From Salvia splendens (taxonomy: Eukaryota; Streptophyta; Magnoliopsida; Lamiales; Lamiaceae): DNA of 64,000 bases. Below the pieces are notes generated by a model. The model did not search any database. It saw only the letters and a list, made by a program, of their open reading frames with translations, and was not told the origin of the DNA. The stretch covers positions 32,315,883 through 32,379,882 of the forward strand of contig NC_056039.1 in NCBI RefSeq assembly GCF_004379255.2, read 5' to 3'. Below, in pieces: positions 1-64,000 of the stretch; within the stretch, counting starts at the first letter, position 1, and each line of letters opens with the position of its first letter. Made by a program: the position numbers and the translations under genes.

Positions 1-736
1 TAACTTATAACTTGGATATATTCGTAATTTAATATTTAAAATAATAATGATTTCAAATAACTACAGAGAGAATACAAGGAGGAAAAAAAATTTAGAAGTG
101 GATATTTTATGATAAATTGTACTCGTACTGTAATTTGTAATATCCATAAATGATTTCAAAGCAACCGTACAATGAAAAGAGGATTGAATTGCACGCTTGT
201 CTGAGCAAATTTCAAAAGACTCAGAAATATTGTGAAATGGACAAAACAAAATTAAAGTGGAGAGGGATGGCCATTTTATTTTTTGCTTTTTTATTAATTC
301 TTGCCTTAGAAAAGCTTACATTTTTTGTCGTCTATTGTAAATGAAATTTATGTCGTTGATATTTCAAATATAAAAAATCATATCGGTTCATAATTCTCAT
401 ACCAAACCTAATTCATCAAGCTTCATTCAACTTTTTTACGATACAAATTATAAGAAATATGATGAATATGACAGAAAATGATAATAAAACATCGATCATT
501 CATTTATATATTTATAATTAAATACGAATATGTATAAAATAATAATTAGAAGATGATAAACAAAGCATATATCTTGCTTCCATATATAACATAATAGTAG
601 TAGACATCTCAAAAGTTAATAATCTCTCTCAAGATTATGTCATGCATAAGTTCTAGCAGAATCAAAGGTACAAATAACTTAAGCAGCTGCTGCAAACCAG
701 TGCAATTGTCATATATTAGGAGTTTGCTGTGTTTCT
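1..736. other. AT-rich flank and probable 3' UTR of the HD-ZIP III gene
   Basis: No gene is seen in positions 1-600. The stretch just before 737 should hold the 3' untranslated region of the minus-strand HD-ZIP III gene. The short open frames here have no recognisable similarity and the composition is that of ordinary AT-rich intergenic DNA. Confidence 0.5.
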
Positions 737-3700
737 TTACACAAAAGACCAGTTCATGAACATGAAAGCTAGGCAGTGATTGGCATCTTCGTCGTTCAGG
801 ACCTTCCATGCGACGGCTTGCTCATACGAGACGGGCCTGCCCATGCTCGACACACAAACTCCCGCTGGCAGATAGGCAAAACCCTAAAAGAAATGCAACG
901 GTAGATATTGAATACACTCATCACAACTCACAAGGGGGGGAAACTAGTCAGTGAGTGGTAGCCGTACCTGCTGCATGATCTTGGAGAACTCCGAGAGGAG
1001 AATCTTACGACCGGCTTCATCTAGAATCTTATCCAGCATTATGTCCTGAAGGGCGACTAGGGTCGTCTCCAGCATGTCGAGCCCTGCCTGGTTTGCAAAT
1101 GTGAAAACTGCGGATGCCTGTCATTTTTATGAAAAAAACAGAGATGAATATAGAGATATAGAAAAGGTTTTAAAAAGTTAAACTAAAAGATAAGATGACT
1201 AACATTCATCTTAACACTGCAGCACATGATTGCGTCACTGTGGTGCCAAAGTTGTTTAAGAACGGCATCGCCTGCTTGTGAGTCTGCCTGAAGGAGTTCC
1301 CCACCGGTGTGCACACTGGGATATAATCATATAAGTTAGCAAGTTTAAATAAAAAAGCTCGTTCCTTGCGGCTCTTCTAAATATCCAGAGATAAAAAAGA
1401 TACCTATAGCTCCTGCATATCCACTGTGCCAATGTCACAGCCTCGGGTGAACCTGGGAGAGGCTTTGGTACCATATGTGAGCTGAGTTGAGACGGGGCTA
1501 TGGCCATAGCGACTCTTTGAACTGAGGCAACAATGCTTCGTACATATTGACGGGCCATAGCAGCAACGCTCTCTTGATAGTGATTTTCAAAAGTGAACTG
1601 GAACGCAATGGTTAGGACCGACCTAAGGTTCTGATTGCTCGTATCAGCTTCACCAGCTGAGCGAGGTCCACCATGTCCTACATCGAGGGCTGAAGCCAAG
1701 TCCAGTGTTCGATTTGCTGCAGGACCATCCTGTATCATAAAGATAATAGAATAATATATAAGAATAATGAGTTTGCACGGTTTCAACATGCAATTGACCG
1801 AGAGAAGCTAGGAAGGAGTAGCACCCAACTGATTTAGGTTCCAATGGAATGACACGGAACCCAGATGGAAGCAAAGGAGCATCATCACCAAATGATTCAT
1901 CGATCGGTGCAAAAACAAGCTGAGCACAAGCCCCAGTGGTTGTCTCATCAATCCCACTGCATAACTGCATGGCCACGGGATACATTCACGATATGAACAC
2001 CATAGTCAACACAATTTAGTAAATGACATCTACAAATCTGTTTTCCTATTGTCAGACCTGTAATAAGTACATATCTCTCGACAAAGCTATGTCTTCGGGG
2101 GAGAATGCATGGCCCTCCAGACGAACCACCTCCAGAAACTACATTTTGAAACCAATTATTCCATGAATTTCCATTGAGAGACAAAACAGACAGGCGCAGG
2201 AAAAAATGTGTTCATAAAAGTACCTCTTCATGCTCCACTGTCTGCGCCAGAGGTAAAATGACTTGGCTAATAGGAAATCCGCCAGGCTTTAAACACGGAA
2301 CTGCATAAGGACTAGCTTTAAGAGAAGCAGCCGAGTAAACATCAACGCCATAATCAGCCCACTCCGAACGATGCTCCCTTAGGAAGCGAACAAGCAAAGC
2401 AGGGGGTACATTCTGCATCAAATATATATTAGGGATGCTATTGAAACTATCCGTCTGGAGTGTAATAATAAGCTAGAACGTAGATAAGATATCGTGATGG
2501 CATTGGAAATGAAAAGCTGATGTAGATTACATAATTTCTTTGTCAAGAAAACGATAAACAAAACTGACCTGGAGAAGCATTGATGCCCGTGCACAGAGGA
2601 CTCCCCCAAATGTTGGGAGCATTGACAAATTGTTATATTGAGAACCAAGAAATTTGCTCGGGGAAGAGTTAATAGCAATGGTTACATCTTCCACTCCATC
2701 ACTGCTCATTATGGACCAACCATCATCAACAAATCCATTGACAGCATCATTAAATCCCCTAATGGTCATTCACCATAAGCAGGCAGCATCAGAAGAATAA
2801 TTGGAAGAAAATGGCATGAGATCATGGAAATGCATGAATGAGGTAAGCATTTTATAATAATTAATAGCGGAAGTCATTACTCACCTACACAACCTTTGAC
2901 TTAATGCCCTGAGAATGGCAGGTTGGCGACCACCTGAGTACTGGACCTCCCCACTGGTTTCTTGAGCTATTTGTCGTATGTGACGCAAAGCCTAAACATA
3001 CAGAATGAGTAATTTGTTACATAAACATGAACCAGTAAAGACACAAATGAAATGCGAGGCAGCTAACACTCACAGCCATAGTCATCTTCTGTGCTAGAAT
3101 TTTGGAAGATTCGTAGAGAGGCCTCAAAACTTCAGGAACACTGGAGGCCTGTTACAAATAAGCCCATGATATATGATACCAGTGAATGATGACAGGCAAA
3201 CATGTAAGCCTCCTAAACATTGTTGGTGAGTTCTTACATCAAAGTCAATGTGATCGACAATGTGGATAATTGATCCGCCACCCTCACAAGGTCGGATCAG
3301 GTACCCACTTGGTAGCATTTCAGATCTGACAAAGCAAGTAGCAGGGGGTCCAGTTGGACCACCAGTGGAAGATGTTAATGACCTCTCACAAATCTGCCAA
3401 GAAAAGATTATGCTGTCATTAAAGGCAACACCTGCTGATGGCACACAAATGTTTGAGACTCACCTCATTTGATGTTTAATAAGAGAAAATTAATAAGAAA
3501 TTGCAGAAAATGGGTAAGTGCTAGGATTAGATACCACTAGACTGCCATCCTCCAAGCTAGTAATATATCTTAGCGTCCAAAAGTCACGAGCAGATGCCAA
3601 AGTTGTTGGTGCATATACCTATGGATCAGAGTGGATTTATTTAACATTTTATGAAGCTGTTATTCTATATAAATTGCCTGAGGCCAAAGCTACACAGAAC

Positions 3701-5970
3701 AGCATACAGACTTCCATCACAGCAATTGTACCTGCATATATACAAGCTCTATAGTCCCTCCGTTTCCTGTGGGAATTGCACTTGCTACATCAAGGCAACG
3801 GCAGTCACGGAACCAAGAGAGACGATCTTTAAGAATTTCAGCAACCTACAAAAGGAATGTTAGTCTGAGTAGAATTTCAAATGGGGAAGGCCACAGATGA
3901 TGGGCAATATAATGAAATTTGATTACTACCTTCGTGGGTTCAAGACTCACGAGGCCACAGGCTCGTGCTGCAACCCCACTACAATTGCGGGAAACAGCAA
4001 CGATGCCAATAGAATCCGGACCAGGCTGCACACGTGATATAAGAGATGTTACCACGTAAAGCTGAGAAAGAAATAGAAGACAAACCAAAGAATTAAAATA
4101 TATTTACCTTCATCCCAATCATCTGTACCCAGTCGACAGCAGTTCCGGTAGCCTTACCAAGGAACTCTGCCAGGGTCTCCTCAGCAATTGCGAGAAGACT
4201 ACAAAGCCACAATCAAACATACAAAAGATTAAACAAATGATAAAGAAGCAAAAGCAGTTCAAACTTGTCGGACCGCCAACACATATGCAATGTAAAAACA
4301 TCCAAAATAATAAGGAAGCAGTAAGGTAATTACCCAGCTGGGCTATTAGCATCCCTCTGAGGATGCTGAGGAGTTGGGTTTTGCTGTTGTTGCTGACCAC
4401 TCATAACCACCGAGTCACAGCTAGTATCAGTGGTCGAGTTAACCTGTTAAAACACGAGTAGATAAGTTTAAATAACATAATGACATGACACAAAAGCCAA
4501 CTGGTTACATTATTAAAGTAATGTAACATAAACAAAACAAAAAAATATTACTACTAACTTACGGTGTGGAGCTGCTGACGCATGTAACCATTTTCATAAA
4601 CCAGATGTGAGACCTGGTTCTGAAGGCGATCATTCTCTTCCATAAGCAGCTTGTTCATGGCAGTCAGCTTCCTATTAACAGTCTGGAGGCGAGATGATTC
4701 TTTCCTCTGTTTCTCCCGGCATCTACAAAAGACAAAACAAGGAAGTTGTTCATTGTGTAATGCAACTAAAATTAGATTGCATACAGAATGTTTTTTTTTT
4801 CAAAATCCCACACATAAGAGAAGCTAATGAATGCAAAAAAACAAAATTACCAATAATCTGATTGGTATAGTTTATTAATAAATGTATCATGAATAATCAA
4901 CCTAGCAGTCAGACATGATGAAAACAAAACAACTCTGTGTACTCCATCTACTGAACATTCAATAAAGAACGAGCATTTACAGTCTAACAATACTAATTGC
5001 ATCCAGAACAAGCGAGCTCGAAAACCTAAAAATTAATGTTTAAAAGTCGTTTAAAAAGCAAAACCTGAAAAGTAAACTTCTTAATGATGACTACCAACTG
5101 GAAAACTGAGTAGTGTTCAACCCTGGAGAGAGATCTGAAGGATATTTATTGTATTCATTGAATTAAGAATCTACTAAGGAAAGGGACAGGAAGTGAAGAT
5201 AAAGCAACTAATAACATGACTCTTATGATGATGAAGGCCCATCTGAAACATATTGACTGAGCACTAAGATGTCAAATGGCACAAATTTCAGCCACAGATT
5301 TCATGAAAATTCAGAGATTATCCGCCGTGTAAAAAGTTCTTAAGCGAGAAAGCAATCCAATTTCACCTCCCAATTCGATTAGCTAAAAGACTAATATGAG
5401 CCCTCAAAATTTTCTACAGAATACTAAGTTATTTTGTGTCATTCTTCAATTTCAGGTGTTCAAAAATAAATTGAAACCCGACATTTTTTGGAGAAGAGCT
5501 GAGAAAAACTTTAAGGTTTGGAGCCAGAAGAAAAAAAAATATAGTAACTCTTGTTTACCAATTTTTTTTCCCAAAATACTAAATCTAATTGAGGAAGATG
5601 AATAAGCAAAAAATAACTACATCATTCCAAAAGAAACCCAACGATGAAAAAAAAACACAAAGCACTTTTCCAAATCCGTCAAAAAACTCCACACTCATGT
5701 CCCAGTTCCCAACAGCCTTGAGAAACATGTGTACCTGCGGTTCTGAAACCAGACTTTGATTTGTTTAGGTTCAATGTTAGAAAGAATGGGGCACTCCCTA
5801 ATGAGCTGCTGCCTCCTCAAAGAACTAGGCTTGGGGCATTCAGCATAAACCCTCTCGAGCGCATCAACTTGCTCCGGCGTGTACCTCACATACTTGCTCG
5901 CATCCAATTGCTGCTGATGCTTGCTACTGCCGCTGCTGTTACTACTGTCCCTGTGCATAGAAAGCGCCAT
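737..5970 (-). CDS. PHB/PHV-like: Class III HD-ZIP transcription factor, PHABULOSA/PHAVOLUTA type
   Basis: Encodes a nuclear transcription factor of the family that sets adaxial (upper) organ identity, meristem and vascular patterning. I read 18 coding exons on the minus strand: 5735-5970, 4563-4722, 4334-4443, 4108-4198, 3930-4025, 3732-3845, 3535-3618, 3238-3393, 3074-3148, 2885-2991, 2569-2758, 2224-2412, 2058-2138, 1830-1964, 1404-1729, 1204-1315, 968-1117, 737-883. They join in phase to about 852 codons, the usual family length. Order of domains: homeodomain (about residues 26-87, with WFQNRR), leucine zipper, START lipid-binding domain, and a C-terminal MEKHLA domain ending in NWSFV. 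Within the family, segments such as TGGPTGPP and the CAQLVFAPIDESF region fit the PHB/PHV branch better than REVOLUTA or CORONA/ATHB8. The ATG at 5970 is chosen because the upstream in-frame codon at 5979 is GTG. The donor after exon 14 (gttggg) is weak, but phase supports it. A split miR165/166 site lies at the exon 4/5 junction. Confidence 0.95.
4016..4118 (-). promoter_or_regulatory. miR165/166 target site split by an intron
   Basis: In the spliced minus-strand message the end of exon 4 (TTGGGATGAAG, 4108-4118) joins the start of exon 5 (CCTGGTCCGG, 4016-4025), making the 21-nt site complementary to miR165/166. An 82-nt intron (4026-4107) separates the halves. The site codes for the GMKPGPD stretch in the START domain. 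In HD-ZIP III genes generally, this microRNA removes the transcript from the abaxial side. Only spliced RNA carries the full site. Confidence 0.93.
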
Positions 5971-6044
5971 CCGAAACACCCCCGCAGAAAGACTGAATCT
6001 TTGGTCGTTGGGAAGAAAAGTAATGGCGGTTTAGATGGTTGCAT
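5886..6044 (-). other. Upstream ORF overlapping the HD-ZIP III start codon
   Basis: An ATG at 6044 opens a 52-codon frame that runs past the main start at 5970, in a different frame, and stops with TGA at 5886-5888. If the transcript starts upstream of 6044, which is likely given the long pyrimidine-rich leader, this overlapping uORF would limit translation of the main frame. The peptide has no recognised similarity. Confidence 0.5.
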
Positions 6045-6811
6045 GAACCGGCAGGCTCTCTTCACACAGAGAGCCTACTCTCTCACTCATCAAGATTGTG
6101 GCTTTTGTGTCTTGGTTATCTTCTCTTTCCTAGACCAAAGAAGAGAGAGATATAGTCATATAGAGGAGAGCAAGGCAGGAGAAGGACTGGTGTTTTTTAT
6201 TGGAACAGAGGTCCCTTGGTTTTTATCCAAGACCCCAATCTCGAGCAGAGAAAGTGAAATTTGGAGAGAGAGAGAGAGAGTATACTAAACAGTGAGATAA
6301 GAGGGTAGATAAAGTCAGTCACAAAACCAAGCCACAGGACACAGGAAAAAGAAAAAGAAAGAGAGGGAATTTCAGAAGGAAGGAAACAAAAACCAGAAAC
6401 CAGAAACAAGAAACAAAAAACAAAAAAGAAAACAATAGACTAATTCCGATGCAAAAAAACGCCAATAATTTGGACGAATTGATCAAAAAACGATTACTTC
6501 AACGAGTTGCAGAGGTAAAAGGGGTTAAAATCGTTGAGGAAAGGCCAGATTTTTTTCAGTCTGAAATTGAAAAGCTGGGTGAGTAATATCAGCAAACACG
6601 TTCAATGCAATCAAGTGAGGTGCATATAATGATTTATTAAGAAAGGGTATTCGGATTTACTGGAAATTGGGAAGTAAAAAAAACTGCACAAACATGGAAA
6701 TATTAAAGAAACACTGAACAGTGAAAAGATTGAAGATAGTAAATAGAAGGCAGAAGGGATGACTTTATGGGAAGCAGACTGGCAGCCCCATTTTTGGACA
6801 AGTAGAGCTTA
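5971..6811 (-). promoter_or_regulatory. 5' leader and promoter region of the HD-ZIP III gene
   Basis: Reading the minus strand, this region is rich in CT tracts (for example the GA run on plus at 6265-6279), typical of long plant 5' leaders. No transcription start can be assigned from sequence alone. The distal end is bordered by the PIF/Harbinger element starting at 6812, so that transposon sits less than 0.9 kb upstream of the start codon. Confidence 0.5.
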
Positions 6812-8838
6812 GACCATCCACAACGCGTCTCGCGCCGGGCTCGCGTCTCGTCTCGGAGAGACGAGACCCCCGCGAGACGCATTGCAGCGTCCATCTCGTC
6901 TCCAGCTCGCGACCGTCTCGCCGCGTAGCTCGTCTCGGCGAGACACGAGACGAGATGTCTCGCCACGCGCTAGGGACACATGGCACGTCCCCATGCGTGC
7001 GTGACGCCCACTCGCTGGCCCGCGAGTGGGCGTCGTCACTGATGACGCAATAATTCATTTTTTTTTAAAAAAAATCGATTTTTAATAAAAATTTTTTTTT
7101 TTTTCAAACGGTAATATTACCGTTAAATATTTATTTTCATTTTTTAAATTTTTAATTTTTTTACTCTATAAATAATTCTATTCCATACTCATTTCAAACA
7201 CAAACACACATCTATTCCTCTCAAATCCTCTCTATCATTCCAATTTCCATCTTCAATCAACTCAAACAAATGGATCCTTTTGAGCAAATGCGCCAATTAA
7301 TGGAACAATCACTCGAAGAAGATCGACGACGAGAGGCGGAGGAAGCCGCACCACCCCCACGACGCTCCCGGAAGTACATCAATCGGAACCGGGAGGAAGC
7401 CGCCGCACGGTTAGTACGCGACTACTTCTGCGATAACCCGATTTGGGGAGATACCTATTTCCGTCGCCGTTTCCGCATGCGGAAACCGCTATTTCTCCAC
7501 ATAGCGAATACTTTGGCGGCCAGGGAGGAGTTCTTCCGAGAAGGGTTCGACGCGGTCGGTCGTCCCAGCCACACGACGCTGCAGAAATGTACTGCAGCCA
7601 TCCGGCAGCTTGCGACTGGACAAACGACCGACATATTCGACGAATACCTGCACATCGGAGACAGCACTGGGCGCTTGTGCTTGCTCAACTTCTGCAGAGG
7701 CGTCCGGGCAGCCTTCAGTGACGAATTTCTCCGGAGGCCAACCACGGAGGATTGTCAGTTCCTCCTCAACCTGCACGAACAAGTGCACGGATTCCCCGGG
7801 ATGCTTGGCAGTGTCGATTGCATGCACTGGCAATGGAAGAATTGCCCGGTGGCTTGGAGGGGTTCCTACACGAGCGGCCACAAAGGCACCCACCCAACCG
7901 TTGTACTCGAGGCCGTTGCCGACTACCGACTTTGGATCTGGCACGCGTACTTCGGGGTCCCTGGCTCGAACAACGACGTAAACGTGCTCCAACAGTCCGA
8001 CCTCTTTACCGAAGTTTTGGATGGTAAAGCGCCGGCCATCAACTTCGTCGCCAACAACCGGCGGTATAAAATGGGGTACTATCTCGCCGACGGCATCTAC
8101 CCGAAGTGGCCGACCTTCGTGAAGACGTGCGGCAGGCCAGCGAACCCAAAGCAGGCTCTTTTTGCGCAGAAGCAGGAGGCTGCGCGCAAGGATGTGGAGA
8201 GGGCGTTCGGGGTTCTCCAAGCGCGCTTCAACATCATCAAAGCCCCGGCTCGTTCGTGGTTCATGGAGAGCATGGTCGACATCATGTATACGTGCATAAT
8301 CTTGCACAACATGATTGTCCGAGACGAAGGACCCGATGCCGGAAATTGGTTCGACCCTGAATCCCCCGGAAGCTCAACCGCAAGTAGTCCGCCGCGAAGT
8401 GGAGCGCATCCATCTATACAAGAACGGTTGGCTATTCGGGCAAGGACACGCGACTCTAGCGCCCACACCCAACTCCAAGAGGATCTAATTGAGCACATTT
8501 GGGAAAACTTTGGCGGAGAAGATTAAATTATGTCATTTTTATTTTTTTAGAATTTTAATTATGTCTTCGTTTTTTTTAATGTTAAGTTGTAATATTGTTT
8601 TAATTTTAATAAAGTGTGTTTGTTTAAATTGAATTGGGTTTTAAAAAAAATTATAAATTAAATTGAATGAATAGTAATTAAGAGACGGTATAGAGACGGT
8701 TAAGAGACGGAGCGTTGCAGGTTCCGTCTCTTAGTTAAGAGATGGAGGAAAAAAGGACAGTGGGGCCCTCAAATAGTGCTCAAATAGTAGTTAAGAGACG
8801 GTGTAAGAGACGGTATAGAGACAGCGTTGTGGATGGCC
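6812..8838 (+). mobile_element. Complete PIF/Harbinger element carrying transposase only
   Basis: The ends are inverted copies: GACCATCCACAACGC at the left and the complement of GGCCATCCACAACGC at the right (14 of 15 match). Both are flanked by TTA (6809-6811 and 8839-8841), the target duplication typical of PIF/Harbinger. The element is 2027 bp. The left subterminal zone (about 6826-6965) is GC-rich and full of CGAGACG-like motifs in both orientations. It contains one long gene, the transposase at 7270-8526. No Myb/SANT-like ORF1 is present, although autonomous plant PIF/Pong elements usually carry one. Confidence 0.93.
7270..8526 (+). CDS. PIF/Harbinger DDE transposase, open reading frame intact
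   Basis: 418 codons, single exon, with a DDE_4/plant transposon protein domain. Candidate catalytic residues are D183 (in GSVDCMHWQWKNCP), D236 (in PGSNNDVNVL) and E310 (in DVERAFGVLQ). The N-terminal part has the RRRFRM and QKCTAAIRQLA stretches shared with the broken copy at 24933-26017. The ATG at 7270 follows a TATA-like CTATAAATA near 7166, about 100 bp upstream, so the gene has its own plausible promoter. No stop or frameshift is present, which suggests recent activity or selection. Known family members cut and paste DNA, usually together with a Myb-like ORF1 protein. Whether this copy is expressed or active is not visible. Confidence 0.93.
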   Translation: MDPFEQMRQLMEQSLEEDRRREAEEAAPPPRRSRKYINRNREEAAARLVRDYFCDNPIWGDTYFRRRFRMRKPLFLHIANTLAAREEFFREGFDAVGRPSHTTLQKCTAAIRQLATGQTTDIFDEYLHIGDSTGRLCLLNFCRGVRAAFSDEFLRRPTTEDCQFLLNLHEQVHGFPGMLGSVDCMHWQWKNCPVAWRGSYTSGHKGTHPTVVLEAVADYRLWIWHAYFGVPGSNNDVNVLQQSDLFTEVLDGKAPAINFVANNRRYKMGYYLADGIYPKWPTFVKTCGRPANPKQALFAQKQEAARKDVERAFGVLQARFNIIKAPARSWFMESMVDIMYTCIILHNMIVRDEGPDAGNWFDPESPGSSTASSPPRSGAHPSIQERLAIRARTRDSSAHTQLQEDLIEHIWENFGGED

Positions 8839-9785
8839 TTATAGCTGGTAAACCTGTAGCTTCCCTTCATGGGGAAAAAATATTAGTAATTCAAATTAAG
8901 TAATTCATGAGGTGTACTGTATTTGAAAAAAAATTTGTTGGAGTATAAATGTAATTGTACATATAAATTGGGCATTCAAATACCAAATTTAATTGAATTT
9001 TTTGACCAAATTTTGACTTTTTTCACCAAATTTTGAAGTTACGAGACAATCCATAATATGACCATAATTCATAATTTTCGACAATTTAGTCTAATTAATA
9101 AACTAGTTTTGGGTAGATCATCACGCAAATTGTATATAAAGGTGGGCCAGTCCAAGGATATTACAATAACTTCATGGGCCCACAGGCCCACATGCTTCGA
9201 TCCACAAAGAATGCTGCAAAAGCCTTTCAAAATATTTCTAATTCTATTTGTATTATGATTAATAAATAAAGGTAGTCATTTTATGATTATTATTTTAAGT
9301 TCAATTATATAAGAAAATAAATAGATAAAAGATCCATTATAATTAAAAAAATAAATCGCTAACTCAGCTTTTCTAGTTTTAGAAAGTTACTCTATATCCT
9401 CTCATAAATAGTACTACTATTAATGTTTTCCACGCTTATATTTAAATTATTTAACACATACTCCATATCTGTAGTATTGCATATTGAATAATGGAAATAC
9501 GTAGGAATTAATTATTGATGTCCCAGCATGCTTCCACAAACATGATATCATTATTACGCTTTCATGCACTAATTTTTTTGTTGGGAATGGGACCCACGAG
9601 ACACTAACATATGTATAAAATTTTAAATTAATCACATTAATTCTCCTAATTATAAGTGTTCACATTGGTAGATTCCTCGTATAAGATCCATGTCAATTGC
9701 TCTCCACAGCCCCTACAACATTGGAACATCATAGTTGTTAGTATTATATATGAGTGTGTTTGATTCAAGTATACTCTAGTTATAT

Positions 9786-9845
9786 AAATAAAATAAAATA
9801 AAATAAAATAAAATAAAATAAAATAAAATAAAATAAAATAAAATA
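9786..9845. repeat. Microsatellite, unit AAATA
   Basis: About eleven to twelve uninterrupted copies of a five-base AAATA/TAAAA unit. Uninterrupted arrays like this are usually variable in length between individuals. Confidence 0.95.
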
Positions 9846-10435
9846 TTATGAAGTTATGGTATATATAATTATATATGTAACTTGTTATATGTATGTATTT
9901 TGAATTTTTTTATTTTTAGTATGGCGACCCGTTGACAATTTGTTCATGATGGAGATGAAGTGCCACGGGGCTTTTCACAAAAGTTAGAAGGCAAATGTTT
10001 TAAATATTTTAGAATAAAAGGGTCATATTAGAGGGGAAAAAACTATAGATTAGTGGGAAAGTCGAGATTAAATAAGGCAAACTTTAAGTGAAATCAATAT
10101 GAAAATAAGGGAAGATATAGAAGCATGTGACCGCTATAAACAGTGGAATAAATAGGCATTTTTCATGGTTTGTTGGTTACTTAGCAATGATTATACTATG
10201 AAGGCTACGTTAATAGTTTCGGTATTCATTCGATTAAATTTTGAAAATTAATAATCAAAGTAAGAAATTTAAAGTTAATGTATGATATTTAATGGATAAA
10301 ATTATTGCAAACAATGAAACTTGAAAATAACTTAGAATCGTGTGAAATGATGTGATTTTGGAGGCTTGAAGATTACTCCTTTTTACTAGTACTAGGTTTG
10401 ATAGAGCTTGATTAACTCTTTTATAAAAATTAATA

Positions 10436-10652
10436 TTTCGTCTAAAAAACAGAATCTTATTTTATCATTTTAGAGTGTTCCTAAAAAATAGTCTCATTTC
10501 TATAAATTGAAAGTTTCTTTTTCATACTTTATCCACTTTTTTCTCTATTTCTTTTACTTTACCTATTTTTTCTCATTCCCTATTACTTTATTAATTTCTC
10601 ATTAAAATTAGTATCATCCACAAATGAGACTATTTTTTATAAACGAAGGGAG
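10436..10652. mobile_element. Stowaway-like MITE remnant
   Basis: The right end reads ACGAAGGGAGTA, a degenerate form of the common Stowaway terminus, and the interior alternates pyrimidine-rich and purine-rich arms capable of folding. The left end (near ATTTCGTCTAAAAAACAG) is decayed, so the boundary is approximate. Confidence 0.5.
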
Positions 10653-11270
10653 TAGTTATTAATTAAAATCAACACACAGGATATAATACATGAAAATGTT
10701 TGCCACCACCACATATATATTCAATTGTGCTCTCCCTTAAAAGAATCCTAAGAGGTAAGAAAAAGCAATTGATCTTTAGATTTCTCACTAGGTTGACATT
10801 TTGAATAAAGTGTTTCACATTTGCAAAAGCATCCAAAGTAGTGTGTGAGAGAGTTAGTTGTCAATATTATTAGTAATGTTTTTATTATGTTTTATAAAGT
10901 TATAGTATTACATTGTGGGTGACTAGTGGATGCTTGGATGAATAATATTGATGAAACGATGTAAACAATTTGGAATGGTGAGGTATAGTTAATATGTAAC
11001 TGAAACTTATCGTATATAAATAATAAAAGAGACACATAATTGACTTTTATGGTTATAGCTCTTCAATAATAAATCTATCACTACCCATTTATTATCATGT
11101 ACTGTACTAATCAGTATCCAAGTTAATAAATAACACAGTGCAAAAAAAATGGCGTGACCCTGATCGCCAGATCATTATTATTTTAGAGTATCTTTTTAAT
11201 AACATAGTAATATAGTTTAGGGTAAAACAATAAAATTCACATTATATTTAATTTAATTTAATGAAGGGAA

Positions 11271-11972
11271 AATATTGTGTGTCGGGCCACATATGGGCCA
11301 GGCCCACTTGTTAATGTCCCCATATCGCAATCTGATTGCGTGATTTAGCAAAATTAAAGACAAAAGTGCTAGTCGCTTGCAGCCGAAAAGCGCTGTGGCT
11401 CTCCTTTCCTCATGCACCAAAAGCGTGTTTCCTCTCTAGACAGAGAGTTGTGCTATTCGAAACCCCACCATCCACCTGTCTCCCTCTTTCTTAAATTTTC
11501 CATGACTTTGCTTCCTTTTTACATCTCCCTTTCTCTCTCATGCACATATATGATAAGAAACACACATTGTAATTCATACATATTTCAAGGAATAGACAGA
11601 GGAGAGAGTGGGGCCATGTTTTTGAAATTATAGTTAGTTGTAAAGGTGAAGAAGAGCCATGAGGGATGGTAGAGAACAGAAAGAAAAACTTTATGGTAGT
11701 AATAATAATAGCATAAAATCATGGTATAATACTTTGCCTGCCATCATTATGAGTGATACCAAAGATTATGAATTTTATTTGTCAACCTTGGCATAAATGG
11801 AACAAAAAGTAACCCAATATTATGGTTGAGAGTGACTCTTCAAGTTATCAACCCATCCAACATTCTAGCTCCCAACCCCCTAACTAATTGCATTTTTATT
11901 TAGTTACATTTTTCCCATAAAAGATTAATAATGGTACAAGGATTGTGATCATAGTGACTCGAACTAACAGTG
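11271..11972. other. Intergenic, with clustered GGCCCA/TGGGCC motifs
   Basis: Near 11283-11310 several GGGCCA/GGCCCA motifs occur close together, followed by a pyrimidine-rich stretch (about 11400-11540). This resembles a plant promoter and leader, but no coding region follows. It may be the relic of a lost gene or a non-coding transcription unit. The 73-codon frame at 11412 has no recognised similarity. Confidence 0.3.
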
Positions 11973-12236
11973 TGATACGAGCATTATTAGTTAGAGAAAT
12001 TATGATTTGCATATCTTTTCCATATTTTTGTTTTCTTGTTCATTAAGTTAGTTATTAACATTATAAATAAGAGTTATTGTAATCATGTGAGAAATCTATC
12101 AAGAATATCAATATTATCGTTCATTCTATTCTCCAAGTGAGAAAACCCATCTTGTACGGGCATTTGCCCGCGACAGACATTTATCGATCGCCAATCTACG
12201 GACGCCGATCAGCCCGATAGGAGGTTTATCCTATCA
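11973..12236 (+). mobile_element. Solo LTR (264 bp)
   Basis: Begins TGATACGAGC and ends CCTATCA, with near-identical 5-bp flanks CAGTG (11968-11972) and CATTG (12237-12241), differing at one base. It contains a promoter-like TTATAAATAAG. The same LTR family recurs at 39112-39387. No internal retrotransposon sequence is present, so it is read as a solo LTR left by recombination. Confidence 0.72.
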
Positions 12237-12241
12237 CATTG

Positions 12242-13456
12242 TAGTATAAGTTAAAAGGAAAGTTTGTTACCATTTAAATTACAATATTACAACATCTCGC
12301 CCCTACATGGAAAGGTTATCTATCCTTTTTTTTTCTTTCAAAATTCTTATTCTCATTTAATTTAAAGGCTAAGTACAGAGGGAAATCTTTTCTAATTTGG
12401 TACAATTATGAGAACAAGTAGTTTACATTTAATACCAATCTTATACTCCATTTAGAGAATTAGATACACCATGTAATGCTTATTTTGAGTTGGAATGGAG
12501 GAGGGGTGATATTTGATCATTATATCTTTTTGTTACAAGATAAGATATCGTATCATTTTGTTGTTTCCAAATAGAGTTATTGAACCAAAGATTGGTAAAA
12601 ACATGTTTGGTATTATCCTTGATTTTCATTATACTAGGAGTATTATTTATTCACAGCTACCAATAAAATATTTCAAACACATGGGGACCTCTAATGCCAC
12701 TATATACTGCATAAATACCAATAGAACAAAATATAAAAAATTAAAGAAAAATTGAGAAGGAAAAAATATCCCAACAAACAAACATTGTGGTCAAGGAGAA
12801 TCACACGTAGCAACAAATAGATTGTTTTTTATGATTATTCAATGAACCATGGGTGGAATGAAGAAGACAAGAGAACGCATGTCTCAATGAGACAAAATCC
12901 AAAGACAACATGGGAAGTTGATTTAATTACGCAAACTTGAAATGATTCAAGAGAAGAAAACATAGGGAATATTTATAACATATTACTATAATAAATAACA
13001 AAAGTGAAGTAATTGTGGCTGTGTTGAAAAATTTGAAGGAGTTATCCTATCTACACCCTTTGAATTTGGTTTGATTGAGAGATAATTGGCATATCATGTT
13101 TGTTTGAATAAGACACACAACACACTATCATTATCTTTCACACTTTGGTCAACATCTCAAAACTAATCATACAATAATAAATCACACCCCAAAAATTACG
13201 ACCCAAAAATTAATAGTATTTGTCGTTTAATGAAGTTGACACTTTTCTTCACGAGTTTCAGTTAATAAATAGAAAATAACCTAGAACTTTGCTTTAAATA
13301 TGGATATATCGATATAAGTTTGAATTTTCACCTTATTGGGCCTAACCAGGCCTATTTGAGGAAATATAGGTTAAATAATTCGGCCCAAATTGGAACTTTG
13401 TTACTCGCTGAGGCCCATTTATATGAAATCAACGCGGCTCTTGCTGAGGTCCATTT
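12242..13456. other. AT-rich intergenic region
   Basis: No gene, RNA or clear mobile element is seen. The frame at 12513-12755 has low-complexity composition and no recognisable domain. Confidence 0.5.
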
Positions 13457-13637
13457 ATTTGAGCAAAGTATTAAGACATTCAATTATACCAAGTTTGTTT
13501 TAAATTTTATCAAGGCATTGTCTAAGCAATATCGAACTATTTTAAAATTCACCATGATATTTGAACAAAGTCTTGCGGCGTTCAATCATATCATAACAAG
13601 CTTATTTTAAAACTTATCAAGGCATTATTTAAGCAAT
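13457..13637. repeat. Degenerate tandem duplication, period about 102 bp
   Basis: The stretch beginning ATTTGAGCAAAG (13457-13530) recurs as ATTTGAACAAAG (13559-13637). Both end in ATCAAGGCATT followed by AAGCAAT. The copies have diverged by substitutions and small gaps, and no function is apparent. Confidence 0.7.
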
Positions 13638-13650
13638 GTCTCTAGGAGTG

Positions 13651-13760
13651 TCAAATTGGATTCTCAATTCAGAGAGACCAATGCCTAACTCATATACATG
13701 GGTTTCGATCAAACTGGATTCTCGATTTAAAGAGACCAATGCCTAACTCATATCCGTGGG
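13651..13760. repeat. Tandem duplication, period 58 bp
   Basis: Two 52-bp copies (13651-13702 and 13709-13760) share the GAGACCAATGCCTAACTCAT core and end in GTGGG or ATGGG. It adjoins the preceding duplication, so this stretch has been locally unstable. Confidence 0.8.
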
Positions 13761-14184
13761 ATTTTTGGATCCTTATATCCAACTGGTCCTTCATCCATAT
13801 TCAATTTATATCATTTTGACCAACCTATTAGACTTCATGATTTTGGCATGTTGCAATGGTTTTAGCCACACTATAAGTCTGACATGTTGTTCATATCTAG
13901 ATATGTAATTTCATGTTCAACCGAACAAGGGAATTTGGGCAAGAGTGACACTTCTAGAGAGAGAAAAGCTCGAGTTGCATCGGTGCTCGATTAAAAAAAT
14001 ACATGAAACTGGTACAGCAACCTGAAATTCACATTCTGCTGAAACGCTCCCTACAAAAACCTATAACTGAATGTACACACACAAAACTATGACTTAAAAA
14101 ATCTATGAACCATCATCTTAATGAATCTGCCAAATTCACACGAGATGGTTTCAACTGAGCTACTTTCGTTTCGAGCTGTTTAAG

Positions 14185-15691
14185 CTACATCTTCTGAGGG
14201 AACTCTTTTGGGGGCATCTTTTCACCGTTGAGGTTGTTACTGTCTTGATATTTCTCGCTAGATTCAACATCTTTCTTTTTCAGGTTGTCGTTTTTTTTCT
14301 GGAATCGACCCCCGTTTCCCCGAGTTCGCCTCAGTGCATGCAAGTGTCGAGATTCATGCAAATATGGCTGCAAGAATGATCAATTAGTATTTAGAAATGC
14401 CTTATTGCTAGAGGGGAAAAAGGGTTATACATCAAACTACTACGAGATTTAATGCAATGATGGCATAACTCATTGATACCTTTCGAGGCTTGGATAGTTT
14501 ATTTTCTGATTCAGCCTTAGCACGAGACTGGCGACGACGCAAGATGCCATGATATTGCTTTGCGTTAACAAAGACAGGCTCCTCAACTGCTTCTGAGGGC
14601 AATGGCACACCAGCTTGCTGAATTCCAATCAATTGCAGATGTACCTGAATTTTGTTGAGATTTAGAACACTTGGGAACTTCTGTTAGGAAGAGGAGATGA
14701 GCATAACAAATACCATAGGCTGAGCAGGATAAGGTTGCGCTGGATAAGGCTGGGTTTCGTAAGGAGCAAATATACTCCTGTAGTATGGGTCAGGATATGG
14801 GTAAGCTGTTTGCGCCTGCAAGTATTAAGAAAGCAGAGTTAAATACTTAACTAGCCTTTATCAATCATCAAGCAACATGGCTGTTTGAACCTAAAATGGC
14901 TTCTACGGAAATCATACAGTTCTATTTTACAAAGGGATCTCTTACATTCTAGAGAAACATGAAAAGTATTGTCTGGAAATTCTATGACAATAGTGTGCAC
15001 ACAGACACTAACGTATTCTGTAAGAGCAAGAAACAAAAAACAGATGATGCTGTAATTAAGACTCAGATGGTGATACTTTTACGTTCAGTAACATAAGAGG
15101 GGGCTCAAACTAATAAAAACACAAGTAGCACAACAACACCATATGCAATACCATTACATTTCCTACTCCAACTTGAGCAGGTGGTGCATAGGGCATTCCT
15201 GGTGATGCAATACCAGTAGCACACATCCCCTTTGCTGGAGACAAGGGCTGGAGGTACGACTCTGTGTGGTTTTGTTGTTCATCAGCCTCACTATTATCTG
15301 ACAATTATTCATATCACAAGAACTAGTAAGGAAGTCTAGACAGCGAGAGTGATAGCAATGGCAACACTGAGTTCAATCCTGCTTAGAAAAACTCAATTGG
15401 AAGATCCAAAAATATGAAGCACAAAGCTGTTGAGTGCTTACTCTGCCTATCTAGATAAAGTTGTCCAAAGGTCTCACCACCTACCACTAATCGATGGATG
15501 CCATTTTTGTATACAAACATACACCACCGGAATAATATACTTCCAAAAACTGCCATAAATCCAAATAAATGCCCTCTATGCTCTAATTTTCAATGAATTA
15601 AAACACGATAAACCACCAAAACATACTAGCAAAGAAAATAATAATTTCTTCACAGAAATTCACCTGAAAGGCTGTGAACGGAAGATGTCAT
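14185..15691 (-). CDS. NF-YA: NF-YA (HAP2) subunit of the CCAAT-binding complex
   Basis: Five coding exons on the minus strand: 15664-15691, 15152-15297, 14714-14815, 14480-14644, 14185-14367. They join in phase to 207 residues. The conserved core is complete: the NF-YB/NF-YC interaction helix (about residues 115-136, [20 protein letters not shown]) and the DNA-binding segment (148-169, with [11 protein letters not shown] and GNGGRF). The protein joins an NF-YB/NF-YC dimer in the nucleus and reads CCAAT boxes. The short N-terminus starting [10 protein letters not shown] and the PYPDPYYRS motif resemble the NF-YA4/NF-YA7 branch. A further non-coding exon lies upstream (see 15692-16250). Many NF-YA genes are miR169 targets through the 3' UTR. 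I did not see a convincing site here, in keeping with this branch. Confidence 0.94.
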
Positions 15692-16250
15692 AATGCTGAA
15701 TGATGCACGCAGACCTGCAATGCAGAAACCAGAATCCAATCAATCACAATTAGGCGACTAAAAAGGAAATCAACATCCAAACATTTAAGATGAACTCAAC
15801 GAAAGCACAGCACAAACATACAGGCAATCTTCAGGAATTTCCAATCAATAATCAGCACCCTCGGGATTTCAATCACATTGAATCGGCTCAATTGAGACCA
15901 GAATATTCCACTAAGATTCAGAAAATTCAGAATTAAATCCAATTAAAATCAGCCCCCTCCAATTCCAGTAACGCACCAAAGTCCAAACGGATAATAAAAA
16001 GGAGGAAGTTGTACAATAAAATTGAGAAATCGAAACTCAAAACAAAAAAAATTGAAACGAAAGGGATTTTAGATTTGATAGAATTGGAGAAGTGATAGTT
16101 AGGGTTTGAGATTACGAAAAGTTTTACCTGAGTGAAGGGAGCTCGATTTCACGGAGGTTGCTACACGAACAATAATTCTCTCTTCTCTCTCTCCCTCCTT
16201 ACTTTCTCTCTCTAGCGATATATATTGCTGGAGCTCTTATTCTCTGCAGT
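15692..16250 (-). promoter_or_regulatory. NF-YA 5' UTR with intron, and proximal promoter
   Basis: The minus strand shows a splice donor (CACTCAG then gtaaaac, exon edge 16128) and an acceptor just before 15714, giving a 5' UTR intron of about 413 bp. The first exon includes a CT-rich stretch around 16180-16215. The transcription start is not determined. Confidence 0.6.
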
Positions 16251-17622
16251 TGAATGCAGATGGAAACTGTTGTCTCTATCCGAAGAGAGAGAGACTAATG
16301 AGGCGTCGAATTTTCCGTTTTTACCACGGCATGCACTTTTGACTGCCACGCTGTAATTCTCCAATGCCATTTATATCCGGCGGTAAAATCGATATAAAGT
16401 AAATTTTACTATTGGCCACAAATTCTTTTTCTTTTAATAAGTATATTTTCTTGAACACAATTTATATGATTACAAGTGGAATTATCGAGTGAAAAAAATA
16501 TGAACAATCATCAATTAAATTAGTACTTTAACTTGAATTTTTAATTGGATTTATAACTTTTGAATTTAAAATATACTAGTAAAATCTTAATTTTTCATTT
16601 GCTATATCCCACAATAGTAAAAAAAACAGTATGACAAAATGAAACATGACTGGAAAATAAAATAATAAATTTAATTACTACTATAATTTAGGGACGTCCG
16701 AAATTTAGGGTGTTACAAACGTTGTTTTGGACAAAAGTATAATATGTTTTATAAAATGACATTATTCTATTTTGATTGTTGATCATGAATATGACACTAG
16801 TTCAATCAAAACTAAAATGAAAAAAATATATAGATTGGGATAAATTAAAAATCAAATATGAATATCTTGAAGTAGAGAGGTATTAAATTAAATTTATCAT
16901 TTTATCCAACATATTGTTCTTCAACTATAAATATGTCTTAAATATAATTACTACTATATTATAAAACTAGGATACATTCGCTTCACCAAATCTAAATGTA
17001 TATGCAATAAAAGAAATTGTTATAAAATTATATTCCTCGTTCAAAAGCAAGAATATTACCTTAAAGTTTAAACCTTTTTTAAATACAGTTTAAAAGATAA
17101 GTAGCACCATTAATTTGAAACCTAATCATAATTAATTCCGACTGAACTATGGGAAAATGCATCGCGGAATATGCGCCTACGAATCGAGCCTAGGGAATAT
17201 CCAATCAGATTTCGCCACAACGTTAGCGTCGTAGAATTGATTGATGGAGGTGACGGACGGCGATAGCGGTGTATTAGACCGCAACCGCATGATAGAAAAT
17301 CCGGAATAAAAATTTGAATAAAAAATGGGCGAAGTTGAATATGTGGCGGAGAGGTGCGTGGTCCAGTGGTGTTCCTTGATTTGGGCAGCCACTACCTTTC
17401 GTGGGGCCCGCCTTTGGAGAAGATGACCTCACACGTATGTTTTTCAACATAATTTGTGGTTGTGTTTCAATGGAGTGAGGTAAGTCTATGTCGAGTTTGG
17501 AAGGCTCGACACGTACATTCGAATAATTATCCTACTGATTTTTTTTACTATACTCCCTCACTTCTCCTAGGAAAATTGATATATTATGAAATTAAAAAAA
17601 AATACAAATAGTTAAACTAGTA
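16251..17622. other. AT-rich intergenic region
   Basis: No gene is recognised. A 71-codon minus-strand frame at 17177-17392 begins with ATG but shows no domain and is probably chance. Confidence 0.5.
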
Positions 17623-17842
17623 TTCCCTCCGTCCACGAATATGAGTCTCGTTTTGCCATTTTAGTCCGTCCCCGAATAAGAGTCTCGGTTCACTTTTACC
17701 ATAAATGGTAATAGGGTTTCACCTTCCACTAACTTATTTAACTCATATTTTATTTAAAACTAATATATATATGTGAGATCCATATTCCATCAACTCTTTT
17801 CCACTCACTTTTCTTTACATTTCTTAAAACGGACGGAGGGAG
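17623..17842. mobile_element. Stowaway-like MITE
   Basis: Left end TTCCCTCCGTCC and right end GGACGGAGGGAG are inverted copies of the common Stowaway terminus. TA precedes the left end, and the right flank (TG) is not a perfect copy. About 220 bp, no coding capacity. Confidence 0.85.
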
Positions 17843-17848
17843 TGTTAG

Positions 17849-18077
17849 TACTCTTCCACGCCACAAGAATATGTTTTTGGTTAAGCATGGATTTTAATAT
17901 ATAATTGATAATATAAGAGATAAATGAAAAGAAAAAAATAGTTAAAGCATTGTTAGTATAGAATGAGTCACGCCTCATTGGAGAGAAAAAAGTTTACAAA
18001 TTTAAAAATTGTATATTCTTGTGGGATAGACTAAAAAGAAAAAAGAGTGCATATTCTTGTGGAACGGGGGAAGTACT
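17849..18077. mobile_element. Second MITE-like inverted repeat, adjacent to the first
   Basis: CTCTTCCACGCCACAAGAAT near 17851 is the inverted partner of ATTCTTGTGGAACGGGGGAA near 18053-18073. It lies only a few bases right of the Stowaway at 17623-17842. Confidence 0.65.
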
Positions 18078-19886
18078 ATGTGAATATCCATCTTTAATAG
18101 AGTGAAAAATAGGGAAAAAATCAAAAAAAAATTCAAGAACTATAGTCATTTCGAAAACTATAGTCTGTCCCATGGTGGATGCTCTAAGCTAAATTTGTAA
18201 TTAGACACTTCTCTTGCAAGTTACCGCTATCCAGTGATTAATACTCCAATATAAAATTGAACATTGGAGTATTATTTATCTTTATACCATGTGATATAAT
18301 TAAGTGTGGAATTTAACAATGAAAGATAAATTATCGTTAATAATTGTGAGGAATTTCGAAGTGTTGGTGTAGTCGGAACTCGAAAGCAATTGTAGCAATG
18401 GCAATGGAAGCGGCGAGAGATGGATAGACAACAATAGAAAATAAATTAAAGGAATAGAAGAGGTGTGGAAAAAACTAATGCAGTGATTGTCAAGAGAAGC
18501 AACGTCGGCGTCGAAAGAATCTATAATGTCGAAAAGTCTTTGACGCGGTCATAACTTATAACGTATTAATAAATTGTGTATCTCAACACCATAGTAGTAT
18601 TTTTTCTACGTAAGCATAACTGATTATTAATAATTTGAATTTTAATGCATATTTAACGTTAGAACTCCACAATGAAATTCCATTAGGCATGTAAAAAATT
18701 TGTGAACACGGATTGAGTATCCCCAATTTTTCGATTTGAGAAGTATATGAGATTGTTGGAGAATTATGCATCCTTGATTTTCAATGTTATAATGTCTTAT
18801 TTTCGAATCAACTGAACTTGTCGGCTTTAGCCTTGTATATCTTTGTTATAGTGTCTTTGGAAATAATATGAAGACTTTTTTATAAAGAAAGTGATGCCTT
18901 GGGCCTATGCATAGGTAATTTTGGGCCTATGGTTTTTGTAATTGGGTTTTAGTAAGTGTCCAGCGTAAATAAACCATCAGTTGAATTGGGCCGTGAGAAT
19001 TACTCCTCTGATTTGGTTAGGCCTGTGATTGTAGTATACTCTATAACTTTTTAACGCTTTTTTTTATTTTTCCTAAATTTTATTTTTTGAATATAGATAT
19101 CTGAAATTTATTTTTCCTAAATCAAAAATCAAAATTGATTCGTCAAAATAAAACCTTATCGAACAATAAAAACAACACCATTTTAAGTTTATTAATTAAA
19201 TAAATAAAAATAGATTCTACATTATCATACTTCCATCTACCCTATATGAGCTCCTTCGTTATGTCCAAACTTCTCTCTTTATCCCTTACTCCGTATTATT
19301 TAAGTCATTCATAACTCTCCGGTTCCTTTTTCTGCCAATATGAGGTAAGAGAAATATGGGCAAACCATTGTCAAGTAAAGAGAAAGAGAAAATGGATAGA
19401 AGTAGGTAGGCCACGTGATGGCGGCGATGTGATTTTTTTAGTCATGTCGAATTTCAGATGTCAAAATTTTCTTTTTAGTTTATCGCATTCAAGGTGTTTA
19501 TTTCTCTCTCTTCCCTTTCTCATTAAAATATTCAATTACTTTTTTCATTCTACTTTACACTTAAAACTCCGTGCAACTTAAGAATGTGACCATCTTGAGT
19601 GGAACGGAATGAGTAGTATTTATAAGCTTTAGATTAGGACAAGTGTTAAATTTGTATTTGTATTAAAAATTAAATTTGGGAAAAAATTTAAAAAATATGG
19701 AATATTTGTATTTGAAGAAAAACAAATATATTTATATAATTATTATGATTTATGAATACATTTTGAGTATACAATACTTAAAACTACAATTATACACCTG
19801 TAATACTAAGTACTTCCTCAATCTTATTAAATATGAAAATTTTCTTTTTGATATGTGATTTTATGCAAGGTTATTCTATTAATTAA
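18078..19886. other. AT-rich intergenic region
   Basis: No gene, structural RNA or defined transposon could be supported. Open frames are short and of low complexity. Confidence 0.5.
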
Positions 19887-20180
19887 TACTTCCTCCGTTC
19901 TATAGTAATAGAGTCATTTTGCTATTTTGGTACGTTCAATAGAAATAGAGTCATTTTGCTATTTTGGTACGTTCAATAGAAATAGAGTCATTTTTATTTT
20001 TAGTAAAAGTTAACACATTTCTCCACACATACTTTACTCTCTCTTACTTTATTCTCTCTTCATCTCTCTACCTTTATTTATTTTCCACTTTATTCTCCAT
20101 TTACTTTAACTCACCTAGCATAATTTTCTTAATCTTCGGACTGAAAAGAAATGCTTCATTACTATGGAACGGATGAAATA
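19887..20180. mobile_element. Stowaway-like MITE with an internal perfect duplication
   Basis: Left end ACTTCCTCCGTTCTATAG and right end CTATGGAACGGATGAAAT are degenerate inverted copies. Inside, a 37-bp segment starting GCTATTTTGGTACG is present twice in perfect tandem (19921-19957 and 19958-19994), a recent duplication. Confidence 0.7.
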
Positions 20181-20976
20181 AAAAGAAATTAAAAAAAGTG
20201 AGATATGTCGGTTTTATTTCAGGAAAAGTGTATTTTTAATTGGACAGAGTCACATTTATCATTATTTCGAAAATTAATGAAAGTCAAACATATAAATTGA
20301 AAGAAAGAGAGTATGAAAACAATGAAAACGACGAACATGGGACGAAACCAAGGCTGTAAAACCAGAAGGTGGACAAGTACAACTAATGAACACGGAAGAA
20401 ACAGTTGTTTTTTCGTTTATTTGAAATCAAATAAAACGGCTCATGTTTGCAGGAGGAAGAATTAGTTATTTCATCCAAAAAAAGTTCAAGTCTTGACAAT
20501 AAAAGCTCTTCTGATTGCATTCAAGAAAGGTAATGAAAAGCTCTTTTTTCACAATCATTTTCAGATCTGTCCTTTTTCAGCTATGTAAAAGTGCAGCTTG
20601 TGTATATGCAAAGTAGATTTCAAGTTTTTAGTTAATTGGGGTTTAAGATTGAGATCAGAAGAAGTATTTGGTTTTCTCCTTAGTTTCAAGATCAGTTTTT
20701 TAATTTTCCCTTTTTCCGAGTTTATGAATAGAATCAGTAGTTTCTGGAATTGGGTTGTGTGGATTTATCTTTTTCTTTCTGTTTTTGAAGGTGGGTTGGG
20801 AAATTTTAATTCATTCATTTCACTTTGGTTTAGATCGACTTCATTGATAAAAATAGCATAATTGAGTTTGACTGTGGTAAGATAGTGCTATTTATGATTG
20901 ATTCTGTTTTATTGGTTGTGAATTTTGATGGGCTTATAAATGGGGCTTATTACTCTGCAGGTTTTGATAAGAAAGC
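20181..20976 (+). promoter_or_regulatory. Promoter and 5' UTR of the ArfGAP gene
   Basis: A probable 5' UTR intron runs from about 20530 (AAGAAAG then gtaatg) to the acceptor CTGCAG at 20955-20960, leaving a 16-base leader before the ATG at 20977. The intron body is T-rich, as expected. The transcription start is not determined. Confidence 0.6.
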
Positions 20977-23031
20977 ATGAACCGCCATCAATCTGCAAGA
21001 CAAACTTCAGGTTTTCATTGTTATGCATTTTGCAACAGTTGAATGAATTCTTCCTGTTAATTGGTGTAATTGGAAGTATATGTATGTGTGAATTCACTTA
21101 GTATTGTAAGTATTTTGGGCAAGTTCTAAGTTAAAGGGAAAAAGGTGGGAATAGTTTCAGAAGTTAGGGATTGTAACACAAAATCTTACACAAAGAAGCT
21201 AATCACCTGTACAAATACGAAAAAGTGTCGTGGACCGCTCTTGTATGGATATCTTTCTCGATATTAGTACTGTTTACATTGATCAGTTATGGTGTTTTAT
21301 CATAGAGTCTGTATTTTCCCATCTTTATGCTGGTTCTTGAAAATGTATTCAGGTAAAAGAGCACTGAATGATCTTCTGACTCGACCTGACAATCGTGTGT
21401 GTGCAGATTGTGGTGCTCCGGACCCAAAATGGGCGTAAGTCCCTCATCGAGTCTCTGTCTTTCCTTGCTTTATCTTTACAAATATGTGGACACTAATTTT
21501 TATAAGATGGAGTTTGCCTACAAAGTTATTCGTGTATTTTTAATTTGAGGCTCGAAATGAATAGTATTAAAGCTCACTAGTTTGTGGTTTGTATATGGTT
21601 CATTTTTCATTTCAGGTCGTCAAATATTGGAGTCTTTATATGCTTAAAGTGCTCTAGTGTCCATAGAGGCCTCAGCACACATATTTCAAAGGTGACTTCT
21701 CATAACTGTTTTCTGCTCCGTGGCGTGCTTTCCCCAATATGAAGTATTTTCCCTTCATCGATGCTTCTTTATTCTGCAGGTTCTGTCTGTGACGTTAGAT
21801 GACTGGTCCGACGATCAAATAGATTCGATGGTTGAAGTTGGTGGGAATGCATCTGCAAATTCCATATACGAGGCTTATATTCCTCAAGGGGTATCAAAGC
21901 CTAGGCCCGATGCTGGCCCTGAAGCACGCTCTCAGTTTATCAGGTAACGTCTGTGTTTAAAGTCTTGAAGATTAATCAACACATAACGAAATACGGAGTA
22001 TTAGTCTGGGATTTTACTGCTCAATTTTCACGTAGTTGTTTTCTCAGTTTCTGTGTTTTATCAGTTTGTATATTTTATTCTTCTAAATTTGCACCTTTTA
22101 GATCGAAGTACGAGCTTCAGGAATTCTTGAAACCTAGCCTGCGTATTCTGTCAACTGCTTCAAAGAACTCTTTTCGATCTAGTATGTCCACGAAGATTTC
22201 AGATAGCTTTCGAAGTTCAGCTTCATCACAGAATTCAGTATGTCTCCTCCTTTCCACCTATGGAAGGACTAAACTTTGTTTCTTTCTTATGAAACTCACT
22301 ATCCCGATAACTTGATGCATAGGAAGCTAATGCCAATTCGATTGCAGGAAGGCATGGCCGAGTTTATTGGAACGTTGAAGGTTAAAGTACTAAAAGGCAC
22401 GAATCTAGCTGTTCGGGATATGCTATCTAGTGATCCGTATGTTGTCTTGAAACTCGGAAAGCAGGTCAGTGAATCAGAACTTCCTTAATCTGTAGACTGC
22501 GTTTTCATTCACTGCGTTTCCCATGTTTCTTTGCGGTGAACGATATTTATTCTTGTTCGTAGAGAGTTCAAACAACTGTGATGAAGAGCAACTTGAATCC
22601 CGTGTGGAACGAGGAACTTATGGTCTCCATTCCACAAAAATACGGCCCTATCAAGCTGGTACGAACCCCTCATATCACTGCGCTTGTTGCACGATCTGAT
22701 ATTGAATCCATCACGCGTTGTAATGATCCATTCGTGTCTGAAACCACAGGAAGTTTATGACTACGACACATTCTCTGCGGATGATATAATGGGGGAAGTC
22801 GAGATAGACATTCAGTCGATGATAACTTCTGCTACTGCATTCGGGGATGTTGCAACGTTTGAGAACATGCAGATTGGGAGATGGCTGAAGTCAAACGACA
22901 ACGCGTTGTTGGAAGACAGCACAGTGAATATTGTGGATGGGAAGGTGAAGCAGTTAGTATCTTTGAAGCTGCAAAATGTGGAATCTGGAGAAATACATCT
23001 TGAGCTGGAGTGGATGCCTATTGATCAATAA
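20977..23031 (+). CDS. AGD12-like: ArfGAP with C2 domain, AGD12/ZAC type
   Basis: Eight coding exons: 20977-21010, 21353-21434, 21616-21691, 21780-21943, 22102-22237, 22348-22464, 22563-22658, 22750-23031. They join in phase to 328 residues, close to known AGD12 proteins. The N-terminal ArfGAP zinc finger is complete (C28, C31, C48, C51) with the catalytic-type arginine R56 in SSVHRG. A serine-rich linker (about residues 130-163) leads to a C-terminal C2 domain (about 165-328) with the acidic loops SSDPYV and YDYDTFSADD that in the family bind calcium and lipid. Proteins of this kind stimulate GTP hydrolysis on ARF GTPases and act in membrane traffic. In Arabidopsis AGD12 has been linked to gravitropism. 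All introns have GT-AG borders. Confidence 0.95.
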
Positions 23032-24344
23032 TAGTAGTACTATATAAATTGTGTTTTATATGTTGATATATATTTGTTAATTTTTTCCTCATTGTTATTT
23101 GAAAGATAAATATTCAAAGTCTAGGAGCCACGGTGTTTACTTTTCTTTTTTTACTTTAATAAAATCAGTAAATTTTTTGTATTTTATGTAAATCACTCTA
23201 TAAAAGCTTATTTATCAAACAATATTTTACATAAAAAAAACAAAGTTTGAAATCTAAATTGATATTTACCCTGATAGAATTTTATTGGATTTCGTAATAA
23301 TTCTATAGGCGATAGAAGTTGTCTTTTTTTACACATGGGAACTATTGATTGTTTTAACTTCCCAACATTCTCCTGCAAACTAATTAGTCCTAATTTACGT
23401 ACAAAATTTTTTGTTGGAAATTTCTTAATGAGCTCACCATTTACGTACAAAATTTACCCTTCACCATATCAAAGAAGATGAAATGTCCCGCTTGTTGGTT
23501 TGTTTGAAAATTCTTGTCACACAGTCACAATATACTCAACTATTGCAATGAAAAGATTAATGAAGATTGTTGGTGCAAAGCTTTGGATAGGTAGATATTT
23601 ATATCAACGTGGTAAGAAATTTATGGAACACAATATGGTATTTGCACCTACGATTATACTCATGAATTATATAGGATATATTAATTCTCTTTATGTAACA
23701 GTACTAAATGAATATAATTAAATGCAAGTTAAATTCTACAATTAAATGCTAATTATTTATATGTAATTTAATATTTTAATTAGTGGAAAAACCGTTTACA
23801 ATAAATTATTGAGAATTCAAATATAAAAATTAGTATTACTTGATTTTATGGTGATTCCAATTGCATTTGCATTGATATCAAATTGATATGAAACGTCCAC
23901 TAAACACTAAATATTTAAAATTCCACCCAAAACTCTTAAATATTTATAATTAGCTTAAAATTCGTCTTTTATATAGTTATAGATTATAGATATGGTGCTT
24001 AGAGGGCTTAGCCAAGAATGTATACTGATAAATTATCATCCGCCAAACGTGGTATTGCTTCATGTTGGTTATTTAATTTGTTGGAAATTATAGCTTCATT
24101 ATTTTTATTTTATTTTATTTTGCGAAAAAATTCTCTATCATACTCAATTCCACGAAAGAGTAATACTATTATTTTTATAGCTATGTGTTGGAATATGAGA
24201 AATACTATGTTGGACTAGTGATTTTGCTTGGAAGAATTATTTGAAAAGGCGATTGATGGAATATATGACAAATGACTTAGAGATGTTGGTAGTGATGATG
24301 TGACAAATTAAGAAATACTTTAGTTTTCAACTTCTATAAAATTA
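23032..24344. other. AT-rich intergenic region
   Basis: The first 100 or so bases are probably the 3' UTR of the ArfGAP gene. Nothing else recognisable is present. The frames at 23208, 23500 and 24018 have no domain. Confidence 0.5.
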
Positions 24345-24588
24345 TACTCTCCCAGTCCTTAAATATTTGTCACATTTTTATTTTTTACACTCGTTTAAAA
24401 AAAATGATAGTAATAAATAGTTAAAATGGAGATAGGATAAAGTAGGAGAGATAATAATGTAGAGAATACTCTTATTTACGTTATTATCTCTCTTACTTTA
24501 CCCTCTCACCACTTTAACTATTTATTATCATTTTTCTAAAACGAGTGCAGAAATGAAATGTGACAAAATTTCAGGGACGGGGGAAGTA
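24345..24588. mobile_element. Stowaway-like MITE
   Basis: Inverted ends: ACTCTCCCAGTCCTTAAA at the left and GGGACGGGGGAAGT at the right, each beside TA. The arms mirror each other (TTTGTCACATTT near 24368, ATGTGACAAAATTT near 24559). Confidence 0.8.
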
Positions 24589-24932
24589 CAACTTACTCAT
24601 ATTTAGATCATCTCCAGTAAGACTGGACGTCAAATAGCCCTCACATAGCCTTCACACTGCCACATCATCAGCACTACAATTCTCCTGCCACATCAGCTTG
24701 CCACATCAACTGGACATCAAATAGCCCTCACATAGCCTTCACACTACCTATCCACATCACTAATAACAATTATATAATTTAATTTACACTCGTATCAACA
24801 TACGGAATTTAATTTACGAGACAAATACGGAAAATTCGAATAATAATATTAAAATTTTAAAAATACAATAATTTTAAAAAAATACATTTAAAAAAATTAC
24901 ATTTAAAAAAATTACATAAACTTACATAAAAA

Positions 24933-26017
24933 CTAACGCCTTGCAATCCTCCGCGCCCACAACTCTTCAACTAAATCCTTTTGGAGTCGAATATGAGCCT
25001 CCGTCTGACGCATGTCGGCATGTGCTTGGAGGAGGGCTTCTTCATCGTCGCCGACTCCTGCCGCGTCGCAAAGTAGGCCTTCTTCGCATCTGATGCGCAC
25101 CGGATCGTCTTCACAAAGACGGGCCACCTAGGGTATATCCCATCCGCCAAGTAGTAGCCCATATCATGCTGGTTGCCGTTGGCGACAAAACTGATGGCCG
25201 GACCGACGCCCTGGCACTGCTTGTTGAAAAGGGGCGACGAGTTGAGGACGTTTAGGTCGTTGTTCGAACCGGCTATCCCAAAATACGCATGCTAAATCCA
25301 CAACCGGTAATCAGCTACGGCCTCGAGGATCATCGTGGGATTTTTTCCCTTGTAGCCGGTCGTGTAAAACCCCTTCCAAGCAGCGGGACAGTTCTTCCAC
25401 TCCCAATGCATACAATCTATGCTGCCTAACATTCCCGGGAACCCATGCTGATCCCCGTGCATCCGCAGCAGATTCCGGCAATCTTCGGGGGTAGGCTTTC
25501 GGAGATACTGATCACCGAATACTTCGATCACGCCCTGACAGAAATACTTCATACATTCGATGGCAGTCGTCTCACCGATGTGGAGGTATTCGTCCCACAT
25601 GTCTGCCGCGGTGCCGTAGGCCAACTGCCTGATTGCCGCAGTGCACTTTTGAATAGGGGTGTGGCCGGGTCTGCCAGCCGCATCGTGCCTGAAGCGGAAA
25701 TACAGATATCGCTGCTCCAAAGCGTTAACAATACGCATAAACAAGTCCCGCCTCATCCTAAAACGACGCCTGAAATGGTTGGCGTTAAAACGCGGCTCCT
25801 CTGTGAAGTAATCTGTGAACAGGCGCTGATGTGCAGCTTCATGATCACGATCAACCACTTGTCGACGGTGGACAACTGGTCGTGGGCGAGGTGTCGTCGG
25901 CTGCATATAATTCTGCATCCATCGATCAACCTCACGGCTCGTATAGGCATCTAGCTCTTCGTTCATCATACGCTCGTACTCATCCGCATCCCCACCACTA
26001 CCACCGGCATTACTCAT
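24933..26017 (-). pseudogene. PIF/Harbinger transposase pseudogene
   Basis: Translation begins at the ATG at 26017 and runs 241 codons with clear transposase features (RRRFRM, QKCTAAIRQLA, GFPGMLGSIDCMH with the first catalytic aspartate). A TAG then replaces a codon that is TGG (tryptophan) in the intact copy at 7270-8526. Beyond it the frame continues with the GSNNDLNVL region holding the second aspartate, and MGYYLADGIYPRWP. Near 25060 the sequence is broken: the segment with the catalytic glutamate (VERAFGVLQ in the intact copy) is missing, and a displaced C-terminal tail ending near 24933 follows. It therefore cannot make active enzyme. Confidence 0.92.
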
Positions 26018-26125
26018 TTCTTAAATTGATCTTGAACAGAAAGTAAGGTAGAGAGAGAGTACTCGTTAAAACAAGTGGTGCGAATGAAAATGACGTTCAA
26101 AGCGCGTATATATAGTGTTTTCAAA
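26018..26125 (-). promoter_or_regulatory. Transposon promoter/leader shared with an ORF1 element
   Basis: From the ATG at 26017 upward, the block 26061-26120, including ACTCGTTAAAACAAGTGGTG and a TATATATA box (about 26107-26114), matches 40647-40706 with few differences. It lies at nearly the same distance from the start codon (44 versus 43 bases) although the two genes encode different proteins. Confidence 0.85.
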
Positions 26126-26436
26126 AGAAAAAAAAATAAAAAATAAAATCTGACGCCGGTTTGACGCCGATCCGGGACCCACAATGGCGCCGTGAGGATC
26201 GGCGCCGTGAGGATCGGCGTCGGAACCTGCGTCATCGCGCGAATCGGCATGGCCACGCCGATTTCGCCGACGCCGGTTCCAATGGTTCGGCGTCAGAACC
26301 GGCGTCGCGATTTTGACGCCGTTACTGGAGATGCTCTTATAGACATTTCTTTACTTATTCTATCATTCTCTAGTCTATTCTTTCAAGGTGAGGTGGAGAG
26401 AGCATTTAGCGGAGGGTGGAGGGTGTTTGTTGCTAA

Positions 26437-29030
26437 TGTAACATCCTAAAAATGAGTTTAGACGGAATTCCCTATTCCAATTAGAAAAATTATGAATTAG
26501 AAATTTTCGACAAATAATTTGATGTCGAAGATGATAATAATTAAAGTTATATATTTTAGACTATGACTGTATAGACATTAAGTGATTGAATGGAGATATA
26601 AATTAAGATGGTGAGAATTTACATTAATATTCCATCAATTAGTAGATTATATTTTTGATAGATTTCTAAGAAATGTCCGAAAACTTACTAAAGTACTATA
26701 CTATTTTTATGTCATAAATGAAAAATCAGTACTGATTATATAATAGGAATGTAATATTTGTGTGTGTACGTAGGTATCATATATTTATTAGAGTGAACTA
26801 CACAAATGGTCCCTGAACTATGCGTTTTGCACGCAAATGGTACCTAAACTTTAAAAATATCGCGGATAGTCTCTTAACTTAGGTGTAATTACATTTTGAT
26901 ACTTTTTCACTATTCATCATAATTTTGCACCAAAAATGCCCCCAAGGCATGAATGACATTTTGGGACTTGCATATCTAGGTACTAGATTTGATATTTTCT
27001 TTATCTTTCTCTCCAGTACTAAATATGATATTTTCTTGTAGTTTGAGTAACTAAAATGATATTATTCTCTTTACTTTTTTCAATCACTTTATGTCATATC
27101 TTCTTTCTCTCTTTCTTAAAAATTTTAGGAAGTAAAAAACTAAAATAAAAAAATACACTATGAAATTCTTAAATATGGAATAAAATTTAAAATTATAAAT
27201 TTAATTATCAAAATAAAATTTTTAGCTAAATATAATTTGATTATGGTTCAATAATTTTTTAAATATTAAATATTATGATTAATTGAAAATTAAGAATTTA
27301 GTTTTAGTTAAAAAATTAATTTTTAATATTAAAAAATAATCAAATCGCAATCAAAATGAAATTTTGCTACAAATTATTTTTATAATTAAATTTATAATTT
27401 TGATTTTTATAATTAATATATTTAAGAATTTCATACTATTTTTTATTTTTATTTTTTACTTCCTAAAATTTTAGAGAAAGAGCGAGAAAGAAGATATGAC
27501 ATAAAGTGATTGAAAAAGTGCAGTGAATAATATCATTTTAGATACTCAAATGATAATAAAACATCATATTTAGTACTAGAGAGAAAGATAAAAAAAATAT
27601 CAAATCTAGTACCTAGATATGAAAGTCCAAAAATGACCTTCATGCCTTGGGGGCATTTTTTGTGCAAAATTGTGATGCATAGTGAAAAAGTATAAAAAAT
27701 GTGATTATACCTTAGTTCAGGGACAACTCACAATATTTTTAAAGTTTGGGTATCATTTACGTGCAAAACGCGTAGTTCAGGGACTATTTGCGTAGTTCAC
27801 TCTATTTATTAAAATGATTTTCTAGAAAGTTCGAGAGAAATGAAAGGTCGGAAAGGTGAGATGATTTCTTTCAATATGAATATTCTGGAAGTATTGGAAT
27901 AAATACAAATAAAGATAAGAGAATACATTAAAAAAAATCTAGAGAATTGGACATCTTAATAAACAGCTAGCCATTCTCTCATTTTTTAGGGTGGCTTCGG
28001 TCCCTTCATCTTATAGCATATCAAGGTCTCAAGTATATGATTTGACTAATATATATGGGAATATATTAATCAGTTTAAATTACAAAATTTATGCTCTGCA
28101 AAAATTGGTAAACTAAAAGTAATTATAGAAGTAGTATATTTTAAGTTAGTTCTTAATTTTTTAATTAGGTCTATATAATTGTATATATAATATTATGTGC
28201 TAATCGATGATACAGTATGTGATCTGTATATGTGGCTTATGACGTGAAATATGTGATGATATTAAGAGAGTAGGAGTTTAATCTGTTAAACTGATATGAC
28301 CTGGTGTAAAAGTTTGCTGATGCATTATCGTAGATTATTATTTGAAATAAGTATACTTGACTGTGCTTACGCCCCGTGCTTGAGTGTATTCTGTGGGTAC
28401 AATTGGCAAGCTATAGGACAACAGCGCTGCATTATCTGTGATCACTCGTCTTCTGGATAACCGAAGCGAGGATCGTTTACTAATTGTTATCTGATCTATC
28501 TGATATGCACCCCATGGGTGAGTGGTCTGTACGGAGTCCTCTCGAGGACAAAATCCGCATTTACATCTGATTCTATTTCTGATCTGGTCCGTGATCCTAG
28601 TTTGTAACTAAGCACTTAAGAAGGCTATACGTGTTTGATATGTGAAAAATTATATGCTTACATAAAAAGGATCTTATGTGATGCTAAATGATATATTCTG
28701 ATGCAAGAAGGGTGTGTCTGACATTGTCTGATATGATTCGACATTGTATGATATAAATTGATGTTTGACATTAGCTGTTGATAATTGAGATTATCTACTG
28801 AGGTATTATGAAATTATATGAAATAAGGTGTTAAAAGTTGTTAGATGCTATAATGTTATCTTGTGAAATTAGTCATATGTTAAAATAATATGGCTATGTG
28901 AAGGTGTCTTGGTAGATGAATTAAATCATAAAATAAGCTACAAATTGATTTGTAATTTGCTATAATTTATAGTACTAAAATTGTGGCATTTTCTATTCGG
29001 TCTATCATCGGACGAGTAGGGGATGTTACA
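26437..29030 (+). mobile_element. Solo LTR, Ty3/gypsy-like, with perfect target duplication
   Basis: Begins TGTAACATCC and ends GGATGTTACA, an inverted terminal pair typical of Ty3/gypsy LTRs in plants. It is flanked on both sides by GCTAA (26432-26436 and 29031-29035). A nested MULE-type element (26791-27802 plus its duplication) accounts for 1021 bp, leaving an LTR of about 1573 bp. No internal gag-pol sequence adjoins it, so it is a solo LTR. Confidence 0.88.
26791..27802. mobile_element. MULE-type long inverted-repeat element nested in the solo LTR
   Basis: The ends GAGTGAACTAC and GTAGTTCACTC begin inverted arms several hundred bases long. For example GGGGCATTTTTTGTGCAAAA near 27651 mirrors the region around 26921-26945. 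Both sides carry the 9-bp duplication TATTTATTA (26782-26790 and 27803-27811), the size made by Mutator-like transposases. No gene is inside, so it is non-autonomous. Confidence 0.9.
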
Positions 29031-29108
29031 GCTAAAATAGGCTAGTGGACTGACAACTGTTTTAACACAACATATATACTAACCATGCAATGAAAAGATA
29101 ATGTTTGT

Positions 29109-29770
29109 TTAGGCATAGGTGGTCATGGGACTGGAATGTGATTTGGATCTGACGACATGGCCTTGAACCAAGTTGTTGGCATATACATCATTGGTAAAGA
29201 ATGGATGATTAAGAGCAGCATTTGTTGTGATCCTTTCCGTTGGATCTTGCTTGAGCAAGTTCTGGAAAACAAAACAACCAACAAAATAGATGGAAAATTG
29301 AGTGCATAGCCATCCAGAAAGTAGAACATGTCTATCACTTTTTCCTCAAATTGCTCCTTAGGGAGAAGGAAATCTTCATCAACAAATGGAAAATATCCAA
29401 GTATCCTCTCAGCAAATATGCATCCTACGGGCCACATGTCCACTACATATGTAACCTCACTGCGTTGCTCCTTGAACTCGGGTGCTACATAGCTTGTCTA
29501 CACCTGCATGTGTTAAAATTACATATGTAATGCAATTCTAAAATATTTTATATCAAAAAACATAAACAAGACTATTACCATGTTAGCCCAAGCATAACTT
29601 GAGTAAACGGGCTCCTATCACTGTATCTTGATTTCTCGATTTTACTAGAATGTTTGCGGGTCTTAAGTCGCAATGTACCACTGAGTTAGCATGGAGGCTA
29701 CTGAAGTAGCTAGAAAGAGCGTGTGCACTTTGATATATCTTAATCCACTCGGTCCAGAGGATTCACTAGA
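29109..29770 (-). pseudogene. Protein kinase pseudogene, MAPK/CDK-like
   Basis: Reading the minus strand, 29770-29590 gives a degenerate catalytic-loop region (SVVHCDLRPANILV, where kinases normally have HRDLKP). 29500-29380 gives the activation-segment end and subdomain IX (SYVAPEF then VDMWPVGCIFAE). 29290-29109 gives subdomain XI (LLKQDPTERITTNAALNHPFF) and a stop. GCIFAE and the PTERIT segment fit the CMGC group, probably MAP kinase. The N-terminal lobe is absent, a stop (TAA) follows the first segment, and the HRD arginine is changed. The border with the solo LTR at 29030 is close, so the locus may have been broken by insertion. Confidence 0.7.
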
Positions 29771-31031
29771 TCACAGGGTCTAGGAGATCATGGATCTGTC
29801 AGAATTCGGTTGTTGGACACACTTTTCTTGCTTAAAAACCCAACCCACTATACTATTGGCTAGTATAGGGAAGTAAAAGATCGATCCCACGAGAACGGAT
29901 GTGTTAGCATGCATTAAGAGGCTTTTGGGAGAGTTTGGCTGTTGCCACGCAACAAGTGGGTTGAGAAATTAAACTATTAGACTTAGGAAATCAAAAGCAG
30001 GTTACTCCATCTACTAGACCGAAGAAACAGAAAGAGAACGTAAGCATGCATGGGTAACAGAAAGGATGATTTAACTAAAGAAACGCAACGACTAAGCTAC
30101 TTGACCGGGTAAGTTGGCTTCCTAAAATGGCTAACAAAGCGTGAATATGCAATGGGGACCATTTTCCCGAAAATCCGAAAAGATAAATCTTAACATAATA
30201 ACCATAAAACTTCAATATTAACGAGGCACGTAGTCGAGATAGCGCTCCCGGGACATCTTGCACGTTCACGAGCGTCCAATTCTCGGTGCTGCTGTAGTTG
30301 GACTAACTCCCTCGTCCTCCACTTGTCATCTGGAGTCATCATCTGCTTCCAGTTCTTCCGTGGCTTCTTCCTGTTCTCGTTCTCCTATTAACAATATTAA
30401 AATAGGACGACCCATTTCGATAGTATTGAAGTGAGTTTTGTTATTGACATATATTTCTGTCGCTATTTATATAGATGAGAACAATATATTAGACACACAT
30501 ATAATTGGATGATATGTGATCTCCATAATATTCAGATTGAATTTATGTACTCCATATGATTTACGATATATAATAGCTAATGATTTCGAATTCTATGCCG
30601 TCGAAATATAAATATCATGACAATATTATTGCAATTTGGTGTATACCATAATTGTGTTTAAGTAATTACTTTTTGTATGCAATATATTTTCTTGTTAAAT
30701 AGTAGATGTACGGAAATGATAAGATAATCTAATTACTTACCAAAATATATAAATGAATTATTTAGATAATACTTATTAAGTTGATCATTACGATGTTTCC
30801 ACACTATACAGGAGTATAACTTTGGTTATTTAGATAATATTAAGTTGATCATTACGATATTTTTCTAAACATCAATCGAATACTTGTGGTGTTAGACAAG
30901 TATTTTGTGGGTGCGTTTTGTTTTTCAAGTGGCAGAAGAATAAAAATGTCTAACTTGTTACAAAATTGAAATTTGTGAATATAACTGAATTTTTTTTAAA
31001 TATCAGCAATCATAGAACTATGTTTATGCAT
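29771..31031. other. Intergenic, partly repeat-derived
   Basis: Around 29820-30400 the base composition is higher in GC than its surroundings and includes GATCGATCCCACGAGAACGG, a kind of sequence often found in degraded plant retroelements. On the minus strand 30240-30400 reads as a charged peptide without recognised domain. No gene is claimed. Confidence 0.35.
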
Positions 31032-31285
31032 ACTTCCTTAGTCCATAAAAAATAGACAAAGTTATAAATGGCATAAGTTTTAATGTTTAGTTGGTAAAGT
31101 AAGAGAAATAGAGGGAAAAGACAGTGGAAATAGTGTTAGTGGTTTGTGGAGTTCACATTTAGAATAATGTGTCAAGTTATTATTTGTTTAAAAATTTTCA
31201 TATTTAAAATTGGTCTAATTTTGATGAACACCATAAAATAAAAAAGTAGTCTATTTTTTTTATAGACGGTTGTAGTATGATTTAG
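31032..31285. mobile_element. Stowaway-like MITE
   Basis: ACTTCCTTAGTCCATAAAAA at the left is mirrored by TTTTTTTTATAGACGGTTGTAGT at the right. The arms TAGACAAAGTTATA and GTAGTCTATTTTTT face each other. Ends are degenerate and boundaries approximate. Confidence 0.6.
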
Positions 31286-31604
31286 GTTCATCCAATATTA
31301 TTACGGAAATAAGTAGTACTGTAATCGTTGCAAATGCAAACAATTCATTCAATCACCAAAATTGCTCAATACAATAGATATTTATATATACATAAAAAAT
31401 ATCCAATTTTAAGAAGTAAAATTTCATACTATATGAATAAATATTGATTGTATAAGTGAATACTTATTTCTCGAAAATGTCTACAAGGAATTTTCAAAAT
31501 TTTGTCTCTATATATGTCAAAATTCGTGGCATGCCTATTAAGTTTTCTTGCATTTGAAATTTGAATGTATATGCACTTTGTTATTGATATATGTCAAAAT
31601 TCGT

Positions 31605-31607
<3 letters not shown>

Positions 31608-31659
<52 letters not shown>

Positions 31660-32012
31660 TTGCGTTAAAGACAGAACCATTCTTAAGTGTAGAACCTAGA
31701 ACTCTACATATTTTATTCATTGGATGAGGAAAAAATGACGGTCAAGATTAAAAATCATACATATTAGACTATGTTTTCACGACATTCCGGACTCAACATG
31801 TGAAAAAACTCACATGTTGATGGAAGAATGAATGAAACGAAGAAGAGTCCATGCATGCATTATTTTTTCACTTCTCTGCATTCACCCATTAATAATAGTT
31901 TTGGTTGTAATGGGAAGTTGTTGTGCAAATCAACACGATTGGATTAAAAGATCTAACGACCTCCGTTTGGCATTTGTTCTACGTTTAAGAATGGTTCTAC
32001 CTTGATCACAAT

Positions 32013-32068
<56 letters not shown>
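31608..32068. repeat. Two (TA)n microsatellites bracketing an inverted-repeat insert
   Basis: (TA)n runs occupy 31608-31657 and 32015-32068. The sequence between has facing ends: GACAGAACCATTCTTAAG near 31669 and TTTAAGAATGGTTCTACC near 31985. This looks like a small transposon inserted into one TA microsatellite. Confidence 0.6.
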
Positions 32069-32071
<3 letters not shown>

Positions 32072-33681
32072 TTGTGTCCTTTTCCATTTATTTATACACC
32101 AACTTTCTTGTGATTTTCATAAAAAAATCTGATCAATTTAAACACTATGTCTCTCTATGTTCTAAGTTAAGTATATCAATTCTATTGGCAATTGAAACAT
32201 AAAATGAATATAAAAATATCTCACATCGATGTACACAAAGAGCTTAATCCATTATATAAGTCGCATGTGCCTCTCCTCCTATCACCAATTGGTTTTAGGA
32301 TGGAACCCATGGATTTCTATTACGAATTTAAACATAATGAAACGTTCATGCCTGGTTGAGTTGTGAAGATATGAGATAACGCGTCTCGATTATGTAATAA
32401 AGGTATAGGGTGTCATTTTCATGAATTATTGAGCAATGAAGAATGACCACATTTTAGTGCAACTTAGTTCACTAATATTGGAATTGCTTTATCATTAATA
32501 ATTTCATATCCTTTCTTCATTGTATATAAATATATTATCCAACTAGAAAAGGTATAGTCGTGTGTGTAGATAATGGTGTTAGGTCAGTTTGATTGCCGCA
32601 CTTAAAGAGGGATGAGATAATGAGATTTTTCCCTTTTTGAGGTAAGGATGAGTTGTTTGTAAATAATACAGGTGGTCAATTAAGATGATTTTTGTGTAAG
32701 ATAAAACTAATATCACATTTTTCCACTATGGTATGTTCATGATTTAAAATTTTAGTACTCCTATTTTTTTTGGAGGAAATGAACATCACTCTCCAATAAA
32801 TCATTATATTCGTCGTCGCCTTGGACGTTGCCCATCCGACGTTCTTCACCCCCACCAACCTCGTATCCGAGCATGTCGGTCAAAAATCGGTTACAAATTG
32901 AATAGACACGGACAAAATCGGCATAGTGGTGCATCCAAGGTGAGCAAGAGAGGAAGGTGGAGAAAGAGAGATTGTGAAGGCCAACTAAATCATCTCACCA
33001 AATGTTGAGATTGATAATGGGATATAAGAGTGAAAAGCTACTATAGAGACCGGCTTAGACGTGGGCCGAGTTTGAGTATCGAGCTACGATTAGTGCAGAG
33101 CTGAATAATCGAACAAGCAATTAAAGAAGGAAAATGGGTGTAGTCGAGGCATGTGCAGAAACCGAATTGAACCATAGTATTACCGACATATTTGAATTAA
33201 ATCGCTCAATCTTACCATCCAATAATACTACTTGTCAATTTTTAAAAAAAAACTACAATATACAATCAAATAAAAGGGCATAAAAATGTAACGGTGATAT
33301 TTAATTCAGTAAGCCAAATGCAACAGGAAATTTAATTTTGACTGGAAAAATAAAAGAAAACTCTAATATCAAAATTCATATTTCTTCCATCCCTAGCCAA
33401 TTAAACAGGATGTCACTTTTTCGAACGATTTTTTTGTTTTCTAATAGCTAAATTAAGATATTTATTTTTATATAGTACTATACACTCCATAATTATATAA
33501 AGTTCAAGTACAATTTCAATATTCAACAATCAGTCAAATAAAATTAAACCCACTAATTAAAGACGTATGGTTTAATCTCAAAAACAGTTTGAACATCATC
33601 ATCAACTCAATTAACCCAAACTATTATGAACAAAAAATTAAAAGTTGGATTATGGTTCAAATCAATCAAAATTAACCAGCA
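32069..33681. other. AT-rich intergenic region
   Basis: No gene is recognised. Positions 32220-32400 (with CACATCGATGT and CCAATTGGTTTTAGGATGG) resemble the end of a small LTR element, but neither end nor duplication could be defined. The last part is the 3' flank of the gene at 33682. Confidence 0.4.
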
Positions 33682-34131
33682 CTAACCACTGATTTTCTTC
33701 TCCGCATGAATCGGCGGCAAAGGCGAAGAATTCCGGTCAGTTTTCCGTAGCCGGAAGATAAATACGGCGCCGGAAATCGCCAGCAGCGCGACGCCGGTCA
33801 GCCCGCACACCGCCGTCGCCACCAGCAACCCCAGCCGCACGTGATCTCTCCTTGACTCGTCACGTGCTCTCTCGCCCGCGCGAGCTCCCAGCCACGTGTC
33901 GCTGATGTTCTTCGCCTCCGGCAGCTGCACGGTCGCCGACGACGTCGTTTCGCCGAAGAATGCCATCATTTCCTGCTGCTCGTAGGCGCCGCCGTCTCGC
34001 GGCGGCGGCGCCGACGAGCCCTCCTGGAACTCGAGGCCGTGGTCCGACGGCCGGAGGTCCCGGGCGGCGGAGCGGCCGAGGAGGGCGGATAGGGCCACCG
34101 CGGCGACGAATTGAAGGAGGATTTTGTTCAT
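33682..34131 (-). CDS. Small single-pass membrane protein, unknown function
   Basis: 149 codons, no intron, ATG at 34131. A signal peptide is likely (residues 1-23, ending SAA). The exposed part contains RDLRPSDHGLEFQ, a proline-rich patch and one N-glycosylation sequon (NIS, about residue 75). One strong membrane helix lies at about 104-129, followed by a basic cytoplasmic tail (FRLRKTDR). The layout is that of a type I membrane protein. I have a vague recollection of similar short plant proteins with an RPSDHGL-like motif but cannot name the family. GC content is much higher than in the flanks, consistent with a real gene. No partner or pathway is suggested by the neighbours. Confidence 0.75.
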   Translation of the reverse strand: MNKILLQFVAAVALSALLGRSAARDLRPSDHGLEFQEGSSAPPPRDGGAYEQQEMMAFFGETTSSATVQLPEAKNISDTWLGARAGERARDESRRDHVRLGLLVATAVCGLTGVALLAISGAVFIFRLRKTDRNSSPLPPIHAEKKISG

Positions 34132-34859
34132 TTTTGGGAATTGGATTGGACGATAAAATGAGATGAAATGAGTGATGGGAAATTGGGAGTGTTGATTGTT
34201 TTATTCGGTTTTTCTGTAATATTTTGTGATTATTAACTGCAGTAAATAAATTATAATTATCAGGTTTTGGAAACTGGACTCGTGAATTCTTGTCGGAGTG
34301 GAACAAAATGGGATGAAGACAGAGCAATTATTGCGTGAGTAAATAGCTACACACTATGTGAACGGTGAACCTACTATTTACTTCAATTTAAATTATAAGT
34401 ACAGTAAAAAACCATTAGTTTGGATTAAATTTTGATTTATCACGTTATTATATAAAATTAATGGAAAAATTATAAAGTATATTATTAGAGTATATATGTC
34501 TTTAACTCAATCGATGTTAAACAGATATATTCTTATTATGAAAATTCGGATAAACATATAAATTCAAATTTCGATTGTTATATGACGCATCAAATACGGT
34601 TTCACTCAAATCAAATCCAGTGGTATATCTTTGAACAATTTTAAACTTTATGGTTTTCTAATCGAATTTAAAATTATAAAAAAGACTAGAATTTAATCAA
34701 ATTTTATGATTTTCTTGCTATCTACACATTTAATGAGTGAGTTGTCTATCACTCATTGGTTTGTAGAGTTTAATTTAAAAAGTTTAATTGATTTTTTCTT
34801 CAGTGAATGTAATTGTAACTAATTCTTATAAAATCTATCACCTGCAGCACCTTTTTTAC
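34132..34859. other. Promoter side of the membrane-protein gene, otherwise empty
   Basis: AT-rich DNA upstream of the minus-strand gene at 33682-34131. No additional gene or defined element is seen. Confidence 0.45.
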
Positions 34860-35112
34860 TACCTCCGTCCCTGAAAATTTATCTCATTTTTCCATTTTCG
34901 TCCGTCCCCCAAAATTTGTCTCATTTCACTTTTTACCATTTTTTATAGTGGACTCCATATTTCACTAACTCATTCCTACTCACATTTTATTATAAAACTA
35001 AAATATAAAAGTAGGACCTACAATCCACTAACTTTTTCAACTCACTTTCCATTACATTTCTTAAAACCCGTGACGAATCAAAGTGGGACAAATTTTTGGG
35101 GACGGTGGTGGT
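34860..35112. mobile_element. Stowaway-like MITE
   Basis: Left end CTACCTCCGTCCCTGAAAAT is mirrored by ATTTTTGGGGACGGTGGTGG at the right. Internal arms with AAAATTTGTCTCATTTC and GTGGGACAAATTTTTG face each other. Confidence 0.8.
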
Positions 35113-35878
35113 AAGTTTTAAAAGGAGATGAGCACGGGAATAAAAGTGGGAGTACCTTTTACCTAAAAAAGTATTCCCTCTCGTCCCTTTGCTTGGACTT
35201 TTCTCTCTCGTTTGGCATACTTGCATGTGCAATTCTCATTTGTTTTACCTTTCATGTGAAGGAATACTGTATTTATCATTTCTCTCCAACAATGGTATTT
35301 TAAAGTTAACACTTATTTTATGTTGAGGAAAAGAAAATTGACATGCTCACCAAACATATTGTTATTTATCATATTGTTAGTCATATGTTTTCGCAAACCA
35401 CACTTGCACATCCTCAAGTTGAAGGTCTATATATAGCCTACGTATGATAGATTGTAGTAGTAGTAGTAAATAATTATATCCGTGCTATATTTTTTTTATA
35501 ACTTAAATATTGTTAAGAGCCCATTGGTGTGAAAACAAACAAGTTTGTGACGCTGAATTGGACTTCCGATAGATAAGAGAAAGTCAAATAATCCCATGGG
35601 CTATTCTCCTGGTATATGAATCAAATCTTTATGAAGTGTCATACTATTAATTATATGGATATACACTATGAAATATCACATTTTGTTTCGGTTAAAGTTT
35701 CTAACACTCAATTATAATTACATCTCACATTTTAATCCGGGTAAATTAAATTAGACATTTATTGAGATAGCCCAAGCGGTTAATGGGCTATGATTGGGCT
35801 TTCAACATCCCTTAGTTGGGCTTTTGTACATACTACTTCCCACAAAACTAAAAAAAAATAAAAATCAATACATTCTCC
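35113..35878. other. AT-rich intergenic region
   Basis: No gene is recognised. A minus-strand open frame across 34990-35232 overlaps the MITE and has no domain. Confidence 0.45.
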
Positions 35879-36856
35879 TCAATTGATGTTTGTCAAATCA
35901 GCTCTGACTTTTATCCACGTCAGCACGGTGTCAAAAACCTCCTCCACAAACTCGTTACTCTCCCCGATCAGTTGATGCCACGCGCCGTCGTATACCTTGA
36001 TCGTCTTGTCCTTGCTCGCCGCGGCCTCGTAGAGCCGCCTCGCCCCCTCGGGATCGCAGATCACGTCCTCGCCTCCATGCAGGATCAGCATCGCCACGTC
36101 AACACCCCCACACTCCCTCTTTATACACTCGCAAACACTCAGCAGCTGCTGCGCCGTCGCCGCCGTCGGCCGCCCGCACGTCCTCCTACTCGGGCTCCCC
36201 GCCGCCAGCTCCCTCTTCCACCCCTCCCTGTACGACCGCCTCCCCGGCGGCGGCGTGATCGCGATCCTCCACGCCGGCGCCACGTACGCCGCCGCAGGCA
36301 GCAGTTTCTCCAGCGGCCACACCGGCTTGAACTTTTTAGACACCTCCAGCATGGCCCCGCTGAGGATGAGGCCACGCCAGGGGGCCTGACAGGCCCCCTG
36401 GCGCAGGCAGGCCAGGAGGGCCAGGGCGCCTCCCAGAGACTCCCCATATAGAAAGGCTGGGAGGCCTGGGGGGTGCCTGGCCCTGGCGTCAGCGAAAAAG
36501 CGGAGGCAGTCGTCGAGGAGGGGCTGGATGTCGGTGATGTGGTCGCGGGGGCCGTCAGAGAGGCCATGGCCCTGGAGGTCGAGGGCGCAGACGAAGAGGC
36601 CGGATTTGGCGGCGGCCACGGCGTTGAGCTCGAAAAGCCAGCCGCTCTCGGAGGTGTAGCCGTGGATCATGCCGAGGAAGGCCGCGATGGGGCGGGAGGG
36701 GTCGTTCGGCTGCCATGACTGGGTGAAGATGTTCATGTTTTGGGCGTTGGTGAAGGAGCTCTCTTGGTGGAGGATGTTGTGTTTTTTGTAGAAAGCCTCC
36801 TTTGTGAGGTTGCCGTAGGGGCTCTTCTCATTGGCTTCATGAATTGGATGACTCAT
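35879..36856 (-). CDS. Monoacylglycerol-lipase-like alpha/beta hydrolase
   Basis: 325 codons, no intron, ATG at 36854-36856. The alpha/beta-hydrolase fold is clear: oxyanion-hole segment MIHGYTSESGW (about 63-73), ALDLQGHGLSDG (91-102), nucleophile elbow GESLGG with Ser140, then Asp264 in HGGEDV and His294 in WHQL as the probable remaining triad members. This is the plant MAGL-like family, which includes monoacylglycerol lipases, lysophospholipases and the related caffeoyl-shikimate esterases. The start MSHPIHEANEKSPYGN is typical of the subgroup. The cap region (about 170-240) reads PPPGRRSYREGWKRELA and is less conserved than the core. The exact substrate cannot be inferred. No signal peptide is visible, so a cytosolic or membrane-associated enzyme is expected. 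The GC-rich single exon differs from the AT-rich, intron-rich genes nearby. Confidence 0.88.
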   Translation of the reverse strand: MSHPIHEANEKSPYGNLTKEAFYKKHNILHQESSFTNAQNMNIFTQSWQPNDPSRPIAAFLGMIHGYTSESGWLFELNAVAAAKSGLFVCALDLQGHGLSDGPRDHITDIQPLLDDCLRFFADARARHPPGLPAFLYGESLGGALALLACLRQGACQAPWRGLILSGAMLEVSKKFKPVWPLEKLLPAAAYVAPAWRIAITPPPGRRSYREGWKRELAAGSPSRRTCGRPTAATAQQLLSVCECIKRECGGVDVAMLILHGGEDVICDPEGARRLYEAAASKDKTIKVYDGAWHQLIGESNEFVEEVFDTVLTWIKVRADLTNIN

Positions 36857-37356
36857 TTTTTTCTCTCTCTAGAGTGAAAGGGTGTAGAGTTATTGGCCAA
36901 ACATATAAGGGCTAGGTGCTTTATGATTGGTTGGGAGAGGCTGCCCTCCCAGCTGTATCTACGGTAATGTGAATAAATGAATTTGAATTATTTAGTGTAC
37001 ACTATTAATAAACATGGATCATGGCTAAATCGGCTTATGTTGCACCTTTTTTGTCTTTCGCAATTCAAGTATTGAATTGATTGCATATTTAGAAAATTCA
37101 ATTAAATAATAAAAGGGCTGAAATCGGGCATGAAACATTAATTGTGACTACGATTTCGACTTGAAATGACATGGTTGCGGAGTATGAGAATGTGTTACAA
37201 CGATTTCGAATATGGCGCCAAAAGATAGGCACGTTCAAATAATAGTAGTGACTACACAACCCATTATTCTTTATCCACCTTGTATTATTGTATATCACAT
37301 TGCAAAGTACTTAAAAAGGACAACGTAAAAACATTGAAGAAAATGAAAATAAGCAA
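36857..37356 (-). promoter_or_regulatory. Upstream region of the hydrolase gene
   Basis: AT-rich, with a short CT tract just upstream of the ATG (GAGAGAAAAA when read on minus). No specific control element is identified. Confidence 0.4.
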
Positions 37357-37632
37357 AATTTGTTATATATTCTATATTCAACCTTGCATTTTACTAAACT
37401 AAGTGAACTCATCCCTTAAATAGCCCCACTACACATTTCTTGTGTGTTAATTTGTTATATATTCTATATTCAACCTTGCATTTTACTAAACTAAGTGAAC
37501 TCATCCCTTAAATAGCCCCACTACACATTTCTTGTGTGTTAATTTGTTATATATTCTATATTCAACCTTGCATTTTACTAAACTAAGTGAACTCATCCCT
37601 TAAATAGCCCCACTACACATTTCTTGTGTGTT
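37357..37632. repeat. Three perfect tandem copies of a 92-bp unit
   Basis: Copies start at 37357, 37449 and 37541 and appear identical. Each contains TAAATAGCCCCACTACACAT and ends in TTCTTGTGTGTT. The identity points to a very recent expansion. The unit has no coding potential that I recognise. Confidence 0.95.
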
Positions 37633-38255
37633 ATGAGGATTCATATAGTGGATGCTCTAAATTAGCATAGTAATATATCTCAACTCTTGTTCTATGTATC
37701 TCTTTCAGTCGGCAAATTTAGGATGGACAAGTGAGGGTGGCCGCCCCGCTCAGACACTCAAACCACCAGAATGTCCTCATTTTCTCTAATTAGGATCTGT
37801 CGATAAAAACTATGGCTACCTCTAAATTTGTTCAATTTTTAAAGAGATAACAGAATATCAAATGACCTAATTTTTTGAATTTCTTAAGCACACATTGTGA
37901 AATTTTAAAAAGCCATTCTTTCTCACTCGTTTATTCACTTCAAACTGGAGACTATTTTCACCAAATGAATCCTCCAAAATTATGCCATGGATGCCAATAC
38001 CTCTGCGAACAACTTGTCCAATAGCCAACTAACACGTGTCAGCTACTTGTTCCACGTGAAATTATGCTGCTAGTTAACCAATTCATGTTTCAACTGCAAA
38101 CCACATGAGCTGGTGATCAAACATCAACATCAAAGAATTAATGATATGCCTGAACAGGTAAATTGCTGTTCCATTCCAAAAAGTTTGAACTGCCGCCATA
38201 AATTTTGTAAAGTGAGGTGGTAGTTTATCTCTCATAAAAGTCGCCATTTCCATTA
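37633..38255. other. Intergenic region left of the ORF1 element
   Basis: No gene recognised. A short GC-rich patch near 37715-37790 resembles degraded transposon sequence but could not be delimited. Confidence 0.4.
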
Positions 38256-38528
38256 TAGCATTCACCGTAGAAATAGCCTGGCCATAGCTCAGCCATAACT
38301 TAACAAAAACTCCGCTTGTCATATCAGCAGCACTAACAACTCCTCCTGCCACATCATCAGGACAAACAACTAGACAAGCAATAGCCCAACCATAGCCTAG
38401 CCACAATAAACAAAATTATAAAAATAAATAATTAACAATCACACAAAATACGGAATTAAATGTACGATACAGATACGGAAAAACTCAATAATATTATTAA
38501 AAATTAAAAAATACATTAATAAAAAAAA

Positions 38529-40604
38529 TTACATAAATCTAAAAAAAACTCCTCCTCCACACACGAGCCCCCCGCCTCCGCCACACTCGTCGCCACCGCC
38601 GTTGTCGCCGCTATCCGGGACCCCCAAATCTGCGGCATCTGAGCCCGCATCTGAGCCCCCCACATGTGCCGCGGCGGTGGTTAAATCGACTTGCATACTC
38701 ACGAGCATAGCGTGGAGAAAACTCTTCTCCTCGGGGTCAGTTGTCGCCCTCCATTCAGCTAAGATCTTGTACATCTGAGCTCGCGTTTGTTGACGCGCGA
38801 AGAAGGCGAGCTCAGCTGTCGACCCGCCAACAGGGGGGATGCCGACTGGGCCTCCTGGGAGGCCTGGCGAGCCCGTTGCGCCCGTCTTTGACCAACCGGG
38901 CGAGTGCGGCGAGCAAAAGCGGGAGGATTCGGGAACTCCTGTGCATCCTCGAGGAGGTCGTGGGAACCGCCGCTGCTGCCGCCGCTGTAATCACCGGTAT
39001 AGTTCAGGCGCTGCTTCTTCGGCCAGCCAGCTTCGACACCTGCCCGAAACTTCTCGGAGTCCATCATCACCTTATAGCAGTTCCAGTAGGTGAACTCCTT
39101 GTAAAGATCGGTGATACGAGCATTATTTAGTTAGTTAAATTAAAGATTTACGTATCTTTTCCGCATCTTTGTTTATTTGCGTATCTTTTCCATATATTTG
39201 ATTTCTTGTTAAGTAAGTTAGTTATTAGCATTATAAATAGAAGTTATTGTAATCATTTGACAAATCAATCAAAAATATCAATATTATCGTTCATTCTCTT
39301 CTTCAAGTGAGAAAACCGTCGTGCTCGACGGGCACTCGCCCGCGACAAATATTTATCGATCGCCGATCTACGAACGCCGATCAGCCCTCAATGAAAGCAC
39401 CAGATGTTAAGGACTCAATTCCTCAACGGTGATCGGCGGCTGGCTGCTCGGCGATCAAGATAACTTCCGGCGTCCTGAGATAGGATTAGCAGAGATTCTA
39501 GTTTCGTGCTGTGCGCGGAACTCCTCCGTCGGGCAGCGGTGAACTAGGGTTAGGATACTTCACGGTTTTTTTGTGGGCAAAATAATATTTTCATTCATTG
39601 ATTCCATAAAATGATTACATCATTCCCTATTTATAATACTAAACCCTAACTTACCGAACAAGAAAATAATATATGAAAAGATACTATGAATCAAAAGATA
39701 ACTAAATAAAAGATATGGAAGATATGGCAATGTCTTGTATCAGTCTCGTATCTCCCGGGCACGGGGAAGGCTTTCTCCGCCATCCTCCTGCAGTCTTCGT
39801 TAGTTTGGTCACTGGACTGCATGTGGAGGGCGTTGGTGTACAAGCCCGAAAATCAGGAGACCGCAGCTCTGATTCGGTCCCACCCTTTCCGGCACTCCTC
39901 CCTGCTGCGTGGTCGCCCCTCCGGGCAAAATGTCTTGTAGGCTGCTGCTATTTTAGCCCACAAGTTGACGATCCTCTGATTGTTCGAGGCGAGGGGATCA
40001 TCGAAAACACTCACCCACGCCTTGGACAGCGCGACGTTCTCCGCGTCCGTCCACTTCCTCCGTGTCGGACTGTCGTCACCAGCCGGCTACGACGACTCGT
40101 CGACCACCCTCTTCCCCCTCTTCTTCTTTGGCGCGCCCTGACCCCGCCCTACTCCCCCCGTTTGAACGGGAGTGTCCGCATCCCCGAGATCTATCCCCAA
40201 CTCCTCTAGGTCGAAAGTCTCAATCCCAGTGAATTGCGTCTCCGTTGGGGTCGATGTGTGCGAAGAAGCAGTAACAAAATCAAAACTGGGGCGATAGACG
40301 TTGTCCCCCCCGGCGTCCCCTGCATCCCCGGGTACCCCGGCATCATCTGCATCCCGGGTTCCCACCCCGACATCATCTGCATCCTGGGTTGCATCCCCGG
40401 TACCCCCTGCCCACCCGGCATCGCCGGCACCCCCGGCATCCCCTGCCATCCCGGCGTACCACCCCCGGATGCCATCCCGGGCATCATCTGCTGCCAAGGG
40501 TACATGTTGTAGTACCCGCCCATCGGACCCCATCCACCTCCCACGGGTACCGTGGGAGTTTGAGACCCGCTCGTCCCTGGAGTAGGCTGGTTGTTGTGCT
40601 CCAT
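38529..40604 (-). pseudogene. Harbinger ORF1 (Myb/SANT-like) pseudogene
   Basis: Starts at ATG 40602-40604. The N-terminal part (about the first 100 codons) is rich in Gly, Pro and Met with repeated GMPG-like units. A frameshift occurs near a C7 tract at about 40305. The continuation carries the acidic linker and KKKRGKR basic patch. A TAG at 40087 follows, then the SANT-like domain (RKWTDAENVALSKAWVSV, then NNQRIVNLW). A TGA replaces a codon that would be arginine by a CGA-to-TGA change. The LTR insertion (39112-39742) comes next. Beyond it the frame resumes (EFTYWNCYKVMM) and shifts again near 38840. Plant relatives are often labelled glutathione S-transferase T3-like in databases, a misnomer for these transposon-derived proteins. 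In active systems ORF1 helps the transposase bind DNA. Confidence 0.85.
39112..39742. mobile_element. Inverted pair of related LTRs inserted in ORF1
   Basis: The plus strand starts TGATACGAGC and follows the solo LTR at 11973 until about 39387. The minus strand starts TGATACAAGA at 39742 and runs to CTTAACA at 39405. The two LTRs share TATAAATAG-centred promoter regions and GTAATCATTT but point toward each other. Between them lies TCTGGTGCTTTCATTGAG (minus strand), typical of the region just inside plant LTRs. No target duplication is seen. Confidence 0.65.
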
Positions 40605-40715
40605 TTCGCGTTGTTGCTCTTGTACATAAATTAAGATAGAGAGAATACTCGTTAAAACAAGTGGTGCAAATGAAAATGACGTGCAAATCGTGTATATATA
40701 GTGTTTCGAAAATTA
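40605..40715 (-). promoter_or_regulatory. ORF1 promoter/leader matching that of a transposase element
   Basis: Block 40647-40706, including ACTCGTTAAAACAAGTGGTG and a TATATATA box (40693-40700), matches 26061-26120. The position relative to the start codon is conserved to within one base. Confidence 0.85.
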
Positions 40716-40932
40716 AATAAAAGAAAATCACTGGCCGATCACTCGCCGATCGGGAGCCTGCAATGGCGGCCAGTTGATCGGCGAGCGCATCGGCCAGCGC
40801 TCGGGAATCGGCGTGCGCTCGCCGTTTTTCTCGCCGATTTGGCGCTCACCGGCTGCAATGGTTCGGCGAGCAGACCAGCGAGCGCCAGGGATCGGCTAGC
40901 CGGTCCGCTCGCCCCCATTATGGATGCTCTTA

Positions 40933-41353
40933 ATATATTTGACTGATGTGCAAAAGCTACTAGCTTTGACGGCTTTAAATGCCTTGTTTTCACCTCTCAC
41001 TAAATCAGAAATCATAATAGCATGAATCATGATTATGATATTGATTAGTACATGTATTTATGATTAATACAGAGCAAATCGTTCATTGAAAAATAAAATT
41101 TTAACAATAATTTTAGAGTGAATTCACAAAACTCGAAAAAAATGCATTCCTCACAGTTGATATGATGTACTCTGCAAATCTAAGGTTCAAGTTTACATAT
41201 GATTAGCTCTACCACACATTTAGAGAATGATGTAGTTAAAAAGTATCGGCAAACTGATCAAATTAATCAGCAGATGGTTCAGAATAACCCTGTTTCTGTT
41301 GATGACCGACTGTGTGAGTTGTTTCCTTTTGATGCATGTTTTACACGCAGTTG
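40933..41353. other. Intergenic; 3' flank of the GlcNAc kinase gene
   Basis: AT-rich DNA between the transposon and the kinase stop codon. It probably includes the 3' UTR of the minus-strand gene. Confidence 0.5.
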
Positions 41354-44300
41354 TCATCTATGGCCATTTCCTTCCATTTCTTGCATAATCGTGCTCCACG
41401 CGAACAATGCAGCTCCAATGGCAGGTTCGACCTTAGAATGTCAGACACACCGTCAGGCACAGACCTATTTTCCTTGTCTAAGCAAGTTGGAAGATGCAAA
41501 GAGAGCAAGCAAGTTGGAAGATGCAAAGAGAGCAAAAGGCCGAAGAACCATTTGTAACAACACCAAACATAAAAGGGGGGTGACATTTATCTCATACTAG
41601 ATGGAAATATAGATGGTAATCGGCCAGCAGAGGGAGAGCAAACAATAACCAATCTCTGTGATGGAATAATTTGAGGAAAATGGATACAACTCTAGGAATG
41701 TGTATGTGCAATAATGGATCATACAAGAGGAAGGCTAACCTTTGGTCTTATAGGGCAAGCCCCTGGAAAGGCCTTCAAAATCAAGTTAGTAACTTCATTT
41801 CCGATATCCCACCTCTTGTTGGCTTCGAGGACCCCACCAACCATGACAATGGGGAAAGTACCCTTTTCATCTGCATTACTTTTACTTACTTTCAGTTGTT
41901 GTATATGAGGTGTGAGAGCTCAGTGAAAGTTGAGCAGATAGAGATTCGATGGAGGAGTTAACGGCATAATATTACGTGTCTTCATGTTACAGTTGCAACA
42001 ATATGATCACACATGCTTAGAGCACTTTGTATGTCTTTTATGCCAAGATAAATGAGAACACACCTTCTCCAGCCAAATGTAGTCGTTGGACAACAGCTTT
42101 CACGCTCAAAGCCAATTCTCGGACTGCATTGCTCAGGATCTCATCTGCAATCTGATCACCAGCTTCAGCACAAGATACCACAACAGGGACTAGCGCAGCG
42201 ATTCTGGCCCAAGAAGAATCTGCATAGGTCCACCTAAATTCCAATAAGCAAGAAATAAAAAGAATGGTGATATAGTTAAGATATGTGTTATACTCATTGT
42301 AAATTTTCAAGTAACTGATTAACTTCTTGTAATACACATGGAACTGCTCTATCCAACCATGCAGAGAACGAATGGATTATAAATAACCTTTTTTATACTA
42401 AAATATCTTAGTTTGTCCCTCATGAACTCTAATCTCACTTAGTCCTAGAAAGACAGCTAGGGACATCTAAACATACAGGTTAGAATTCATAAGTGCTCAG
42501 CTAGCATGAGCAAATCCAGCAAAATTATAACAGCTATTTAGTTGTTCATTACATGAGTTTGGGATATGTTTGTTTTGACCAAAGGAACAAATTTTTCAAG
42601 GTAGTTTGTTTGGCAATAGAAAAATTGCAGTTTTATAAGTTATAAAAGGGCAAAACAGAGGCAAAAAACGCATTCTGATCTCTAGCACGGAAAAATCAAA
42701 ATACCATCATGAACTCACTCATTCCATTGCAAAATAATTTGTACAGAGGCACGCTGGGGGAATCTAACTCTATATAGAGCAAAAAACAGCAAGACCATAA
42801 GTAGCCTGTTTGGCAGCAGCAGCAGCAGCATGGACAGCGTTCATAGGGGATAAGTTTCTGCAAAGACATACCCTATGATTTCATCGGGAGATGAAAGACC
42901 AAGTGACTGCAGAATACAGTTTGTTAGCATCGTTGCTGGACCACGCCCATCATGAGCCTTCATCACTGCTGTCAATGCCCGAGAAGCAATTCCGTAACCA
43001 CTGGAAGCATTAGCAAGTCACTGTTCTAATTCAGCATATAGAATAATATATGCAGTATACATTATGTACAAGCACAATGTATCACTAAGATATGATGCAT
43101 CTACAGTTCTACACCCAGCATTTCAAACTCTATAGGAACAGTAACATCACCAACTTTAAGGTTTATACAAGTTTCATTCATTTTTTAACAAGAACAGTAC
43201 GTAGTATAAACACAGCTCTTCAATATATAGTGGGATATTAAAGACATGAAACAGATTATCCACACTATCTGCAATACTGACTGATCAACTTCAGTTTTCT
43301 GACTATAGTATACCTGTAAATTAACTGGTCATGCCTCATCCAATGTTAAAATATTAAACTAGTTCCATAAAGACTTTTAACATCATAATTTATCAGAGCT
43401 CATTCAGGAAAGAGATAGTCTAAAAGAAGAGTCGCCAGAAAGTTCTGAACATACCTGCCCCAGTCACCTAATACTGGCCCTGCACCAGCAGAGCGGGCTT
43501 CTTTTCCATCTTCAGTAAACCCATAAGCAATACATCCAGTGCCCGCAATTAAAACACACCCATGAAGTCTCCCCATTGTCCCACTTGCAAGAGCTACTAC
43601 AGCATCATTCTGCACATATATCTTTACATTGCGTGGAAATATATTCCTGAAACAATGATTACACAATCAAAACCAATTCAAAAGATGGTGCAACCATACA
43701 ACCAAAATTAACAAAAACACCTGACGTACTTGACATAATTTTGCATTAAAAGAAGCAGCTTCAGCTTATGTTTCTAATAAAATTGCATCTAGTTAGCACC
43801 AGATCTTCTATACTCAATTTTTACTATTGCATTTCATTTTTTAGAAAGATTTAGCCTTCAGTAGTTCTCGAGCTTTCTCTTGCAAGTTCTATGAACATGA
43901 AAAGGAAATGACAAAATCAACGAATACAGCTTTTCACATTATTTCACTCTAAAAAAATACAATAAAAGGTTCACTATATTATGCTAGCTTGATTCTAAAA
44001 CAAAACAGTTATTTAGCTACCAATGACTGTCTTAATATGTTTCTATCACAACCTCATGCACGGAGGACTTAAGAAGATCTTAACTTCCATCGTTTACATT
44101 ATACAGAGTTTAGCATTCGAATTTTCTCAAGAAATCAATATACCAGTCTGACAATCATTGATGATGTATTTCTTCAGCTCTTATAAGAATATAAACATCC
44201 ACATTGCACATACCACTAGTCTTATTTCAGAACAAGCGATAAGAAAACCAAATTTCTAATCAGTCAAAGAAGATTCGGATTAGTCAAATTTAACAGAGAC

Positions 44301-45022
44301 GTGATACCTAATCCAATTCAAGACCCTTTCCTGATCTGATGGATGATTCACACCAGAAACTCCTAAGCATATAGCAAGAACTGCTGAAAGATTCTTGCCA
44401 GCCCTAGAAAGAGCTTCATTTATAACTTGTTCAAGTGTTTCTCTGGCCGCAGTTTCTGTAAGCACGATGCCAAAAAGCAATAAAGATTTTATAAACTGAG
44501 AAATAAAGTTCCATACCGTTCTACTCTTCCATTGTCATTCTCCAAAATACAAAGGACTTAATTCAAAAATAAACTTCTTAGCTTATCTTCTACATATATT
44601 TTACAACAAAATACTTAATTGACATTGCCAAATACTTAAGCACATCGTCCATAGCTGCAAAGTTCCTTTCCAATACACCATTCAAGGAGAACATGTAAGT
44701 TTAACAAGTCAAGATATGAAAATTTTGTCATGCCACATTCAGAAGCAGGAAACCTAGGTGCTGATGATCGATATCAATTTCACTAGTGCCTAATTGAAAT
44801 TGCAATCCATTCCATCGCATGATCAGGAGTACCTCCAACGCTGTTGTGGTTAGAGCAACCGGCGGCGGCGCGGCCGAGAACGGGGATAGGGTCGGGCAAT
44901 TGGCGGTGGTCGGAGAAGGGTAGAAGCGGCAAACAAACGCAGACGGTGGAAGTGGTGCCGCCGTCCACCCCCAAAATCACCCCTTCTTCCGCGCTACGAC
45001 CCTCCTCCGATTCAGAACCCAT
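41354..45022 (-). CDS. NAGK: N-acetylglucosamine kinase (BadF/BadG/BcrA/BcrD ATPase family)
   Basis: Seven coding exons on the minus strand: 44833-45022, 44308-44455, 43455-43646, 42872-43000, 42064-42233, 41740-41870, 41354-41431. They join in phase to 345 residues, the expected length. The enzyme phosphorylates N-acetylglucosamine at C6 in the salvage route to UDP-GlcNAc in the cytosol. The sugar-kinase/actin-like ATPase features are present: phosphate-1 loop ILGVDGGTTS (16-25), the NDA segment with the probable catalytic aspartate D127, the adenosine/phosphate-2 loop IAGTGC (146-151), GDWGSGY around the exon 3/4 junction, and VMVGGVLEANKRW near the C-terminus. Most of the gene length is introns. 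The start ATG at 45022 is the first in-frame ATG that gives the conserved N-terminus without extra residues. Another in-frame ATG at 45211 would add 63 residues unlike the family. Confidence 0.93.
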
Positions 45023-47769
45023 CGCCGATCGTTTCTTTCCTTGATATTTTATTTTCCTTTTTTTATTTTTTTTGGGAATATTTTGCTGAATTACGAAATT
45101 GTGATTACTCCATTGGCGACGGAGAAGGCGGAGGAATCCAACGCTTTGAACTGTAGTAATTCCCACCAAATACAGTTTTGTTGCGCTGTCGAAATAACGC
45201 TTTACTAACATTGTATGGTATATAGTTCAAAAAAGAAATAACTGCATCGAAGGAACTGCAGAGAATGGCTGGTTGTAGTAATTTATTGCCTTTTTCAATA
45301 TTCTTATTCCAGCAAAACACTCTTATGTGGGTTTTCTGTTTATTTTCTTATATTGTGGAGTAATTTGAGTATTGTAAATTGGAAATACTAATGTAAATCA
45401 CAAACTTCTGTTGGTTTGAAATTTGGATAGTGACATTAATATCGTTGATCTTGATTTCTTTTTATGTCAATGAATAATAACTATGAATTTAGTTGGGTTG
45501 GAATGACTTAATACGCAAATAAATTTTACTATTGAATATGAATGATAGTTAATGCGGAAATGTAATTTTGTTCGTGTCCTTAATGAAATCAAATTAGGGT
45601 TTATTGTAGAGTTGGACACATAAAAAATATTGGTAGAGATTATGATTTTTAAACTTTATTGAAAAATGTATTAATTAGATGATTCGGATCATTAATACTA
45701 CAGTTTTTACATAACAAATTGGGATCTGCATAATAGTCTCGTAGTAATTAATTGCTTGCATGACTTTATATTTATATTAACTTAATAGATAAATTAATTA
45801 CGTAGATTGAATATAAAATCGTTAGACGATAGGAATATAAAATATCTTTCAATAATTTTTATGATAAGATTTAGATGCAACCATTGAAACACAGCATATA
45901 TCAATTGAGCCATCAAAGTTCAAAACTGTGTAAAATATGTGCAACAATTTGATTTATCAATGATTATATTTTTTATATACACATTGTGCAATAGTAGTAT
46001 TTTATACAACTTCAAACGAAAATAAAATTAATTTGATGTGTTTCGGTTTCTTAAATACCACATTAATTAGTTCCCGTGCCTAATTAACCCCAACGCACAA
46101 GACAATAATAATAATAATAATTATTATTATTATTATTATTTTAATTTTTATTTATTTTTTTTGGGGGGGGTACTTAAGCTCCTATTAAGCAATTCTATTT
46201 TGCGTCAAATCAGAATTTTTAAAAAAATATTACTGCATCAACTAATTCTTATTTTTTTTACTAAGCAATTCTATTTTTTTGGAGGGAGGGGGGAGTATTA
46301 TTTAATTTCTTAACTATTAAAATGAGAATTTTGTTCCCTGCATCAACTAATTCTTATCTTTATCTTTTTATTACTTCTTTTTGTTTCAAAATGAATATAA
46401 AGAAACTATAATAAAACTACGATACTTTCTTGAGATTTGTTAAATTTATGTAAGTTTAATCTTTGGTTTAATTTAAAAGAAAATTCAGTTAAGAAAGTGT
46501 GAAGTGTCTTTTTAGCAATGATTTCTCATTTACCTAATTTTGAAATGAGATATTTGTTCCATGCAACTAAATATTTTTATCTTTGATAATTCTCATTGAT
46601 TCAAGATTTAATACTTCAAAATTAAAATATCATGAGATTTGTTCAATTTATACACATTGTGTTTAATTCTTGTATCAATTTCAAAAGAAATTTTGTTAAG
46701 AAGAAATGTCTAACATATAATAATAATTTATTTTATTATTGAGTGAACTACATAAATAGTAATATTTCACTTTCGCACATAAATAGTTCATCTATGACAC
46801 AAATGAGAAAATATATATGTTTAGAGGATATTTTGGGATGAAAATCGCATCAGGTACTAAAAATGTGATTTATAGGTATAAAAACGATATAAAATAAAGA
46901 TCGGGTACCATTTAACTTTCATCTCATTGAATATGAGAAACATCTTATCAACTAAATTACACTTCACGGTCCGGTAAAACAACAACTTGTCCGACCTTTA
47001 TTTACTAAACAAAAATATGAATTGATAATGATATAAAAAATAAAGTCGCAATGTTGAAAAATACTTTTAAACTGAATTGACTCTATGAAAATGAAAGAGT
47101 TGATAATTATTCGTCGATTAGATTTTGACATCATTAGCTGGTGGAGTACACTACATGTTACTTCATAATTATGATTTTAAAATTTATTCAACGACCAACA
47201 TAATTAAATGGATTAGTTAAACCACTGCATTAATTACGACAATAACAATTGCAAAATGTTTCCCATCGAAAGGCCCAAATCAACTAATTGTGTTACGACA
47301 AAGGCATGCAGCATTGTCTGAGACATTACACAATGCTTGATCTCAATTATCAAACACACATATAAATATATCAAAATCAAGATCGAATATCTCGACATCG
47401 ATCATTTTTGTTTTTATCGGTAACGGATAATGCAAGTAATATTTTATATGTTGATTTATATTTTTAGATCGCGTAGGATTATAATCATAGTTATTTTAAT
47501 GAAATCATGCATGGTTTTAACCAAGTACAAATAGCACGTAAGATCGAAAACATGTTTAATTAAATTTCTATAAAGCATTTTTCTGTTTAATTATATTGTT
47601 ATTATTATTGCTTTTTATAGTTTTATTACTAATAGTGAGCACTCATACTAATTTAGCGTGTAATAACATAATGTTATACTTACAGACATTGCCTAATGCC
47701 TAATCATCAGTCTTGTTTAGTTCGTAATCATTATTTATTTAATTTTTATATACTTTAGTAGTTTGTTTA
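45023..47769. other. AT-rich intergenic region including the kinase promoter
   Basis: No second gene is seen. Features: an AAT/ATT palindromic microsatellite (46104-46143), a partial duplication around 46184-46256 and 46262-46355 (both with TAAGCAATTCTATTTT and GCATCAACTAATTCTTAT), and a stretch at about 46741 beginning GAGTGAACTACATAAATAG that resembles the end of the MULE-type element at 26791 but lacks a recognisable partner. Confidence 0.5.
46104..46143. repeat. Palindromic (AAT)n(ATT)n microsatellite
   Basis: Six or seven AAT units run directly into about six ATT units, making a perfect hairpin-forming array. Confidence 0.9.
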
Positions 47770-47772
47770 TAA

Positions 47773-48368
47773 GAGCATCCACAGTGGGGCGGAGGTTAGC
47801 CCGCCCGATACATCCTCCGCCCTATCGTTCGCCCACCTACGGTGGGCGGACGATGCGCCCTCCTTCCTCCGCGCCCTGTGCATCGTCCGCGGGCGATCAT
47901 GCAATTTTTGCATCCTCCGGACTATCCTCCGCCCCATTCCGGGGGTCCGGACGATGCAACACAATTTTTTTTTTGTTTTTTTATATATTTTCTTCTATAT
48001 ATATCACCAATTCTTTTACTTCGTTTCACATCTTTCACTCCACTCTCTTCCCCATCTCAATTTCTCTCTAAATTCAATAATGAATCCGACGATTTTCCAT
48101 ATTTGCAAACATAAAATATAAAAAATAAAAAACAAATTCTGACAATAGGATTTGGCTTTAATTTGCGGTGTTTTTATATTTATTTTTGCTACTTGATATA
48201 TTTGCAAACATAAAAAATAAAAAACAAATACTACAAAATAGGAGTTAAAACTATAGGGCGGACTATAGAGCGTCCCACTGCAGGTGGATAGGGTGGAGGA
48301 TAAAATGCTGATATGGGCCATATGGCGGAAGATAGGGCGGACTATAGGGCGCCCCATTGTGGATGCTC
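47773..48368. mobile_element. PIF/Harbinger-type MITE
   Basis: Inverted ends GAGCATCCACAGTGGGGCGG and the complement of GAGCATCCACAATGGGGCGC, flanked by TAA (47770-47772 and 48369-48371), an allowed PIF duplication. The GC-rich left part repeats GCCC/GGGCGGACGATG motifs also found in the element starting at 61996. A TATA-like region and an ATG near 48079 suggest it derives from a larger coding element by deletion. Confidence 0.88.
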
Positions 48369-48371
48369 TAA

Positions 48372-49338
48372 TTAATAGTAGTACCTTAAATGTCGTTATT
48401 TATATCGATAATTTTATATAAAATTCAAAATTTGAATTGTCTTTTATTATTTTTAGAGTTATAAAAATGACAAGGTATTATTTTCTTATAATTTGTGAAA
48501 TTAATGATATTAATAGTGTAAATTAAACGATTTTGATGTGTACATAAGATATGTTAGTAGTATAAAATATCTTTTTGTTCTTATATAAATTTAATTATTT
48601 TTTTTATAATTACTAATGGTATCCATTGGCGGTTTCAGTGACCATTTGGTTAAAGATGGACGAGTCTCATTCCACTCGACCACACTCTTTGAATTATAAA
48701 ATTAATTATTTTAAGCACTTATATTACGAAGACAATGTGCTACTATTATTGAAATTTAATTGCCCCATCTAATTTACCCATACGGCAGCCTGATACAGTT
48801 AAAATTTAAATAATCTGAATTGAGAATTGGAAGAACCATGACGACGAGACTCTTTTATAATCTAAATTCGTTGCGTGACTGACAATTGTGGTTTCAAATT
48901 TGGTCATTAATTCAAATGTCATAAATATCTCTAAATCGAGACATTTCCGTAAAAATTAGAGGTATAAATTACACAACATATTGCCTTCTGAATTAATTGG
49001 GATACAGAGTGGTATATACTCCGTAGTTTAATTGATAAATTGGGGCAGACTAAATTTAGAATTAAGCTAGTAAGTATACTAGTACTTTACAAGAGGAGAT
49101 GCATATAATTAATTAATACATTGTCTAATTAATCCAATATGTAACACGTATATTAACTTGCAATATGCATGACACCGTCAATCACGATAACTAAGGTCAC
49201 ATCAAATTAAACACAATTCTACAAAATAAGATAATTAGAAACATTCACTTTATATGAATTTGATATCTACATCTACACCTACCATACTAATTGTTGGTGC
49301 CGGTGGATAACTCAAACCCCAAAAATAGAGATTTCCAT
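48372..49338. other. AT-rich intergenic region
   Basis: No gene or defined element is seen. Confidence 0.5.
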
Positions 49339-49680
49339 TGTTAAAATTCTAATATTTTGTCTCACATCGGCTTGGTGATGATCTCATCTCTTCAATATAA
49401 GTGTGGATAACCCTCCCCCTTACGAGGCCTTTTAAGGGGTGAGTGACACATTTCTAATATGGTATCAGAGCGGGCTCAAGTCGATGATGGAGTTTATTTT
49501 CTTTATCTCTTCTCTTGCATACCCACTTGATAGAAGTCCGATGTGTCATTCCGGCCCACACGTGAGGGAACGTGTTAAAATTCTAATATCTTGTCCCACA
49601 TCAGCTTGATGATGATCCTATCTCTTCTATATAAGTGTGGATAACCCTCCCCTTATGGGGTGAGTGACCCATTTCTAATA
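49339..49680 (+). mobile_element. TRIM (miniature LTR retrotransposon)
   Basis: Two direct repeats start TGTTAAAATTCTAATAT: 49339-49459 (121 bp) and 49573-49680 (108 bp). The first is followed directly by TGGTATCAGAGC (49460-49471), the standard primer-binding site for initiator methionine tRNA. Internal sequence is only about 110 bp. Flanks TCCAT and TTCAT resemble a 5-bp target duplication with one change. This fits a terminal-repeat retrotransposon in miniature. Confidence 0.88.
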
Positions 49681-51836
49681 TTCATTTCCTCAACCAAAGG
49701 GGAGAATTATTGTGGTGGATGAACCATCAACAAATAGGAACACGACACAACACAACAAATATGTCAAAGATGCCCAAAAATCATTATTCAAACACATGGA
49801 TTGTTTATTTTGGAATTTTTTACTCAAGTCCAAGTATTTCCACCGGCAAAAAAGTATCAAGATGGACTTCGAATAATCGCTCGTCGTCAATAAAGAATTG
49901 CAATAAAAGTTTGTGTTATTGAAACTTACTATTATGGGTAATTGAGTAAATTATTGGTCTACTATTTATAAAATTATGAATATGAACTATTTTTTTATGT
50001 CATATCGAAGCTTTTGATAACATATTTGTGATATTGTTTCTTTTTAATACACATAATGCAATGTAGGCATGTATAAATTATTAGGATACATATTAACACA
50101 AATAGACTTAAGTTGTGAATTTGTTTTTATATAGAGTACTATTGTATAATTTGTCGAATTTTGACTACACATAAATTTAACAATGAGAATACTTAAACTT
50201 GTGAATTTGTTTTTATATAGACAACTATCGTATTGGATTTTTTACTAAAAAAATTATTGTATGTTGTATTTTATAAGTATAAATTATAAAATAATTTTAA
50301 ACTTATGTAGGTTTGACTATTTGAAATCAAATCATCTGGTTAGTATGGTTCAACCACCAAACTCGTCTAAGAAATATTTAATCGTGCTCATCCCAAATTT
50401 TTTATAACAACTAATGTTTGATTATTAGATATATTGTAAATGAGTTCGGAAGATTAGTGAGTATCGCACGGGTTTGGGGGTTGGAGCATATTTTTAGATG
50501 TCATTAATTTAAAATTTAAATAAAATCATATACTCCATTTGTATAGTTTATTTGCAAATAGTGATCTTTTTTTTAAAAAAAATAGTGCTCTTAACTTAGC
50601 GCGTATTGTTATGGAATTTGAGATGAGAATGAAGACGACTATTCAACGAGTATTTATACGGTTTATTATTTGAATTTTATTGACACTGATAATCAGTCAT
50701 TACAACAACTTACATTTACTGACAGTGATACTTATTATAGCATGCAACTTATAAAAGAGAAAATCTAAAAAAAACCACAAATTATATATATGGTCATTAA
50801 TAAAGATTATGGCAAAATTTGAACTCCATATACGGTAGATGTTATCGTGTTATACTATCAAACTAGGAGTATTTATTTAAAATGCAAAACACATCTAAAG
50901 GCACTCATACTTCTATGAAATTTTATATTATCAGGTTCTTGTACCAATGTATTTTATTTCATTATGTCATTTTAAATTTTTATTTCATTAGGTTTTTATA
51001 GTAATGTCTTTTATTTTAAGAAGTTCTTTGGTTACATCTTTATCTGATGAACTTAAAAAATTAATTATTTGTTTTTTTGTTAAATAAATTTATTTATATT
51101 TCTTGTTAGATCTCTTATTTATTTTGTAATTAACTTAGCTATAATATTAACTCAAGAATCATTAGAAAAATGAAAATTTTAAAAGTTGATAAGTATATAA
51201 TTATAAGTCATATCAATGAAATTTTCATTTTTATTGATTCTCGAGTTTGCAACTGAATTGATTTTAAAATGAATAGAAGAAGAAAAAAAATCAAATTAAA
51301 TGAATTAATAAAATATAATTAAATTCTTAAGTCCGTTAAATAAAGAACTAATTAAAATAAAAATAAAAATATAAAATTCTTATAAATTAAAAATGTATTA
51401 GTATAAAGACAACAAAGTTGTAAAAACCTAATGTAACAAAATTCATTGATGTAAGGATTTAATAATATAAAAATTAATAAAGATCTAATGAAATAAAATG
51501 TATTAAGAACTCAAACCACTAGATGCATGCATTTTAATTACTTTTGAAAAAAATTCAAATTAAATAATTGACTCACTGGACATATTAAATTGCCAATATA
51601 GTTCACCCAATGAAATTCTCAATCACTCCAATAAATAAAGTGAGATTTGGCCAGATTTAAAATGCGATCCAGTTTTTATACTTATATGCTTATCACTTAT
51701 ATTAGATTCTGCAGTCAAACTATTTTGCATTCTATCTCACTTCTTTTGAGACTTTTGGGTTACAAAAATAAAAGTCCCAGTTATACAAATAAACTAGAAA
51801 ATCTTCATATAACTTTTTATTGTGTCAAGAGAATTA
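49681..51836. other. AT-rich intergenic region
   Basis: No gene, RNA or complete transposon is recognised. Long stretches are almost pure A and T (for example around 51000-51480). Confidence 0.5.
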
Positions 51837-52636
51837 GAGCATCCACTACGCGTCTCGCGCGCGGCTCGCGTTCCATCCTGGAGGGACGGTTCCGCCGCGG
51901 GACGCGTTGCAACGTTCGTCTCGTACCGAGCCCGTCCCCAGCCCGTCCCGTAGCCCGTAGCCGCGAGACAAGGGATGCGCCGTCCCGACACGCGCCCCCG
52001 ATGCATGCGTGACGCCCACTCGCTGGCCCGCGAGTCGGCGTCGTCACGGATGACGCAATAATTCGTTTTTTTTTAATTCGAATTTTAATAAAAAATTTTA
52101 TTTTTCAAACGGTAATGTTACCGTTAATTTTTTATTTTCTTTTTTTAAATTTTTTTTTGATTTATTTACTCTATAAATAATCATATTTCATACTCATTTC
52201 ACACACAAACACACATCTATTTCTCTCAAATCCTCTCTATAACCACTCCGATTTCATCTTAAATCAACTCAAACAAATGGATCCTTTTGAGCAAATGCGT
52301 CAATTAATGGAACAATCACTTGAAGAAGATCGACGCCGACAGGCGGAGGAAGCCGCGCCGCCTCCACTTTATTTTTTTAGGATTCTAATTATGTCCATTT
52401 TCTATTTTTTTGAATTTTAATGTTGTTTTAATTTTAATAAAGTGTGTTTGTTTTAATTGAATTGGGTTGAAAAAAAAAGAAATTTAATGAATAGTAATTT
52501 AAGGGACGGTTAAGGGACGGAGCGTTGCAGGTTTCGTCCATTAGTTAAGGGATGGAGGAATAAAGTACAGTGGGGCCCTCAAATAGTAGTTTAAGGGACG
52601 GTGGAGGAACGGTGGGGGACAGCGTAGTGGATGCTC
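51837..52636 (+). mobile_element. Deletion derivative of the 6812-8838 PIF/Harbinger family
   Basis: Inverted ends GAGCATCCACTACGC are identical at both sides. The flanks are TTA (51834-51836) and CTA (52637-52639), so one duplication has mutated. The left and right parts align closely with the element at 6812-8838, but about 1.2 kb of transposase coding sequence is missing. The junction is near 52368, where CCGCCTCCA runs directly into the 3' untranslated CTTTATTTTTTTAGG. Confidence 0.92.
52277..52420 (+). pseudogene. Truncated transposase start within the deletion derivative
   Basis: The first 30 codons match the intact transposase (MDPFEQMRQLMEQSLEEDRR onward). The frame then enters former 3' UTR and stops at 52418. 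It keeps the start codon and leader but no domain. Confidence 0.85.
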
Positions 52637-52639
52637 CTA

Positions 52640-53324
52640 GTTTCTCTATCTATAATTATAATAAATATGTACTACTCCTACTATATAATTTAATCACCGC
52701 AGATGTCCTGAACAAATAAGCTATTTTTTTCTTATATAAATTACATTATTTAATTATTATTATAATTTAATTAACATAATCTAGTTCATATGACCTTTCA
52801 ACTTCAAGCCAAAATCTCTTAAAGACATTTTCTTTTTAGCTTCATCGCTTACAAAAAAGCCAATCCACAAGATGAAGTATATGAGATTTAAATAGGTTGC
52901 ATTTTAAAAATAAAATTAATAGTTAAAATAAAATAATATTGACAACTCTTCGACATTGCTGAAATAACATAAAATAAAATAACTTACAAAGAAACGAATA
53001 AATTTCCATGTCTTCAGCTTAGACATCAAAATATAACACTAGATAATTAAATATATACACTATATATTTTATGTCCAGAAAAATAAATAAATCCACAAGC
53101 AATCACAGCTAATTTCAACTGTTTTTATTACAATTTCCGCGTTATATTGTCTGAAAGGTACAGAGGGTACTATTGGTACGGAGAAACAATACGACAAGAT
53201 TATAGTATTTAATTTAATCACACAGACCAAGGCCACTTTGGTAAATTTCCCTTAGATTAAAATTTACTGTTGATTATCTTCCAGACACATACATGTGACA
53301 ATAATGGAGGTCCATGCTCTGGCA
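52640..53324. other. AT-rich intergenic region
   Basis: Nothing recognisable apart from the bordering transposons. Confidence 0.5.
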
Positions 53325-53539
53325 CAGGGGCGGACGCAGAAATAAACATTAGTAAGGGCTATATTTTCAAAATATAGTTTGAAAATGTTTTTCTAGGTAA
53401 TTTATGTGATTAATAAGAGCTTTAATATAAATATAGGTATAAAATAGGAATAAATTATAAAAATTTATTAAAAAAATGTTTAAAAAACAATTCATTAAGG
53501 GCTAAAGCCCCACCCTTTGTCGACGTGGGTCCGCCCATG
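53325..53539. mobile_element. hAT-type MITE with 8-bp duplication
   Basis: Starts CAGGGGCGGACGCAG and ends GTGGGTCCGCCCATG, an inverted pair differing at a few bases. The flanks are the identical octamer CTCTGGCA (53317-53324 and 53540-53547), the duplication size of hAT transposases. No coding region. Confidence 0.9.
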
Positions 53540-54028
53540 CTCTGGCACCAACAGCCACTCATCCCCAAAATTTCAAATCAGATAAAAATTCCCATTTTTA
53601 ATTTATTAATTTACAAATTTATTAAATTGACACAAAATTAAAAACATATGACTGCTGATAAATGCAAGATCAGTTACAACCTGCAACAAAACTGCCGCCT
53701 ACACTTTATTTGTGATAAAGTTTGCATATACAGATATGCCTATGCAAGATTCTTGGCTCCCTTTTTTCCTAAATTAAACATAAGCATCAAAATGTCGCCA
53801 GACTGTATTTGTGACCTTATTTCCAGCCTACCCACATCTTCCACTTCTTGCAATAGTTTTCAATAAATTCATATTTTCAGCTGAATAAAGCAAATTGTTT
53901 CATTTTTGGGAAAAAGATTGAATATTTGTGAAAATCCCCAACACCCATATTCTTGGCATAGATCTGCTCTGCTGCTGTTGGAATCAGCACCCTTTGATGG
54001 TCTTTATCTTTGCTTGTGTTTGTTGAAG

Positions 54029-54143
54029 GTAAGTCTTTTTTTTTTTTTATGTTTCTGTTTGAGAGGGAATTTGGTGATTTTGAAGTCAATATTTTGGTTT
54101 GTATTTTGAACTTTATATATGTTTTTTGTTTTTAATCTTGTAG
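54029..54143 (+). other. Probable 5' UTR intron of the receptor kinase gene
   Basis: GTTGAAG then gtaagtc gives a strong donor at 54029. A pyrimidine-rich run and TTGTAG give the acceptor at 54143. The predicted leader continues from 54144 to the ATG at 54210. Confidence 0.65.
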
Positions 54144-54209
54144 TGATTTGTGGGGGAGAAGAAAGGTGGAAACACGAGAAGAAAAAGGGATTCTTGATTG
54201 GTTTGGACT

Positions 54210-56822
54210 ATGAAGGGGTATTTTAGAGGGGGTTTAGGCTTGTTGCTGCATTTGATTTTGTTTATGTTTGCTTTCTCTGTTGAAGCTCAGAAATTGTCTT
54301 TTGTAATAAATTGTGGGACAAATTCTAGTGTGAATGTGGATGGAAGGAAATGGACAGGTGATGCTGCTGCAGGAAACAATGTCACCCTTAGTTCTCCTGC
54401 TGGGATTGAGGCTTCAAGTAGTGTGTTCAATGGAGATCGAGTCTACGAGCCGTTGTATCGAACGGCCAGGATTTTTAGTGAGGGTTTGAACTATACTTTT
54501 CAAGTTCCTAATGAGAATTATTTTCTTAGGCTGCATTTCTATCCATTGGTTGTTGATGGATACAATGTGAATGAGTCTTTCTTTTCTGTTGAGGCCAATG
54601 GTTTGAGGTTGGTTTCGGAGTTCAATGTTCCCGGTGAGATTGCAGATAAGAATCAGAATTTGCCTGGATCTGAAGCAGCCAACTCTAGCTATACCTATTT
54701 GTTGAAGGAGTATTTCTTGTCTGTGGAGTCGAATGTGGTGGTTGTGAGCTTCGTCCCATCAAAGGGGTCGTTTGGTTTTGTGAGTGCTATTGAGACTGTT
54801 GAGGTGGGGGATAGGCTGTTTGATGATTCGGTGAAAAGAGTTGGGGGGAATGGTGGGGGTGGCGCGTTGGACTTGGGGAAACGAGGGCTGGAGACTATGT
54901 ATAGGTTGAATGTTGGTGGTCCGTCTATTAGGCCCTCCCATGATTCGCTTCTGTGGAGGACTTGGGAGATGGATTCGGGTTATATGATCAATGCGGATGC
55001 TGGTACTGTGCCCAACACCAAGGCTAATGTGACGTATGCCAATCCAAACGACACTGTTGTGGCTCCTCTCGCGGTGTATGAGTCTGTAAGGGTGTTGACG
55101 AATGCTGGAGTCATGGAGAAGCGATTCAACATGTCGTGGAAGTTGGAGGTGCATCCGGATTTTGAGTATATGGTCCGTCTGCACTTTTGTGAAGTGGTGT
55201 TCGACAATGCAAATCAGAGGGTGTTTAGGATATTCATTGACAACAAAACTGCTGCTGACAACTTTGATGTCTACGCGCGAGCTGGAGGGTTGAACAAGCC
55301 GTATCATGAGGATTACCTCGACTCTATGTCATCGAGCAGCAGCACCCTTTGGATACAGCTAGGTCCTGATCCCACTACGGGTTCTGCTGGGACCGATGCT
55401 ATATTGAATGGTTTGGAGGTATTCAAGCTTAGCCGGAGTGGAAATCTCGCCTATGTAGAGACTTATACCAATGTAAATGAGAAAAAAGCTTCAAAAAGTT
55501 TGATCCTTTGGATTGGCATTGGAGCAGGCATTGCATCAATCGCCATTCTTGCAGCTACGTGGGTGCTCGTGTTTTGGTTCTGCAAGAAGAAAAGAGAAGA
55601 AAACGACACCAAGAAGGGCCCTCCCGGGTGGCGCCCTCTGTTCCTACACGGATTCAGCACCGCAAATGCTAAAGGGTCATCAACGAACTATCAGAACACA
55701 AGCGGACAGAATGGGACTATTCGGTCTGGGAGGCGTTTCACGATAGCTGAGATTAGATCAGCAACAAATAACTTTGATGAGAGTCTTGTGATTGGAGTGG
55801 GGGGATTCGGGAAGGTGTTCAAAGGTGAGATTGGCGAAGGCGTTCTTGGAGCAATCAAACGAGCCAATCCACAGTCTCAGCAGGGATTGAAAGAGTTTGA
55901 GACGGAGATTGAGATGCTGTCGAAGCTACGACACAGGCATCTAGTCTCGTTGATTGGATTCTGTGATGAACAGAATGAGATGATCCTGGTGTATGAGTGT
56001 ATGGCTAATGGAACTTTCAGGAGCCATCTGTTTGGGAGCGACTTGCCCCCGTTGAGTTGGAGGCAACGTCTAGAGATCTGCATTGGTGCCGCGAGAGGGC
56101 TACATTACCTCCATACTGGTTCGGACAGAGGCATCATCCACAGAGACGTGAAGACGACCAACATCTTGTTGGATGAGGATTTTGTCGCGAAAATGGCTGA
56201 TTTTGGGCTGTCCAAAACTGGCCCTTCGTTGGAGCACACACACGTGAGCACTGCAGTGAAGGGAAGCTTCGGTTATCTGGATCCCGAGTACTTCAGAAGG
56301 CAGCAGCTGACTGAGAAATCAGACGTCTACTCATTTGGTGTAGTCCTATTCGAAGCTGTCTGTGCACGAGCCGTGATCAATCCAACGCTGCCTAGGGAGC
56401 AGATCAATCTTGCAGAGTGGGCCATGCGTTGGCAACGGGAGAATTTACTCGAGAGAATACTTGATCCAATGCTGAGAGGCGGCTACTCACAGGAATCGCT
56501 GATGAAGTTTGGTGAGATCGCTGAGAAATGCCTTGCGGACGAGGGGAAGTCCCGGCCGACCATGGGGGAAGTCCTGTGGCACTTGGAATACGTCTTGCAG
56601 CTGCAAGACGCTTGGTTGCACAGCAATGCTGGTGAAGAAGACTCGGCCGCCTCAACAATGCTTGGTCAGAGTATGCACACCACTGATGAGACGGGGCATG
56701 GGCCTGTTGTGGAGTCGAATGCAGAATCATCCTCAAAGACCGATGAATCGAGGGATCCGTTGGATCCTATGGTTGTTGGAGCTGATGAATTCTCACAGAT
56801 GCTAAAACAGGAAGGAAGGTGA
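54210..56822 (+). CDS. HERK2-like: CrRLK1L receptor-like kinase, HERK2 type
   Basis: 870 codons in one exon, as usual for this family. The ATG is at 54210; the four codons upstream in the same frame begin with TTG. Order: signal peptide (1-26), two malectin-like domains (about 27-406) with many N-glycosylation sequons, a transmembrane helix (about 431-458), a juxtamembrane WRPLFLHGFSTANAKG segment, and the kinase domain (about 523-800). The kinase has GVGGFGKV (529-536), Lys550, HRD (644-646), DFG (664-666) and an intact activation loop with STAVKGSFGYLDPEY. The juxtamembrane motif and the INLAEWAMRWQ segment point to HERK2 rather than FERONIA, THESEUS1 or HERK1. Relatives sit at the plasma membrane, sense cell-wall state or RALF peptides and promote growth. 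Slightly unusual residues are EGVLGAIKRA before the catalytic lysine and YECMANGTFRSH, where relatives mostly have YEYMANGTLRSH. Confidence 0.96.
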   Translation: MKGYFRGGLGLLLHLILFMFAFSVEAQKLSFVINCGTNSSVNVDGRKWTGDAAAGNNVTLSSPAGIEASSSVFNGDRVYEPLYRTARIFSEGLNYTFQVPNENYFLRLHFYPLVVDGYNVNESFFSVEANGLRLVSEFNVPGEIADKNQNLPGSEAANSSYTYLLKEYFLSVESNVVVVSFVPSKGSFGFVSAIETVEVGDRLFDDSVKRVGGNGGGGALDLGKRGLETMYRLNVGGPSIRPSHDSLLWRTWEMDSGYMINADAGTVPNTKANVTYANPNDTVVAPLAVYESVRVLTNAGVMEKRFNMSWKLEVHPDFEYMVRLHFCEVVFDNANQRVFRIFIDNKTAADNFDVYARAGGLNKPYHEDYLDSMSSSSSTLWIQLGPDPTTGSAGTDAILNGLEVFKLSRSGNLAYVETYTNVNEKKASKSLILWIGIGAGIASIAILAATWVLVFWFCKKKREENDTKKGPPGWRPLFLHGFSTANAKGSSTNYQNTSGQNGTIRSGRRFTIAEIRSATNNFDESLVIGVGGFGKVFKGEIGEGVLGAIKRANPQSQQGLKEFETEIEMLSKLRHRHLVSLIGFCDEQNEMILVYECMANGTFRSHLFGSDLPPLSWRQRLEICIGAARGLHYLHTGSDRGIIHRDVKTTNILLDEDFVAKMADFGLSKTGPSLEHTHVSTAVKGSFGYLDPEYFRRQQLTEKSDVYSFGVVLFEAVCARAVINPTLPREQINLAEWAMRWQRENLLERILDPMLRGGYSQESLMKFGEIAEKCLADEGKSRPTMGEVLWHLEYVLQLQDAWLHSNAGEEDSAASTMLGQSMHTTDETGHGPVVESNAESSSKTDESRDPLDPMVVGADEFSQMLKQEGR

Positions 56823-58196
56823 AAACTATGATGATTGATTTGTCATATAATCCCATCATAAGGATGAATGCGCATATGCATTCGAGGCTGTGGGGGTTCG
56901 TCGTTTAAAATCTGCAACGTGCAAACAGTGGACGAAGGCGAAGGTGGTGGCAACATAGGCAGCCACCATAGTTAGTATGTAGCTCCTTATGAATGGCTGT
57001 TTTTCTGAGATTAGTTGCTATGTAGTCTTTTAATGATGCCCAATTCTTTCATTCTTGTTTTGATGTCTGAAACTGTTGAATTTTTACATGATGTTTCGGC
57101 TTTTTGTTGTGAGGGAAGGTCAGGCCATCTTCCTATAGTGACTGCAGATAGCAGACACCATTTGTGTGAGTTTGAGTTGTAAGGATTTGTTGCAAAGTTG
57201 GATATTTTTATCAGTTATAATCTGAACCTCTTGCCACCATTGTCTCCCAATTTTTTTAATGCTGTCTTGAGTTTTATGCAATCACGAATCCATGCCAAAG
57301 GGATTTGTATCAAACAAGAGTACTAGAAAATAACAACATTTAAAAGTACTAGAAATTAACAACATTCTTTGTAGCCTCTCATCTGATGCCACAAAGAATG
57401 GGTTGTTTACTTTTATTGGGAAAAAGAATGGGACGTTTACTTTTATTAGGAATTTAGGATTATAGACTGCTCTATAAACAAGTTAGTAGTATATACTAAT
57501 GATATTGTAAGCTATAAATCTAATCTTTCAATTTTATATAACAATGGATGTTAAAGTTGATTGCAACGTACACCCGCCCGTCATTATGAGTCTCATTTAA
57601 TGGCGGCACGAGTTTTAAAAAATATTTAGAAAAGTGGGTGAAAAAAAAGTTGGTGGAATGTGAGTAGAATAAGTTAGTAGATTGTGAGATTATATTAATA
57701 TTTATGATAAAAGTGAACAGAGACTCTTATTTACGAAAGGAGTAGTATTTGTAACAAATGAACAATAAATAAAACTAATAAACGAATAATTAATCATCAT
57801 TTTTCTCGTTTCCCAAGTACAAAAGAAAGTTTTAAAAAATTAATTGAAAATTTAAAAGTGCACTTATGGTAAGTGTTGGAGTTTGTTGGGCCACTGGTGG
57901 GCCCATACCATGCATTCCTGGACCCACCCCCAGATCCAATCCTAGCTTTGAAATTAATCACTTTCTAAAAAAATCGACGGTGGAATTTGCATGACAGCGC
58001 AGTGGGACCACTTACATCACTGAATGATGTTCGATTATTACATCTCCAAAAGGCACTCTACCTGAAAAATTCACCTTTCAAATTGTTCTTTTTTCATCAT
58101 ATTTTGGGACATGAAAATGGTCATAAAATTGTACTCGCCCATGCTTAAAAGTTTATCACATTTTTTATTATAAAATTAATATATATACAAATTGTA
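56823..58196. other. 3' UTR of the receptor kinase and AT-rich intergenic DNA
   Basis: The first few hundred bases are the likely 3' UTR. A degenerate Stowaway-like inverted pair may lie at about 57590-57742 (ATGAGTCTCATTTAATGGCG against GAGACTCTTATTTACGAAAGG). No gene is recognised. Confidence 0.45.
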
Positions 58197-58747
58197 TATA
58201 TATATATATATATATGAAGGGTACGTTATCCTCCTTATCACCCCAAATATAGAACATAGGACTAATATAATCCCTTGAATCTATTAATCTAATGGCTTTG
58301 ATTAAAAGTATCGTCGTACATTATTATACCATTTTCGTACATTAAAGGGCAATTTGGATATATTACTGTTACATCATTTATATGGATTAGTACATTAACT
58401 AAATGTATATATTAATGTGTTCTTAATGTAATATTAATGCGTTTTAATGTATATGCCCCTTCTACGTAATGTAGATTATAATTTTTTGAATGAGTGACGA
58501 AAGTTATATCCATTCCCTAAGGGTTTAACAATCCATGAGGCTAGGGTGTAGTACCGACTCAGTAAAACAACGTTCACTAGGGTAATCTTGTGGATACTAT
58601 ACCCTAGCCCTATGGATAAGTTAACTCTAGGGGGCTGGATCTAACTTCCTCCGGTTAGTGAACGTTATGTTAATATGATGGTACTATACCCTAGCCCCAT
58701 GGGCTACTAAACCCTTGTTGAATAATGTTAACTCTCGACCCTAAGAG

Positions 58748-59240
58748 AATTCATACGATGCTATATTATCCTGAGTATATCGTACATTATCATGGGTATA
58801 TCGTACATTACTTTCCGTCTCATGAACTTGTGAATTTGTGGATGCTATATAGTATAGCTTCAATTCACAAATTCATACGATGCTACATTATCCTGGGTAT
58901 ATCGTACATTACTTTCCGTCTCATGAATTTGTGAATTTGTGGATGCTATATAGTATATCTTCAAATCACAAATTCATACGATGTTACATTATCATGGGTA
59001 TCGTACATTATCATGGGTATATCGTACATTATCATGGGTATTCGTACATTACTTTCTGTCTCATGAATTTGTGGATGCTATATAGTATAGCTTCAATTCA
59101 CAATTTTATACGATGCTACATTATCATGGGTATATCGTACATTACTTTCCATCTCATGAATTTGTGAATTTGTGGATGCTATATATTATAGCTTCCATCC
59201 ACAAATTCATATGATGCTACATTATCATGGGTATATCGTA
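58748..59240. repeat. Minisatellite of about 100-130-bp units
   Basis: Units beginning AATTCATACGATGCTA recur at 58748, 58870, 58971, about 59102 and 59204. They share TCGTACATTACTTTCC, TCTCATGAATTTGTG and GGATGCTATATAGTATA. The third unit is longer because CATTATCATGGGTAT is repeated inside it. Flanking sequence also repeats GTACATTA, so the array seems to have grown from that motif. Confidence 0.92.
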
Positions 59241-59675
59241 CATTAATGGATGAGACTTGTACATTAAAATACAATTTTCATACATTAACATCATATACTA
59301 ATAGAACATGATGTACAAAAATAATTACATCATGTAGCGAAATCATGTACAATTGTGCTTTACCATTTTTACCCTTTTTGATTATTTTATTAATTTTTAA
59401 ATGCCACGTGGCTTCCATATCAACCATCAGATCACAGCTAATCAATGGATGAAATTAGTTTTCCTTTTTAACACTTTTTTACACATTAATCTGAATACAT
59501 CCCTATGAATACATCCCTATATATAAGATCCTCATTTACTAATTTCTTCAACTCACTTTTATTACATTTTTAAAAATCCGTGTCCCGGTCAAAATGCGAC
59601 AAAATTTGATAAACGAAGGGAGTAATTGAACAATATAAATTACAAAATATGAAAAATACTATTATTTGACATATA
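59241..59675. other. AT-rich region right of the minisatellite
   Basis: It contains more GTACATTA-like motifs and, near 59570-59630, a half of a Stowaway-type terminus (ATAAACGAAGGGAGTA) without a clear left partner. The 10-mer ATACATCCCT is doubled near 59495-59520. Confidence 0.5.
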
Positions 59676-59900
59676 CTCCCTCAGTTCCATGTTAATAGAA
59701 TCATTTTTCTATTTTGGGAAATTCCAAATTAATTGAATCATTTCTATTTCTGGCAAAAAGTAATTATACTTTTTACTTTATTCTCTATTTAACTCTCTTA
59801 AGTACTTTATTTTCTCTCACTTTTTCACTATCCATTCAACACACTATTCTTAAACTCCGTGCTAAAAAGAAATATCTTTATTAGCAAGTAACTGAGGGAG
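59676..59900. mobile_element. Stowaway MITE with TA duplication
   Basis: Ends CTCCCTCAGTTCC and GTAACTGAGGGAG are inverted copies with TA on each side (59674-59675 and 59901-59902). The 225-bp body has matching arms. This is the cleanest Stowaway in the window. Confidence 0.93.
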
Positions 59901-60171
59901 TACATTATATTATCAAATTGACATTTATATTAAGAATTGAGTAAAATAAAAGCTCTTATACTTTCTGGTACTAAATGTATATTTCTTTGCTTGATCAGTT
60001 ATCAAAAGCAATGACATAGTTTGAATTAAAAAACACAAATATACATTCCAAAAAGAAAAAGAAAAGTACAATAATTCAAATAAACATTCAACAAGGACTC
60101 TAATACAAACTCTATTGTTTTACAATCCTATTTTAGACTATGGTTCTATAATATCCCAATTTCTCAAATTA

Positions 60172-61992
60172 GAGCATCTACAACGGTGGACGGACGGCGT
60201 CCGTCCGTCCGTGCCAGCGGCACGGAAGAGCTCGTCCGCCGCTGGCACGGCGCTGCTCGATGCATCGAGCACGTCCGTGCCAGCGAGCAGGTGACGTGGC
60301 GTCCTGCGATTGGGCAACGACATAGCCGTTGCCTTTGAATTTTTTTAAAAAAATCGGTTTTTAATTAAAAAAACCAATTAAAAATAAAAAAATATTTTTC
60401 CACTTTCCAAAAAAAATATATCCGTTTTTTACCGTTTTCTACCACTTTTTATTTTTTATTTCCCCCCCAAAATACACATTTTCATCTATAAATACCATCA
60501 CTTTCACACCCAGAAATTCACACCACATTCTCTCATTTCCATTCTCATCTACATTCTCTCATTTCCACTCTCATTTACATTATCTAATTTCCATTCTCAT
60601 CTACATTCTCTCATCTCCATTTCTTCCACACATACAACATAACAATGTCCGGCCAAGGTGATCACCCTCCGGGCTCCCACGGTTTGAACCCCTATTGGTT
60701 CGGTTCACAACCGTTTCATAGTCCAGAAACGGAATATTCGGCCCCTCCTCAAACCCAAAGTTCGGGCGTTCCGGGTGGCTACCGGCCATACCCAATCGAC
60801 GACTAAGATGCCCCCGAAGGGCGATACGGGTGGACACCCGAGCCTAGAGCGAGGTCGACTGCCCCCTCCCAAACTCCGACTCCTCCTACTCGCGGTGTCC
60901 GCATACCGTACTCACCGGCAGAGATGGAGCAATTGTTCAAGGCGTATTTGTCAATCTCCGAAGATCCGGAGGTTGGCACGAACCAATCCGGCGATCACTT
61001 TTGGTGGCGCATCTGTCACCGGTACAATGAAAACCGGCCGGAGGGAACAATCAAGCGCAATGAGAGTATGGTGCGCAACGCCATCTACCGAGCCAACGAA
61101 GAAATTAACAAGTTCCAGGGGTATTACCTCCAGGAAGAGCGGTCGGCGGGGAGCGACTGGAGCGAGGTCGACATCATCAGTTCCGCCATGTCGACCTACC
61201 AATCCATGAAGTGCAAGGCGTTCAAGTATCTCAACATTTAGCAGGAGACGCGGTCGCATCCGAAGTATATGGGAGACGTAACATCCTCCTCTAGCGCCTC
61301 ATCCAAATGGTCAAGGTCGGTATCCCTATCCGACTCCGGCTCCGGCTCCGAAGACGTGGTTAGCCAACTCGCCGGAGCTAACTTGGGTAGCCCCGACGCC
61401 AGCCCGAGCGGTTCCCAACGCCGACCGCAAGGAAGGAAGAAGGCAGCGGCCAACCGCCGTCGCGCCGTGACTCCATCCGGCGATGCTCCCGACCCCGCTC
61501 TCTTTCCCGTTCCCTATGCGCCACCTCCACCCCCACTCAATATGGCCGATAGGTCAACTATGGCCGATAGGTCAACTATGACCCCCTCGCAACTTCGATC
61601 GCACGAGGCTATGATATTGGGCCTCCAAAAACAATTGGGGGTAGTGCCGCCGAATGAGTAGTCTTCCACAGGATATTTTTAGCTTTAATTATGTAATTTT
61701 TAATTTTTAGTATTTTAATTATGTAATTTTTATTTTTTAGGATTTTAATTATGTAATTTTTATTTTTTAGGATTTTAATTATGTCTTTTTTATTTTATTT
61801 GTAATTTGTAATATTATTTCAGTTTTTTAATGAATTTTAATGTTATGGAAATGTTCTTATTTAAAATGAATTGTGCTCGTCCTTGCGGAAGAGCACACCT
61901 GTGGGTGTTGTGCTATTGCCTAAGAGCAGATAGGAATAGTGGCGCCGGGCCCACAACCGTGCTCGTGGGCAAGAGCACGATTGTGGGTGCTC
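60172..61992 (+). mobile_element. PIF/Harbinger element carrying ORF1 only
   Basis: Ends GAGCATCTACAACGGTGG and the complement of GAGCACCCACAATCGTGC, with TTA on each side (60169-60171 and 61993-61995). The left subterminal zone (about 60190-60300) repeats CCGTCCGT and GTGCCAGCG in both orientations. A leader with a CTATAAATA box near 60486 and a repeated ATTCTCTCATTTCCAT segment (60530-60620) precedes ORF1. No transposase is present. Confidence 0.9.
60645..61661 (+). pseudogene. Harbinger ORF1 (Myb/SANT-like), two nonsense codons
   Basis: From the ATG at 60645 a single frame runs 339 codons to the TAG after LGVVPPNE, interrupted only by TAA at 60804 (codon 54) and TAG at 61239 (codon 199). 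The SANT/trihelix-like domain lies between them (about codons 86-198; VRIPYSPAEMEQLFKAYL, then SGDHFWWRICHRYN). The C-terminal part is Ser/Arg-rich and ends in a short helix (HEAMILGLQKQLG). No frameshift is seen. Related ORF1 proteins help the transposase bind element ends. Confidence 0.85.
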
Positions 61993-61995
61993 TTA

Positions 61996-63611
61996 GGCCA
62001 TCCGCAATTGGGCGGACGATGGCACGCCCGATGGCGCGCATCGCCCGCGCCCGCCATCGTCTGCCCTATTGCGGGTGCGTGACATAGGCCGCGGAGGATC
62101 GTCGCGCCCTATACTAAGGGCGCGGAGTATAGCGCGGACGATGCCCATCGTCCGCCCCATTGCGGCCTACGCGGACGATGGCCGCGGACGATAGGCCATC
62201 GTCCGCGCCATCGTCCGGCCCACTGTGGGCTACACGGACGATCGACGCGGACGATGGCACGCGGTTTCGTTTTTTTATAAATAGAGTTCATTTGTAATTT
62301 CATTTCACGATTTTACTTTCGAAACTTATTACATTTACATAATTACTACGAAATGGATTCAAGTCTCAATAGTCCTATGTTTAGCGGAGAGGCGCGTTGG
62401 CCAGGTACAGAACCCGGTGAATATCGTTCGTTCGACGCCGACACCTAGTACGATCCCGATTTCAGTACGGAATCGTACGGGTTTTCTGACATGGAGCCGT
62501 CTCCAAACCGACCAAGCGCTCCCTCCCGCCGTGACGCCTCAGCGGCCGATCCCGAACTCGCCGCGACCGCTTCCGCCCCAGCCAAAAAGAAGCGGAACGG
62601 GCAGCGGGGGCAGAAATTGCTGCCGCCTCCCGGAAATTGCGATGAGTATACCCCCGGCCGTACGAACTACACCGACGACGAAACCCTTATTTTGGCCCGG
62701 TGTTGGGTAGATATATCGGAAGACCCGATTTTCGCGAACAACCAGAGGCAGGACGCGTACTGGGAGCGCATCGCCGGCCTCTACAATGAGGCCAAGCCGC
62801 CGACCGCGTACATGCGCAAACGTGAGCAACTCCGCAAGCACTGGGATCAAGTGAAGAAGCAAGTGAACTTGTACGCGGCGGAGTTCGAGAAGTTCACGCG
62901 GGCACAGGGGAGTGGCGAGAGCTTGAGCGACGTGCGCGCTAAAGCGCTGTTGTCGTACCGGTCGATCTACGACGACTTCAAGCACGAGGCCATCTGGGCG
63001 CTCTTGAGGGACAAGCAGAAGTTCCAAGGTGGAATTCTGCACACTGGTGCGCCGAAGAGGACGAAGACCACCGAAGCTGGTGATTACACGAGCAGCGGCA
63101 GCGGCAATCACCCGGTTGACCTCAACCGGACGTACGTGAATGAAGGGAGTTCTGGTACACCGGTGTCCTCCCGGCCTCCGCCCGGCGTCAACGCTGCGAA
63201 GGCCAAGGGGAAGGCAGCCGCGACCTCATCCTCGACCGCTGCAAACCCATCTTCGTTCCCGTAAACGCTCCCGACCCAGACGGCCACCGCGTTTGAGTCG
63301 TTGGCAACATCGTCGATGGCGATGACGTTATTGCAGACGCACAAGGCCCTCAAGAAGTGTACCGACCCCGATGAAGCCGAATATCTCCGGGCATTAATCG
63401 ATGAGCTGCGTCGGAAGTTGGGAATTGCACCGACTTAGTTGTTTTTTTTGTAAGTTGAATGGTGTAACTTTTTTTTATTAATGCGTCGCCATTTATTATT
63501 TAGACGTTTTTTATTTACTCGTTACTTGTTATTTGAAAACATTTAAATTAATTAAACAAAACAATAAAATGATGATGTGGCGCGTCTTAGGGCGCCCCAC
63601 TATAGATGGAG
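61996..63611 (+). mobile_element. PIF/Harbinger-type element carrying ORF1 only, abutting the previous one
   Basis: Begins GGCCATCCGCAATTGGGCGG right after the TTA that also ends the preceding element. The left subterminal zone (62010-62260) repeats CGGACGATGG and its complement many times. The right end is less certain: AGGGCGCCCCACTATAGATG near 63590-63608 resembles the right end of the MITE at 47773, but no clear duplication follows. A TATAAATA box (about 62276) precedes ORF1. Confidence 0.72.
62353..63438 (+). pseudogene. Harbinger ORF1 (Myb/SANT-like), two nonsense codons
   Basis: The frame from ATG 62353 to TAG 63436 spans 361 sense and nonsense codons with only TAG (62446, codon 32) and TAA (63262, codon 304) interrupting. 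An uninterrupted part from the internal ATG at 62491 gives 257 residues: a basic linker (KKKRNGQRG), the SANT-like domain (about codons 103-165, TNYTDDETLILARCWVDIS then NNQRQDAYWERI), and a YRSIYDDFKHEAIWALLRD helix. After the second stop the frame still encodes a plausible C-terminal helix (DPDEAEYLRALIDELRRKLG). A truncated DNA-binding protein could in principle be made from 62491. Confidence 0.85.
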
Positions 63612-64000
63612 AGGTAGTAGGATAAAACTGATGACGTGGCGCGCCTCAGTGCTGATGCAACCCTAGTCAAAGCTTAAATTTGGTGGGACCCAATGTTGTT
63701 CTATTACTGCAACACCACTTTCGAATTCCGGTGCTCTGCTCCTCCATGAGCTCAAAGCAGCGCACAGTTTCCATGGAAATTAAATGGACCCCAATCAATT
63801 TTAAAAACTAGATTTGATGAATCTCATTGACGTCCACCACGCTAAGATTCCTCAAATACACTTTTCGCGGGCATAATTACGCATTTAATCCCACTTTATT
63901 TCCCGCTACTATTTCCCTTTTTTCCCCTTCTGACTCTCTTCTGCTGCTTTTGTTTTTTTTACTGTTTCTTTTATCTGCTACCAGAGATTCTTGATTAAAG
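63612..64000 (+). promoter_or_regulatory. Possible promoter with two E2F-type motifs at the window edge
   Basis: TTTTCGCGGG (63862-63871) and TTTCCCGC (63899-63906) fit the E2F consensus and are less than 45 bp apart. A pyrimidine-rich stretch follows (63910-63980), like a plant leader. The arrangement suggests an S-phase gene starting beyond 64000 on the plus strand, though no coding sequence is visible here. Confidence 0.4.

Follow-up and report, generated by a model that had tools for sequence, protein, structure and literature searches.

In Salvia splendens, the transposase (TPase) gene and the Myb/SANT-like ORF1 gene of Harbinger transposons are carried by two separate multi-copy families, each with one gene between shared flanks, and most full-length copies examined lie between identical 3-bp flanks. 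We consider it probable that these families make up a two-component PIF/Harbinger system, in which TPase-only and ORF1-only elements have their TIRs, subterminal region, promoter and distal 3' end in common. An earlier note had arrived at a bipartite transposon from two elements in the window, the 64,000-nt stretch of DNA analysed here, having read one of them (E2) as encoding only transposase and the other (E3) only ORF1. These one-gene contents were upheld, and both copies are broken. Three further gene-bearing Harbinger elements, E1, E4 and E5, which that finding of the note left out, are also present, and the features of the window are as follows.

6812..8838, plus strand: E1, TPase-only element with TTA flanks at both ends; intact 418-aa transposase, ORF 7270-8526
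24606..26336, minus strand: E2, TPase-only Harbinger element with TTA flanks left and right; broken copy
24606..24938, minus strand: E2 3' flank and TIR, homologous to the E3 3' flank
25292..26017, minus strand: N-terminal portion of the E2 transposase, 241 aa, PF04827 (ORF list and profile match)
26018..26141, minus strand: E2 leader and promoter, common to ORF1-only elements; TATATATA box, and ACTCGTTAAAACAAGTGGTGC on the plus strand
26142..26336, minus strand: E2 5' subterminal region and TIR; GAGCATCTCCAGTAA on the gene strand
38256..40929, minus strand: E3, ORF1-only Harbinger element with TTA flanks left and right
39107..39753, no strand assigned: insertion of about 650 bp breaking E3 ORF1; boundaries set by eye against the uninterrupted copy L010
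40206-40604, minus strand: ORF1 frame at the E3 start codon (ORF list)
40605..40727, minus strand: E3 leader and promoter, homologous to those of E2
51837..52636, no strand assigned: gene-less, internally deleted E1-type derivative with flanks TTA and CTA
60172..61992, plus strand: E4, ORF1-only element with TTA flanks at both ends; ORF broken
61996..~63600, plus strand: E5, ORF1-type element, Myb/SANT-like, ORF 62491-63264; left TIR GGCCATCCGCAATTGGG, right end approximate

The near-identical 60-base blocks that had been reported just before the two start codons were confirmed: 26061-26120 and 40647-40706 agree at 56 of 60 bases, ungapped, around the TATA box, and lie 44 (E2) and 43 (E3) bases from the ATG of the minus-strand ORFs 25292-26017 and 40206-40604. 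With up to three mismatches allowed, the 21-mer ACTCGTTAAAACAAGTGGTGC has two sites in the window, one in each element and both exact, a result seen in 0 of 100 shuffles. The 13-mer CAATGGTTCGGCG is also present in both elements but counts only within the longer alignment, since 0.78 matches are expected at up to two mismatches and 22 of 100 shuffles gave at least two. The likeness between E2 and E3 spans both gene flanks, beyond the promoter alone, with z scores of 48.6 for the entire 5' flanks and 20.6 for the 3' flanks (500 dinucleotide shuffles, one partner shuffled), in a test that is lenient, partly through AT-rich stretches, as z scores of 6.6 for E1/E2 (both TPase), 8.2 for E1/E5, 3.8 for E2/E5 and 1.6 for E2/E4 indicate. 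As the observed flank scores were reached by 0 of 500 shuffles, chance was rejected as the source of the match.

Whether the leaders stay matched across the genome was a question raised with the original proposal, and they do: 96 places have the common leader joined to ORF1 and 73 have it joined to the transposase gene, with reversed-pattern controls giving 0, although these counts are blind to a two-gene element whose second gene has no leader. In both gene types the shared leader ends 7-8 bp upstream of the ATG. To the earlier note's question whether TPase-only and ORF1-only copies form distinct multi-copy families, a genome search likewise gave a positive answer; the E2-type and E3-type copies compared are those most similar to the copies in the window and not a random sample, with the best 40 per DNA search scored. 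Among its best 40 copies the TPase-only family is young (98-99% identity). ORF1 was found inside the aligned TPase element at none of 28 TPase loci, 23 of which align end to end, 21 of these with identical 3-bp flanks (20 TTA/TAA, one TGA). A full-length relative of E2 (L002:1351-3332) is 1982 bp long and encodes a transposase of 439 aa; the E2 gene itself has a TAG nonsense codon and an internal deletion of about 235 bp, with loss of the catalytic Glu. Transposase profiles of the Plant_tran/DDE_Tnp_4 type match E1 at 3.8e-95 and L002 at 3.6e-91, and the DDE-type motifs DCMHW, SNND and RKDVERAF are present. Short TIRs (GAGCATCTCCAGTAA and equivalents) occur in the elements examined and are diverged in E3. 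E3 belongs to an older ORF1-only family, with 86-93% identity among its best 40 copies. Across the 30 rows compared, which stand for 28 distinct loci, no transposase gene lies inside the element, and the 3-bp flanks are identical in 13 of the 16 distinct copies of full length.

While the bipartite idea passed the tests run on it, the pairing of E2 with E3 did not, and we reject it: the E3 5' flank has 70% identity with the TPase reference copy, compared with 92-96% for three copies of another ORF1-only family, which is the partner. This family is young (96-98% identity among its best 40 copies) and absent from the window. Its complete element L062 (2088 bp, TAA on either side) is identical to the TPase reference L002 at 317 of 330 positions of the 5' flank and 244 of 247 of the distal 3' part, and the 5' flanks of two other partner copies are 92.0% and 93.3% identical to the young TPase family. 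Two other ORF1-only families reach 71.0% and 64.0% against L002 over the 5' flank. Partnership tracks the ends and not the gene: of the three ORF1 families compared, a single one has ends that match those of the TPase family. There is a second pair in part: the 5' flank of E4, whose ORF1 matches E5 at 9e-13, matches that of a TPase element on C18 (L054:4075 onward), known from its 5' part because the locus end cuts the element. For ORF1, matches to Myb/SANT-like Pfam profiles are weak and below the curated cut-off (E5 2.5e-4, L059 0.028), and the only Pfam match of the partner ORF1 L060 is NAM-associated (0.026); the family alignment A1 backs the weak domain matches. A protein search started from the partner ORF1 found two relatives, and a search of solved structures found no relative for either the transposase or the partner ORF1 protein.

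The earlier note had also asked whether any copy carries both genes. No TIR-bounded element with both was found among the loci examined, namely 28 TPase loci, 28 distinct E3-type loci and three partner ORF1 loci. When 113 ORF1 loci are set against 101 TPase loci, a single pair lies less than 10 kb apart (0.28 expected), and that pair is a broken fusion. An ORF1-type match occurs elsewhere in the stretch at five of the 28 TPase loci. One of these, L007, is that same fusion, with TPase and ORF1-type elements joined tail to tail on C15; at L021 and L028 the TPase and ORF1-type elements have separate TIRs; and at L029 and L033 the ORF1-type matches have 31-35% identity. A composite unit at L021 was rejected, as the two elements there are bounded separately, each by a TIR and TSD of its own.

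The principal alternative is that an ordinary two-gene Harbinger, a rare, unsampled or lost parent, gave rise to both families by deletion, each keeping one gene and the common ends, and supplied the proteins. One-gene derivatives of two-gene parents are ordinary, as the Medicago and Phalaenopsis elements without ORF1 illustrate in the portions of PMC2213677 and PMC6327408 drawn on here, and deletion predicts common ends with differing middles. On the 3' side, likeness between TPase and ORF1 elements is strong only from about 100 bp downstream of the stop, as a deletion joint in the 3' UTR could also produce, and the cluster at C1:31918580, where an E3-type copy has TPase words about 2 kb off on both sides, might likewise fit a two-gene parent. 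However, with a leader reaching to 7-8 bp before both ATGs, ORF1 must have been removed almost exactly, and comparable events would be required in the other lineages. Against it stand also the 28 TPase, 28 E3-type and three partner ORF1 loci without a two-gene copy, the lack of any TPase word within 58 kb of the partner ORF1 loci on C1 (none at five of five), and the 439-codon TPase frame kept in 11 of 28 copies, from which it follows that the TPase-only form is itself recent. We therefore regard descent by deletion as unlikely.

Less probable again is that the ORF1-only elements are passengers, which acquired the ends of an active TPase family and were amplified while supplying no needed protein. 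The partner family does combine the ORF1 of one lineage with TPase-family ends, unlike the other ORF1 families, as end capture would have it, and in none of the three partner ORF1 copies examined does a single frame stay open as far as the expected C terminus. The frame changes late in the gene, as it does in L013 of the E3 family, and an intron may be the cause. Yet the ORF1 families, diverse as they are, have kept a Myb/SANT core. Furthermore, in the Ping/Pong and Harbinger3_DR assays transposition depended on both proteins, according to the part of PMC2836001 used here. Finally, the notion that E2 and E3 match by chance or through recent gene conversion between these two copies alone, whatever their identical 21-mer may suggest, can be dismissed on the 96 and 73 matched leader places and the 0 of 500 shuffles.

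How would a two-component system hold together? The shared promoter suggests that elements of E2 and E3 type would be co-regulated, so that both proteins would be made together; the ORF1 protein would bind the shared ends and recruit transposase, and the protein pair would mobilise both kinds of element in trans. The ends may be kept alike by flank exchange, through gene conversion or through a switch of template during repair, and such exchange would halt at the unrelated coding parts. In the 5' flank, 24 TPase copies and three ORF1 copies show no fixed difference except at the ATG; over ~250 bp at the distal end of the 3' flank, 17 TPase copies and three ORF1 copies show none. Net divergence between the two is at most 0.005 over 5' columns 1-300, about 0 over 3' columns 151-350 and 0.25 in the first 50 columns past the stop; the low-complexity stretch of 49-114 bp at the proximal side of the 3' flank gives no clear sign of whether it follows the gene or the partner. 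A 12-bp deletion is present in four of 24 TPase and one of three ORF1 copies but is no proof of exchange, because its site lies, by eye, between short repeats and the event can recur. More tentatively, S. splendens could harbour a multipartite transposon of mutually dependent one-gene families that draw on one exchanging pool of ends and promoters; the arrangement would go back to an ancient split and have persisted in several lineages, and the one-piece autonomous element would be gone.

As in plant Pong, Ping and PIF, the Salvia elements have a PF04827 transposase with D-D-E motifs, a Myb/SANT-like ORF1, TTA/TAA duplications, short TIRs and internally deleted derivatives. In contrast, the Salvia genes sit on separate elements with the same ends, whereas the autonomous elements described in the consulted parts of PMC2836001, PMC2213677 and PMC6327408 have two genes, in agreement with the earlier note's statement that known plant PIF/Pong elements hold both. 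MtPH-E of Medicago truncatula likewise bears transposase without ORF1, but it is a low-copy family with two TPase elements, and the portion of PMC2213677 at hand reports no ORF1-only partner. PePIF1 remnants in Phalaenopsis are also reduced to one gene, but stand beside 66 two-gene elements (PMC6327408, in part); in Salvia none was found among the loci examined, and the leader is near-exactly joined to both genes. In teleost fish, TPase and Myb-like genes are partners and four elements carry signs of inter-gene recombination, but each element has two genes and the gene trees are largely congruent, as far as the available part of PMC9179366 describes them. A division of the Harbinger genes over two element families was not found described in the titles and abstract openings of the papers listed in the literature searches.

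Harbinger transposition is described as needing two proteins from one element. In multipartite viruses, the genes of one replicating system are spread over separate parts with common terminal signals; the Salvia system is a DNA transposon and not a virus, and the likeness is one of logic alone. If our reading is true, separately travelling genes with matched ends would be the transposon counterpart of such viruses, and would offer a test case for the cohesion of cooperating selfish elements, for copy-number balance and for the matching of ends. The annotation of TPase-only and ORF1-only copies, now easily dismissed as dead derivatives, would change as well.

By TIR, TSD, transposase (TPase) and the Myb/SANT-like gene ORF1, the elements considered here are PIF/Harbinger elements. 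Those of the window are:

6812-8838: E1, TPase-only element, 418-aa frame intact, TTA at both sides
24606-26336: E2, TPase-only element, TTA at both sides
38256-40929: E3, ORF1-only element, TTA at both sides
60172-61992: E4, gene-bearing Harbinger element with ORF1
from 61996, right end undefined (to ~63600): E5, gene-bearing Harbinger element of ORF1 type

The earlier note proposed that E2 and E3, with a common promoter and leader, are the two parts of a bipartite transposon. Its description of E2 as TPase-only and E3 as ORF1-only is borne out, as is the near-identity of their promoter stretch (56/60 bases match around the TATA box); against 500 dinucleotide shuffles, the aligned flanks of the two elements reach z 48.6 (5') and z 20.6 (3'). 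Both copies are damaged, E2 by a nonsense codon and the absence of ~235 bp, catalytic Glu included, and E3 by an insertion of ~650 bp. This insertion (39107-39753) has inverted arms and an 87% relative at 12005-12215. Over the extent read, E1, E4 and E5 carry a single gene apiece. E1 and E4 have common flanks on both sides of their differing genes (z 15.0 and 10.7, to be read against values of up to z 8.2 for other family pairs in the 5' flank); an 85-bp stretch at the stop codon is 83.5% identical between them. At the protein level, E1 and the E2-family TPase are 52% identical. An internally deleted E1-type derivative with no gene lies at 51837-52636, 78-81% identical to the E1 ends, while E4 and E5 abut (60172-63600), a single TTA at 61993-61995 being common to both. 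The window also holds a large inverted repeat (26782-27811; arms of 186 and 116 nt, 84-90%), perhaps a foldback or MITE-type element, and a 92-base unit in three exact head-to-tail copies (37357-37633).

Genome-wide, TPase-only and ORF1-only elements form separate multi-copy families, as the proposal required. The best 40 of 5468 candidates scored for the E2-type TPase family are 98-99% identical, and the best 40 of 4923 for the E3-type ORF1 family 86-93%, E2 and E3 themselves excluded. A 24-base TPase word is found in 28/28 TPase loci read and at 1377 places in the genome (691+686), a count that may take in related TPase families, as the word spans a conserved catalytic motif. Among all 28 loci fetched for the E2-type family, the alignment is end-to-end in 23, of which 21 have identical 3-bp flanks; L021, scored as partial, has its own TIRs and TAA at both sides when read. 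A complete element, L002, measures 1982 bp and encodes a 439-aa frame, a length retained in 11/28 copies. In the E3-type sample (30 rows, representing 28 distinct loci since two were fetched twice), identical flanks border 13 of the 16 distinct full-length copies. With partial copies judged over the aligned stretch only, we found no ORF1 inside the aligned element at any of the 28 TPase loci and no TPase inside it in any of the 30 E3-type rows; none of the loci read showed a TIR-bounded copy with both genes. Beyond the element, the 4-6 kb of sequence read includes ORF1-type matches at 5/28 TPase loci (L007, L021, L028, L029, L033) and TPase matches at 4/28 E3-type loci (L010, L011, L012, L054). 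These neighbours have separate TIRs at L021 and L028 and, by eye, at L010 and L011; the TPase element at L054 has its own 5' end. A third ORF1-only family, with the same leader type, is represented by L059:634-2691 (2058 bp, TTA at both sides).

On the two-part model, a young ORF1 family should exist whose ends are those of the young TPase family. One was first met adjoining a TPase copy on contig C15; this partner family scores 96-98% in the best 40 of 2490 candidates, the query copy excluded. Its member L062 is complete (2088 bp, TAA at both sides) and L061 near-complete, with TTA preceding the 5' end and flanks unmatched in the automatic table. The 5' flanks of L062, L061 and a third member, L060, are 96.0%, 93.3% and 92.0% identical to that of L002. 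Without gaps, L062 matches L002 at 317/330 positions, reaching 7-8 bp before the ATG, and in the 3' flank at 304/328, where the first ~100 bp are weak and the distal part matches at 244/247. The L062 5' flank is only 71.0% identical to that of E3 and 64.0% to that of L059, both from other ORF1-only families. The ends therefore follow the partner and not the gene. Towards the end of ORF1, copies of both ORF1 families (L060 and L013) depart from the expected frame, by eye at one shared late position; this may reflect an unrecognised intron rather than damage.

The leaders remain matched across the genome: the same exact leader precedes the ORF1 start at 96 places and the TPase start at 73, and reversed-pattern controls gave 0. 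When these junctions were combined with the scored copies of the E2-type TPase and partner families, the resulting 113 ORF1 and 101 TPase loci included one ORF1-TPase pair within 10 kb, where 0.28 were expected; the second-closest pair is 76 kb apart. The sole close pair (C15:28527781-28529878 and adjoining; L060, L007) is a tail-to-tail fusion in which the last three bases of the ORF1 element are missing, as are ~120 bases of the TPase copy where the two meet and 31 at the TPase outer end. On contig C1, where the complete TPase-word list has 91 places, no word lies within 58 kb of any of the five partner ORF1 loci; the word misses some TPase copies and is absent near 1/6 C1 junction copies. 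One of the two E3-type loci on C1 has TPase words ~2 kb off on both sides. Clustering of TPase words at 2-5 kb spacing is seen on C1 at 31691274-31695361 and 31916656-31921580; in the second cluster the words surround a copy of the E3-type ORF1, a layout that may represent either a two-gene arrangement or nested insertions.

The ends of the two young families behave as one pool. In the 5' flank, fixed differences between 24 TPase and three ORF1 copies are confined to the final 7 columns of the alignment, at the ATG; the ORF1 rows are clipped there, and the bases do differ in the ungapped comparison of L062 with L002. The 3' junction is less exact: 17 TPase and three ORF1 copies show 24 fixed differences, seven of them at the clipped edge, all within the first 103 columns and none farther. 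Copies incomplete at the relevant end were left out (4/28 TPase loci for 5', 11/28 for 3'). Net TPase/ORF1 divergence in 50-column windows after the stop is 0.25, 0.05, 0.035 and then ~0, and in the 5' tree, built on short sequence with modest support, the ORF1 copies are not a clade. Because divergence drops away from the genes, we infer that repair-associated exchange among elements probably keeps the ends alike. The pattern also fits a recent split that shortly preceded the expansion of both families.

A second, partly read pair may exist. Over 320 bp, including a nearly identical palindromic block, E4 is 74.7% identical in its 5' flank to a TPase element on contig C18 (L054:4075 onward), which was read in its 5' part.

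These Salvia splendens elements do not share the architecture of described autonomous PIF/Harbinger elements. Medicago and Phalaenopsis also have elements without ORF1, but there they form a low-copy family or are remnants alongside two-gene elements; paired single-gene families were not found in the literature searched, which excluded most subscription journals. According to PMC2836001, transposition of Ping/Pong and Harbinger3_DR requires both the ORF1 protein and the transposase, the former binding TIRs and aiding nuclear entry of the latter. Since the two genes have the same promoter and lie within the same ends, either protein would be able to act on both elements.
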